Shown in pieces: positions 1-64,000 of a stretch of DNA of 64,000 nt. The DNA is from Ceratodon purpureus (lineage: Eukaryota > Streptophyta > Bryopsida > Pseudoditrichales > Ditrichaceae). Location of the stretch: the NCBI GenBank assembly GCA_014871385.1, contig CM026426.1:46305611-46369610 (forward strand), written 5' to 3'. The notes under the pieces are model-generated. The model ran no database searches, was not told the DNA's origin, and saw only the letters and a list, made by a program, of their open reading frames with translations. Each line of letters opens with the position of its first letter. Position 1 is the stretch's first letter. The translations under genes were made by a program, and so were the position numbers.

Positions 1-299
1 GTGTACCGTCCAACATGAATTCCAACGCATGTAATTGTCAACAAATCAAGTTGTACAAGGGTTTAACGAATGGTGCCACTCCACCAGGCACTGCACAACG
101 AACGGACACAATCATGTAGTCAATGTTGAAGCGTCTCCGGAAATTGATCAAAATGTTCAAGGATTGGATCTCTCGCCGAGACAAATTGGTGCCATACGCG
201 GAGAATGGACGGCCTCTGCCTCCAACCACTGAAGAGCAGTTGGCAACCAAGGTTGTTCAAATAGACGTCCAACCCGGCTCCAGATGCCCGGACATCCGA
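1..299. other. no recognisable gene
   Basis: Only short overlapping ORFs without codon structure or motifs. A word GAATTCCAAC(G/A)CATGTA at about 18-33 recurs near 17,075-17,090, in front of another CGGCCGT-rich block, so this stretch may be the outer edge of a repeated E-type element. Confidence 0.3.
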
Positions 300-620
300 C
301 CCGAATGTCCCCCGTTCCGGACGTGGCGTCCCCAACGCTCAAGAATTACGTAGCGATAATAATTTTGCAACCCTCGGGGGGTAAAAAAATCTCCCAACTG
401 TCCGATCGGCCGATCCCGCCACCACGCCGCATTTCGGCCGTCGGATCGCATGGACAGCCGCAAGGTCGCTGAAGACAACTGCACCTTGATCCGACGGCCA
501 CGATGCGGCCGTTTTGGCCCATCACGAGCCGTCGGATGAGGGCAGCCCGCCTCGGCCGTCGCCGTGGCCAACCGCGACGGCCGAGGTCGGCTTCCCCTAT
601 ATAAGGGGAAGCCGCCTCTT
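300..620 (+). promoter_or_regulatory. GC-rich promoter block with CGGCCGTCGGAT words and a TATA box inside a palindrome
   Basis: CGGCCGT / GCCGTCGGAT words recur on both strands. They end at a TATA box (TATATAA, about 598-604) that lies in the loop of a perfect inverted repeat at 589-613, with arms GGCTTCCCC and GGGGAAGCC. A leader with a poly-G run and then the ATG of the kinase-like gene at 891 follow. The same layout precedes the gene at 21,458, which suggests a shared element-type promoter. The promoter role is inferred from position and the TATA box. Confidence 0.55.
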
Positions 621-728
621 CAATTTTTACCTCTTTTCTCCCATTTCGTGTGAGGCCGCTTCCTACTGGTGGGGGATTTGCTCCTTCTCCGTTGGATGTT
701 CTCACCGGGAGAAAGGGGTCTCTTTAAT

Positions 729-729
<1 letters not shown>

Positions 730-760
<31 letters not shown>
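730..760 (+). repeat. 31-base poly-G tract in the 5' leader
   Basis: Uninterrupted run of 31 G on the coding strand, 130 bases before the ATG at 891, followed by ACTTTTCGAATTTT. A 30-G run followed by a similar AGTTTTTGAATTTT sits at 21,327-21,356, 101 bases before the ATG at 21,458. The repeated placement argues against a pure sequencing artefact, although the exact length is unreliable. Confidence 0.8.
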
Positions 761-763
<3 letters not shown>

Positions 764-890
764 TTTCGAATTTTAAACGATTGTTTTCAAAACCTTTTGG
801 ATTACAATTGCTCCGATTAATCCTTGTGGGAATTGAGGGTTTATTTGGAGTTGCGTGTTCGATTGCTTGAAGCCTTGAAGGCTTTCCACG

Positions 891-3058
891 ATGCCAAAGA
901 ACAAGAAGCAGAAGAATGATGGGGAATGGGCGGACAAATACGATGACAAACCAACCTTACGTTGCAAGGATTTTGTTACGGCATTCATCGTGGATTTTTA
1001 CGAGCGGAACACCCTTGTTTCATTGAACAGTTGTTACGTTCGGTATGAGGAAGATGGGGCCAAGAAATTCAAGTCAAAGATGGAGCAAAAGATTATGGAT
1101 CATTTGATGCATCCGCAATGGGAATCCGAGAGACAGAAGCCCGGTTACCTTCATTTCGTGGAACAGCGTGCACATGATACGTTATGGAATGCTTGTGTTG
1201 TTGTGTCTAAGTATGTAAGGGAGCAAAAGGGGGGAGTCGAGGCCTTCAAGGATGTTATTTCAAAGGCAGATTGCTTCCAGAGACTAATGGCGCCCTTGAG
1301 GTCAAGAAAGCATCGACGGAACTCTGTTAAATGGTGGGATTCTCCGATTCGGAAGGAGATGGCGGCCGACTTACGTAGACGGCATTTGACTATCTTGTTA
1401 GACGATGCAATTTTCTATTATTTCGACAAAAAAATTCAGAGAGGTGGTTATGCTACCATATGAAGGGTTCGTATCAAGGGAAACCTGGAAATCCCACCAT
1501 TATGGGAGTTTGCTGAGAAACGGCCGCTCAATTGGTCTATGAGGCCGGATTTTGCACGTGTGGACCACAACAACGAATCTCTGGCGATAAGGATTCCCCA
1601 TCCTGGTCTCATCTGCTTCATGGCCATTCATCAGAGGGAACATATCGGATTCATGTACTGGTGGAATAGAGGGACCCTTCAAGCCATGCTACAGAGGGAC
1701 AATGAAGCCTCGGATGACCTCCACATCCACTACATCTTCAATAGGAATCTAGAGGATAGTGTGATACTAGAAAAGCGTCTCCGACTTTTCCGAAGTAAGC
1801 TGTTATGCTCGGTTGTAACCATGGAGATGTGAGATCAGGGCAGCAGGGGGTAACCAAGGGGGTAAGGAGTTCGAGCGGGTATGGGACCGGATAGTTAGTG
1901 CGACTCTAGAGATAGGGTACTTATCGGTAGAGAGAGACTTGAACAAGAGGAAGGCTGGTGACCGTGGTGTCCAGGTTGAACCGTGACAATAGACTTAGAG
2001 AAGTTTGTTCCTAGAACACCCAGGGACAGTCAAGGGTGACGACTGAGTTAAAGCAGACAGAGTACAGTATTTAGGCAACAGCTAAAGAAGATAGGCAGAT
2101 AGGGCATCTTTCAGAAGGGAAATTATGAGAGCTACCAATGCAAAGCAAAGGTGCGAGGGTGAGAGAGTGAGAGTGCAGCATGCCAAGGACTTAGCCTCGT
2201 GCCCGAGTGTCAACCAGGTCACCTCGGTATGTATTAAAGGAGAAAACAGAGAGTTCAAGAAGACAGCTTGTAAGCTTAAGTCTAGCCTTCATACAACATT
2301 TGGAGAGAGCCAAAACTGCTATTCGCTACGCCTTTTATACTATAGTATCCTTCCTAAATTCCTGCTTCTACTCGTAGTTCTGCCGCTAGTCCTTCTGTTT
2401 GGTAACTGCGGCTTCAGTTTGATACTCCCTGGCCGCCTTGTTACCCTGGCGGGTAACATAAGCGTACACAGCTTGCTTGGGCATTGTGTAACATCATAGA
2501 TGCTGTGCACAAATACGGTTACTTCCACAATGACTTGTCACCGGACAACATCCTACTTCACTTTCCGGAAGATGAGTCCAAGATCTACATCGGGGTTTGT
2601 GATTGGGGCTTGATGACGAAGATAGAGGAGAAGAGAAGGTCGCCTTGGGTTTTTGAGAGTGTCCATGAGATGGAGGAGACTATGAGGAGGCAATACTGGG
2701 TGGATCCTTGCGTGGTATACGTACACAAGGGAAGCCAAGATATTAGGATCGTTCTAGATTTGACGGCTGCATCGGAGGATTTCGCAACCGCGAAGATTGC
2801 GGCAACATGTGCACGGCATACCACGAAGCGGAGCCAGTAGAAACACGCCATTTCGAGAGGATCGGAAACCTCTGTATAGTTTTCGAAGGTTATCTTGATA
2901 GAGTTTGCCAAAACAACAGAGGAACGGTGGGTGGACTCGGACATCTTATTAACCGTTTCAGAGATACACACAACTGGCCCACTCCCAACGAGCACTACCG
3001 CGTGGGGTACAGATATGGAGAGGCATATCTACCTTTCCGAATTCCTATAATTTCATAA
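891..3058 (+). pseudogene. protein-kinase-like accessory gene, interrupted by an insertion
   Basis: The N-terminal part (891-1817) is one frame apart from an in-frame TGA at 1461-1463 (Arg-compatible), after which the same frame continues (KRPLNWSMRPDF...). The second part starts at about 2484 and contains HNDLSPDNILL, matching the kinase catalytic loop HRDxxxxN with Asn replacing Arg. CDWGL follows about 20 residues later, in the place of DFG. A frameshift near 2810 moves the end of the frame to the stop at 3058. I see no glycine-rich loop or VAIK lysine, so activity is doubtful. A 666-bp insertion (1818-2483) splits the domain just before the catalytic loop. The upstream promoter and poly-G leader match the gene at 21,458, so this looks like cargo of a mobile element rather than a host kinase. 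The start was chosen as the first ATG after the leader (MPKNKKQKND). Confidence 0.6.
1818..2483. mobile_element. 666-bp insertion in the kinase-like gene, possibly a solo LTR
   Basis: The kinase reading frame stops at about 1817 and resumes at 2484. The insert is flanked by near-identical pentamers, TTGTA (1813-1817) and TTGTG (2484-2488), compatible with a 5-bp target duplication. It has no coding potential. It has a TATA-like CTTTTATACTATAG near 2332 and GGTAAC/GTTACC words near both ends. Size and TATA box fit a solo LTR, but clean TG...CA ends are not seen, so the class is a guess. Confidence 0.4.
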
Positions 3059-3862
3059 TGTTTTTTTTCTTACCGGACGGCGGGCATAGCTCTCAGTAGT
3101 GAATAGTTATATTTAGATTCTAAACTATGATGAGATGTTGGAATCTCAATTGTTGTACATCGATCAATAGTTTGTTTATAAAGTTTATTTGCATATGGTT
3201 CAAATCTGGTCTCGTGTACTAAGATTGGTCTATTTCAACCCCTTGTCTTCTTTGGAAAAAGGATTTGCTCCACATATCCAGCTAAAAGTCGATAGTCTCA
3301 ATTCTAATTATGAAAATGATGTGATATGTGAATTGTAACCAATATGAGTTGTATGTTTTAGTCTTAGAAATATTGGCAAACCTATACTAAACTTCTTTTT
3401 GTGAAGACGAAACCGTAAGGGCCGCATAACATGATTGCTCATAATCCCCAGTACAAACAAATAGCTTAAATATAAATTTGCATCCCTCAAAAAGGATCAT
3501 TCACGATATTCTTATTAATTTAGCCAAATATATATTTGAAAATTATTGTGCATACTTGTCTTGAGATTCATAATATTCAACTGGTCGTAACTCATGTCAA
3601 TGGTAAGTTGTCATTTAAAAAATAGTGATATTGATAACAATGTGCAGTTAGAAGACCGTCAAGATTAGATTAAAAAGACATATTCATTTAAAATGTCAAA
3701 ACAACTACAATATAGAAGACAACACAACTACACTCTATTCCACTAATCCTATCTATTCCATTTGCAATATGTTGCACGTGCCAATTTCCTTAAGTCCGTA
3801 CATCTTAAACCTCCACCTACGAAACTACAAACTACGTACACACTATGCTTGCATCTGTAACT
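3059..3862. other. AT-rich gene-free stretch
   Basis: Follows the stop of the kinase-like gene. No coding frame, promoter-like block or repeat of note. Presumably 3' flank of the E element and the edge of the B element; I could not find terminal repeats here. Confidence 0.4.
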
Positions 3863-4985
3863 CTAGGCTGTAAATTTGTAATATGCGATGTCCACATTAA
3901 AGACTCGGTACGCTCCAATACTGTAGAAAGTACTACCACGCAACCCATTCTTATAGTCTCCCCTCCACCCTAATCCATTGTAGTCATATGGATGATAACA
4001 GTTTTCATCATTGGGGAGTTCGCTTGGACCTCCTCGATTGTGCATTTCTTGTAGCCCGTGCCCTGTAGAATTTGTCGAGGCTCTCAAAAGTCTCTCTCTC
4101 TCTCCTCGATCAATCTTTGATTATCCCGTCCAAGGTGGAACGCATGATTCTCCATTTGTAGTAAATAATTTTGCCTTGTACGCTCCAACTCTAATTCTTC
4201 CTCAAAATAGCTATCTCTTACAACTCGACCGGGAGGGTATCCAAAAGGAGGAGGTTGTACTCCGTCATCGGGATGAAGTACGTTGCAGTTTTCTCCGCTT
4301 TTGTGATCGGTGCCGTCGTTGTGATAACCTATAGGTGGAGGAAATACTCCAGGCGGAGTTTGAGAAGATGATCCGTAATCATCTTTTGCAAAAAGGGCAA
4401 ATGGGGTAGCATGACCACCATATCCGCGGTATGGAGGGGGAGTTGCGAAATGATCACGTCCCAGTCTCTGCGTAACTTCTTCGCAATCTAGGGAATAACC
4501 GTAAGGTACCTCTCTCGCAGGTGTTCGATGGCGCGGACTAGCACTCCTTAGAGGACTTGGTATTTCCGACCAGCCGTCTGTATAGTATCTTGATCCCGTT
4601 GCATTATCCGGCCAAGGTCATCCCCCATACGGTCCATACACATAATCCGTGAAGTCAAAGGATAATTGCTCTTCTTCGGGTTCCCCGTAGCCATAACCTT
4701 GTTCGTGGGGTCCCACGTCTTCACGTTCTCGCGAACGGTGTTCCCCAAGGGCAGAACATTGTCCATACTTCTGATGGTTAGTACGCGGTAACTCTCTGCC
4801 ACGATGCCTCCTGCAAATCCTTGGATTTTCGTTTGAGCAACGTCCTTGATAGTTGTCATCATTATCATTGCTTAAACGACGTCTCTCCTGTTCTTCAACA
4901 TTATATTCGATGGCTAGAGTTTGTATTCCAGCATCTTGTGTTGGTGGACTCCGACGGTTTGAAATAGGGTGAAAGCAGGCTACGC
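3863..4985 (-). pseudogene. Pro/Tyr/Gly-rich low-complexity protein gene
   Basis: On the minus strand an open frame runs from about 4985 to 4080, with QTLAIEYNVEEQERRRLSND near the start. It continues as charged, RERED-type and then Y/G/P/D-rich sequence (FTDYVYGPYGG, PPPFGYPPGRVVRD) and a short coiled-coil stretch (RQNYLLQMENHAFHLG, QRLIEERERDF). An in-frame TGA at 4618-4620 is Arg-compatible, and a frame change near 4080 leads to a similar G/Y/D/N-rich tail ending at 3863. No known domain is recognised; it looks intrinsically disordered. It lies next to the B transposase gene and its sequence contains GTAC words, so I assign it to the B element. The 5' end is undefined because no clear start codon or promoter is seen. 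Confidence 0.4.
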
Positions 4986-6039
4986 TAGTACGAAAATGGT
5001 GTCACAAACCATATTTTGAGAGGGATGTGGGTTTCAATATGTTCCTGATATGAATGTAGCATGTTCTTGACTGATTTGATTAAATAATATAGTTGGTGGT
5101 ATAAATAAGCGTCTATTAATATACTTACTATTAATAAACTCGATAGTGTGTGGACGTACTGAGTATATTAGTATACTACAGTTTCCTGTCACAGAGTATA
5201 TTGTTTGTGGAAATATACTTAGTTCTGTAGGTTCTATGATTTTTTTTTCAATGTCTTTTTCGTGATAGGTATAAAACATATAGCAGATGGATACTATGTT
5301 GAACAATTCGGACAATTGTAATCCATTGAACAATTTATTTAGAAAATGTCCAAGTTTGTCCATGTCTGTAAAACATGAGGAAGAAAAAGTTTTTTTTTTT
5401 TTTTTTTTTTTTGGCCCTTACAGAACACAGCGAATACCATGTGGGCTTCCTGTTTTCACGTACAAAAAAATAGTTTCATTGTAGTTATGATACTTTGTCA
5501 AAAAACGGAAACTAGGAGTTCGTACATACCATATGTACTGCCAAAGTATCTTGATATACTCTGTCAAAGTCATTCGAGCAATGGTATATGGACGCGTGGC
5601 ATTCTGGATCCAACTTTTCCGTAGCAACTCTCAGTCATGGGACAGGCAAAAAGCTGCGACCCCTCCTAAATTGAGCAAACTTTTATGGGACTGTTAACGT
5701 ATCTTTCTAATACGTGGACTTGATTGAGGTTAGGGTTTCCAGTGGGATCCAATTCTCCTCCAGCGTTACGGCGGTTCGGTGGTGGCTGAGTTATGTGGCT
5801 GCATGGGATGACTGTCTCAGATTCCTCGTTTCAGACTTCCCTCCATTTTGCTTTGGGGTGCTTCATGTGTTTTGCGTAGATCCGCTGGTGTTTGTAACTT
5901 CTGCAGCAACTGTGGGCGACAACTGGTGTAGAATAACCAGGTACCACCGATTCCAGACACCTTTGAATGTGTTCTATTGAGCAAATTTGAAAACTCTTAT
6001 GATTTTATACTGATATGTTTTCTACATGTTACTTGCAAG
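4986..6039. other. 5' flank of the B transposase gene, with GTAC/TATACT words and a poly-T run
   Basis: No credible gene. From about 5,090 the sequence is rich in TACT/GTAC/TATACT words, for example around 5,155-5,180 and 5,520-5,560, matching the word usage of the B element. A poly-T run of about 23 bases lies at 5,390-5,412. The open frame at 5,714-5,980 has no recognisable feature and lies just before the transposase start, so I read it as leader. Confidence 0.4.
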
Positions 6040-9000
6040 ATGGGAAACGCTAGAGCTCAGGATCGACGTCGCGGTGTAAAACGGCCTGGACCCGCCCAAA
6101 GAGCGCCATCTCCTGTACGATCTACACCAGCTCTCTTAGCAGCAAGGGAGAATGCTGCTAAACGGCAACGACAAAGCAGGGCGAGGATAAGACTCATAAT
6201 AGAACGGTCAGAGCACTTGGCGAGAGAGGGTGCAGAATTGGAGATTTCAGGTCGACGGGATGTTCTTAGAGTGTCCACCAGGATTTGTTCCTTCATTGTA
6301 GATGAGTTAGAGAACGAGTGTGATGGTCCGCGATTTCGTAAGGCTGTCGTGGAATCGGTTCTTAGAAATGCTGCCATTGTTCCACATTTGCCAGAATACT
6401 ATAGCTCGGAGTTAGAGGCCAAGGCTGCTCATACGTTCATTCAGTCATACAAAATGAGTTACAGATGTTGAAAAACCCTGTCTCAGCAGATAAGCTCGTG
6501 AGGAAGACCACCCTTTTAGAAGCAGCTGTTAGCAGTGATGTTTCTGGATTAAGAGCCTTATCTAGAGTTTTGGGCACAAATCCCAGAAACGTTTCCTCTG
6601 CCATTCAACGTCGTCGAAGTCTTCAATCGAGCGGGTTTTCCATTTTCAAGTTGCCTGAGAGGAGAAGGAGGGATGTAATTCCAAGCGAAACAAAGGAACT
6701 TGTGTTTACCTGGTGGAGTTCTGAAACTCGTGTCAGTGCCAACAAGAAGGATGTGACCAGGAAGAGGTTGGGGCCGAAAGTTTACAATCACCACGCTACA
6801 CACCTTCTACTGGAAAGCCATGTAAGAATTCTTACTTTGCCATTTGCTGTGAGAGAGTGTGCAAGGATCTGAGAAGGCAGTACCTTAAACATAAGTTTAG
6901 GCATACTGAGAATCAGTGCATATTCCTAATGAAATATCTTTTAAGTGAATTTGCACATACTTGTCGAACTCTGGAAGGACTCCATTATACTTTGTTCTAC
7001 CGAAGGTATCCACGCATACTGTAGCTGCCAGTATTTCCATTACTCTGTCGCACTCAGTAATGTATTAAGGAACCAGAATCAGAGTCTTCGTATTCGTTGT
7101 AGATACTCGTGTGGTATATCCATAGTACTACTAAAACCCACTTTGGTACATCTTTGTATTCTGTACATATCCCAAAAGTATTAGTACTCCTTTCATGAAG
7201 TCCATAGAGTATGCCTCCAAAGTCATAATGGTATATTCTTAGTAGCATGATGTACTTACAGAAGCCTTCATTTTACTTTATTGTAAATTCACAGTACTGT
7301 GATATACCTTGGAGAGGTTCTGATATACATCATATACATCACGACTGTGATTTCAAACTACTACTATATATTTTAGGGAGCTTTGGTTATACTTAATACA
7401 CAAGTGGTCTTATTTTGTAGTCAATAGAAGCCCTTGTATTACTTTGAAGTATTGTATTTCTCCCCAATTATACCTATGCAGTATACGTACTCCATTCCGA
7501 GTACATGGTAGTACAACAACTAAGTACTGGATTTTGTCTTCTGTTTTGCAGGCCACATTTTATGATCGTTTTGTTCAGACTCATCCAGATGCTGCCATTT
7601 CCATGCGTTCCTTCGAGATCCTTAAGCCATTCTTTGTTAAGAAGTGTAAAGACCGAAATGTCTGTTGCTGCAAGTACCATGTCGAATTGGATATGCTACG
7701 GGAGGCTTTCAACAGTATGAGGGATGCTGTGAAGGGAGTGCATTCTTCAATTTCTTGTAGTTGTTCATGTCCGGTTTGTGTTGATGCATCTTTGGATTCA
7801 TGTTCTGCACATTTGACCAAATTTGATGGAGTCACTAAGTTCTGGGAGCAGATTGTATGCCCAAAAGGGGAATCAGAGGAGTTCCATAAGCTCGAGTGCT
7901 TGATGGGTTCATGCTCAAGGTGCGGTGTAGATTCCTTGAAGTTGTGCCCGCTAGAGGAAGGAACTCCAGCATTCAACCTCAGGTGGCGGTGCTTCAACTA
8001 TGAAGTGGTTGGAGTCAACGATGATGGGGAACCACGGAAAAGAATCCAGGAAGTATTCATGGAAACCTCCTGTGTTCAGTTCATTGAATATTTGAAACCG
8101 AAGTTGCAGGAGTTTGTTAGTCACAACTTTGTTGCTAGATGGCAAGACGTACAATGTAGAGTTAGTATGAGAGAGTTACCATCTGATGCTATCCTCTCCC
8201 ATGTTGATTTTGCTGAAAATTATTCGTTTGAAATTCAGAACGAAATTCAATCCATGCATTGGCATTCAAATCAGATTACAATCCTTGTTCACATAACATA
8301 TCGATTAGATCCACTGACTAACACCATGGTGAAGGAGAGTCATTTCTATGTGTCCGATGATAAAACCCATGACACATTATTTGTACAGCATTGTTTCTTG
8401 CAGCATTGGGAGTGGTTGCAATTGCAAGGTGTTAGTGTACAGTGTCATTGGGTTTGGAGTGACGGATGTGCTGGACAATTCAAAGGAGCAAGACCCATGT
8501 ACTTTGTTAGCAGATATCCGGGTCTTACTAATGGGTGTGTAATGTCTTGGAATTTTTTTGGTACAGGCCATGGCAAAGGGGAATGGGACGGAGCAGGTGC
8601 CGTTGTGAAGAGGGCTTTGAGAACAGAGCAGTTGCACAATCCATGGCGGCAGTTACAAAATGCGGCAGATGCGGTTGACTTCTTGAAGGAGAAAATGGAA
8701 GGGCTTGTGGAGAGTTCTGTTGCTGGAAACAGAACAATATCTTATAGGTACTTTCACCTCATCAAAACTGATGATGTGGACCGCCAGCACCTTCATGGTT
8801 GCGAAACCATATCCGGTTCTCGAAAATTACACTCCATACAAGGGGTGTCTATCTCCGACCCAACATTGCTAATGGTGAGACAGTTGTCCTGTTTTTGTAG
8901 CCCCTGCATGGACGGTGATTGGGGAGCTTGCGAGAAGAATAGCCATGTCCAGGACTGGAGAGTCATTAAACTTGTTCCTTCCGATGTTTCATTTGTAAGG

Positions 9001-9447
9001 GAGCAGATGATATCAAGTCAGTTCGAGGTTGAAGGAGAAGAGCCATGGAATTACGCCGCAGAAGAGACATTGGGCGACTTGGTGGGTGTTGGTGATAATT
9101 TTGCAGTTCCGGCGATTGAAGGTAATGAGGAAGGGGTGGACTTCTACATTCTTCAATGTCAAAGGAAAAAACAGATTGTACGGGAGAAGTTTACCTGCGT
9201 TTGGGGTGGAGAGTTTGATGTAGGAGAATATGTCATTGCAGGGACTTATTATCAGAAATGGGGGAAGTCTCGAAATTCGTATGTGTACTTGAGGAATTCA
9301 AGAGTGGCTTACCTGAATGCCACCCTAGTGATTGCTTGTAGATTTCAGATGGTTCCAGCAGCTCACCGAGTGAAGGGAGATGAACCGGTTTACCAATTGC
9401 AAAGCGAAACCATCGATGTTATTAGGACTTCTTTAGAGGCATTATAA
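6040..9447 (+). CDS. DDE-type transposase-like protein of the B element, two exons
   Basis: Exon 1 (6,040-6,821, MGNARAQDRRRG...) is basic and helical. It carries one apparent 1-base frameshift at an A run near 6,456 (frame resumes at ELQMLKNPVSADK). The donor GTAAGA at 6,822 and acceptor TTTTGCAG at 7,551 remove an intron rich in GTAC words. Exon 2 (7,552-9,447) is uninterrupted for about 630 codons. It holds a cysteine-rich region (CCCKYHVELDML, CSCSCPVC, CSRCGVDSLKLC), then HVDFAENY, WSDGCAGQFKGA and NFFGTGHGKGEWDGAGA. The Asp, Asp and Glu of these three blocks are in the order and spacing of an RNase-H-like DDE triad. A C-terminal block CFCSPCMDGDWGAC follows. I recall related proteins in plants and animals but cannot name the superfamily. 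The long intact exon makes this the best-preserved transposase in the window. DDE assignment is inference from motif order. Confidence 0.7.
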
Positions 9448-9668
9448 TATATATTGTTGATGAAGTTTCTCAACCTCCACTTCAGATGTAGTATGTATTG
9501 ACTATAAATATATAAATTGAAATTCTGAAGAGTATCAGTTTCTGCATCAAACTATATACTATCCATTCTGTTTTTGGTACATGTGGTTCAAATGAATTGA
9601 AATACATCCTCTACAGATATTGTATATATTTGATTTCTACCTACACTACAATTGCTGAATGGAACCAT

Positions 9669-11752
9669 TTAACGCTTCTTCCACCTGCAGTACTTACTTC
9701 CACACACACAACGAAATGGAGGAATAGGATGGTCAGGATCCTCGAAATCCAGCCTATAGTCCCACGTAAGTTCTTCCCCTTCCAAAACTTTTCGGTTCGT
9801 AAAGAAAGCAACCTAGTCAAAACAGTAGTAAGAAGTGGTCAGAATAACAATACAAAATCCACAAATAATGTTTAGAATCCGAGCAGATCAGAGAATACTG
9901 AATTACTTCAGAGAATGTGAGAATACTTAGTACAGTGCAATAAAGCACTCACAGGTACTAGGAGATACTAGAATGTACTGACATGTATTAGCAAGTACTT
10001 ACACGTATCTGTGAAGTACTACCAGAGTACTACTAGGTAGTAACAGGTGCTTACACGTATCTTTGACGTACTAACAGAGTACTACTAGGTACTAACAGGA
10101 ACTAATAGATTAACGTAGTTACTAATATGTACTAACAAGTATATATAGTATACTAACGGGCTACTAACGGAGACTAATACATCCTCTACTGTACTAATAG
10201 GTAATTACATATATTAACAAGTACGATCCTCTCCCAAGGATTAATAAAAAAAATAGCAATTCAGCTCACCTGGTAGTACCCTCTTCTGGGGCTGTTGATT
10301 ATGACTGGCAAGTCGACCAGATTAGCATCGGAACACCTGAACAAGTACGCCACTTCTAGAATCAGCAAATACACCATTTCATGAGGTTGTAAAACCCCTA
10401 ATATCTAATCACATATTCATAACAGAAAGAATGTACTTCATTTGTATAGAATTTCCACCTGTGATTTAGAAATCTGGAGATGTTTCCGAATTCTGATGCA
10501 TCTATACAAAGTGCCTCATCGTCGTTGCATTCAAACTCAGCTCTCCAATCTGAATCCAAATTCATGGCATACTTCCCCATGCCCTTACGGGTTGATAATT
10601 CTGTACTTGTGATTATTTCTCCGACGTACTCGAAGACGAATGCTCCAGCCGGCAACTCTTCAAGAGTTTTAATGCCCCATTCCTTGTCGGAGTTGGTCCA
10701 GAACACCTGCAGCAAGCAAAGTAACAGAGGTCAGAACTGTTGTTAGGATGTTGCACCCAATAACTCTAACGGGAACTCTGATGCACAAAAGGAGATAGTA
10801 TCGGCTATTCACCTGTAGATTTTTAGTGACCCCGTGTTGGACCAGTCGGTTTGAGCAATGACTACGGCATGAGCAGCAAAGACCACACTCCTTCAGAAAA
10901 GTGTATGTTATATGCCCACAGCAATCTCCTTACTAAGAATTTGAACATTGACAGCTATCGCAATATTCATAAAGATCCTCGTCTTCGCCCATATGTTCTC
11001 GGATCACCTACAATGCCATCGGCCGAGAATACATTAGTATCCCTATCCCTCTGAAAAGAAATCAAGATTGGCAAAGCGAAACGAACGTAGAGTAGGGTCA
11101 GTAGAGTTTGTTTGTACTTACCATTTCAATGTAATGTGAATGCAAGAGGCCGGCCTCTGTATAAGGAGGTAACCCACCAGCGCTAAATGCACACGGGCAT
11201 GACCGGGAATTACCACAGCCAGACCAATTGCGACAGGTGCAAAGGTCTTCCGACCTTGTACGTTGTCTCGATTCTCCAACCGATTTGTGGAATATGCTTT
11301 CCCGTATGTATTGGAAAGCTTTTGGTAATTCGTGAGTTCCGTCTTCGCAGGTAACAGTGACGGGCCTTTTCTCGGCACCAAAAGAAATATCAGAAGATAT
11401 AACTTTTGGACCCAAGTCCTGCATGAATAGTGAACAGCTAAGAAATGCTCTAGCAAGACATACTCTGTTAGCAGTTAGAAGTATATAAACAGTATATAAA
11501 CGTTAGTATAGCAGCAGCAAGGGAAATAATTGTACCTCAATACAGTGTGCATCCTGATCTATATGGATCAGTGCATTTGAATTGTGTGCTAAGAGGCTAC
11601 CTATTATGTGCAACAATGGGGAAGTTTTTAACTCAAAAAAGCATACATAAATAATAAAGGTACCCATTCTAAGAGTACGATTGGCAGCACTTAGCTAAAC
11701 CCCCGCTATACCTGAACAACCCTGTGGACTAAAGGGATCCAAAAGAACAAGC
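9669..11752 (-). CDS. SUVR-like SET-domain histone H3K9 methyltransferase, multi-exon
   Basis: Exons on the minus strand: about 11,752-11,712, 11,600-11,536, 11,418-11,122, 11,050-10,813, 10,706-10,459, 10,336-10,270 and 9,812-9,669, all bounded by GT-AG with mostly compatible phases. Pre-SET cysteines: CTCRNWSGCGNSRSCPC and later FLKECGLCCSCRSHCSNR. SET: VFWTNSDKEWGIKTLEELPAG, YVGEIITSTEL, RFLNHRCSDANL (the SAM-binding NH motif) and ELTWDYRLDF. Post-SET zinc cysteines: FRCVCGSKYC, ending WKKR and TAA. This is the plant SUVR1/2/4 pattern, an enzyme that methylates H3K9 in nuclear chromatin, often over transposons. Exon 11,050-10,813 has a phase conflict and an in-frame TAG-TAA (10,930-10,935), so the copy may be damaged. 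No start codon or WIYLD domain is seen, and the first exon lies only about 105 bases beyond the RING gene's stop, so a RING-SET fusion transcript is possible. Its introns carry the B-element word array. Confidence 0.8.
9950..10230. repeat. GTACTAACA word array with a 10-11 bp period
   Basis: Inside the last SUVR intron, GTACT-like words follow each other every 10-11 bases for about 280 bp (for example GGTACTAGGAGATACTAG, then GTACTG, GTATTA, GTACTT, GTATCT, GTACT, GTACTAACAG). The sequence between them drifts while the spacing holds. This looks like an array of binding sites on one face of the helix, not a simple microsatellite. The same words are dense in the introns of the neighbouring transposase and RING genes. 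Confidence 0.75.
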
Positions 11753-11857
11753 CTGAATTAGATTAACAGGCTCTACGTTTAAGCTAAACACAAAATCATC
11801 ACTACATTTAGAAGTACAGCTAGAATCGAACTGTATCAATCAAGAGGAGCAGCGACA

Positions 11858-14800
11858 TTACTTCTTCGACGTTCGCTTTACCTCGGTGGTTTCATTGTTT
11901 GGTGTCGTAACTTTCTTCTTCTTCAACTTTTTCGAACCTTCACCCAAACCCTCTACTGTTTCAGAAGGCCCATCTGCTCTAGTTCTGACTTTCTCAAGTT
12001 TGGATTTATTTCTTGTATTTAGTGGAGAAGGCTTGGTGCCCTTCCCCACATCCGTAACGCTCCTTGTCTTCACACTCGTCCCAGCTTTACCATGGTCTGC
12101 CTCAAATGGTGGTGGTTTGCGAACCGCACCCTTGTTGCCGGAGCCCTTTGTTAGTTCTTCAATCTCGGCCCTCAATCTGGCCACCACCTCATCTTTAGAC
12201 CCTTCAGGCGGGAGTTCCTCTTCTTGAGAATCCAACTCCGGAAGCTGAGTATCATCTCCACCACAGCCTGGGTACTGTGATAGGAACAGGTCCGGACCAC
12301 TCGAATCCTCGAAAGCGCGGTGTACGTTATCCCCCGGGGTACTTAGATTTGTATCCTGAGTAGCCTGCGCATCCATTACCACGCAGGATTAGAACCCATG
12401 TACTGTAGAATATAAAACTGTTTTATGGAATTAATAATAGTACTTTAGAAGAAGGATCAGATTTTGGCTTACCTCTTCTGCAGGAGCTTCAGATGTTATC
12501 TCTTCGGCATCAGATTTTTGTAATTCAGTACCCACTGTATCCACAAAAAGGACTCTGTTCGGTGTGATGACTTCCAGGTCTTTCTCAGCGGATGTACACT
12601 TCTCGGATCGTTGCTTCTCCGAGGACTTGTTCTTCTGCCGAAGTTGCACATCCTCTCCACACGTGGGCGTTTCCAAATCCGCAACCCCTGAATCCGGAAC
12701 CTTTGCTCGGCTAGTCTCTCCCAAACTGTAAGTCCCGGTACAAACAGAGGCTTGTCCAACATTAAGCTGCTGTGAAGACCCTGCATGCCGAGAAACAAAA
12801 CATTAGGAACTACGCAAACAGCTAGAAACGATTCGATCAGTATCTGAGAAAGATTTACCAAAGGAAACTACTAGAAAGTATGTCAATGCACTATGTACTT
12901 CGATGTTACTTTGATGTACACTTCTAACTGTATAGAGTACATAGATAGACTTCTGAAATTCACAATGAATGGTATATAGACACCTAGGAACAATGTATTA
13001 AAGTAGCAAGAGTCTCAAAGATACTGTCGAAGTACCAGTAATTACAATAAGTAACTGTCAAAGTATAGCAGACTAGTATGTTGAGAGACTCGTGTGTACA
13101 CTGAAGTGTACTACAGATAACATGGTAGTGCATCAACATTCACCTACTGGTATAACTACATGGTACAACAATGTAATCAAAGTGGCAGAAATACTAATAG
13201 TGTACGTTCATACACTCCAGCATACTACATTATACCCCCCCAAATACTCACGCTATGTGTGTTGAGAGACTGAATATACCGTGCAGTATATTACTTAACC
13301 GATTTTCCAGTACTTCCTAGGACATATCTAGAGGCTTTACACAGTTCAGTGTACTATGACTGTCTTATATGACTCACACGTAAAGTCTCATACTGACCGT
13401 CTGGAGTATGTGTATTTTTAAACCATACCAATGGTCTAGACATGAAGTATAACATGACCTTCTGTATACTAAGTGAGAACAACCAATGACATGCCACCTA
13501 CAACGAAGTACGTGAACTGAACCGCAGGCAAGGAACATTTTCAGACCACAAATGGAAAAAAAACGTAATCTTGCAAGAACAGAGGACAAAAAGAAGGAAG
13601 TAAAAACATTACCAATGACTGCGCCAGAACGCTTGGCTGCAGCTGTTCTCTCGGAGAGGTTGGCATTTCTTAACTCCTCGCAGTCTAGGGCATCAGCCTT
13701 CTCTTCAAGAACAACTGGTTGTTCTCCAAACCCGAAACTTTTATACCAGTCTGGGTGGACATGTGAGCAAGTTCTTTCCGCACACCTACTAGAAGAACTA
13801 AACCAAGACACAGCACACCATGGGTGATAAAGATGCCTGCAACTACATACTAGAATATCATTGTACGAAAAAGGAGATTCACATAATACACAATGGCTGA
13901 GTTGAAGGTAATCAAAATCGAATTCCTCATCCCCGATAGGATTGCACATGGGATGGGGATGCAGTGCCAAACCAGACCGCCCACCACGCAAATGCGCCAA
14001 CTGCTTGGCCAGGAGTGACTGCTGTCCAATGAGAAAAGCCACTCTTCGCACCAACTTCTGCTGGATAGCAGCTTGGCGGCCTTGATCTGAAACTATGGAG
14101 TTATACTCGCCTTCTGTCTTCCTCAATGTGGATTCATAGAAGGCGAGGGTTGCTTTCATCTCCTTAACCTCAGCCTCATCTTCGCACCCTTCACATTTGC
14201 TCTTGAAATCTGCACAAGTCGCCTTCATGTTCTCCAGCATACAACCCACGCCCTCCACCTTAGAGTCCAGCCGCTGTTTCTCCTTCGAAGCCACCTCAGC
14301 GTCCATCTTCACAGCCTGCAACTCCAAGCCAACTAATCTTCCCATGTCCTGGCTCTCCCGCTTCTTCTTCTCGATCCACGATGAGCTTTCTCTCGGTACA
14401 GCAGAATCCACTCCCCTACATGGCAGCTCACCAGGCTCGCCCTTGACCATCACCTCACCTTGCATCAAGGTCCCGAAGTCCTCTTCCTCCAAAACTTCGG
14501 CTAGTTTCCTCTTTGTGAGTGAGGCCTTCATCTCCAAGGCCGCCTTCATCTTCTTCTGCCAAGCAGAACGCTGATTGCGATTTGTTGAGTGTGCAAAAGA
14601 GGCCCAGTCCACATCCAATCCCTTTACAACGTCAGCCACTATTCCAATAGCGAATTCCTTCCCTATGAGCTTCGTCTTGATGAGGGATGGCTTCTGGTAG
14701 ACAATAGGGTACAGCCGGGCTATGGCGGACTTCACTTTCGAATTCTTCACGTCCCCGAACCAGAACCCCGACTTACCCCGGTGTGCACCAAAGACATTCG

Positions 14801-15029
14801 TGAGGTCGCTGTGGAGAATATCTGCAGTGTCCCGGTTTTTGTGCGGGTTGACCCCTACGCCATTCAACCCGAACCTATCCCTGAAGTCTTCGGCGGACAG
14901 GGCAAGAGGAGGTGCACCTCTTCTCAAAGTCGCAATCTTCTCATCTACGTCCTCTACACTCAGAATCTGTGTGTCTAGTTCCTCTTCATTCGATAGAGCA
15001 GGGGCAGGTTTCTTCTCCTTCTTCCCCAT
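11858..15029 (-). CDS. RING-like, coiled-coil accessory protein of the B element
   Basis: Three exons: 15,029-13,613 (start MGKKEKKPAPAL), 12,780-12,473 and 12,364-11,858, with GT-AG borders and matching phases. Exon 1 encodes an N-terminal domain of about 200 residues I do not recognise and a long coiled coil (roughly residues 200-370: LENMKATCADFKSKCEGC, EVKEMKATLAFYEST). A C-terminal zinc domain follows: CVLCESPF, then CSCRHLYHPWCAVSW and CAERTCSHVHPDW, which has RING-type spacing. Exons 2-3 are acidic or disordered and end in a basic stretch (KKLKKKKV) before TAA, a likely nuclear signal. RING domains usually act in ubiquitin transfer; activity here is unproven. A protein of the same plan sits in element D (38,254-40,164), so this is a recurrent partner of transposases in this genome. 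The introns are full of GTAC words. Exon 3 also has a good donor (GAG|GTAAAG), which leaves room for splicing into the SET exons. Confidence 0.7.
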
Positions 15030-15374
15030 TTTTGAACCTGTACAGCACCCTAAACCCACACCCCAAAGGAAGAACAGAGTTCCATTAGAATGAGACACTT
15101 CTATCTGCCTATGAAACGAAACAACTTGTATTCTTACACAATAAATCCTAGTAAACCCTAAAAACAAATCCAGCGTCACAGTTATCAGTCAAGAGAGAAG
15201 ATAGAAAGGCCCGAACCCAACACAAGAAAAAGAACTCCGAAGCAGCGCACAGGAATCCATCCCACGAGCAAAGAGGTAACATGATCAACAACGTCGCAAC
15301 CCTATTCTAATAATTCACCAAGTGCACCAGTAGATGAAGTTACAGTATTTCCAACCTCGTCTTGAGTTCTAAAT

Positions 15375-15705
15375 CTCCCTCCCGAGGCAGTTTTGCGCTG
15401 CTACCATCTTCTTCTCCCTAGCACCAAAGCCCCCCTACTCCGCAGGTCTCAGTCGCCGCATTCCACAACTCCACAGCTCTCCAGAGCCAAACCTCCCCAG
15501 CGCCGCAACTCCCCAGCTTCTGAAACTCCGAGGCAGCGATCTCCCTCCCGAGGCAGTTTTGCGCTGCTACCATCTTCTTCTCCCTAGCACCAAAGCCCCC
15601 CTACTCCGCAGGTCTCAGTCGCCGCATTCCACATCTCCACAGCTCTCCAGAGCCTAACCTCCCCAGCGCCGCAACTCCCCAGCACCAGAACTCCGAGGCA
15701 GCGAT
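15375..15705. repeat. tandem duplication, two units of about 166 bp
   Basis: 15,375-15,540 and 15,541-15,705 are almost identical: both start CTCCCTCCCGAGGCAG and end CCGAGGCAGCGAT, with a handful of differences. It is C-rich and lies 350 bases upstream of the RING gene start on the minus strand, so it is probably a duplicated promoter segment. The ORFs across it are by-products of the C-rich repeat. Confidence 0.9.
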
Positions 15706-16118
15706 TCCCTCCTGCAACGTCAATCCGGGAACCACGGAGAGAGAAGACTGTCTCGCCAAGCCGGAGTTAGAGCACCTGCGCGTATCCAGGGAGAGCGCGG
15801 GAATTTTGCCAAAGGGAATAAAGGAAATTCCACCTACTCCTTACACGTGGGCCGCACATTCCATTAAAGTCAGAACCCAAGGCTGTCACGTCCGATTTAG
15901 ACAGCCCAGTTGGATGGCCAAGATTGAGCAGATAGCAAGATCAACGGTGAGAGATATTTTTAAAATTCCAAAGGAAAGCGGGAACTCAATATACTCAATA
16001 TACTCCAAATTTTGCCCAAAGTGTAGTAACCGTAGGCTGCTTCTACCCAATATGTAGTGGAGGACAATCGCTATGTCCAACTCAGGCTGTGTCAAGATCC
16101 ATGCCTTCTCTGTTCATT
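15706..16118. other. junction region between the B element and an E-type gene remnant
   Basis: No gene. Short direct repeats AATATACTC around 15,985-16,005. The E-type gene on the minus strand loses its frame at about 16,119, so a breakpoint lies here; no terminal repeats were identified. Confidence 0.35.
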
Positions 16119-16529
16119 CTATCTGTCCTCAGGCCCGAAATTGTGCACCAGTCGACCCTCGTGTAAGACTATCTCCGCCCACACCATTGCCATATTCGAA
16201 TACAACATTATATGAGGTCGGGAGTTTCGGATTTGTGCTCCTTCAAATATCTCGTTATATCTAATAGTGAAATGATTACTTTCACAATTGTCGACCCTGA
16301 TCTCACCATGTGTTGCCTGTTTCTCCGCAGCCTCGGTACGTAGACGTACTGGGATGAACTTCATGAGGTGCTTCATCTTCACATATTCCTTGCAAGTAAC
16401 CATCCTCCATGGTGATGGTTCCTCCTCCCATCCAAACTCTGCTACGCAATCAGGATCATTCGTAGCGTATGGATCCAAGGTGTGTTTCTTTTTTGGAGTC
16501 GAGGATCCTCCCCGGTCGTTACGAGGCAT
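16119..16529 (-). pseudogene. truncated gene of an unrecognised E-element family
   Basis: Starts at MPRNDRGGSSTPKKK (16,529) and stays open to a TAG at 16,119, about 136 codons. Blocks CKEYVKMKHLMKF and YSNMAMVWAEIVLHE echo CKTYVKMYHIDKLW and LSMVYAELIL in the gene at 21,458, at similar spacing, so the two are probably distant paralogues. Beyond 16,119 no frame continues convincingly, so the gene is cut by the junction with the B element. It faces away from the 21,458 gene, and both have CGGCCGT-rich blocks upstream. No function can be assigned. Confidence 0.45.
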
Positions 16530-16802
16530 GGCAAAAGTCGGGTAAGCGAGTACCTGTAAATACTGTGTATTGAACCAACCTTGTAACAACGGCTGTAACT
16601 TCTCTCCACTGTATAAAAGTTGATTTAATCACGTATAAATCTAATGCATAAGGACCAAAACAAAACCCCGAACTCCTACCTGGAAACCGTAGGATGACCG
16701 TATTCGTTATTTTGAGACAATTTCAGAACTTTGAGACTTTTTGCCTACAATTTCAGCAATTGTTTTTAGACAATTTGAATTTTTTTTTGACTTTCTAATT
16801 AT

Positions 16803-16829
16803 AGATTATCCTCGAATCGAGGATAATCT
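16803..16829. repeat. 27-bp perfect palindrome
   Basis: Arms AGATTATCCTCGA and TCGAGGATAATCT around a single A, in AT-rich sequence upstream of the minus-strand E remnant. Could be a protein-binding site or a cruciform; nothing else supports a role. Confidence 0.6.
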
Positions 16830-17137
16830 TTCCATATATAGTCAAAAAGTTTTTGACAAATATAGAATCAATCAAGAAATCAATGAAAAAGCTATAGTCA
16901 AGCATTAAATTGAAACTATGAAAAGGCTTAATATAACAAATATGGTGTTTAGGTATGAAGCACTAGTTTGTTGGTTTCATAATAACCAACAAACAGTGCT
17001 GATAACCCTGAACACAATCCCATGATAACCCGTGCAGAAGTAAAAAAAGCTTGGAGGAACGCAACTGAGCTGAATGAATTCCAACACATGTAGAACGAGC
17101 ACCCATGTGAAAAAAAAAGATGCAGGGCTAGCCTTTT

Positions 17138-17800
17138 ATGCTAGCCCGAACCCCTAGACGGCCGCTTAGGTCAAACGGCGGCCCCCCTACGACCGTTGGA
17201 TCTCGGCCGATGGAGAATCCAACGGCCGTAAGTGGTCCGTCGTCGGACAGGTCACGGCCGTTGAGGAGTACGGTCGTGACCGAACGTGCGGCCGCAACCG
17301 CTCCCCGCAGGTGCGTCGGTGAACCGCCGCCCCGCGGTCAAGACGGCTGTCCGCGCGGACGGACCCCATAACCGGGTGGTCGGCCACGGTCGTCCACACG
17401 AACGGCCCCTCTGACCGCGGGGTGGGCCACGGCCGTCACCGCGGGTTGGGCCACGGCCGTCCCCAAGGTCGGCCTTGGCCCAACCCACGGTGGCGGCCGT
17501 GGCCCACCCCGCGGTCAGGGGGCTGCGACCGCGTGGTCGGCCACGGCCGTCCACGCGGACGGCCAAGGCCTTCACCGCGGTCGGCCTGAGCCGACCCCGC
17601 GGTCGGCCTGAGCGGACCCTGCGGTCGGGGGCCGTTGCCTGCAGTCGTAGGATCTTCTTGGCGGAGAAGTTCCGACGGCCGTGGGTGGGGGGGAGGGTCC
17701 AAGGAACCCCCCTCCCCTTGTGTTTTCTCTCCTCTCCTCCCCCCCTCTCCTCCCCTACTCTCCCCCCTTCTCCTTGTCCCAAACAATCCCACTTAGAATT
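17138..17800 (-). promoter_or_regulatory. CGGCCGT-rich block, probable promoter of the minus-strand E gene
   Basis: Dense ACGGCCGT / GGCCACGGCCGTC words to about 17,690, then a C/T-rich tract (17,700-17,780). The long overlapping ORFs here on both strands are artefacts of high GC. By position it would serve the gene starting at 16,529, mirroring the block at 20,746-21,190 in front of the plus-strand gene at 21,458. Confidence 0.45.
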
Positions 17801-17879
17801 GTTTGGACACGGTATCTGCCGCGAAATGGAAAATTCAGACATATCCCGGATGTTATCGGGAATGTCCTGAAGATCCTGT

Positions 17880-20740
17880 GATTAGGGAGGTGGGGTTGGC
17901 GTTTAAAATTGGAATCCAATGAACTATGTGATATTTTGGTTCTTTGGGGGTTGATAACCTCCTAGGATTTACTAATAATGTGAACACGTTTATGAAGAAG
18001 AATATATATTCTATTGAATGTAAAGAATCGTAAACATTGTGGGTATACTAAAACATTTTGTACCAATTTTCTTATAAAGAAACCAAGTTACTCACGTTTA
18101 AGCATTTGGTAATAAATTAACATTTTATAATAACTTATCGGAAGAGTAAATGTCAACAAGAAGATGATAAAAGGTACCTCGCGGTCAAAATGCATTAAAT
18201 GTAATTCACAGTATAAATTCATGTACACACTTGTTTTTTCTTGCGGTGCAAACTATGTTTTCATAGTTCAGAGATATGCATTTATATTTTACCGGTTTCA
18301 TAAATCTGTTAGAAAAATATTTCGAGCTTCTTCTCAATTAGTGTTACACATTTAAACTTTTTATATAGATTCTTTAACTCTAATTTTTTATGGAATGTTT
18401 TCTCGCACTTTTATTTCTTTTCATTTACATACTCCCATACTTTAGTATTTTGATAAAATCAAAAAAAAACATAAATAGTAGTTTAGATTATGAGATTAAA
18501 TGGAGATTATAAAAAAAAAAAATTTAAAAAAGACATTCAATTGTCTTGGAATAATGGAAATTTGGAAAGGAATAAAACTCAAATCATTGTTTTTATAACC
18601 AATTCTAATTTCTCACGCCCAGTTTAGAGTTATATGAAATATAAAAAACCCTTCTTGCACTTTTATGTCTTTTATTTTACAAACTCCCATACCCTTATAT
18701 TTTGATAATATTAAGATAACAGAACTAGTAGTTTAGATTATGAGATGAAAGAGGGATAATAATAAAAAACAAAAAATAAAAATAAAATAAAAATCAATTG
18801 TCATCGAATAATGGAAATTTGGGAACGAATAAAATTCAAATCATTGTTTTTATAACCAATTCTAGTTTCTCACGCTCAGAATTGAGTTATATGAAATAAA
18901 ATAAATAAACTAAAAAAAGACATTTACAGTATATACTATTGGAATATATGTTTTTACATATTCACTGAAACGTAAATAGAAATATAAAATTGGATTCCAA
19001 CTTGTATAGTATATACATACAAAAGTAATCACATACTAGTATACAATGAGAGAATTAAACAAATACGAGAAGTCATAGAGACATATAGTGTACCAAGGAA
19101 AAATCGAAGAGGTACGGCGTGAAATACTTGGAACTACAGGTATGGAAATAAAATTATTACACGAGAACATTTACTGATGGAACATAATTTTAGAAATAAA
19201 TATATTATTAGGATACTAAGAATACTGATGAAAAATGTTTGGTGGGGTGGTATTGTTTCAAAATAGTAAGTACATAAATTAATCAACAAGACAGAGAATA
19301 AGAAGTTTGAGGATGGATATGAATATTAGAACTATAATGACAACGGGAGAAATATTAAAAAATTATATTTTGCTACAATGGGGGAGACTGTAAAGTTGAA
19401 GTATATTCATAAGTAAACAAATGAGTGAACCATCGAAATATTATAAGAAAAAAGTAGAGGTAGAGAAGGAAACTAACGAAATTATAATTATTAAATTAAA
19501 TAGACGACGGCCATGACGTAGTGATACATGGGAAGTTTAAAACATATATATGAAAGAGGGGTACAGTAGTCAATAAAAACTAAAGGAGTAGGGTAATAGA
19601 GTTGTGCGATGGGAGGTATAAAATTTAAGAAATGAAGGAGTGCAACAAATTGTAAAGGAATGTTGAAATACCAAAATAAAGAGTGGTTGCTTGAGGGTTA
19701 GAATTTTATACGTAATTGAAGGAATATATTGAAAGAGTGGTAGATGTAGAGATTCACAATGAAACAATGACCAGATTTAAATATTATGATAATAAAATGT
19801 TTGAAAGGCCATGAACGTAACGAGGGGGATGAATATCACCTTCAAAAAAATTAAAATCAAGATAGGAGAGTAGTGGAATGGGTAACAGAAGGAAAGAGAA
19901 ACAAGAAAAAACAAGCTCGAATGATGGAGGAGCATGTCAAAGAACCAAATATACATACATATTCAAGATCTAAGGAATTTCAGTACCTGGAGTATGGGTA
20001 TGGTGGAAGAGTGCTGGAATTAGTAAAATATAATCTAACCTGGGTCAAGGAGGAAATAAATTGAAATAGGAACGTTCGAAACGAAAGAAAAGAAAGAAAT
20101 TCAACATTAACATTTCAGGAACTTCAAGAGTTACAGTGGTAGAGTAGAGGAATTACACGTAAAAAAAAAGGGCATAATATAGAGGGGAAATAACATAGAG
20201 GAAAATAAAGAATAAATAAATAAAAAACTGGTTCGAGAGTGGAAATTGTATAGAGGGAGGAACGTTAAAAATACATACAAAGATGGTATCCTGAATTAAA
20301 TTGCGAATATGAAGCGGTATAGTGAAAGAGAAGTAGAAGTATTTTTGTTTTTAAAATAAAAACGAATCAAAGCGGAGAATATGAAGATGGAGGACTATTT
20401 AGATTAAGAATTCTAAAACGGGTTAATTTGAGTTGGATTTTAGCAGAGAACCTCTGGAGTGGGATGGTAGACTGTATGAAATATATGGAAAAAAATAACG
20501 AAACGAATGATTCATATAAATGACACATACATTAAGCTGGTGGGAGTGTAGGGAATAATGACTCATTGACGAATTTTGATGGTTTGCATACCATGAAGTC
20601 TTTAAATTCATGTTAAATTAACTGCTATTCTGATTTTAATTGGTGAAAGAAATTAACTGTTTTAGTTTAATATGTGGTCGGAAGTTGTAGCATTATATGT
20701 TTTTTCATTTTTATTTTTTTTATAAAGGAGGGGGAAAATT
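17880..20740. other. AT-rich spacer without genes
   Basis: About 2.9 kb of A/T-rich sequence between two divergent CGGCCGT-rich blocks. No ORF has recognisable features. It contains the tandem repeat at 18,403-18,897. It may be the inner spacer of one large element or a separate insertion. Confidence 0.5.
18403..18897. repeat. two diverged tandem units of about 250 bp
   Basis: Both units begin with TCGCACTTTTAT/TTGCACTTTTAT, share AGTAGTTTAGATTATGAGAT and TAATGGAAATTTGG, and end with TCTCACGC(C/T)CAG followed by GTTATATGAAATA. Divergence is mostly in A-runs. Confidence 0.75.
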
Positions 20741-20745
20741 TCCCG

Positions 20746-21324
20746 CGGCCACGATGGCTTCGTTCCCGCGGCCGTCCACGCGGTGGGAGTGAGGTCGCGG
20801 CCGTAGGCCGTCTCCGCGAGGGGCCGTCCGCGGGGACGGCCCCTTGACCACGGCCGTGATCGAACGGCCGTCGCAGCGGAGACGTTCCGATCGGACGGCC
20901 GCGGGCCGTCCCCGCGCAGTCGGCCGCCATCGGACGACAACGACGACCGCGGAGAGGGCCACGATCGGACGGCCGTCAGCCGCCCCTTGAGGGGCCGTCT
21001 CTACGGCCGTCCCCTCGGCGACGGACGTCGCCGAGGAGACGGCCCGATCGGACGGCCGCGGAGGCACGGACCTCCGCGGCCGTCTCCATGGCCTTCGACG
21101 GCCGTCGTCAGGTTCGGGACGAAGGCCATTGGCAGCGGCCGTAGGGCCGTAGGCTCGGAAGGACGGCCGTAGGGTTGGGGGCCGTCGCCACATATGGCGA
21201 CGGCTGTCTCCCTCTTCCTCACTGCACTCTCCTCAATAGTCCCCCTGTGATTGCTATAGTTTCCCAATTTGCTTGGGAGCTTGTTGGTACTAGGGGTTGA
21301 GGAGATGGGGGTCCACTTATTTTG

Positions 21325-21326
<2 letters not shown>
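20746..21326 (+). promoter_or_regulatory. CGGCCGT-rich promoter block and leader of the gene at 21,458
   Basis: I count ten CGGCCGT words between 20,755 and 21,175, plus GGCCGTC/CGGCCGC variants and GATCGGACGGCCG. The same word fills the blocks at 300-620 and 17,138-17,690. A less GC-rich leader follows, then the poly-G run and the ATG. The promoter role is inferred; I see no firm TATA box here. Confidence 0.5.

Positions 21327-21356
<30 letters not shown>
21327..21356 (+). repeat. 30-base poly-G tract in the 5' leader
   Basis: Equivalent in position and flanking sequence to the 31-G tract at 730-760. It could form a G-quadruplex in the transcript. Confidence 0.8.
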
Positions 21357-21357
<1 letters not shown>

Positions 21358-21457
21358 GTTTTTGAATTTTCTGTATTTGTTATTTTGTAAACCGTCATTT
21401 AACCCCTTGTTTTCTTTAAAGCAAAACCATAACGTTTTTGTTTAAAACGAGGTAACT

Positions 21458-23660
21458 ATGGCGGATCCGCAACATGATGAGATTGGAGGAACCGGGAAGA
21501 AGAACAGGCCGAAGGGAGCATGCCACAACTTTTCATGGGATATCCTAGACAACAAAAACATCTTAGCGGAAGAAGGCTGGGAATACGTGGGGGACATTTA
21601 CAGGACCCAGAAGGATTGCAAGACATATGTGAAGATGTATCACATTGATAAGTTATGGCCCCGAGAACAACACGATTTGAACACACGGAGTTTTAGCTGC
21701 AAGCCCTGGTCATGCATGGATGACTATTTCTTGCATCGCGCATATGTGGTCTGGACTACTCTATTTGGGCAACGTAAGCCTAGCAAAGGCCATTTCAATT
21801 ATACCATTTTGAGTATGGTATATGCCGAGCTAATATTGAAGCGGTCGATTAGTTGGTGTACGTACCCCACTACGAAAGACAGGCCGTTGCAAATTGGATG
21901 GATGATAAGAGACATTCCGGATTTATATCTGATCGATCCTTTGCAAGCGAAGAAGGTCGTAGCGGAGTTCCGAAAGGGGCAGTGGCCACATCTGAAGAGT
22001 TTTTCTTTAGAATGAAGTAAAGAATTTACATAATGAAACTCCACATCGTCTAGAGGAAAGGAAGCCCGTTGCCATTTCCAATGTGATCGCTATGATGTTC
22101 CCTACTGCCACGGAATCCAATGTCCATGTTATTCCTAGAGCAGACTTGGGAATCACGGTGAAATCTTTCAACTATACAAAGGGCAAGGCAGCCGTGGATG
22201 AGGTGGAAGTTGAGGTGGACAATGACTGTTCAATACATCTTACGGCTGCGACAGCTGGATGCTCCAACCCTCGTTCAGTGGACGATGGTCCGAGTTCCTT
22301 GGCAATAGTACAAGTGCCTACCGAAGAGGATAGCACAAAGGATGCAATTCATTCCATTTCGGAGATTATGGAGCTGGTGAAGTCATGCCAAACAACGAAT
22401 CATTGAAGGAGTTACTAGATTTTAGCATCAAATGGACGGAGGTGTGCTCTGATGAACGGCGTGGGGGCTAAGAGAATACCACGGAGGGAGGCGATGCAGG
22501 AAAAACCACGGAGGAAGTGCAACAAATTCATAATGTGTTGAAGATTGCACACACCCTGAAAGAAGGGGCTGCCGTATTAGGCGCCATGGCACCAGATCTT
22601 CTAAACATGGCTCATGCATTTGGAAGTATCACTTCGGGCATGATACACGGTGCCCTCAGCATTGAGACTTTGGTATCTTCCATTAAGCCTCTTCTGGAAG
22701 ACCGTGTGCAATTAGGCGAAGAGACCGTGGCGCTCAGTAGGGAATTAATGGAGGCAATGCAGACAATCGAGAAATTGACAGAAAGGTTGGACAATGTGAA
22801 GAAGAGTTGGAGTGCACAATTGGAAGAATGCGAGAAGTACCATCCAAAAGATAAGGAGAAAAGCAAAATAGAAGAAGTGAGGCCTAGGGTGAAGAAGGAA
22901 GCGGTGAAGGTGGAAGAAAAGGATCGTGTCATTGAAGTACTGAGCGATGATGAGGATTCCGATGACCTCGGCCTTTCTAAATTCTCAAATAAAAGTGGAG
23001 ATGGGGCCACACAAGGGATGGCGTCTCAAAAGTCTAAAAGGATATCTGGTCCAAATCCATTGGACATTGGCTCTAGCCAAGCAACACCAAGACATGAGGA
23101 TAGAGGAAAGGGGCCAATGGATGATTAAAAAGAAGTAGACATTCTTTTACGGGATTTGGAGGTCGCCAGAAGGGAAAGAGACGAGGCCCGTACAGAACTG
23201 GAGAAGCTCAAGACCACTATACAGATGGTAGACGATATACCATGTTCCACAAGGGCATTATCGTGGCTTGGTTGGGTCCACAAACTGCGAGATAAGGAGA
23301 CAATAGTCTCTAAAGCACAACAGGATATGAAGAAATGTGCAATTACTTCTATGGATGTCGAAGAAGCTATCCAATCATCTTTACAGAAGTATAACGAGGC
23401 AGCAGCCAAGGGCGGCGAGGATGCAACAAAAATCACGATATGGCGCGATGTAGGAGAAATGATAGAGCGGACATTACATAGTTCAAAAAATAAAGAAGGG
23501 GTCATTGACTGGGCGCTAGAGGTCGAGGAGGGGTGGATGCCGTACGATGTACTATCATCCCATTTGGATGAATCGAAACGAGTGTTTATCCATACTTGCA
23601 AACCGTCGGAGGAATATTCGAAGGAGACGTGTCCCATTTGTCAACAATATTTTGGGCCGG
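21458..23660 (+). pseudogene. E-element gene: unknown N-terminal domain, coiled coil, start of a RING
   Basis: The start MADPQHDEIGGTG follows the poly-G leader. The first 185 codons (to 22,015) hold the domain shared with the 16,119-16,529 remnant. Frameshifts near 22,010 and 22,395 and in-frame TAAs at 22,469 and 23,126 (both Gln-compatible) break an otherwise continuous protein. That protein has an acidic linker (VDEVEVEVDNDCSI), a coiled-coil segment (SRELMEAMQTIEKLTERLDN), an acidic patch (VIEVLSDDEDSDDLG) and a second coiled coil (VARRERDEARTELEKLK). It ends at KETCPICQQYFGPEG, the first half of a RING, where a hAT element begins. The plan (N-domain, coiled coil, RING) matches the accessory proteins of elements B and D. 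The rest of the RING was not found downstream. Confidence 0.5.
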
Positions 23661-25073
23661 AAGGGAGTGGGCACCATGGTTCAAAAACAAGGTCAAGCCA
23701 TGCACACTAACACAGAAGGTTGCAAGATGTGTGTATTGTAGGAAGACCGTTTCCTATGTGAAGGCTAGGTGCTTCCAGCATTATGGTTGGGACCAGAGAA
23801 ATCCCGTAAAGACTTGCCACATGGCACCTATTGCAGTGAAGAGGAAGTTTCAGTTCTGCGTTGGAAAGGTACCCGGCCCCTTGACACCGGAGGAGATGAA
23901 TGGTATGAGGCCAACCGCTTCCGCACCAGTTCAACGTCCATGTACTAGTGCTTCCGCACACGGCACTCTGTACGCTGGATCTGAACCCGATAACAATGAT
24001 TCCAAAGTGGATCCAATTGATTGTAGTGCGGCGCCTAGTAGGGCCGGTTCAAATACCACAAGGAGCATGCGGTAATAAGGTATGAATGAAGCATACCAGA
24101 TCTTCAAGCGAAAGGAGTTGGACATGTTGTGGGCATCCTTCTTTTACGAATCCAACGTAGCATTCAACATGGTCAAGCACCCAACACTTATAAAGGCGGT
24201 GAGCACAACGTTGACTGCCGAATTTGACTACAATCCCCCTTCTTATAACGCAATGCGAACAACGCACATCAAAGAAAAAAAGAAGCAAATTAAGGCAAAG
24301 ATTGATGAACGTACGAAAACATGAATCGAGTTATATGGGGCTACCATTTGTTCAAATGGTTGGGATAATGTGAACTGCCGACCACTGATGAATGTCATGC
24401 TAGTATGTCCGTCAGGCGATGTATTTCTCCTTGTTCTGTTGATATGACTGGCGAGAAGAAGTCAAAGGGTTACATAGCGGGACAAATGAAGAATTATATT
24501 CGAGAGGTTGGCCCTCAGAATGTTGTCCAAATTTGTACGGACAATGCAAGCAACATGCTTGGCGCCATGGATAATATCCTAAGGGAAGTTTCCCATATGT
24601 ACAAGCAAGGATGTTGTGCCCATATTCTAGATCTTTACCTAAAGGACTGGGGGAAGGAACCCTTCGTGACGGATTTGGTCGCCAAAGCTAAACACGTGTG
24701 TCATTACATAAGGAAACATCATGTTCCTATGGCACTTCTCCGCCGACATTCACCGAAGTTGTCCTTGAGGGTATCCGTTGAAACCAGATTCACTTGTAAC
24801 TATCTGATGATAGACTGCCTTTTGAACGTGAAATTTGCCTTGAAGCAAGTAGTCATGGCACCAAAGTGGTATGAGTATGTCAAGGGGGTGTGTAATCATG
24901 CACGCGCGAGCCTAGTACAAGCCACAATCCGTGATGATGCATTCTCGCATCAGTGTAGCAACTTCAAGGACATGGTAAAACCAGCCCTTGTAGCACTGAG
25001 AACGTTCAATGGAAACCAGCCCGCAATGGGCAAGGCATGGGTTACAATGAGCACCCTAAAGGATCTCGTGTAG
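23644..25073 (+). pseudogene. hAT-family transposase, truncated
   Basis: Begins with a BED-type zinc finger (CVYCRKTVSYVKARCFQHYGW). In-frame TAATAA at 24,073-24,078, a TGA at 24,322 and a frameshift near 24,420 break it. The RNase-H-like core shows VDMTGEKKSKGYIAG, then VQICTDNASNMLGAM and CCAHILDLYLKDW, which are hAT signatures carrying the first two catalytic Asp. The frame ends at 25,073 against a minisatellite, so the third acidic residue and the C-terminal dimerisation region are missing. The 5' edge falls inside a RING coding sequence (about 23,660), which indicates insertion into, or recombination with, the E gene. Not functional as it stands. Confidence 0.75.
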
Positions 25074-25082
25074 AGTGGACAT

Positions 25083-25305
25083 AGCTTGTACGTGAGCGGA
25101 GAGCGATGAGCGGAGAGCGGTGAGCGGAGAGCGGTGAGCGGAGATTTGGAGAGTATAGAGCACAAAATGGGGGACTGAACCTAAAAATTGAACTTTTTTA
25201 CTAAAAATAAAATATAAAATTAGAAGATTCAAATATTCTTAGTATATTTTTGGAAATATACTTATTTTAGTAACTTAATTGACCCTATAACCGTGGACTA
25301 CTTAT
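25083..25305 (-). repeat. GAGCGGAGAGCG minisatellite with a conserved GGTTATAGGGTC edge
   Basis: GAGCGGAGAGCG(G/A)T units at 25,095-25,140, then AGAGTATAGAGCACAAAATGGG and AT-rich sequence to GACCCTATAACCGTGG. Read on the minus strand this matches the copies at 51,585-51,700 and 54,955-55,067: GGTTATAGGGTC, then GTGCTCTCC units, then TACAAACTTTCCCC. Here it abuts the broken end of the hAT transposase. Confidence 0.75.
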
Positions 25306-26049
25306 AGAATTCTCATTGATTTTGTAGTTTGTTTTCTTTTTTCTTGGTGATTAATTTTTTGACGCGCACCAATTACTATGCTCCAGCTCCCTCTAACTAG
25401 TTCAGGCATACATTAATTCCCCTTATCCCCTCACATATATATGCCAAGTACTGCTTAAAATGTATTGGTATTGAATCTCTTAAGAGGGATCAAGTAACCT
25501 TTCATATTGTAACATTTTCTTAACATTACTCGAACTCATCAATTGTAGTCTACGTGCCTTTACTCTTTTTCTTAATTTTATTTTTAATAATCTATTATTT
25601 TGTATTAAATTCCTCTAATCTATCTATCTTGTTCAAGGGGTCAAAAGAGTCCTTTCATTTAAATTTATATTTCATTTTCTTTTCTCTTTCATTTTCTTAA
25701 TCTCCTTCATATTATTTTCAATCTAAATATTTATTTTTGCTCTTATTTACTTTTATTTTTTTAATTTCATTTTTTTTTAATTATTATTATTTTTCTTTTA
25801 TTATTTCATTTTTTTGATTTTTTAATTATTTTTAATTTTTTTTTCATAAAATGCTAAATGACTTCTGCACAACCCTGTTCCTTTTTCATTAAGTTTAGGG
25901 GGATGACAACTTTGAAATGAATGAAAAGCCAATCTTCAAGGGCGCCAAGCATCTTCTTCACGGATATTTAAGTTAAGATTATGGAATGTCTCTTCCTCTT
26001 TTGTGTTGGTGTTTTGTGAAGCTCTTTTCCGTAGTGGCAGACAGCGGTT
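25306..26049. other. T-rich gene-free stretch
   Basis: Strongly pyrimidine/T-rich, especially 25,560-25,850. No ORF or motif. It ends just before a short ORF at 26,050. Confidence 0.5.
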
Positions 26050-26436
26050 ATGGAAGACATCAGAGATATTATTGTTTCACTCGCTGACGTTGTTTGCCCA
26101 TTTCAACCATATGTTGAGGTGGAGGACGAAGAAGAGGTGATGGCCAGCGGCCAAGGGCGTCCTTTGACAACGGATGTGGATGTACAATTGGATATAGGAG
26201 CTGACCCTCCACGTTCAAAAAATTTGGATGATATCATAGTGCTGGAGGAGGACGCAGATGTTACTTTGCAACCTCATGCATACTCCAAGGTCAGAAAGAT
26301 CCCAAGAGAAATCTATTCCTGGGAATCAGTGAATCGGAGGCGTGGAGGTGGGCCATTGCTAAAACGTTCATACCAAGGACACTTGCCAAGTGTGGGACCG
26401 AAAGTGAACACGAATATAATTTGTCATGTAGTATAG
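26050..26436 (+). CDS. small acidic hypothetical protein
   Basis: ATG at 26,050, 128 codons, stop TAG. Acidic centre (VEVEDEEEVMAS, DDIIVLEEDADV) and a basic tail (VNRRRGGGPLLKRSYQGH). No known domain. By position and acidity it could be the displaced C-terminal tail of the hAT transposase, separated by the minisatellite and T-rich insertion, but I cannot show that. Confidence 0.3.
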   Translation: MEDIRDIIVSLADVVCPFQPYVEVEDEEEVMASGQGRPLTTDVDVQLDIGADPPRSKNLDDIIVLEEDADVTLQPHAYSKVRKIPREIYSWESVNRRRGGGPLLKRSYQGHLPSVGPKVNTNIICHVV

Positions 26437-26746
26437 TCAGAGGCTGGCAGTCCTGCTGATAGTGTAGTGGGCAACCCTAAACGTGTTAGGTTCAAAGATT
26501 AGGACGTCTAATAACAAGTATATCTTGGCTGTAATAAAGGGTATATGTCACGGAATACGAGGTTTATAGTGCACTTGTATTGAAATAGAATGCAATCAAT
26601 GTGAACGACAAAGCCTTTATATTGAAAAAATCAATACAGCTTTTGATATTGCTGACTTAGTACATGGGATATTACTGAAATTATTCACAACGTGATCAAT
26701 GGCCATTGTAGAAATGGCAGTTCTAAAGAAGGAGGGCTACCTACTT

Positions 26747-29700
26747 CTTTGCCAAGGGGTGACGCAAGATTCCACTCTCTAGGAGTAGCTTGACCTCGTT
26801 GAAGCTAAAGGTAGGCACATGGATGAAAAGCTCGGGTTCGGGATCACGGTTGCAGACCTTCAAGAGTATGTAGTATAGGTGCTTGCAGCACGTGAATCGA
26901 GTCCTGCCTCAGAACGTAGTCATCGTCTTCTTGAATGCTGGGCAAGTGCAACCAGGGTAAGAACTGATGGTAATCTGGTACCGTGTGATGTGTGGAGCGA
27001 CGCCCGAATCCAGTCTAATGATGCAACCGTGGCCCGGGTCAGGTATCATGGTGACGGAACGAAGGCGCGCTTTAAGAGACTCGGAGGAGCCCATGGACAG
27101 TCGCTGCGCCGGATTGGGACGAGTGGCACTACGCTTCATCATCTTGCCGTCTCTCTTGCCTGGGTAGTGGTCAGCGTCTGTAGGGACTGGCACTAAGCAG
27201 AGATTTGCAGGGGACGAGGCAGAGAAGAAGAGGCGTATTGGTGGGACCGGCTTCTTCGGCCAAAGTTGAAAGCGTGCTGCTTCGAGGGCAAGAATCTTAG
27301 TGAGTTTTAGGTTAGTACCTAGTTTCACTGGCCAGACCTCAGGAATGGAGGGGAATTCCTGGTCCTTTGAGTCGTGTGCTAGTGTGCTACCCACTTGCGC
27401 TTAGAGCATTTCACGCAGCGCTCAATATCGTCGGAGCAGAAGAAGAACTCTGTTTTCTCGACTAAGTTCCTGCGATAGTTAGTCCAAAGCCCAGTGTAGG
27501 TCGGGGCAGCTGTGCAATGGGGCCCCCTGACGATTCTCTCAGTGCACTTCTTCTTCATTTCAGCTCTTTGGGCCTTCACGTTGACCTTGGTTTCTTCAGC
27601 CGCGTTGACATGGCGAATGCCGCCCTTGTTCACAGGTGAAGGTAAAGAGGAATCAACTTCCTGGGCAGGAGATTGGGTACGTTCTACCTCGGGATCTTGT
27701 TCGGAGTCGTCTTCCACAATGACGGGCATCTGCATAGGGCGAGCCCTGACGGCATGTCTTGGGCCTCTTGGGCGTGAGAAGTTTGTCTTGTCCGGGCGAT
27801 GAGACTCCTCGTCAGCTCCGATAAGGACGTCGGCTTTTTGCTTCTGTGACCCGAAGTCTTCCGCTCCAGGCATGATAGGCTAACGAGTGCAGAACTTATC
27901 CGCGCCTGGCATATCGAGCATGGGGTTTTCGAGCAGTGTAGGATTTCCCCATCTCTTCGCGTTGCGTTCCGCCATCCGGAGCCTGAGTTCCTTCTTGGAC
28001 GGTCCTGTACCGCTGACGTCACCTTTAAGGAACTGGTAGTAGTTAACAACTTGTAGAAAAACTCGAACGAAATCGTCCACGATAGAAACGTAGAGGTTGT
28101 TTCCGTTGTTTCCTGAAGCTTTGAGCCACTTGTTGTGAACTGTTTCGGCGAGGTTACAGGTCGGCATTTCCGTGAGTTCTTCTTCCGTGAATTTCTGTAG
28201 ATTTGACAGTAGGTGCCGTTAGATTCACCGATTAGAGTTTTGTAGGTTAGGGCTAGGAAACCAGTATCAAAAACATCAAACAGAGTGCAGAGATCATACC
28301 TCGGTCATGAATCCCCCCCACTGGCGGAAGCGGTGGTGCCAGAATGACAGCCACTGATCGAGTTTGATGAGCCCGCTCTCGCCAACGACCCCGGTGGATG
28401 CCCACCATGCTCGCAACGCGTGGTACAGAGTTTCCGCCTCTGCCATGCTGGTCGCATTCTTGTACTGAGTGCACATCTTCTTGTGCTGTTCCCAGAGTTC
28501 TTCGGGGAAGTGCTTCTGCGTATACGCCACCATGTTCTGTGTCCAGTGGAACAAGCACGACCTCTCCCGGTCCTCCATTGGCTCCTCTTTGTTGCCATTG
28601 CGGTAAAGGATTCGCACTGCATTCCAATTTGCCTGTCTTGAAGTTCGGCGCCGCAACGCCATTGATCTCCATGACCAGGTTTAGGTTTTTCCAGAAGACG
28701 AGTTGGGCCTCCGTGTCCTTGGACTGCATGTTGCAAGTGGCGATTGTCATCACACGGCAGTAGGTGACATCGTACACATCCCACGCCATCGTCGACCAGT
28801 CTTTGACGCCTTTTACATGGTCGAACATGATCCATGCGTTCTCCTAGTCTCCACCAGCTTGCATTCGAGTGACCAAGTCGACACCACTTCCCGGCCCGAC
28901 CTCCGACATCTTGAAGACGAAGACTTTGTCACGCATAGCTCCGTGACTAGGAAACTTATTATCTTAGACATACGCCCACAGACTGTTTCCACGGAGCTTG
29001 GTGATACCGTCCATGATTCCGTACCTTCTGATTTTTTTGAAGGTCGCAACTTTGTTGCGGATGTTTGGTGACGCCATGTCTTTCATCGATCCAGAAAAGG
29101 AACCAGCTCCTCCATCGTCAGCTTCCACGGCGGTGCATCCTCAGGCTGTAGCAGATAACTACCGATGAGGTGTTTTCTCGCCTCCAAGACAACGGCGCTC
29201 TTCGTTGCTTTGTTGTTCATCTTTACCTGCTCTTCTATTAAGCTACTAATCTCTGCTTTAGAGTCTCTGTAGTCTCCAACTTTCACTGGATGATCATGTA
29301 TTCCTATGTGAATACAAGCTCCAGTCTGATTCGCTTTGTCCACAACGTAATAAATCTTAGCCTCGCCTGTAGCTACACATGATGGAGGTTCTTTACATAC
29401 CTTGCACACTAGCGTGGAATCAGATGGAGGAGGCTGATCCATGAGAAACGCTTGGAGGGTACACCCTTCAAACTCAGTCTCGTTAACCTTAAAGATCTTC
29501 GGAACACGCTTTAGGAAGTCACATTCCTCGTTGCTGCAACGCAACCATCCGACGCTGGTGGAACTTCGAAAAGAGAGTCCGAAGTCGTTTTTGATGTTTA
29601 ATGTGATTGTCTTGGTCCACAAGTGTCCGTCGTATCGTTTGTCCATTCTCTGCATTGACTTGGCGGCGAGCTTAGAGGATCCTGCAGCAGCTGGGGGCAA

Positions 29701-30441
29701 CTCAAAAAGAACCGGACCATCAAACTTTGCAGGCAAGTACTCAACTCTCTCGTGTCTAATAGTGGAATAGTCTATCTTCTTCACAATGTTTTTTGACCCA
29801 CGCGTCTTTGCAAGCTGTTGAAGGAGCAGAACAATGCTAACTGTGACCTGGGACAATGGAGGAGAGACATTGGAAGGAGGAGCATCAGCGTGAACCTTGG
29901 GCACCAACTTGACGGGACTGACTTCGTCATCAGACGAGAGAGTTATGACGGACGGAGGAGGAGGTTTCTCTACGTCTGAAGTTTCAGTACCAGGCTCGAC
30001 TTTGACCTTGACATCACGAGGTAAGGGAGTCTAAATTGTGCAAGTAGAAGAGCGACGGGGGGTGAGGATCTCAGTGGATGCAGCCATCAGAGAATCGGTA
30101 AGACCATAGACCCTATAGGATCCAGGGAGGAGTCTCCACTGCAACATATTGTTCTCATCTCTCAGTGAAGGTTGGCCGAGGGTGTGGGTAACCTGGGCAG
30201 TAACGTCATCGAAGATCTCCTCCTCTACACTGATGGAATCCTCACGGAAATGGAATCTGAGGCTCAGGCAAAGAGAGGAAACTGTAGCTAGACCATCATC
30301 ATCTACGCGAAACCTAAGAGGGATTCCCATGCCTTGGGCATACAGACACACCATCCCCATGTTCGCAGGCAAGTCAATCGTACGAGCGGAAAGAAGGGAG
30401 CAGTGACTGTACGCGAGAGCAAAGTGAGAGGCATGATGCAT
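26747..30441 (-). pseudogene. Mutator-like (MULE) transposase with zinc-finger N-domain and SWIM C-domain
   Basis: Read on the minus strand from MHHASHFALAYSH (30,441). An acidic linker follows an in-frame TAG at 30,031. A Cys/His DNA-binding region (GWLRCSNEECDFLKR, LVCKVCKEPP, CIHIGIHDHP) is of WRKY/GCM-like spacing. The transposase core contains KDMASPNIRNKVATFKKIRR, AWIMFDHVKGVKDWSTM, CRVMTIATCNMQSKDTEAQL and SCLFHWTQNM. Stops at 28,964 (TAA) and 28,845 and 27,880 (TAG) all suit Gln. Around 28,635 a deletion with frameshift joins APNFK to QANWNAVRI, probably removing the segment with the second catalytic Asp. An intron follows FMTE (donor near 28,305, acceptor near 28,197). The C-terminus has a SWIM finger (CTCPAF...CCKHLYY), split by a TGA at 26,909, and ends at about 26,747. 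Long terminal repeats were not identified. Confidence 0.65.
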
Positions 30442-30969
30442 CGCTGTTGATCATTTTATTCAGGTAGGAATGTCTGTGTGAACAGTTGGGGAATGATTCT
30501 GTCTGTTAGGTAACGAATGTATGATTTAAGAGAGACGGCGCTAACTAATTACAGTGCCAATTTATGCAAGTCTAAGTATATGAGGTAAGGTTTATTTAAC
30601 TCTACTTTAATATTTGAATCGTAGAGCGGATTCTATTTGTCATGATGTATTATAAGATAAGAATGAGCCGTCAATTCAAAACTACATTTAAAACAATGAA
30701 TATAAAAAGGAGCATGATTGAAGTGCTTGATTCAAATCTTTCAATTTAAAGTGCACTTAGATATATTCCTTATAATTAGAGGTTGATATTTTAAACCTAG
30801 CTTCAATTATATAATTGTTAATGATACTCTTAATATAAAGTGGGAAGACAATGTGTCAGTGGTTGAGATTGTATATCAACTTAGGGTTCTAGGAAAATAG
30901 TTGTACGTGAGAGGTATTTAAGCTCGCAGGAAGTTCTCATGAAAGTCTTTTTGTGAGAGAGTCCTTCCT
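30442..30969. other. AT-rich intergenic region between divergent genes
   Basis: Separates the MULE transposase start (minus) from the small gene at 30,970 (plus), so it should hold both promoters. No firm TATA box; no repeats seen. Confidence 0.4.
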
Positions 30970-31429
30970 GTGGTTAGACACATGAAGGAGGGTGGAGGGC
31001 CATCTCCCTCCACTTATGTTACTCCTAAACAGAGAAGGAAACCTGGCCGCACTGATTTTACAAATAGAAGAGCTAGAAAGAGGAGAGCATCACGTAAGCA
31101 GGTAGATTTTGAAGATGACCATTTGAGTGCACCCGTGAAAGGGAGAGGAGGAGGTCTGCCTATAGCTTTGAAGTTTTCTAGCCTTCGCAAACTCATTCTA
31201 GACTCTATAGTAGAGGAGAAAGACGAATTATTAGAGAACACGGTCGTCGAGAATCACGAGCACGAACAGGAGGTACTTTTAAGTACAGGAGAACGTGAGG
31301 CAATGACAGAAGAATTAGTCTTTAATTGTAGTCAGAAACTAGAGTCTGTGCAACCTTCGATCACATTCAATGAGTTCTCGACAGGGGAGCCTGATTCTCA
31401 ATCAGATATTTATTTAAACCCCGATAAGG
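30970..31429 (+). CDS. first exon of a basic, then acidic hypothetical protein divergent from the MULE
   Basis: Starts MVRHMKEGGGPSPST (ATG at 30,970 or 30,982). It has a strongly basic stretch (TDFTNRRARKRRASRKQ), likely a nuclear signal, then an acidic helical part (VEEKDELLENTVVENHEHEQ). The frame runs into a good donor (GATAAG|GTAAGT, about 31,429). Element D begins 88 bases later, so the following exons are separated from it or lost. Two-gene MULEs with a divergent partner gene are known in plants; whether this is such a partner is inference. Confidence 0.4.
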
Positions 31430-31516
31430 TAAGTATTTATAATCTCTCTAGGACCACTCTAATGTGAATTATTTGTGTAATCTAGTATATTTGTAAAACG
31501 TTAGTAATTGAATAGG

Positions 31517-31556
31517 CATTAGGAGAAAAATGAGCTAAAAATAAGGCCGTGTAAGC
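31517..31556 (+). repeat. left terminal inverted repeat of element D
   Basis: CATTAGGAGAAAAATGAG at the edge and GGCCGTGTAAGC at the inner side. Pairs with 42,950-42,989. Confidence 0.85.
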
Positions 31557-32261
31557 CTGCCCTTTCTAGGTGAACTCCCTGCCCAAATGCGGCACTGTCG
31601 CTGGCAGCGGGTGCCAGGATCGCTGCCCGCAGAGTTAATAGGGCGACTTAATGGTCTCGGGAAGGGGTTGCGGGGCGGGTCGGTGTGCCTAGTGGCGCCG
31701 AGGTGGCTGCCTTGTTTGGTGAACCACGCCTTCTCCCATTTATTGAAGTTAAAGCCCGATTCGAAGGAGAGATGACGGGAGATTGGTGTCAACCGTTTCA
31801 AGATTCGAAGTTTGCTGCCACAACGGGAAGAAGCCATGGAGCTCCGTCGACAATAGGTTGGTCTCCCCACCTGTGAATGGGGTGATTCGAAGTTGGGTGC
31901 GTAGAATTTTGGTGTTGCAGGACCAACGACCCAATTCGCAGGTGAAATTCGAGAGAGTGAAGGGAAATTGTGAGAACTAAACCAGTAAGCATGATTGTGC
32001 AGATACGCGTTGGCAGCAGTTACAAATTGGAGCAGCAAGCATTCGAAGGGTGTTCTTGCAACACCTCATGCCGTGGACTGAAGAGGTTGTGTAAGTGTCA
32101 ATTTCTCTATGAAAAGTTTGGGTCGTGCATTTGTACATTGCATGCTATTCATTTGATCCTGCAATTTCCTTGAGTGGCTATGGTTTAGGGTTTGGTTGTT
32201 GTGAACTCTGCGGTTTTGGGTATATGGCAATCTTAAAAACGATTCTCTGCATACTTCCAGG

Positions 32262-35200
32262 TCGATCCGGGGCCTTGAGAGCTTGAATCACTACTTCAAA
32301 ATTCTGGACTGTCGATGGCAGCACGAGGGGTGGAGCCTTCAAGCTACCGTGTTAATGCTGAGCTTGATGCACGCTATGCACCACTTATTAGGAGAGGTTC
32401 ATTGAGATCCGAACAACCCTGCCCATCAACATTTCCAGGACGGAGGGCAGCCGGGGATACAAACATTGACTTGTGGGTCAATGGCAGCATTTACCCGGTT
32501 GATCCAGGAACAGGGAGGCCACCTCCATTTAGAACTCTTCGAGATTGCCTGGAATTCATATGTCATGGAGAGCAAGGTCTGTATGGATATGCACGCAGAT
32601 TGTGTCTTAGTGATGGAGGAGGACCTACACGGCGTGAGATGGAAATGTAGTGCTGACATTTAGAAGAAGAACTTGGCAAGGTGAGAGAGGACCTTGCTGG
32701 CAGCCGAGAGAGGCTCGACCATAACAGGGACATTGAGGATACATGCATGCAATTGTAGACTATTCGAACCGAGATGAGCAGCATGGAGAGAAATCATAGG
32801 GTGACGGTGCAGGGCTTGGAGACCGAGGTGCGTCGCTGGCAGCAAGCAAGTGAGGGCCTACCGGAGGGGCCTAGCCCTTTGAAGGACACGCCTATGGTGA
32901 TGCGACGTAGGGCTCGACCGCTCAGGGGGATTCATGAATTGAATCATGGTTCAGGGTGGGCAAAACGCAGAGTGAAGCTCGTTAGGACGCATTTGCAGCC
33001 TCATCTCGTGGATGCTGTCAACGACAACAACCGGGTCAACCATGAGAAGCAGCGACTTCATGAGGATAAAGCCTCCCAAATAGTAACTGCTGTAGCGTTA
33101 GCAAAGATACTGACTAGGCATGAAGGTCTCACCCTCGCAACTCAGCCATCTATGGAGCATGTTAAGAGAAAGATTGCTACTAACGTCATGAAGGCAATTG
33201 GAAAAAGGGTAGGGCCGAGTAATATTCTTGCTGCTTGCGACCAAGCAGGGGTGTCGTTGAAAGGTTATGGTGCAATTTACCAAGCCGTGAAGGCTCCAGT
33301 TCGGGATTTGGGCAAGGATGCCAAATCCAACATACTACCTAGTCCCTACCACGTCAAAAGGCTTCGGCAGGAGCTAAATGCGAACTTGCCACAATTCATT
33401 GGCCAGTACTACCACGCTAAGGGAAGGATGGAGCTGCCAGCAGTGTCAAAGAAAACCAAGAAATCTGAGGAGCAGCGAAAGGAGGTGGTCTTAGATGAAA
33501 AAAACTCGCTATTCACGGACCTTGAGGTGGTCCAGCAGAGCATGGTGATCTTTTATGGCATCACGGAGTCAGGTATGCATCCTCTTCTTCTCTTGTTGAC
33601 AGCAATGGTGAATGTCCGTTTGGTGCCAGCAACTGCATTGTATGTGTTTAACAATGGAAGCTAAGTCGATTGCATTACAGAAACATTCTCACGTGAGGAT
33701 ATTCTTGCAGAGTTGGAAGGGGCTCCGTTAATATTTGTCCTCAAGTTGGATGAGGCAGAGATTATTAACGGGAAGAAATTTGAACGTGTTAGCATCACGT
33801 TGATGAATAGGGCTTTGGACGCTAACATTCAGGTGGACCACGAGAGGTACTTCTCAGGACAATCAGAGCAGGAGATTTGGCCAGTTGCCACGTTTCAGGT
33901 CGAGGAGTCCTACGATGTTCTCTCGTGGATATTTGGAAAGTCGAACATCCCGGCTGTGATAGCAGCGCAGTCAAGTGGCGAGAAACTCACGGTCCCCGAA
34001 GTTGGAGAATTCCAGGTGGAGTGGCATCTTGCTCCGGACATGAAGACGATCAAGTGTATGTACGGGCTCCAGTCAGGGCCGTCGTGTGCAATGAACTGCA
34101 TATATTGCGACCAGAAGAGGATAAAGCCCACTGTGGGGACAGCAAGCCAGGCAAACGCTGCCATCAAGAGCCGTGGTAAAGCAAACTGGGTGGGGGGGCT
34201 ATTTTCTAGCAGCGTACCTGAGGAACCTTGTGACATGGCAACATCTACTAGGTGGAGGCCTATCTTGCCGATTCCTTTGTCCAGAGTACACATTTGTACA
34301 TTGCATGCCTTGGTTCGATTGACGGAGAAGATAGTGCACATGCATATCATGTATGTTTGGAACATACAGAATCAGAGACTGAGGGCTACTGCAATTGAAC
34401 AGATGGAGAAGTCGTTGTCCGCGATTGGGGCTCATGGTGGAAACGTGGAGATTAAGAGGGACCCCAAGCTCAGTGGCAACACCGGAAACGTGCCGCAAAA
34501 ACCCTCTTTGAGTGGTACCGTTGCCAGCAGGCTTTTTAGGCCAAGCGTTTGGTCTGGAAATGATAAGGCCTGGAAGGATATATGTCAAGCTGAGAATAAT
34601 AATGCCGGGAGTGGGGCTGACCGCATTGCAAAGTACCAGATGTGGCAAGCCTTTGAAGATGGTGTACCATATTTGACAGGACTGGTGTTGACAGCAGAGC
34701 AACGGATGCAATTCAAGCAGAAGATACACAAGTGGGGAAAGGCATACTTAAAGGCCTTCGGAGAGGAGCATGTTACCCATTATATGGTATGCTCCCGGCT
34801 GTGTCTGTTGTTGCTTTTGGTGTTTCTTCAGTGAACCGTCTACTTGACCTAAGTATCCGGCTTTTAACTTCCTTCTTCTTGTTGACAGCACGTAATTGTA
34901 CGGCACTCCACTTGGTTTGTGGAACACTATGGGAGCCTTGGAGTGTGGAGCTGCCAAGGCATGGAGAAATCACACCACCAAGCGAAGGCAGCACATCAGG
35001 CACATATAGCCCATGGTGGTGGGAAAGCCCGTACTAGTGCGATTCTCCAGCAGATCCAGCATTGGTACCGAAACATACAACATCGATATAGGAAAAAAAT
35101 GGAAATCCAGGGAGCTGTACCTGACCCGGATGACGGAGCACGGGCCATTGAGGCGGCCAGGAGACGCGAGCGGTGGCAACAATCAAACGCTGCCATTGCC

Positions 35201-35458
35201 TGCCAGGAGTGGAGGTCAAGGAGGAGGCGTGTTGGACGAGCATATGTTCTTAAAGAAGTCGTGGAGGACGAAGGAGATTGGATGATGGAAGAAGAGCAGG
35301 AATGGAATGCCAACGAGGACATGGTTGGCAGTGGGGGCGAGGAAGATGAACAGAGGGACGCTGCTAACAACGATGAGGACATCGCGGATGCTAGCAACAG
35401 GGGTGCCGGAGAGGATATTGCCCCCGATGTCGACATTGCACATGCTGACAGCGACTAG
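32262..35458 (+). pseudogene. transposase-like gene of element D, multi-exon, with in-frame stops
   Basis: Exons 32,262-33,572, 33,712-34,796 and 34,889-35,458 are joined by GT-AG introns that keep the frame. Exon 1 carries TGA at about 32,277, TAG at 32,648, TGA at 32,654 and TAG at 32,756 in an otherwise open frame with a coiled coil (EEELGKVREDLAGSRERLDH). It continues into TAVALAKILTRHEGLTLATQ and PSPYHVKRLRQELNA. Exon 2 has HLAPDMKTIKCMYGLQSG, a CAMNCIYC zinc knuckle and HICTLHALVRLTEKIVH. Exon 3 has WFVEHYGSLGVWSCQGMEKS and an acidic tail ending DSD-TAG. The block order (D-x-K, CxxC, LHxxxRxTE, QGxEK) resembles transposase-like proteins I recall from invertebrates and fungi; the family name is not certain. 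It is the likely mobility gene of the element, now inactive unless the stops are read through. Confidence 0.5.
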
Positions 35459-37330
35459 GGAGCTCGGAGTCATGGAGTTTTTTTTGGTATACAATGTTTT
35501 GTAGAAGGGTAATGTTACAAAGAAGTAATGCCTTTCAAAGATACTGTATTCTATAGAGAGGATAGTGAAGCGAGTAGTTACATGAACGCTTAAATTGTCT
35601 TCAAATGTACACTTTCATTAAAAAAAATATTAAAAAATTCAAAAATTTAGGCAATTCACTCTCAAAATTTAGTAGATGTACAAATACATAGTCAAGTAAA
35701 CATCGCCCATACTCAGACAAAGTAGACTCGAATTTTTTAAACTACATGATCTCACATTCGCGATATCATATTTAAATTTTAGAAAATATGGATGTTCTCT
35801 GTAGAAATAAATGTTACAAAAAGCCAAATTTTTCCCCTTTGAATCATGTTCTCATGTAAAGTTATCTTGCTTTCAAATTTAGTTCTCTTAATTTTTGATC
35901 ATATATCTTAGTTAATAAGTTTTTACATTTAATATTTCTTAGAGATTTTTACGAGACCCCGGGTGCCAATAAGTTGCACACTTCTTAATTGAATTTTCTT
36001 ATTTTTAATTTTTAATTCTATGTTTATCTCCTATTCTAAATATAGAATATTAAAGATCATTTATTTTTATTTCAAAGACACACGAAAAATGAAAGAGAAA
36101 GTCTATTATTTTCTGGACTCTTCCCAGTTTTCTAGATTTTTGTGATAGATGTTTCATATTTCTAAATTTACCAAAATTATAAAATTTTAGTAAAAATATT
36201 TAAAAATACAATAAATTACTTACTAGGAAAAGTATGAAATATCCTAAATAAGTTTAAAAACGAAATAGTAGAATCAAATACACTTTCTGGGGGAGTTACA
36301 GTAGAATAGATTATAAGAATTTCGTAAACTTATACAAGTCATATTCTTCAATTTATCGAATATGAATAATAATTTATACACGTTCTTAATTTTCAATTTT
36401 CATTTTTTTCTCATTTGATGTTATCGAGAGTCCCCTTCTGAACTACTAATTAATAGTTTTTGTTCTGTTTCCTAACAATTGTTATTTTTGAGTTTCCTTT
36501 GTTATGGTCCTAATCAATTTCTTTCCTTTTTTTGTCCCTTTTCTTTAAGTAATTTTTAAATTTAATTAGTTTCCCAACTTCTCTTCTTTTTGGGAGATAG
36601 TCAAGTATTTTGAAAATACACGCCAAGTAAGGTTTATATTTTCATATGGGTTTCCTTCCAACTGCAGATAATTCTCTTATCTCTCATCATTTGGTTTTTG
36701 GGTTTTTATGTTTTTTTATTTTTTCTTTATTTCGGATTTTTCCTCGTTTTTTTTTTTTTTTCTTTTTCAATTACTTTTATCTTCATTTAACTCTTTTTCC
36801 ATATAGATTTTGGACATCTCCCTAATCCTTCATTATTTAAGGTTTTCTTCTGTTCAGATTTTTATTCCCCTGCATTTAAGTGTTTTTGAAATCGCTATAT
36901 AAGGATTAAATTTCATTTGGTTTTGATTATGTGTCCATTTGTTTTTTTTTTTTCCCACAAATTATTATTTTAAACCTTTTCTTTTTTTGGTTACTAACTT
37001 ACTAATTTATGTTTTTATGTTTATATATTTTCCTTTTCATTTTTAGATTTAGTTAGTTTCCCGACTTCTCTTTTTTTTTCCAATAGTCAAGTATTTTTAA
37101 AATTGCCGAGTAAGGTTTTATTTTCATTTTGGTTTTTAATTTCGTTTGGTGTTTATTTTCATTTGTTTTTTATTTTGATTTTGTTTTCTTTCCAACTTCA
37201 TAGAATTCTCTTATCTCTCATCATTTGTTTTTTGGGTTTTTACTTTTTTTTTTTTTTTTTTTAAATTTTAAATTTTTTTTAAAATTTTTTTTTTTTTAAT
37301 CTCCGACGACTTTTAATGTGATGGGATGCT
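35459..37330. other. AT-rich interior with diverged repeats
   Basis: No genes. Segments recur: AGTTTCCC(A/G)ACTTCTCTT...AGTCAAGTATTTT...AGTAAGGTTT at about 36,566-36,640 and 37,050-37,115, and AATTCTCTTATCTCTCATCATTTG at about 36,669 and 37,202. The TGCTGGCAGCA word is absent, unlike the rest of element D, which supports a nested insertion. Confidence 0.5.
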
Positions 37331-37622
37331 GTAGAGGGGCAGCATTATAATGGGCGCCGGTCATCCCCTATGACCGTGGCGCCCATTACCCCGTGGGGTA
37401 GAGAGGGGGAGGAGCGCTCCCCTTTCCCCCCTCTTCCAGCCGTTGCTGGCAGCAACCCCTCCGTGCTGAAGGCGACGACTTGGAGGAGAGATCCAGAGAG
37501 CGAAGGGGGAGACCTGAGAGGGGATGCGAAGAGGAAGGCAGAAAGGGAGAGGGGGGTTGGGGTTGCGGGGAGGTTGATGCCATCGCGAGCGCGGAGCTGA
37601 GGGCGCGGGGAGGAAGGGAGCC

Positions 37623-37790
37623 GCGACTGGGGAGGAGGGGAGCTGCGACTGGGGAGGAGGGGAGCCGCGACTGGGGAGGAGGGGAGCTGCAACTAGGGAG
37701 GAGGGGAGCCGCGACTGGGGAGGAGGGGAGCTGCAACTAGGGAGGAGGGGAGCCGCGACTGGGAGGAGGGGAGCTGCAACTGGGGTGGAG
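37623..37790. repeat. 22-bp minisatellite, about 7.5 units
   Basis: Unit GCGACTGGGGAGGAGGGGAGC(C/T) with GCAACTAGGG variants in alternating order; one unit is 21 bp. It lies in the GC-rich region upstream of the RING gene. Long ORFs on both strands here are products of the repeat. Confidence 0.9.
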
Positions 37791-38253
37791 GTCGTAGGCC
37801 GGAGGGCGCTGCGGCCGCAAGGCACCGAGGAGCAGCGGAGAAGACCGGTGCGGAGCAGTGAGGAGGCAGCGTTAGTGGCGACGCGGAGGTGCGAGTTAGA
37901 AGCACGGCGTCACTTCAGGTAACAAATTCAATTCCTCATTTCAAATTTCTTCATTGAGCTCAGTTGTGCTTGTTGGGCTGAGTCTACTGTGGAAGGTGTT
38001 GTATCGTGTTGGTTTCTACTTGCAAATGGTTGTGACAAGATGGTTCGGGACTTGGTTGTCTAAATGGATGCGTGCTGAAATGTATGCAAGAAGCTTTCCT
38101 TCACGTGTTGCAGCTGTACTTGTTGCGAAGTTTAGAATCTAAACATTGAATTTACTCTCTTTCCTACTTCACAATTGAACACATAGGACTTAGAGTGCGT
38201 CGTTTTTAGCTCAGGTGCTGGGGACTCTAACAACTGTATGTTGTGTTGCAGCC

Positions 38254-40164
38254 ATGGTTGCTGGCAGCAAGGACGACGGTGTTCTCACGCAGTGGGACCT
38301 CCCTTTTGACCTGAAGGCTCTACCGCAGGATGTGGCGGACAAGGCCGTGGTGATGGCGCCCTTTCTTCTTGGTAGGAAGAGCGCAAACTACGACGTCGAT
38401 TTCTTCAACCGTGCGCTTGGGCTGTGCAAGAAAGGGATCTCCTTCACCGAGCTCAGCAGTGACAAGGTATGCAAGAAATCCTTGTTCATTAAGAGGTTGC
38501 CGGAACGACATGGAGGGCGCCACCACATTGCTGACTGCACCGACAAGCAGGCTGTCGAGGCTTACACACTCCAGCATGCGAAGGTGTATGGAGGTGAAGG
38601 CCCTGACAACGGGACATTTGGTACCTCCTTCCTTCGAGGCTGCCATCTGACCTTCGAGCTGGGCGAAGACGTCAACTGGGCAGAGAAAGCCGCGACCTTG
38701 CAGAAGGCACGTGATAAGAAAGATGCCCGCAACCCTCTCAAGCTCACACCCCCAGCCTTCAGAGAGCAGATCGAGGCCCTCATTGACGTGCTCGCTGGCC
38801 ACATCCCCGACAGACCCTCTGCTGGCAACACGGTCATGGCCATTGAGGGAGTCGGCATCGGACCTAGCCACGGGGTCCTTGTTACGAGGAGCAGCAGCAA
38901 GGGAGCGCCTGCAGCAGAGGGAGCTCGGGGTCGCACTCGAAGCCAGGTCAAGTCGAAGGCGCCCTTGATCACTGAGGAGGAGAGCTTGCCCAAGTCTTCA
39001 CTTGCTGGCAGCAAGGATGAAGACCGACCCAGCACGGATCCGAAGGCAAAGCTGGACCAGGCCAGGGCCAAAAAGGCAAGAGCTCAGGCCGAGCTCACGA
39101 AGAAGGAGGCTCAGAGGGAGTTGTTTGAAGGAGATATCAAGAACCAGAGGACCTTTATGCAGGAGAAGTAGGATGAGGAGGGCCGGTTCTATGAGGAGAT
39201 TGCTGCCCACCGTGCTGCCAGCAAGATAGCCGCGGCCGCTGGCAACACGGCAGAGAAGAAGCGATTGGATGCTCTGGCCCGTCTAGGTGGTGATCAGATG
39301 GCCAATGCGAGCAAGGCTGCCGAAGAAGCCCAGCTTCGCATTGACAACAAGGAGAAGCAGATGGATGCTTTGATGGGGGACATAGAGAGGTGCAAGGCCG
39401 AGATTGGTGCTCTTAGCGTGGAGATCATGACCCTGGAGCTGGCAGCGGCATTCATTCGCCCGAAGAGTGTGCTCCCGCACCTGCCATCCGAGTTTCGAGC
39501 CCTCCCCTTTCAGGTTTCCGACCCTTGCCCCTTCTGTGCGCGGTACTTTGTTGACGCTGCTTGTGTACCCTTGAACTGCGGCTGCTTGGCACACCCACAT
39601 TGCATGTTTGAGGTTGTCTTCTCCCTTGACGCCAAGTGTAGCCGTTGGTGCCGCTCCTTGAGTGGGGGATGGCTTGGGCAATGGGGATTTCCACTGCATG
39701 AGTCGGCTCAAGCGGAGCAGCAGCACCTCCTTGAGGTTCTCAAGTCCGAGGTGGGAGCACCAGACCTCCAGAGCCCCGTTGCTAGCAGCAAGAGGGCCGC
39801 TGAGCGCTCTTCTCCTCCTTTGGGGGAGGAAAACCAAGTGAAGAAGAAGACTCGCTTTCTGGAGGAGTCCGAGGCTTCGGGTCCGTATGTCATCGCCAAG
39901 ATCTCCGCTCAGCCCCTGGTATCCGCGGCTGTGCTGCCAGCAGATGGAGGGGATGGCGATGGTGTTGCGAGCACCCAGAAGTCAGATGACCTCAGCTTCC
40001 AGCAGGGGACACAAGCCCCTCCACGCCAGGAGGCCGAGGACACAGCCACTCATGGTGGTGGACTCAGCTCCAGCACCACCGAGTCCGGGGGGACATCTCA
40101 AGACCGGGCTGGAGCTGCCCTGGAGAAGCTCGTTGATGCCATCGCGACCTCAGTAGAGGCTTAG
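38254..40164 (+). CDS. RING-like, coiled-coil accessory protein of element D
   Basis: The start MVAGSKDDGVLTQW lies two bases after a consensus acceptor (TTGTGTTGCAG), so an untranslated or short 5' exon is likely upstream, in the GC-rich region. One in-frame TAG at 39,169-39,171 (Gln-compatible, EK-stop-DEEGRF) splits an otherwise single 636-codon frame. The N-terminal domain of about 170 residues is not recognised; coiled coils lie at about residues 268-390 (QARAKKARAQAELTKKEAQR). The zinc domain CPFCARYF...CGCLAHPHCMFEVVF...CSRWC has RING-like spacing, and a disordered tail ends at TAG. The plan matches the B-element gene at 11,858-15,029 and, in part, 21,458-23,660. Several TGCTGGCAGCAA words lie inside codons (AGSK, ASSK and AGNT tracts), so the element's word has spread into coding sequence. 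Confidence 0.65.
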
Positions 40165-40808
40165 AGTCTGTGGTTTTTTTTTGGTTCATAGTGCCATAGC
40201 GGATTAGTATTAGTGGCTATTAGTTTGTGCCACGTTGCATTTACATTTGCTGCCCTAATTTTCGGCTCTATTTCACAGCTGCGGTGCCAGCAAGTAGTTG
40301 CTGGCCGCAGTGTGTAAGTAGTTCCGATTGGGGGGGGGGGGGGGGGTGGGGTCAGACTTTAAAAAAACCGAACCTCATTTTTTTTTGATAATTATGATGA
40401 ATGTTATCCTTTTTTATTTCTATCTTGTACATGTGGCTGCCACATTGGTCGTGATGGTATGAAAGTCGCCTTGGTCGTGAACCCTAATGTGTGCTGACAG
40501 CAACATGTTCTAGAAGAAGACTTTCATTCATCAAGGGGGAAGGTTACATGATTGACCATATATGTACCATACATGATGTGTCAAGCACAAAGCATAGTCC
40601 CTTACAAGTGTAAATAATCATTCTGGCATTGGTCTAGTGAAACATGGAGTCATCTCAAATACTGTAGGCAGACTTGTGAAGACACTAATAGATCACCTTA
40701 ATGCCGTGGTGAAATCGTTGTTGTCCTACACCTCCACTATCTTGATGGTTTTGGGAACCGCCACCTCACCAAGAAGTACACGCCTCTCATTACGTATGTT
40801 GATCTACA
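40165..40808. other. convergent 3' region with a poly-G run
   Basis: Lies between the RING gene (+) and the gene ending at 40,809 (-). It contains a 17-base G run (40,330-40,346) and words GTGCCAGCAAGTAGTTGCTGG and TGCTGACAGCAAC. No coding sequence. Confidence 0.5.
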
Positions 40809-42047
40809 TCAATGCCTCCAACATAATGCGTTAGTACAATTATGCTGATACCAAGCAGCAGCACCTTCCATATCTAAAACGAATGGGGTGATGCTGCTTA
40901 CATGTACCTTTTTTTCACGTGAACCGTCTGCTTCCACCAGAACCATATTGTACTCTTTGGGATCATCGTCTCCAAGCGTCATTGCAATTTCATGGCGCAA
41001 GTGGGATACAGGCCAGTCCTTGCCCACTTCAAATGCTGGCATTGGTCTCCCTCTAAATGTACAGCAGACTTCTAGCATCTCCACCTCTGGTAGATGGTCA
41101 ATTGCATCCCATCTGTTGTTGGCAGCACCCCGAAACCTTGTATACTGGAACCTGGTGTATAGTGTTTGCCTACCCACATGGTACCTGAAGACAACGCTGG
41201 ACCTATTCACAACGCACTTGATAACATCTTGGCCAATGTGAAACTTCTCAGCCCATCCTGGTTTCATCAGACTACTTGGGAGTGCCTCCGACGGAGAGTG
41301 TAGAACGAAGAGTGTAGGAGTCCGCCGAATGCTGTCACATGCAATCGCAAACAAGTCCACCATAACGTGGACAGGCATAAACCATTGCTCATGGGCGAAA
41401 CTACTGCCAGTGGACGCTTTCATCGCATTCGAAAAATCTGCTGTCAGCTTCGTCCTGAAGGCTTCGGAGGTGTGCATGTCTGGCAAAGGCCACTCCACAT
41501 CGTTGAAACCAGGGAGCGGGATTGGTTCTATCCTCCCGTACAACGTAGGCTCTACGAGGGGAAAATATACGCCACCAAGGAAGAATGTACCCGTGTCCAA
41601 CAAGTCTGTATGGCTTCGACCATTCCGCGTCGCCTCCCCAATCTCTGCATGGAGCACAAGAATGGGACTGATGATAGACGTGGGGTGCACCCAATCATCA
41701 AAGTGCGAGGAGTATAGGTAGTTTGCCGTGCATTGCCTACTTGCTGCCACAGCGGGATCCAGGCTTAATTGGCGAGGCTGATACGCATGCCGAACAAGCA
41801 CCTTATCCAGGTTGCTTGCTCCACGCACACCAGGTGTCCATGAGAAATCCACGATTTGAGCCTTGAAGGCCCCTCGAAAATTATCTCCACCATGCCGCCT
41901 TGCCTCTCTACCCCAAGGCCCTTCCGACTTTGGTTGCAGCAGAACCCACGAATCCCGGTCCAGCCTCATTGGGATCCAATTGCCGTGGACATCTTGATCG
42001 TTGTGCAAAATTACGCTCTGAACTATCGATTTTGGCCGTCTGGCCAT
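40809..42047 (-). CDS. element D protein with a possible ubiquitin-like C-terminal domain
   Basis: An uninterrupted 412-codon frame starts MARRPKSIVQSVIL and ends CTNALCWRH-TGA. The main body is not recognised. The last 85 residues (LEVCCTFRGRPMPAFEVGKD, VSHLRHEIAMTLGDDDPKEY, NMVLVEADGSREKKVHVSSI) have the strand-helix-strand rhythm and polar character of a beta-grasp (ubiquitin-like) fold, without a C-terminal GG. This is a shape-based guess. Its place beside a RING-type gene in the same element would fit, but no interaction is shown. No introns or stops, so it may be the youngest or most constrained gene of the element. Confidence 0.45.
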   Translation of the reverse strand: MARRPKSIVQSVILHNDQDVHGNWIPMRLDRDSWVLLQPKSEGPWGREARRHGGDNFRGAFKAQIVDFSWTPGVRGASNLDKVLVRHAYQPRQLSLDPAVAASRQCTANYLYSSHFDDWVHPTSIISPILVLHAEIGEATRNGRSHTDLLDTGTFFLGGVYFPLVEPTLYGRIEPIPLPGFNDVEWPLPDMHTSEAFRTKLTADFSNAMKASTGSSFAHEQWFMPVHVMVDLFAIACDSIRRTPTLFVLHSPSEALPSSLMKPGWAEKFHIGQDVIKCVVNRSSVVFRYHVGRQTLYTRFQYTRFRGAANNRWDAIDHLPEVEMLEVCCTFRGRPMPAFEVGKDWPVSHLRHEIAMTLGDDDPKEYNMVLVEADGSREKKVHVSSITPFVLDMEGAAAWYQHNCTNALCWRH

Positions 42048-42949
42048 GCTTTCCTAAACCCCAAGGTATTGGGAGACACAGAAATGAACTATAACACCTC
42101 CCTTTCGTACCAACCAAGGCGAGGGAACATGCTGCCAGCACAGAGAAAATCAAATTTGCATAGTTTAAGCACTTGAGGAGAGGAAAATCTTGAGTTTGTA
42201 ATCAGAGATGAAGTTTGAGGAATTCATGCCTAGTCACAACGTTGCCCCCAGGAGGCAGAAAAGCTTGGATCATGTCAAGACAGGGAATTGATCATATTGG
42301 AAAAAAAATTACCTAGTTCTGTAGCTCGCTCGCAGCAAATGGCACATTGAGTTGACAGCGAAGAAAGCCGCACTTCCACCTTGATTCAGCAAGTAACTAC
42401 TCAAGCACAATTCGCTACATGAACAACACCCACAACCCCAAATCACCTGGTCAACTCCCAGCAAGTGCTAACTCTTGCTGCCGGCACCGGTTTTCCACAA
42501 TCATGTGTCTCTCCCTTCGCACTAACCCACACCCACTCTCCCAAATCAGCTGGAATCCTCTCAGCCCCAACTCCCGCTGGCTGCAACCAATTTCCCAAGT
42601 GCGTGCCCTCTCCCGTAGCGCCGAACACCTGCTGGCTGCACTCACTCTCCCTACGAAGTTCAAAAACTTCGGCACTCACTCATCGTCGGTGGGGGAGGTA
42701 GGTGGGCGGACTCATAATTTCCTCGTTCAAAGTGCTGGCAGAAAGTTTGCTGACCTGAGCAGTCGGCTCGGGATCCGGTCCTTGCTCCGCCAGTCCGCTG
42801 TCAGCCCGGCACTGTAGATGTGCCCTCCACACGCCTCGCTCGGAGGTCATTGGTTCGAGCCCCCGTGGCGGTTGCTGGCACCACGGTGGCACCTCACATG
42901 CCACGTCAAAAAGTACGCGGGCAGCGACTGTTTTTTTCTCTCACGTGCC
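42048..42949. other. right subterminal region of element D
   Basis: Upstream of the minus-strand gene. Rich in TGCTGGC/GCCAGCA variants (about 42,128, 42,460-42,485, 42,570-42,630, 42,730, 42,873). The ORFs here show no domain. Confidence 0.5.
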
Positions 42950-42989
42950 GCTTACACGGCCTTTTTGTGACCTGATTTTTCTCCTAATG
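42950..42989 (-). repeat. right terminal inverted repeat of element D
   Basis: Inverse complement reads CATTAGGAGAAAAATCAGG at the edge and GGCCGTGTAAGC inside, pairing with 31,517-31,556. Confidence 0.85.
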
Positions 42990-43029
42990 TTGTATAAAGA
43001 ATGTGAAGTTCGCTCTAAGTCTATTTGAG

Positions 43030-43115
43030 AGGGGCCGCGGCAATTTACACACTCGAATCATAAGTCTCATTGAGGGGGCCGCGGCACTTGACACACGCGA
43101 ATCATGGATTCGAAT
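43030..43115. repeat. two short direct repeats with CCGCGG cores
   Basis: GAGGGGCCGCGGCAATTTACACAC...CGAATCAT and GAGGGGGCCGCGGCACTTGACACACGCGAATCAT, immediately upstream of the ParB-methyltransferase gene start. They could be promoter elements. Confidence 0.55.
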
Positions 43116-43146
43116 GTCTGCTATTTTTATATAGAGCACCGAGAGG

Positions 43147-46100
43147 ATGAGAGGGGTCGGGGATCTATCTGGTGGCTCCGCAGTTGAAGATTGCATCGAG
43201 TTGGAGCACCTGCGTCTCGAAGCGAGACGAGCGAGGCAAGGTATTCTCGACGCAGGAGAGGGAGGGAGAGCAATGGCTGCGCACGGAGAGCAGAGTGTGG
43301 GCGGCCGCGGCCAGGGGGATGTTGAGCAGGTCGGTGGAGTCGTGGAGTTTGATGGAGGCGTGGAGCTGGAGCAGCAGCCCGGAGTGCAGCACGAGGACCA
43401 GATCGAGGGCGACCTCGACGACCAGCTCGACAACGAAGACCACGACGACGAGGTCAGATTCTTTTGGTGTCGGTAATTTGGAATTGTATGCTTGATGGGT
43501 ACTGTTTGATGGGGTTGATGGGGTCGTGGGGATTCGCTGGTTGCTGGGTTGCTGAGGATGATGCGGATTTGCTGCTGTCAAGTGCTGGGGTGTTTCGGGA
43601 AGTTGGAGATTTGCGTGATGTTGGTTGGAATGTCGCATTGGAAGCTCGGGGAGTGCTGGGGATTGAGAATTTGAGTGTTGGGGGATTATGGATTGCGAGG
43701 ATTGAGAATTCGAGGAGTCAAGGTTCGGTTGGGTGGATTTTAGGTTTATCGTGTTTGCGGGTAGTGGGTTTTTCGTTTGCGGGTCTCTCCTTGTTAGAGA
43801 TTTCGTTTGAGGGTTGCGGCATTTGAATGCTGCTGCGGCTCTAGACAAACTGCTGCTACTCACAACAAGGATGGTCTTGTGCGGATTCGCGGATTCTCGC
43901 ATAGTGTCAATCGAGGAAGAAATCAATTATGCAGGAGGCTCGGCCTTCCAATCTGCCCAGCTTCAGTGATAGAGAGCCGCGGCTGAGGAGGCTATGAGCC
44001 TCCCATGAGGCTTGCGGCTCGCATTTTTTTTTTTTTTTAATTTTGTGGCAAGCAGCCTGTAGCCCGCTTTCGGAGCAGACACCAGTGTCGTGAGCCCTCT
44101 CAATTGTCTTCTTTTAATTGCTTTTTTTAATTTCTTTTTGTGTTTAGTTTAATCTCCCCCCAGGTCACTCCATAGCCCTACTCCTCTTACTCTTCCTCAC
44201 TCTCCCTAACCCTGCTCGTCTCTCCCTCCCCGTCCCTGCTCACTCCCTTTCTTTCCCTCTCCCTCACTGTCTCCCTGTCCCTTAATTTCTCCTTGTCTAT
44301 CTTGCTCCCTCGCCATCACTCCCTGTCCCAGCTCCACTCTCTCTGCCTCACTCTCCCTGTCCCTCTCGTTCTCCCTATCCCTTTGCTGTTCCCTCCCCCT
44401 ATCTTTCTCCCTATCCCGCCCCCACTCCCTATCCCTCTCTTAATATTACATCTCTCTTAACTAAGTTTTTTTTTTAATGCATTTTATTTTATTTATTGGA
44501 TTCATTCTACTTAACTTAGGATGTATATTTGTGTGATCATTCGTGCATGTAGATGAGAACCTATCAATAGGGGTGAGAATAATTCTAATAATTGACATTT
44601 CTGCATTTTTTATCAATTGCAGGATACTTCTCAGCAGAACACGGGGACCGAGAGTGAAAGCAAGGGACCTGAGGAGACAGAGGTATGGTTACAGATGTTT
44701 TCATTTATTGTATTTACATGTTCTTATTCTCCTCAATAATTGAAGTTGAGCATTTGAAAGTTCTTTCAAACGATTTGAAAACTCTAACTTCCTCATGTGC
44801 CTTGTACTTGCAGGTAGGCTCTGATGCTCCCGACATGTCAGTCAATTCTCCTATCTCTGTGATCAACCTTTCAGACCTGTCAGACCCAGAGGATGAGCGT
44901 CTTTGTACCTGTGATTTAGCCATTCCTTTAGGCGTAGACACTGGACCTTTCGAGGTCCAGTCACCCCAGTACATGCCTACTTCGCCTATTTATGAGCCCA
45001 CCTCTCCAGTGTACATGCCCACCTCGCCACGTCTTGGCACACCGCCGTCTTTGCCTAATCCCCCAGTTTCACCTTCGGTTTTGAGGAGGCCAGCCCATGT
45101 ATTGTTTGCCCTTCCGGCAATACTGCCCAGCGCTTGCCGTCAGACCAGGCGATTTTGGAGGAGGCGCCATCATTGGAATAGTAGAGAGGCTAGACAGTAC
45201 TATGGAAGGGCTCCTCGTAGAGTGGCACGGCCTTGATGCTTGGTGCCATAGCTGAAATTTGAGATGTTTTTTTTTACTCTTTCATTTATGAGAAAATCTC
45301 TAAGTGATTGGTAAAATCTATTTTTCAGTATCTACATTGCTGAGTTTGATTGTTCATTTCTATTGCTTACGGCAGGTACCCGAGTTGACGCAAACACAGG
45401 ACGTGTTGCCATCATCATCAAAGCCTCTGGACTTGAAAGACGCTGTTGAAGGTGAATTGCTTCATCGAACACAGCATAAAGTTGACTCGATCAACGTCAT
45501 CAATGGCGTTCGTATTTAGCCCTTGAGGAAGTCTCGCCTGCTTGTCCCATTGTGTAGAATGGTCGCAATGGCAAAAGTCAGACCGGTTGGCGAAATGGGC
45601 GTGCAACATCTGGAGAGGGAGTTCGTGAAGGGTTACAGAGATGGGGACCGCGTGATGTATATTTCCATGTTCAACACTGAAGAGATGTCAATGGATGTCA
45701 CGGAGGAAGTGAAGGCAAAGTGGAGCCTGTGCTGGCGCAGGGCTAACGAAGCCTTCGAAGCCGACCTCCAAGGAGACGATGACCTCAATCAATTCAGTGG
45801 CAAAATGTTTTTTGTATGGGAAGGTAACCATCGCCTTTCAGCTTGGTTACAACACATCAACAAGCATCATTCCGACGACCCAGCTTGGCACATCTCCGTG
45901 CATTGCATCATATTGGACCCCCGCGGCCAAGTGGGCAATCTTCTCCATGCCATGCACGACATCAACTCGTAAGAATTTTGGTTGAATAATTTCTTAAATT
46001 TGATTTCGGATCATCCTTCTATTATGAAGTGTTTTCTAAACAGTTTTTTTTTACCACAGGTCTACTGAGAATGACCATGTGAAGAGTAATCTTCCAGCGA

Positions 46101-49100
46101 AGTTATTCCGCATCCGCTCTTTCGGTGTCATGAAGTTAGAAGAATTCAAAGATATTCTAAGCCTAGAGGAGTTTGAAATCTATGTGCAAAACAAACACGC
46201 AAAGGACCGATGGTTCAGCTTGAGAACGAAGGTTTTCATTGCGTTCCTATACCGAGTAAGAATTCATTCCATGACTCAGCAAGTACATTTGTTCTGATCC
46301 TTACTTTAACTAATGCATTTCAAGTAGTTTGTACATTGATTTTAATATATTGCGTTTCCATGTACAGAGAGAGATTGCAGTCGCCTCGGATCAGGCCGCA
46401 AGAGCCTACAAGGAGAACACGCCAATAGAGGATCAATTTGGATCTGGAGTTTGGGATGCGATGACGACAGCATCAAACAACTTCATCGATGCCGTCAAGA
46501 AGAAGGACTTCACCAAGTACTTGGCCATTGCGAATCCCAAAAATGGTGACGACTTCCTTGCCGAGGTGAATCCTTAATCACTTCATCTTAAGCTATTTTG
46601 TTCTTATCTCCTATGTTATCTTGATTTCATAATGCTAACAGTTCTGTTCTAATTGCAGATTAACCGCCACTTCAGCGATCTCAACAAACCTGAGATGACA
46701 TTGGACAAGCTGCAGAAGATTGTGCAGGCGGCAGTTGAACCGAAGTACAAAGCTCGTTGGTTGAGGTGGTGGAACTTCTCTCCGACTTCAAGGCAGTCTT
46801 ATAGGTTCCCACCACCGGAGTTCAAGGAAGCTGACCTCGACCGTTGGCTAAACAGGGCTTCATTCTGGGCAGGGGTATGCTCCCTTATTTCCAGAACTGA
46901 TAATGTCTTTGTCATTCTGTCACTTTGATTGTCGTAGTCTAATTCTGCTGACTGTCTCTTGTAGTTGGAAGAAGCGGTCATCCAAGAGTTCGAGGATATG
47001 TGTAAGGCTAAGGAGCTGGACATCAACTGGAATGCCTCCTTTGATGTTCAGCGACCGGGCGATTACGTGGAGAGCTGGCGTATTCTGCTTTGGGACAGAG
47101 CATTCCCGGCATTCCTTGGATCCAAGGCGAAGAAGACTTTTGATAAGAAGACGATTTTCACGAAATTCCCTGGAACGGAAGATGTTGTCAAGCGAGTCAT
47201 CTACCGGTATGAATCTTTACTCAAACATGTGTGCATTTCAAAACCTACAGTTCGTCTCTCCCACATACTAAGTATTTTAAAATTGGCCCACACTAGGTAC
47301 TTCAAGAGAGAGCTTCTTCCAAAAGGCGCCGTCACTGTCCAACAACTCCCGAAGTACTTTCCTTTATGGATCCAGAGAGGCTCGGACCAGTGTATCTACT
47401 CTCCTCAGCAATTGAAGAGGTACAAAGCTCCCCACTTGGAGGCAGGATGTTGGTATCTAGATTGCCTCCGTGGTTTTACAGTTGATTCTGAGGCCGATGT
47501 CAAATCATTACTTGATCTTCAAGCGCCGGTCGTTGAAGACTCCAATGAAGCTTCTGAAGAAGACGAAGAACATCAGAGTCAATCATTTGCACCTCAACCG
47601 AAGAAAGGGAGAGCTCGGCGATTGCGAACTCTGGGTTCAAAGTCACAGACCTCACAAGATACTGAGGCTTAGTCTTCCTCACCAGGGAAGGAGATGGGCA
47701 ACGCTTCTCCAACTATAGACGTCCCAATGCCAACGTTGACCATAGCGAATGCGCCTTCATCCATTGGTGCTTCTGCGATCACGCGAAGTCTCATTGAGCA
47801 GAGGAAGGCCAAACTATATCCTCAAACAACTTCTTCTGCTGGAGCTTCGATTTCCACACATGTTTCCGTCTTCAACTCATCTGTGGATTCCATGTTACGG
47901 CGAAATAAGAGACAGGAGAGAAAAGGTGGCGGCGACCCGGATTGGATCAAGACTCAAGACTTTATTCGCAAGGTATGTTCCGATATTTTGACATTTAATG
48001 GATTCAGCCACCTCTACTCGCTTTGTAGTTTCTAACTCTGCTTTCTTGTTTCCTCAAGTTTGGAGCAGGCCGCGAAAACAGAGTTGGGGACCGGTGCAAA
48101 CAAGAGGACCATCTGGGAGTCGACTTGATCATTGCCAACATCCCTGAGAATCTTCCTGTCCCATCCGTTTTCGTTCCCCCCACGAGTATTCCGCCTTGGA
48201 ACTCTCGCCCCAAGGATTATGTGTACGACATCTTCCGTTTTGCAGATTCATACCTGCAGAGAGATGGTGCCCTCTGCCTCATCTACAACACTGATCAGAA
48301 TGTGGTTAAGGATATCGAGGAAGAAGCTGAGGGTGGTGACTTCGTGCTTTTCAAGGACTGGTGGGGCGTCAATGTACTCGGCCTGTCTTCTCCTACGAAC
48401 CCCGAGAACTTGGTAATTCCCCTAAACATACCCTTCTCTTTACTTACTGATAACCCTTCCGCTTAATTTTACTCACTAGTTTTGCTTGACTGCAGACTAT
48501 GAGGTTCTGGATTCGCATCTACGTTCGTAGTGGCAGTACTTTCTCCTTCCAGACGAAGAATTCCGAGTTGATACATGGGGTCCTCAACATTACCGAGAGT
48601 GATGCCATTTTCAACTTCACCGATGTGGAATCGCAGCTCATGAATGGGGAGGTGCCGTGGAGAGGCCCAAGGGAGAAAGCCCCTGAGATGATGCAGGGAA
48701 TAATTGAGGAGCTGTCAAAGCCCGGCGACATAGTCCTTGATTGGAATGCTGGGACAGGTAACTCTTCATACATATCTCTGCTTAATTATTCCTCTCATTT
48801 TTTCCACAGTTTCTCATTTCTTTGTTTCTCTCCGAGTTTCAGGGGCCTCCATCAAGGCTTGCCAGGCTATTGGTCGTCACATTCTAGCTTTTGAGGAGGA
48901 CGAAGCCATATTCAACGCCCTTCTCAAACCGTGCATGGCTAGACCATCAGCCATGGGCCCTCCTAAACATCCAAGGCCGGCAGCAGCAGGCGAAGCGCCT
49001 CCAAAGAGAGCAAGACCTGACAAGTGGTGTAAGTCTTCTATTCTTTGTTCAAATTATCCAAGCATTGCTTCTCTTTGCTAACCTACGTACTCGATCTAAC

Positions 49101-49390
49101 CACAATTGGTTCTCTATTGCAGAGTAGTTTCAGCAACACCGCCACGTGGGCCAACATCAGTGTCCACTCCATCGTGACGTCTTCATTCCAGCCCGATTCA
49201 GCCTTTCATACTTCCGGACTACGCAGAGGGCTTAGCACAGGCGTTTCAATCTGGAGCCCTTACATACGTTCCTAGTCGGCCAACTACTTTTGATCCCAGG
49301 GCCCTTATATTCGTCGATGACGAGGCTGTAGAAGGAGATTCGGAGTCATCGTGTTCTGAGAGTGAAAGTAGCGACTGTAGCATGTTGTGA
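43147..49390 (+). CDS. ParB-like plus beta-class amino-methyltransferase fusion protein, copy 1
   Basis: Proposed exons: 43,147-43,452; 44,624-44,683; 44,816-about 45,206; 45,376-45,968; 46,060-46,255; 46,368-46,565; 46,659-46,874; 46,965-47,206; 47,297-47,972; 48,059-48,412; 48,496-48,757; 48,843-49,028; 49,125-49,390. From exon 4 on the GT-AG borders keep one frame; linking exons 1-3 to it is less sure. Features: an acidic N-terminus, CTD-like heptads (44,970-45,032), a ParB/DGQHR-type block FFVWEGNHRLSAWLQ, and a conserved middle (FTKYLAIANPKNGDDF). A methylase domain follows in beta-class order: DLIIANIPENLP in the motif IV position, later EELSKPGDIVLDWNAGTG as motif I, then QAIGRHILAFEEDEA. 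Motif IV lacks DPPY/SPPY and motif I lacks the usual Phe, so catalysis is doubtful. In-frame TAG at 45,517 and 47,670 (Gln-compatible) and TGA at 49,175 (Arg-compatible). The C-terminus is acidic and Ser-rich, ending at TGA. Confidence 0.65.
44160..44450. repeat. pyrimidine-rich CTCCCTNTCCC repeat in intron 1
   Basis: Irregular CTCCCT/TCTCCCTATCCC units on the plus strand within the first intron of the ParB-methyltransferase gene. Confidence 0.7.
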
Positions 49391-49668
49391 GTAGGAAGGA
49401 GGCTTCGGTCTATTGTTGTATTCATTTGATTTAATTGGAGTTTTATTGCATATTACTTTGTCTTCTCTACTGCAAACATCCTAAACTTGTTATGATTGTC
49501 ATATCCAATTCGTCTCCGTGTATGTAAAGGATGAAATGTCACAACTGTAATGCTCAACATGTACCATGAACAATGAAATGTTAAAACATATATATGCTCC
49601 AAAATATATATATATTCCTGTAATTAATTTCTTAATCATTCAAACTCTCACCCTAAACCGTAGCCATG

Positions 49669-50235
49669 TTACCTATTCTTGGGAGAGATCCAGATACCAT
49701 CTCTCGGAGAAATTTTCTCTCCTTCCGGCACATCCAAGACCTCATTCCCATTGGCCCATAGCAATGTCCTCAACTGATCTAACTCGACGCAACTAAGTTC
49801 TCCAAGGGACGCTGTCTTTAACCTCTCGTTGTAAATTCGAGTTGCAAGTTTCCAAGAACTCCTAAAAACACTCCAGTTGATGTTGAACCGATTAACTTCG
49901 TATTCCTCCTTCGGACTCCAATGGCGACCCTCGTACGAAAAGTAATCCCACCGTGCTAACCGAAGGCATGCGAATTCAGGACTGCTGTCAATCTCACGCT
50001 TCCAACTCTTCAACACAGCACGAGCGTTCTCAACGTCTTCAAACGTGATAACAGTCGGAGGAGTCCAACCCTGCGTCGCACTACTATCTATATGATCTCA
50101 GGGGTTAGACCCGTCCGCCATCCGCTTAAGCAAATCCTGTAAAATCATTTCACAGGCAACGACCTCAAATGATTCTCCCATACCTTAAAACAACTCCCTA
50201 GCAAGTACACGCTTAAGTTCGACAGAAATGATTGA
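49669..50235 (-). pseudogene. convergent ORF downstream of the methyltransferase, copy 1
   Basis: Minus-strand protein of about 188 residues: VELKRVLARELF, MILQDLLKRMADG, WTPPTVITFEDVENARAV, LKSWKREIDSSPEFACLRL, then EYEVNRFNINWSVFRSSWKL and a stop at 49,669. Two stops (TAA near 50,185 and TGA near 50,099) are absent from copy 2, which reads ELFEGMG and NPWDLIG there, so copy 1 is damaged at its start and copy 2 at its end. No domain recognised. Conservation between copies suggests it was a real gene of the unit. Confidence 0.5.
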
Positions 50236-50543
50236 GCTTATACAACTTCAAGGACGTCTGCTAAGGCTTATATAGATTCTTGCTTGACACTTAAGCTAGG
50301 AATGCTCTTATCTAAAGACGGAGATTTCTTCGGCGAAGACAAACAGTGAGACTTGGTGTACATCTTGGTTTCTGCTACTCCATTATTGTACACGGACTCT
50401 GAAATATTCCACGAACTTTTAAGACCATTTCTTTTTGGTGGTTTCGAGTTCCCTTATTCCTAGAATTATCTATATTATCTAAAAACATCATGCTGGAATA
50501 CTCGTATCTAGATATAATAAGGGACCAAATCTAAAGGAATAAT

Positions 50544-50933
50544 CTAGTCTTTACGGTAGTAATCCTTCGGGGGATATACAGTCCAACTCTTGTCGATATC
50601 AAACCAGCAAGTTTCGCCATCCGATATGATCACTTCGGGCAGCTGAACAACTGGATTCTCATCGACGGTGGATGGCAAGGGATACGGGATTAGGGACAAC
50701 TCCATAATAAGGAGAAGCTCATTCGTACAAAGCACTGTCCAACGCCATTCACCTTCACCAACATGGAGGCTTCCGATGTGCCTAAACGGTGGCAGGTCCA
50801 TGCCTCGTTCCTTGGCGCGCTCCACCTCCAGCAGCTAGGGCCGCAGCTCCTCATAACTCGCCGGTGCCTTTCGGGGCAAACCTACAACCGCTCTCGTCGT
50901 CCTCGAACTTGCATTACGCACCTTCCGCATCAC
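50544..50933 (-). CDS. hypothetical protein, minus strand
   Basis: Open frame from MRKVRNASSRTTRAV (about 50,933) to YYRKD-TAA at 50,544, with one in-frame TAG at 50,835-50,837 (Gln-compatible, ELRP-stop-LLEVE). It contains WRWTVLCTNELLLIME, VVQLPEVIISDGETCWFDID and TVYPPKDYY. Not recognised. It lies upstream, in the same orientation, of the ORF ending at 49,669 and could be its 5' exon. Confidence 0.35.
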
Positions 50934-51584
50934 GCAACACACTAAATTGTTGTAGTCTTAAAACGTTCCGCGCAAGCTTGCAAATTGACCCCCCCGAACT
51001 CCTATGCTACCTTCGCATACAACACAGAATGCCAAGGACTGTGTCACTATCCAAATACGCCACCTAGGAACAAGCTCAAGAAACCAAGAGTGACCTCCTT
51101 CTGTGGAACCCAGCTTACCAAGTGCTGTTTCATGATGAGAATCTCTTACTTATATCACTCAAATGAAGAAGCTTCGCTGCCTAGGAAGAGAGAGTAATCT
51201 TCGATGAAGACAAGGACTCTAACAAGGTATATCTTGGTTTCAGCAGTTCAGATATTATATACAAATTTTGAAATATTCCAGGAAGTTTTCAAACCTTGCC
51301 TCCTTTATGTTCTGTGAAAGTTGTTTTTTTCCTTGTGCATTTACATAATCCTATGAAAGAATTATTTGTTTGATCTAAAACTTAACGCCTGATCATTGTA
51401 TCTTGCCTAAATCTATGAGAAATATAACAAAATATATGCATGACGTCATCATGACATCAGCCCTAATTTGTATCTTAGAGAACAAACGTAATAAATTCTT
51501 ACCAGAGATAACCCTGATTCCACGGTAATATACTCTTTTCCTAAAAAAACTGTCAAAATCAAGCCTTAATTTAGTAATTTTTCC
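50934..51584. other. repeat-bearing spacer of the tandem unit
   Basis: A block containing TATATCTTGGTTTCAGCAG...GAAATATTCCA(C/G)GAA occurs at about 51,225-51,290 and again near 50,360-50,420 and 54,600-54,665. 51,435-51,584 (CATGACGTCATCATGACATCAGCC onward) is repeated at 54,817-54,954. No gene. Confidence 0.6.
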
Positions 51585-51700
51585 AGGGTTATAGGGTCTA
51601 CTTTGCTTTTGAAAATTTGGCTACTTGTCATTTCTGTGCTCTCCATTCTGTGCTCTCCGCTCTCCGCTCTACGCTCTCCGCTCACATACAAACTTTCCCC
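51585..51700 (+). repeat. GTGCTCTCCGCTCTCCGC minisatellite, second copy
   Basis: GGGTTATAGGGTCTACTTT, then GTGCTCTCCATTCTGTGCTC units, then CTCACATACAAACTTTCCCC. It directly abuts the middle of exon 6 of the second methyltransferase copy. Confidence 0.8.
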
Positions 51701-51714
51701 CTACCTCAACAAGA

Positions 51715-54190
51715 CACCCGAGGATGAGCAGTCTGCAAGTGCGGTTTGGGATGTCATGAATGAGGCATCACATAGAATGGTCGAATCCATCAAGAAGAAG
51801 GACTTTACCAAGTACTTGGCCATTGCAAATCCCAAGAATGGTGACGACTTCCTCAATGAGATGACTCTCTCATCATTGTTACGTTCATTATTTTGTATCC
51901 CTACAACAAATTCTGTATTAATACTTATCAAAACTTCGGAACTTCTTGCAGATCAATCGCCATTTCAGTGACAACTCTAAACCTGAGATGTCACTCGATA
52001 AGCTTCAGAAGATTGTTCCAGCGGCCGTTGAGGCCAAATACAAAGCTCGTTGGTTGAGGTGGTGGAACTCATCTCCGAGTTCCCGCATGTCTTACAGATT
52101 TCTACCACTTCGAATTCAAGGATACCGAATTCGACCCCTCGTTGAACAGGGCTTCATTCTGGGCTGGGGAAAGTTTCATAAAAAAACCTTCCCAATTCCA
52201 TGTTCTTTTATTATCTTAATGAATTCTTTCTCGTTGCTACTGATATGAATTCTGTATTACAATTGGAGGAAGCCGTCATCAACAAAGTCGAGGACATATG
52301 GAAGGCGGAGAACCTCGATATCAATTGGAGGGCATTACCTGATGTCCAACAGACGGGCAATTATGTGGAGAGTTCACGTATTGTGTTGTGGGACAAGGCC
52401 TTCCCTACGTTCATTGGAAAGAAGGCTGAGAAGCCCTTCGACAAGAAGGCCAACTTTGCTGAATTCCCTAGAACCGCTCAGGTTGTCAACCGTGTTACTT
52501 ACCGATACGTTACCTAACTTAATTGCATTTGCATTTTATAATTTTCCCTCTATTTCTTACTAATAGTAACCTTCTAAATGTCTTCCTTTAGGTACTTCAA
52601 GCGAGAGCTTCTATTGAAGTGGGCCATCACGGTCCAGCAGCTCCCGAAGTACTTCAGCGCTTGGACGCAGAGAAGCACGGACTAGTGTATCTATTCTCCC
52701 TAGCAGTTGAAAAGGTACAAAGCTACTCACCTGGAAGCTGGATGCTGGAATCTTGATTGTTCTGGTGGTTTCACTATTGACTCGGAGGTGGACGTCAAGA
52801 TACTACACGATGGGGGTGAGGTGGTGGTCGAAGACTCAATGGATGGTGCAGAGGATCACAAAGGATAGCAGGATCAATCATCTGCTCCTCCACCGAAGAA
52901 AGGGAGAGGGCGGCGACTTAAATCACTACGTTCTCAATCAGAGGCATCACAGCTAACCGGTGCGGAGTCTTCCGCGTCAGGGCAAAAGGCACCAGAGCCT
53001 TCTCCAGGTAATGTCGTTACGAAGCCTTCTTCAACTTCTTCGCCGGCTCCTTCCTCGATCAGTGCTTCCGAGATCACCAGAAGTCTCCTTGTGCAGAGGA
53101 AAACCAAGCAATTTCCGCAGACTACGTCTTCCGCTGGAACTCCAAAGTCCACACATGCGTATGTCATCAACTCCTTTGTGGATTCGGTTCTGCTTCGACA
53201 CAAGGAACTCGCTGACGTGGGTGGCGATCACGAATGGAACAAGGCTCTAGACATTGTTCAAATGGTATGCTCCTTTGTTTAGGGCTTTCCCTTTAATACG
53301 TACATTAGTGTAAATCTCATAATGTCTAACTCTGTTTTCTTGTTACCTCAAGTTTGGAGCAGGCCGCGAGAACCGAGTTCCGCCTAGATGCAAAGAGCAA
53401 AATCACTTGGAATTCGACTTGATCATTGCCGACATTCCTGAGAATCTTCCGGTCCCTACGATATCCAATCCCCCCTACGTCACTCTATCTTGGAACAAAT
53501 GTCATAAGGAGTATTTGGAGGACCTCTTCGAATTTGCAAGACATTACTTGCAGTATAATGGTGCTCTTTGCATAATCCAGAACAACGACCAAAAACTTGC
53601 TACGTGGATTTCTGAAATGGCTAACCTTGATGGCTTCGTGCAACACCAAGACTGGTGGGGCTTCAATGCACTAGGCTTGGCTCACCCTACGATCCCCGGC
53701 TCCTTGGTATGTACATCATAATCATTCTTTATCTTTGTATTCTACTAAGCTTTCTTATTAATTATACTCACATTTTTTGGTGACACGCAGTCTCTTCGAT
53801 TCTCGGTGCGCGTCTTCATTCATGGTGGTCATCCCCCATCCAAGTTCTCTTTTCAAACGAAGAAATCCGATGTCGTATACAACGACCTCCACATTACCGA
53901 GAGTGATGCCATTCTCAACTTCACCGATGTGGAATTGCAGCACATGAATGGGGAGGTGCCGTGGAGAGGCCCAAGAGAGAAAGCCCTTGAGATGATGCAG
54001 GGCGTAATTGAGGAGATGTCCAAGCCCAGTGACATAGTCTTTGAGTGGATGGCAGGAAAAGGTAATCCTTCATTAACAGTTTCTGCATTTCCAATCCTCC
54101 GATTTTCTCTACAGGGGCTCACTTCTTTCTTGTGCTACGTGTTTCAGGTGCCTCCATCAAGGCTTGCCAGAGTATTGGTCGTCATATTAT
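51715..54190 (+). pseudogene. ParB-methyltransferase gene, truncated second copy
   Basis: Begins mid-exon (TPEDEQSASAVWDVM, compare TPIEDQFGSGVWDAM in copy 1) right after the minisatellite, so the heptad and ParB parts are missing. The donor after FLNE is mutated (GAG|ATGACT against GAG|GTGAAT), a 1-base deletion follows YRFLPL, and other stops occur near 52,683 and 52,868. The methylase region is clear: DLIIADIPENLPVP, DWWGFNALGL, EVPWRGPREKALEMMQGVIEE, VFEWMAGKG, then ASIKACQSIGRHI, where it fuses to the reversed ORF of the next segment. Motif IV is again DIPE, so the loss of DPPY predates the duplication. Confidence 0.75.
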
Positions 54191-54478
54191 ATCCCACCTC
54201 GCTAGCCGAAGGCATGCGTCATCAGGACTGCTGTCAATCTCACACTTCCAACTCTTCGACACAGCACGAGCGTTCTCGACGTCTTCAAACGTGATTACAG
54301 TCAAAAGAGTCCAACCCTGCGTTGCACTACTACCTATAAGATCCCAAGGGTTGGGCCCATCTGCCATCCGCTTAAGCAAATCCTGTAAAATCTTTTCACA
54401 GGCAACGACCTCAAATGAATTGCCCATACCTTCAAACAACTCCCTAGCAAGTACAAGCTTAAGTTCTACGGAAACCAT
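54182..54478 (-). pseudogene. convergent ORF, truncated second copy
   Basis: Starts MVSVELKLVLARELF at 54,478. Matches copy 1 through DDACLRLARWD, then is cut by a deletion that fuses it to the methyltransferase end. It preserves the start codon lost in copy 1. Confidence 0.6.
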
Positions 54479-54954
54479 TGAGCTAATACAACTTCAAGGA
54501 CGTCTGCCAAGGTGTATATAGATGGTTGCTTGACACTTAAGCTAGGAATGGTCTTATCTAAAGACGTAGAATTCTTCGACCAAGACATGCAGTATGACTT
54601 GGTATACATCTTGGTTTCAGCAACTCCATTATTGTACACGAACTCTGAAATATTCCACGAAGTTTTAAGACCGCTTCCTTTTGCTTGTTTCGAGTTCTCT
54701 TTTTCCTAGAATTATCTATATTATTTATTCAATATTTAATGTTCTGATCTGAAAACATGATGCTGGAATACTTGTATCTTCATCCAAAAAGGAACCAACT
54801 CTAAAGGATTGTATGCATGACGTCATCATGACATCAGCCCCAATTTGTATCTTAGAAAAGAAACGTAAGAAATTCTTACCAGAGAGAACCCTGAATTCCA
54901 CGGTATTACACTCTTTTCCTTAAAAAAGTAACAAACTAATGCCTTTTTTAGTAT
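54479..54954. other. second copy of the unit spacer
   Basis: Matches 50,236-50,470 and 51,421-51,584 in order (CTTAAGCTAGGAATG, GAAATATTCCACGAA, CATGACGTCATCATGACATC), showing that the whole unit was duplicated in tandem and the second copy shortened. No gene. Confidence 0.65.
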
Positions 54955-55067
54955 TTTTCCACGCTTATAGGGTCTACTTTACTTTTGAAAATTTCGCTAA
55001 TTGTCAATTCTGTGCTCTCCATTCTGTGCTCTCCGCTCTCCGCTTACATACGAACTTTCCCCTTGGA
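54955..55067 (+). repeat. GTGCTCTCCGCTCTCCGC minisatellite, third copy
   Basis: GCTTATAGGGTCTACTTTAC, then GTGCTCTCC units, then TACGAACTTTCCCC. It directly abuts the broken transposase of element F. Confidence 0.8.
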
Positions 55068-57778
55068 GATACAACTTCTTCGGCAAAGGAACAGCAGGCC
55101 TACCAGGCAGAGGTGGAGTGAGTGGCTCATCTCTAGAAGGTAGAATTGAGGAGATGCAACGTGACGATCCATGCATTAGCGCTTCAAAGAATTCATTCTA
55201 TGGCGGAGCCTCAAAGAGTGTTTTTGACTCCCGGACAGGTAGTCTCTCCAAGGCACGAAATACCCTGCACAACGAGGAGATTGTGAAATTTGGGTCTCTT
55301 GGTCGTAGGGCAGTTGCATAGTTTGCGTAGGCGCCATCTCTGTGTCCGTGAGTCAGCATTCCAGTACAGGAAATCGGAATTTGACCAAGCCCCGCCGTAG
55401 CCTTCGTGATATGTTGCATCCGGGGGATCGCTGTTTTCGATGTGTCCATCTTATCGTGTATGATGCAAAGGAACTCAGTAGGACTCTGTATAGATTAGGT
55501 TGTCCATCCGTAATAAATCTTGCGACAAGCTCGTTGATAGTTCAAATGCCTGTTCCTATCCTCTGTCAAGCTCTGCCACTCGTCCGATCCTCTAGAATAC
55601 TTTGCAATGAGTTCAACTAGGAAGTTACACTTAGTGCATTTGGTGAAATTACTTCCTACCGCCTTGACCTCAACGTTGCGGAAGTACTCGTTCCTCATGC
55701 GACTAACAGAGGACTGCAAAATCGGCTTCGCGTTGCACAGCTCATTGACCTGAACAGCACAGAGTGAGGCCGATCAGTTGGCCAGTTCGTCATCCAGTCG
55801 GCGGGCCGCCGACGATAGTAATCACTAGAATTCAATAAACTATCCAAGGTGAAAGAAGATGAGGAGGAACTTCCGGCGTTGGCCATTTCGCGCATGTGAT
55901 TCCAGTTCATCGCAGACGGGAGTACTTTGAGGGCGACCACTCTCTTCTTGCCAATCATCCGAAACTCATTGGGCATTTGGTCGGCATTCTCATTAATGAT
56001 AGTGGTCAACGTCGCGCGTGCCTGGATTGTGTGAATCTGGGGACGAAGAACTCCGGAATTTCCGTGACTCCCATTGACACGGCCACTTCTTGCCAAAGTC
56101 TTCTGGTTGTTGTACGCGGATTTTGATACTCCGTGAATAATATACCACGCCACTTTACATACGTCAACGTTTGCAAGAGTAACATAGAGCTTCCGCTTGC
56201 CGAGTATAGTATGTTAGTGCCCTTGCACAGGGAAGGACATCTCTCGCCTCGCCTTGAAGGTTGTTGCGTAAAATCTACGATGAATATGCACAGTATCTTC
56301 CCATCTAAACGTTTGGCAACATCGCTCCTTGCAACACCACTTTGAGCTCACTAAGCGGCATTTAGTAGGGACAACCATTCGACAAAGCTTAGGAGAGGAG
56401 ACGTCACCTTCTTCGCAAACTTTTCTCCTCAACGATCGATAAGCATTCTTTGGAACACCATCTAGACCATCGTCCGCGTCGGCGTCTGCTAAATTCTCGG
56501 AACAGTAAGTAATTATATGAGAAAGAAGGTGACCCCCTTCTAAGCGAGTGTGACTGAGACGCCATCTGAGAGTTGTCATCTGGAGATGATCGTCTTCAGT
56601 GACGAAGGATTCCCCAACCTTTGTATCCCCTAGGACTTCATCATCACATGCCTCGTCTGGTAAACATAATGAATCATTGCTCTACCACGGACTGATAGGT
56701 CATCATTAAGAAGTTCGGCATACCGATTTCTCCAGAGGTGGCGGTCGGGATATGAAGCATTTGGAGTGGAAGGAGTACCCGAGGTCCCGGATTCCGGACC
56801 CCAACTATGATCATCCGTGTCGACGTCGGATTCCCCCTGTCTAGACACATCGGAGTTTATTGGAGATCTAGTCCCCAGATCCTGCTCAGACGGAGCGGAG
56901 TTGCTTTCATCAATTTTCTTCATTGTCGTTCCCCAAGTGAGGTTCCGTCGGCGGGCAGCCGACGGGACATGTACCAGCCAACGCGCCGTTCACAAGTGGA
57001 CATACCTTGTATCCACTCCAAAGTACCAATCGCCCCACAGCACACCCGATCGTTAACACATCCGGTAACTCGCAGAAAGTAGGTCTTTCAGAGAATTCTG
57101 GATTGACGGACGACACTCTCACTATTAGAAAGAAGCTGTGGGGAATCAAGAACCCCTCCCACGTTCCTTTAGGAGAGCACTCCAAAATGACTCGAGCGGC
57201 AACACAACGCTTTGAGCCTCCGGATTCCTCGAGGAGCGCAACTTCCATCTGCTCTGCGAGGTCCAGGAATTCTTGAACGGGCTTGACATCTTCTACAACA
57301 TTCGTCGGCAGGCAGCCGACGGCGTTGATGTCATCTTCTTCCACCTCTTCGAAAGGCCTGAGGTCTGCCGCCTCCCACAATATCATGCGTCCTAAGCAGT
57401 CGCTCAAGGACTTCACACACTCATCCGGAAATGGTATATTCATTTCCATGCTGTCTGAACCTCAATCACTTTTACCATCACCACTATATGATCAAATTCT
57501 ACTACACGTTGGATAACTGCCTTGCGTGCATGATAAAGCCTAGAATGAGTAAGGGCCACAACAACGCCCTTTTTAACCTTCCACCGACCTAATCGGCCAT
57601 TCCTTAGAAACGTCTGGATCGGCTCTACTTCCATTGGATAGAAGTAGAAGACCTCGTTGGTGGACCGCCGATAGGGTTGACGGGAAGTGTTCCCGCCGAC
57701 GGAGAGGACTGTATCCGCCAACGACGAAGACGCCTCGACGGGCAGCTGACGCGGATCGGAAACTCGGAGTGTGCACAA
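55068..57778 (-). pseudogene. transposase-like gene of element F, C-terminally truncated
   Basis: Read on the minus strand from MCTLRVSDPRQLPVE (57,778), through FRNGRLGRWKVKKGVVVALT and VLECSPKGTWEGFL-type sequence with frameshifts near 57,445 and 56,925. A cysteine-rich block CCKERCCQTFRWEDTVHIHR at about 56,310 follows. A frame from 56,153 has SGNSGVLRP-like sequence and KKRVVALKVLPSAMNW, then (after another frame change) KCTKCNFLVELIAKYSRG, HLNYQRACRKIYYGW, FLCIIHDKMDTSKTAIPRMQ and SLCRVFRALERLP. In-frame TAA at 55,495 and TAG at 55,198 are Gln-compatible. The frame ends at PLPKKLYLQ exactly at the minisatellite, where related proteins, as I recall them, continue LDN (a probable catalytic Asp). 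A family I remember from mosses and Selaginella, unnamed here. Confidence 0.5.
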
Positions 57779-57859
57779 AAATAGTATCCGCCGACGAAGA
57801 CGGACACGTCCGCCGACAGAGAATGCAGGGGACCTTTCGTGAAATACAATATGGTGTCC

Positions 57860-58644
57860 TCTAACCAGTCCAATCAGAGACTCCTCTCAACCGTCCAATC
57901 AGAAACGATAGATGAAGACAACAGAAACGGCAGCAGAAGGTGCTGGACAGTTACGCACATACGAGAATAATATCGATCCTCTCAAGAAACGTGTGCGTGA
58001 GGAGCACTCTTAGAGCAAATCGAAAGTGCAATGACAGAAATAGAATGAAGCATGCGCATCTGACGGGGGGTTAGTTATGAATTCCGAGGAGTACAAATTG
58101 GCGCGAGAATTGAATTCAAGTTTGCGCGCCTTGAACAGATCAAGATCCCATCATGGCGGCGAGATACCCCTGCCGTCACAGAACAATGTTAATTCATTAT
58201 AACGAATTTGAACGTGGCGATTGGAGCAGCTGTCACATCACATGCCCACGCCATCATGACTTGGTGACGGATTCGGAAAAAGTCAAAACACGTCCCATCA
58301 ACATCCTACGTGGCGTGATGGGACGGATGTGAGGGATGACCATCCATGCATGGATGGAATGTACATGGCCATACGTCATGACCCATTGGGCGTGACGATT
58401 CAGTCTCGGGAGGTGGGGGTCTACAGGGTATACACCCGCCACTCTCGACATTTCCTCCTCATTTCCAGCCTTCTCTTTTTTAGCTCTCTTTTGTCCTCTT
58501 CTCAGCGCTCTGCGGAGGTCGCCTTGGCTGCTAGGGTTTCCTGCGTTGGTTGCTAGGGTTTAAGGCGTCAGCTCCTTGACCTGCGCACATCGACTGCTGT
58601 ACTCGGATCATCCAATGACGGTGAAAAGTCATCCCCCAACGACA
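57860..58644. promoter_or_regulatory. bidirectional promoter region of element F
   Basis: Lies between the divergent transposase-like gene (-) and ParB/DGQHR-like gene (+). It contains a perfect 18-bp palindrome CCATCCATGCATGGATGG at 58,340-58,357 and CGTCATGAC-type words around it. No clear TATA box. Role inferred from position. Confidence 0.4.
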
Positions 58645-61081
58645 TGGCTGCTTCCGAGACTGGGTAAGTTGTCCAGTCAATTGTCCGCTCATGCCTCCCC
58701 TTCTTGAGTCCTTCAAGTTTCTGTTTCCTCATTTGGGTTTGTCCCCCTCCGTCGGCTGTCCGCCAATGGGGAGGAAGTGTCCCCCCCGTCGGTTGTCCGC
58801 CGATGGGGAGAGAGTGTCCATCCCCCTCGTCGGCTGTCCGTCGATGGGGAGGGAGTGTCCAGCCCGTCGGCTGTCCGCCGATGGAGTAAGACTCTACTTT
58901 GATGGTCTAATCTTGTGATTCTGATTATGCAGGGCGATGGTCGGCCTCAACGCAAAACCATCTGGGTTACGGTGGCTCTGTGTAAAGGTTGTTGATCCTG
59001 AAGGAACAATAATTGCACGGGGCACGAAACGAGGGTGATATTCCTCGCTGATTTGAAGATAACGGAGTGGGGCATCACCTGGCGTGAGACTCCCATGGCA
59101 CTGGGATTCGTGACCAAAATAGGTCAGAAGCAAATGCAGGGTGGACCAAGATTCGAGATCATAGGAGGCAAGGAATGCAAGGGGAAGGACAACGTGTCCT
59201 TGGTGATTGCAACGGTTCTTGTGGTGGAGGGGAATCCAGTGGACTGCTTCGCGGTTGTATTTCCGGCTAAGAAGTGCATGAACAACTTGTGCTCCAAGGA
59301 AATACAGGAAGCGCCTCGTTTGGGCAGGGGCGAGAACCCTGGAGACGTTGAACAGATACTTGATGTGATTGATAAACTCGGAGACAAAGTGATGGAAGAC
59401 AAGACGAAGAGTTCGGTTATGCCTTCACCACAGAAAAGGGGCGGCCGCAGGACTGCTGTAGAAGCGGGCACTGATACAGTCACTCCGATGACCGGAATGA
59501 CATAGGCAACATGGGAGTCAACGAGAAAGAAGAAGGGAAAGGCAGCGGCTGCTGAGGGCGAGGGTAAGAGACAGAAGAAAGGTGGGAAGAAGGAAGAGAA
59601 AAAGCACACCTTGGCGGAAGCTCTCATGCTCGCAAACAATCTCACTTCTAAAACAAAGGACACCGACGTCCTTGCTATGTACCAGATGTTGGAGGAGGGA
59701 CTTGGGCTCTGCTTCCCCAACAAGCAACGTGCCCTTCCTTCGCAAATTCCATATGACTGGATACACATAGCTCCCGACAAATTTAAGTACAGAGCGATAT
59801 TCAGGAAGAGGCAGGATCAGATAAGTCTTTTCTACAAAGGACTTGGAGCAATCCGGAAGAAGCCCGTGCTGTACTGCCTTCCGTTGCATCGTGACCCCAA
59901 AATTAAGGATCCAGAGACGGGCGAGATTATTAGGATGGCTGGCAAGGAAGCAATTCTTAATCCTATGCCACCTCTGACTGTCAAGTTTTCTTACCCACAG
60001 GATGACGGCACACATAAGGAGATACCTTGGTATGAAGATGAAGGCATCCACTGGTACATAATTGGGGGCCAGCACAGGTTTGGAGCCTGTCAAGAACTGA
60101 GAGAGAAGGAACGACTAGACTCTCCTATGCGGAAGTATTTCTTCAACCACAATATCATTCCTCTATGGTCTAATGACAAGGATACCCTCATTAAGGTCTC
60201 TAATGCATTAAACATCGAAATGAAAGATAAAGTCGCCGAAGTAAGTTTTAGGTCCTAGCTGGAGAAGATGCTCGCCAAGTGGATCGAGAAAGGGAGGATC
60301 GCCAAGAAAGCTGACTTCAACAAATGGAAGGTAAATCACATCTTCCACTTTTCCTTTTGTTTACATGTAGTTTAAAGTCGTCAGCGACCCGCCGACGCTG
60401 AGGTGGTTTTCCGTATTGTAGAAGTGAGATTGATTTATCGATTTCATTTTCTTCATCCTTGCAGGGTTTCTGCAAGGAGTACCTCAATCCGATTCTCGGA
60501 AAGTCCCCCATTGCTCAAACAATGAAGCTGCCCTTAGTCTTTGTGTCTGACGAAGCATACAACAAGTGGCAACTGGTCTTCAACGCCTAGGAGGAGGAGA
60601 GGATCATTGGGGAGGACGGTTTAAAACTAGGATTTCCCCTAAAGCCAGCCCGCCGGGACATTACGCTAAACGACATGCAGTGGGTGATCAGTCTTCGAGA
60701 CCACGAATGCAAGAGGCTGGCCAAGGAAATTCTGGATCTTAAAGTGTACCTCAAGGTCACTGGGAAAGAGGTGGTTCAACGAGATGGAACTTCAGTGCAG
60801 AATTGGTGTCAGCAGGTGAATTACGAGTATATTGTCAGAAACGAGCTCATGTGCATTTACAGGGGCTTCGCACTTAAGAAACCAGGGAATGCAAAGTATA
60901 TTGAGTGGAGCTTGGATGAGTGGAATTCCCTTTAAGCCGAGCAGGGGTTCAACGAAACGATGATTAGTAATATTTGGATTGACTTGGAAGATAGTCCTAA
61001 GGGGAAGGAGTGGCTTAAGGGACGAAATCATCCGCTCACGCTGTCGCACAGGGCAACACTGTTAACTGGGGATTTAAGGTA
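58645..61081 (+). pseudogene. ParB/DGQHR-like protein gene of element F
   Basis: Short first exon (MAASETG|GTAAGT, 58,645-58,664), an intron holding the repeat at 58,750-58,885, acceptor TTATGCAG near 58,931, then a long frame with one frameshift near 59,035. N-terminal domain not recognised (VIFLADLKITEWGITWRETP, LVVEGNPVDCFAVVFP). A basic linker (RKKKGKAAAAEGEGKRQKKG) may be a nuclear signal. The core has PWYEDEGIHWYIIGGQHRFG, where GGQHRFGA matches the ParB-N/DGQHR box. It goes on to PMRKYFFNHNIIPLW and EKMLAKWIEKGRIAKK. An intron (60,331-60,463) leads to GFCKEYLNPILGK and VISLRDHECKRLAKEI. In-frame TAG at 59,503, 60,256 and 60,589 and TAA at 60,933 all suit Gln. The frame ends at 61,081 near a retroelement, so a C-terminal methylase domain like that at 48-49 kb may have been lost; none is visible. 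Confidence 0.5.
58750..58885. repeat. four copies of GTCGGCTGTCCGCCGATGGGGAG, spaced 37-41 bp
   Basis: Starts at about 58,751, 58,788, 58,829 and 58,866 in the first intron of the ParB/DGQHR-like gene. The core GTCGGCTGTCCGCCGA is a near-palindrome that also occurs singly through element F (55,795, 56,947, 57,303, 57,785). Confidence 0.85.
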
Positions 61082-61184
61082 GTAGAATAGAGGGGCAGTA
61101 AAACTGTAGGGGAGCAGTAAAACTGCAGTTCTGGGGGGGGCAGTAAACTGTTAAGTTACTTTCCCGCCCTGTAGTAACTCTGTT

Positions 61185-61270
61185 GGATGAAAACTGCCTG
61201 TTTTGGATGAAAACTGTCAGATGGATGAAATCTGGTGGTTGGATGAAATCTGGTGGTCGGATGAAAACTG
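61185..61270 (+). repeat. GGATGAAA(A/T)CTG direct repeats
   Basis: Five copies of GGATGAAAACTG or GGATGAAATCTG at irregular spacing of 16-20 bases. Confidence 0.8.
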
Positions 61271-63009
61271 TTGGCAGTTAAGGTTTTGGGAGTGGCGGCT
61301 AGGGTTTTGGATGGGGTTGTGGGAGAGGGGGCTGTGAAGCTCATTCTCTCTCTCTCCCTCTCAGTTCAGAGCTCTCAGATGGTAGTTTGTGTGTAGGACA
61401 TGTTGTAGGACTGTAGGAGGATGCTGTTAGAGCAGTTTTCAGGACTCTGGGGGGTCCAGATAGTGATATCAGTAGGAAGCAGAATTATGTACGGATTTAC
61501 AGTGAGTAAAGGGAAGGAATTGATTACATTGGGTGTAAATGTCTCAAATTGCAGTTATGAGTGCTTGAGGGACCAAGTTAGTGGATTCACCTGGTGGGTC
61601 CAGTAGATCTGGTGTTTAAATGAGTGGGTATTGTAGATCAAACCAAGGGGAGTAGAAAAATGTATTAGATCTAGGAAAATACCACCAGGATTTGAGTAGA
61701 TCTAAGTTGGCAGTTTCAGATCTAGGACCCGGATTTTGGACAGTTTCAGGGCAGTTTCAGGGGCAGTACAGAATTTTTCGCAGGATTTCAGAGAGCTTTA
61801 GGACAGTATTCATTTTTGAAGGAGTAAGAAAAATATTCCTTTCACATTGGCGACCATGCAACAGTTTAAACCATGTGGCTCTCGCTGCACACACCAGGAC
61901 AGTACCAGATCCGTACTGTTCCAGGGGTGACAGGTACAGTGGCGATCCAGGGTCTGGAGGGAGCAGATCTGACAGTTCCAGGGAGCAGATCTGCACCACT
62001 GGTAGTCACAGTGACCAGATCTGTGACAGCCAGGTTACTGTGACCAGATCTGGAACAGTAAGAGTTTTTGAAGCAGTCATGGGAGGCGTTTCATTGGTGA
62101 CACCAGGAGCAGTGCAGACAGGATCTGTCGGGACCAGTCAACAGCCAGCTGGAGAGGAGGCGCATCTCTGGAGCTGAGGGCAGCTCTACAGCAAAAGGGG
62201 GATAGTCAGCCAGGACCAGGTAAGTTGCTGTTTCCCACTGATTTGAGGTTGCATTGCAAGGAACAGTAGGCTGAATGTATGACCAGCAGTAAAAAACGAA
62301 GCAGTCAGTAAAAAAACAGTCATAGATCTACTGTCTACGTAAATGGGCAGACAGTAAAAATGTCGCAGTAAAAAAAAAAAAATAAATAAAAAAAAAAATA
62401 AAAAAATGGAGGTAAAAATGGCACAGTAAAAAATTAAGGTAAAAAATTTGGTAGTAAAAATGAACACCAGGAAAAAGGGAAGAAAGGAACCTAGGGACCA
62501 GTGATAGGAGTCTGGGAAGGAAACTGGACCTAAAAATCACTAGATCTAGGAAAAAACAGTCAAACTGGACCAGGACAGTGAAAAACTGGACCAGGACAGT
62601 GAAAAACTGGACCAGTTTCACTGAAAACTGTAAAGGCAGTACTGGAGGGTCCAGGACATACCTTTTGAAAAAAAACACTGTAAAACTGTATTGCTTAGAA
62701 ATCTGGTAGAATTCTAGACTAAGGATAAACTTGAAAACCTAAAAGGCAGTTAGGACCAACCTAAGTAGGAGCAGTAGCTACTGACAGATCCACAAAGGAC
62801 CAGACTGGGGTGGCAGACGGCTGTACTGACAGGGACCAGGAGTACGAAGGACTAGTACCGGCAGGGACCAGAGGAGGACTGGGACAGAGATCCACAGTAC
62901 CTACCTAAGAGATCACCTGGAGGGGCAGACTCGACTTACTGGAGAAGCAGACAGACCAGAAGACCACCAGCAGGAAGGACCAGGAGGGAGGAACAGTAAC
63001 TGCCCTATC

Positions 63010-64000
63010 ATGGAAGGCGACTACCAAGGGTGGGACAAGAAAGAACTGGCTAGAAGACAGGCAGCAGAGAGGCTGGCCAGATACGAGCTCAGGGAGCAGC
63101 AAAGAGCAGCAGTTGAACCAGGCAGGAACATGGGGGGGCAGCCCAGTTCTGAGGAGAGCATTGCCAAAGGAAAGACCAAGGACTTGATTGACATGGACCT
63201 GGTGGGTGAAAATTCAAGCCAGGAGACACTGCTTGGAGTAAGCAAGAGGACAGGATCAGCTAAGGGCGAACCTGGTCCCAGTTTCAAGAACTGGCAGGAA
63301 GATGAAGGAATCAGGAAGTATGATGGTACAATGCCATCACCAAGGACCAGCAGAAGGGAGTTTCCAAGACCAGGAGGTGGAGACGTCCATCACAGTTGGA
63401 ATCCTCAACTGGAGACAGCAGTAGCATACGACCAGTTTCAAGAGGAGCAGAGGAGAAACACCAGCCGACCTAATACACCAAGACCAGGAATACAGACACC
63501 AGGAGACTTAAGGGAGACGCTGGAGACACTGAGGAAGAAACTGGACCAGGTCAGGAGTGAAGACAGGGCCTCAGGAGAGGCAGTACCCAATTCAGACCCG
63601 ACCAGGACCAGCAGACAAGGACAGCAGACCACCAGGAAGTAGACAGTCCAGTTCGTCCAGGACCAGTTCCAAGGACCAGAGCAGGATGAAGAAGAAGAAG
63701 ATAGGAGACAGCTGGAGCAGATTAAGGCCAGGCAGCAGGCCAGGAGGTAGGCACAGCAGGCCAGAAGGGACCAGCAGACCATGGAAGAGGTGTACAGACA
63801 CCAGATGGAGGAGCTAGGACAAGCCACCAGGTTCAAGGAAACCATGCAGGCTTGGGAGCAGAAGAACAGGGAAGAAATTCAAATGAAGGAAGCCATGAGG
63901 CTATGGCAGGAGACCAAGAGGATAGAGGAGCAGGACCAGGAGAGACAGAGGCAGGAAGCCCTTAGATCGTGGCAGGAGGCTCAAAGGAGGGAAGAAATCA
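63010..64000 (+). pseudogene. Gag-like coiled-coil protein, 5' part
   Basis: ATG at 63,010. Charged helical N-terminus (KKELARRQAAERLARYELRE), a Pro/Ser/Thr-rich middle and a long Gln/Glu/Arg coiled coil (ETKRIEEQDQERQRQEALRS) still open at the window end. In-frame TAGs at 63,640 and 63,748 lie in CAG-rich sequence and are Gln-compatible. No zinc knuckle, protease or polymerase motif is within reach. The Gag assignment rests on composition and position after a primer-binding-site-like sequence. Confidence 0.45.

Follow-up and report, generated by a model that had tools for sequence, protein, structure and literature searches.

A large high-copy DNA transposon of the moss Ceratodon purpureus carries a methylase-fold gene with an altered active site and a possible array-binding role

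The methylase-fold gene analyzed here is, as its copies across the genome indicate, cargo of a large, high-copy cut-and-paste DNA transposon in Ceratodon purpureus and not a unique nuclear gene. The stretch of DNA in question (the window) comprises 64,000 nucleotides of contig CM026426.1, and a sequence-only reading had seen in it a single captured nuclear gene that fuses a ParB-like domain to a beta-class DNA amino-methyltransferase. A unique gene is ruled out by dispersed exon matches (at least 375 scattered across the genome), by the repeated right ends of the element and by gene copies lying inside mobile elements, and both gene copies in the window are broken. The transposon, the array and its palindromes, a near-fixed D[IV]PE in place of the catalytic motif, purifying selection, the swapping of halves and the association of palindrome type with the N-terminal half can be read directly from the sequences. 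The cargo gene most likely encodes an array-binding self-recognition factor whose likely purpose would be anti-silencing, as with VANC, a reading that we put forward tentatively.

Two complete copies of the element were sized, one on C4 (19,558 bp) and one on C10 (15,167 bp). Both have terminal inverted repeats, and target duplications of 10 bp, CTGTTGATTC and ATACACAAGT, flank both complete copies examined (2 of 2). The termini read GAGGG/GGGGA; the 29-bp right end occurs exactly 285 times in the genome (control, 0) and is the same in 20 of 20 loci compared, and dispersed copies are 93–99.6% identical inside the subfamilies compared. The window holds one old element copy (E1) and a fragment of another (Table 1). 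The inverted arms of E1 (25083–25155 and 51622–51694) are the only inverted pair of at least 60 bases reported in the window, and a target duplication, looked for at the left end in the window, was not found. Compared with the complete C4 copy, E1 is 89% identical at 25107–31434 and 91% identical at 50350–51702; the region between 31435 and 44811 holds no recognizable palindrome array, and no paired type I palindrome arms were found anywhere in the window.

Table 1. Features of the window, with positions counted from its first nucleotide.
Feature	Position	Strand	Remarks
Transposon copy E1 (old, interrupted)	about 25086–51700	+	left repeat about 25086–25155, right repeat 51622–51700, which ends ...AACTTTCCCC
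E1 transposase, in pieces	26909–30030	-	corresponds to the minus-strand ORFs of 741 aa and 500 aa in the C4 copy
Small accessory ORF of the element	30943–31467	+	also present on C4 and C10
Region without similarity to the C4 copy	31435–44811		complete copies have the array here
Exon of second product, with YxPTSPx heptads resembling the CTD of RNA polymerase II	44814–45233	+	
N-terminal exon (ParB-like by motif)	45376–45968	+	box WEGNHRLSAW at 45817–45846
Middle region	exons 46060–46255, 46368–46565, 46659–46874, 46965–47206	+	without known domain
Linker exon	47297–47972	+	in-frame TAG at 47670–47672
Methylase exon with motif IV	48059–48412	+	NIPE at 48137–48148
Methylase motifs X, I and II	exons 48496–48757, 48843–49028	+	
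Copy 2, part of the methylase gene of another element, truncated at its 5' end	51701–54188	+	DIPE at 53431
Right-end remnant of second element	54191–55062	+	ends ...AACTTTCCCC

Relatives of the E1 transposase show an RNase-H-like stretch, recognized by eye, and a SWIM-finger-like stretch, the SWIM match in the transposase of the C10 copy being below the cut-off (E = 0.015). Mutator-like elements (MULEs) make target duplications of about 8–11 bp. The 10-bp duplications, the terminal inverted repeats and the weak SWIM finger are common to them and to our element; the difference is that the transposase here fails the Pfam MULE profile. This profile (PF10551) did not match the transposase ORFs of two copies, whereas it matched 125 other places in the genome; among the matches listed, none coincides with the element copies in the window, on C4 or on C10. 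By this profile test, the Mutator label for the element fails. A transposase query against phages gave no match. The element is also not Lanisha, the EnSpm-like DNA transposons from Maumus, McDaniel and Carey cited in PMC12730594. According to the portions of that article used here, the CMCT group as a whole, in which they are placed, has mostly 5'-CA..TG-3' ends and duplications of 2–5 bp, and Lanisha is excluded by the ends and the 10-bp duplications of our element.

Copy 1 of the gene is a spliced plus-strand gene whose exon borders were taken from sequence and frame. The earlier description of two copies of a multi-intron fusion gene holds, with a GNHR-box N-terminal half before a methylase-like half in copy 1; of the dozen introns then claimed, the multi-intron structure stands and the number does not, our count being about nine. 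In-frame stops are found in copy 1 at 45517–45519 (TAG), in the linker exon (TAG) and perhaps at 49175; the first of these positions encodes K, H or L in five subfamily copies read, and the second is GAG in copy 2. Copy 2 starts directly after the right end of E1, shares 84% identity with the C4 gene and lacks the N-terminal half because it begins in mid exon 4; its reading frame changes near 52110, the exon matching 47297–47972 contains three stops, and the copy ends after GRHI. Both window genes are decayed copies of the transposon gene, broken by stops.

The methylase half was recognized by the Pfam N6_N4_Mtase profile (E = 2.6e-8, 34.5 bits, cut-off 26.7), with a match that covers motifs X-I-II. 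The motif order is also that of the beta class, as had been proposed: NIPE (48137) lies upstream of motif X and of motif I, VLDWNAGTG, and of GRHILAFEEDEA. In the PDB, a two-copy profile matched DpnA (E = 8.4e-6), and a six-row profile aligned with CcrM over nearly its full length, both domain parts included (E = 0.0036). The xIPEN stretch stands opposite DPPYN in both alignments; taken alone, it is weak against DpnA (1 to 5 bits), and motifs X-I-II account for the strength of the match. Searches of phages and plasmids with the methylase half returned mostly annotated methylases or hypothetical proteins among the matches listed (20 of 110, 25 of 265 and 23 of 23), scans of viral contigs and prokaryote genomes gave one weak methylase locus (L006), and none of the 526 pattern matches from one of these scans was confirmed.

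The replacement of the catalytic DPPY, read earlier as NIPE in copy 1 and DIPE in copy 2, was confirmed and extends to the whole family. Of 40 copies read, 34 have D[IV]PE as motif IV and the other 6 differ from it by one residue, so that the motif is near-fixed among homologues; its second residue is I or V in all 40. Homologues with a normal DPPY, which by the earlier reading would have made the window copy merely decayed, were looked for: the catalytic (D/N/S)PP(Y/F/W) occurs in motif IV in none of the 40 copies, and DPP[YFW] is absent from all of them. In a related family, the four loci read (C1:835544, C3:19997552, C12:14529987, C8:9595603) have DQP[YF]. The NPPY found 12 residues downstream in copy 2 was considered as a relocated catalytic motif (MTS profile, E = 1.6e-4) and rejected since it is not conserved: this stretch reads VPPT, NPTY, NPAY or DPPT in four groups, and NPPY is retained in L077.

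The dN/dS values of the methylase half were 0.26–0.31 in three distant subfamily pairs and 0.31–0.61 in five other pairs, where three intervals exceed 0.7. It is the least constrained part of the protein: the middle region gave 0.09–0.22 (8 pairs) and the N-terminal half 0.09–0.15 in seven of eight pairs, one being undefined. Together with the near-fixed D[IV]PE, these ratios rule out loss of the active site through decay of the window copies alone and indicate that the altered site is under purifying selection. Reuse as a pseudoenzyme, the second part of the earlier proposal, is therefore a fair reading of the methylase half, as predicted from the near-fixed and selected active site; host capture does not stand beside it, the gene being transposon cargo.

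In the N-terminal half, the box EGNHRL is retained in 31 of 33 exons read. The membership in the ParB family that had been assigned to this half was not supported by profile searches, and the likeness is at the motif level only. Pfam ParB_N (PF02195) had no match at E ≤ 1 anywhere in the 362 Mb of the genome, although the same profile matched 11 of 14 control genomes; six family members met no ParB model in Pfam or NCBIfam, the best E values (0.031 and 0.037, respectively) belonging to other families; and the family profile found no ParB match in the PDB. Structure prediction of the N-half exon from a single sequence, without relatives, gave a pLDDT of 36, and an N-half query against phages gave two matches at chance level. 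A second gene of the window, with a GQHR box (59506–60258; pLDDT 32, likewise predicted without relatives), was tried as the N-terminal half of the DQP[YF] family and belongs instead to a separate high-copy family, none of whose copies lies beside the four DQP[YF] loci among the matches listed. No description of a ParB-methylase fusion in plants, or of this element, was found in the literature searched, with the genome paper not among the results.

Upstream of the gene, most subfamilies read have tandem arrays with an 18–24-bp palindrome. The units measure about 200 bp on C4 (27 copies), 212 bp on C10 (about 9 copies) and 117 bp on C2 (at least 26 copies), and units of unequal length have the same palindrome in common. 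The type I arms, CTACTGTC..GACAGTAG, occur 3431 times in the genome and the type II palindrome, GCATTCGGnnCCGAATGC, 75 times (control, 0 for each). When units are compared within two type I pairs, A-L077 and B-C1, the best local match consists of the palindrome alone. Against shuffled sequences, the comparisons A-B (1 of 200 as high) and B-C1 (5 of 200) were just above chance, and C2-L054 (64 of 200) and C2-D (32 of 200) were not; the array of subfamily D is short (about 2.7 units) with one arm decayed. In the subfamily to which the window copy belongs, four copies (L042, L046, L071 and the window) have CT-rich repeats with no palindrome there, and in L015, L026 and L032, from palindrome-bearing subfamilies, no palindrome was found in the stretch read. 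Types were assigned from the printed arrays. Type III is defined by two copies, with a single palindrome seen in L068; the loose type II pattern also matched L040 (2), L068 (1) and the window (1), the L040 and L068 matches sitting where the type III palindrome has the same letters.

We then asked which half the palindrome type follows, using 15 of 35 copies. The remainder comprises 15 further copies of sampled subfamilies (L015, L016, L018, L019, L021–L024, L026, L027, L029, L031–L034), the four without a recognizable palindrome (L042, L046, L071 and the window) and L074, which has no N-half exon at the expected place. Palindrome type can be placed on the N-half tree with two changes, the fewest possible; the methylase tree requires four. 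A single clade for type II is rejected by the methylase tree (p = 0.001), as is one for type I (p = 0.025), and the methylase grouping is rejected by the N-half tree (p = 1e-7). The branch of the N-half tree that unites type II is weak (71/61). The divergence between C1 and C2 likewise changes between halves, the methylase half being nearly alike and the N-half different. Thus, across natural swaps, these trees show that palindrome type goes with the N-terminal half and not with the methylase half. Linkage alone could produce the same match, because the array and the N-half exon are about 1 kb apart.

The exon with CTD-like heptads gave dN/dS values of 0.05–0.25 (15 pairs) and is preceded by a leader exon in five subfamily copies read; the leader could splice to the methylase gene too.

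According to the mechanism we propose, the N-terminal half, with its GNHR box, would bind the palindromes of the upstream array as a dimer. The methylase half would retain the S-adenosylmethionine fold, would no longer methylate and may serve as a DNA- or chromatin-engaging scaffold. The protein would then keep copies with a matching array out of silencing, as VANC does for VANDAL. In a fuller version, which we consider possible and rather unlikely in all its parts, the moss transposon family would have assembled a sequence-specific anti-silencing system of its own out of components of bacterial type: a GNHR-box reader of a centromere-site-like palindrome array, a non-catalytic SAM-binding methylase-fold scaffold and a CTD-heptad partner, with reader and array type swapping as a cassette against the methylase half.

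The protein might also load on the array as ParB does on parS and, without taking any part in silencing, cluster, tether or condense the DNA of the element to assist its transposition, replication or segregation. A palindromic repeat array adjoins a GNHR-box gene, as in partition loci, and the element encodes its own transposase; however, no ParA-type gene was noticed among the element ORFs (read by eye), there is no ParB profile match, and nothing is specific to segregation in a nuclear genome, which leaves such an aid to transposition or maintenance unlikely. Doubtful to a greater degree is an enzyme that methylates through altered chemistry or on another target and, as an active 4mC/6mA writer, marks its own copies. 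Motif IV is without both the aromatic residue and the first proline, a change of SPPY to APPA abolished the activity of bdelloid N4CMT in the sections of PMC8885841 consulted, and constraint is lowest in this half, even though the SAM-side motifs X, I and II are retained, the DQP[YF] of the related family is nearer to DPPY, and other eukaryotes use bacterial-type amino-methylases (same sections).

We give a similarly low weight to hitch-hiking, where the arrays would be ordinary transposon satellites, the N-half match would come from linkage, and the protein's role would be unrelated to the arrays. The 1 kb or so between array and N-half exon, the change in C1/C2 divergence between halves, the CT-rich repeats that replace palindromes in four window-subfamily copies and the three other copies without a palindrome are in line with it, but units of different length have the same palindrome, with nothing else in common in two pairs, and the type I arms are present 3431 times against 0 in the control. 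That the host captured an old ParB-methylase of phage or bacterial origin as one nuclear gene and domesticated it is very improbable and, as stated, contradicted: the bacterial or phage type of the methylase half and the introns would suit it, whereas the 375 or more dispersed exon matches, the gene copies within mobile elements, the two broken window copies and the missing ParB profile match speak against it.

If an array-binding anti-silencing factor is indeed encoded, the VANC strategy would have arisen independently in transposons outside flowering plants, with methylase and ParB-like domains as its starting material; the mosaic copies in the genome would be ready-made domain-swap experiments on which half reads which palindrome; and there would be a concrete hypothesis for the persistence of large elements in a genome whose sex chromosome measures 110 Mb.

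With DpnA, CcrM, RsrI and the phage methylases PHROG 6952, 3008 and 67, the family has in common the motif order IV-X-I, the SAM-side motifs and significant profile matches; compared with beta-class N6/N4 methylases, D[IV]PE replaces DPPY here, and a large N-terminal part and introns are added. Bdelloid N4CMT and the Marchantia 4mC methylase are likewise bacterial-type amino-methylase domains in eukaryotes; in the sections of PMC8885841 consulted, they are described as active writers, whereas the genes of the present family sit in transposons and no longer have the catalytic motif. The fungal DNA transposons bearing TET/JBP genes also carry a gene for DNA-methylation chemistry, a dioxygenase rather than a methylase fold, and no palindrome array is mentioned in the portions of PMC12730594 used. 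VirB of Shigella (PMC10653881) is a ParB-superfamily protein that counters silencing; it is a bacterial regulator of H-NS silencing, while the N-terminal half here is ParB-like by motif only. The VANC proteins of the Arabidopsis VANDAL transposons act in anti-silencing and are associated with motif arrays (PMC5735166 and PMC10398659, in the parts consulted). Here, a GNHR-box half and a methylase-fold half go with 18–24-bp palindromes, and anti-silencing is a proposed role. In a VANC-type system, the protein binds the array motif and strips off DNA methylation, as would be predicted here. Short-motif tandem arrays in the element's non-coding DNA, the feature that marks the VANC type, are present here, though not seen in some copies. 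As far as those parts describe VANDAL, both are transposons with accessory protein genes and short-motif tandem arrays in non-coding DNA, and in both the repeat motif and the protein vary between related families.

The gene that joins a GNHR box to a methylase-like half is a transposon gene. A search of 362.5 Mb of genome returned at least 375 exon matches to it, and 20 loci were drawn from four groups, of which group C resolved into subfamilies C1 and C2; copies set against others of their own subfamily were 93–99.6% identical. In all 20, a single sharp right end, ...ACTTTCCCC, is followed by unrelated DNA (the end seen in locus L031 belongs to an adjoining piece); the 29-bp right end occurs exactly 285 times in the genome, vs 0 for the reversed control. 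Two copies were traced to both of their inverted ends, a 19,558-bp copy on contig C4 and a 15,167-bp copy on contig C10, and are flanked by 10-bp target duplications, CTGTTGATTC and ATACACAAGT. The window itself is C6:46305611–46369610; its own copy of the element has an inverted repeat at its ends, the sole pair of at least 60 bases reported in the window, and no target duplication at its left flank. Contig C6 measures 110.5 Mb, 30% of the genome; PMC8000587 gives the U and V sex chromosomes of C. purpureus as more than 100 Mb each, about 30% of a 360-Mb genome.

The element runs in the order small ORF, transposase, second small ORF, tandem array, heptad exon, GNHR/methylase gene and right end. 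The transposase, in two parts on the minus strand, contains a SWIM finger that scores weakly (E = 0.015, below the cut-off); the Pfam MULE model does not match it, though it matches 125 other places in the genome, and a superfamily is therefore not assigned. The heptad exon carries 3 to 5 YxPTSPx repeats, which resemble the RNA polymerase II CTD, and is conserved (dN/dS 0.05–0.25, 15 pairs). Judged from the sequence, a leader exon of matching phase may be joined either to the heptad exon or to the first exon of the GNHR/methylase gene by splicing. The GQHR-box gene of the window has no detectable relatedness to the GNHR/methylase gene; it is probably transposon cargo as well, since it has 150 genome matches, many with identical scores.

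Features in and beside the element of the window
Feature	Position	Strand	Remarks
RING-like long-ORF protein	13374–15188	−	cysteine pattern by eye; weak zf-RING_2 match
RING-like long-ORF protein	38194–40164	+	cysteine pattern by eye; possibly one repeated family with the preceding
DUF659 remnant (hAT-transposase-like)	24369–25073		E = 4.7e-18; abuts left end of element
Inverted repeat at element ends	25083–25155 / 51622–51694
Heptad exon	44814–45233		YMPTSPI YEPTSPV YMPTSPR (three heptads); adjoins methylase gene
142-aa frame	49669–50097	−	partly repeated at 54185–54343; stretch absent from C4 copy; perhaps an additional gene carried by the window's subfamily
GQHR-box gene	59506–60258		box YIIGGQHRFGACQEL at 60064; continues to ~61060

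The spliced gene is present as the sequence-only reading had described it. Its methylase half matches Pfam N6_N4_Mtase (E = 2.6e-8), a two-copy profile matches the solved structure of DpnA (E = 8.4e-6), and a six-row profile aligns over a long stretch with CcrM (E = 0.0036). Both alignments place xIPEN opposite DPPYN; the motif IV stretch alone scores only 1 to 5 bits against DpnA, and the register is also supported by a related family with DQPYN at the same place. Motifs X (REK), I (DWNAGTG) and II (EED) are retained. In the N-terminal half the WEGNHRLSAW box is there, but neither six family members nor their profile matched ParB models, and Pfam ParB_N had no match across the whole genome at E ≤ 1, with 11 of 14 control genomes matching, so "ParB-like" is a label at the motif level only.

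The reading of motif IV covers 40 copies (35 rows, L007, L009, L010, L011 and copy 2, the truncated second copy of the window); many are near-identical relatives, and they do not stand for 40 separate lineages. All have I or V as the second residue, 34 have exact D[IV]PE and none has DPP[YFW]; D is replaced by N in copy 1 of the window, L048, L071 and L074, P by S in L046 and E by K in L040. The codons show silent variation. For the methylase half, the three distant comparisons (D against A, B or C2) give dN/dS of 0.26–0.31, all bootstrap limits lying below 0.5; the remaining five pairs give 0.31–0.61, and three of them have upper limits above 0.7. These values indicate that this half is constrained, less so than the N-half (0.09–0.15, one pair undefined) and the middle region (0.09–0.22). 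The related family of the same genome, read at motif IV in four loci only, has DQPYN in L083 and DQPF in L080, L081 and L082 (contigs C8, C12, C3 and C1); its methylase exon is also repeated (at least 58 matches at E ≤ 2.1e-26). DQPY and DQPF are intermediate between DPPY and D[IV]PE.

Neither window copy of the gene is intact. In copy 1, in-frame stops interrupt the gene at 45517, where the five copies of the subfamily that were read have K, H or L, and at 47670, where copy 2 reads GAG; a possible third stop (49175) lies in the last exon, whose borders are unsure. Copy 2, which immediately follows the first element's right end, starts mid exon 4 and goes no further than GRHI; its frame shifts near 52110, and three stops interrupt its counterpart of exon 47297–47972. 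Between the two, dN/dS of the methylase half is 0.52 (0.36–0.78).

The palindromes of the arrays upstream of the gene fall into three types. Type I was found in subfamilies A (CCTACTGTCGTCACAGACAGTAGG), B (CCTACTGTCGTCAACGACAGTAGG) and C1 (CCTACTGTCGTTGCCGACAGTAGG); L077 and, half decayed, L044 have variants of it. Type II was found in C2 (GCATTCGGTACCGAATGC); D and six more sampled copies have relatives of it, in some of which one arm has decayed. Two copies have type III (TGTCTGCTTTCGGAGCAGACA). The genome contains 3431 occurrences of the type I arms and 75 of type II, vs 0 for controls. No palindrome was found in the stretch read of L015, L026, L032 or four copies of the window's subfamily. 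Unit length varies between subfamilies. For the A–L077 units (0 of 200 shuffles as high) and the B–C1 units (5 of 200), the highest-scoring local match covers nothing but the palindrome; A–C1, D–L048 and A–B units align beyond it, and C2–D, C2–L054 and other pairs do not beat shuffles. Another type I variant, CTACTGTCGGCACAGACAGTAG, forms an array of at least 15 kb at ~128-bp spacing on contig C1 (2467770–2482859).

Subfamilies C1 and C2 are almost alike in the methylase half (dS 0.07) and distant in the N-half (dS 1.63), and their palindromes differ, in line with the latter. Among 15 copies, the methylase tree requires 4 changes of palindrome type and the N-half tree 2, the minimum, though support for the branch that unites type II there is weak (71/61). 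With groups named after the sequences were seen, the methylase data reject a single clade both for type II (p = 0.001) and for type I (p = 0.025); the methylase grouping is rejected by the N-half data (p = 1e-7). Such an association is what would be expected of a reader and its array. Since the array lies only ~1 kb from the N-half exon, linkage is a full alternative.

Several readings of the gene product compete. We infer that catalysis has been lost in D[IV]PE proteins: according to PMC8885841, a different eukaryotic member of this class lost its activity when SPPY was replaced with APPA. The rivals are an altered enzyme, a partition- or tethering-like aid, and hitch-hiking. We tentatively favour, at somewhat short of an even chance, an anti-silencing factor that targets its own element and whose methylase fold is non-catalytic, because the layout of the element resembles that of VANDAL elements and VirB offers a bacterial parallel. 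According to PMC5735166 and PMC10398659, VANC proteins remove silencing marks and bind short motifs that their own element carries in tandem arrays. VirB, according to PMC10653881, is a ParB relative that counters silencing in bacteria; the N-half here is ParB-like by motif only.
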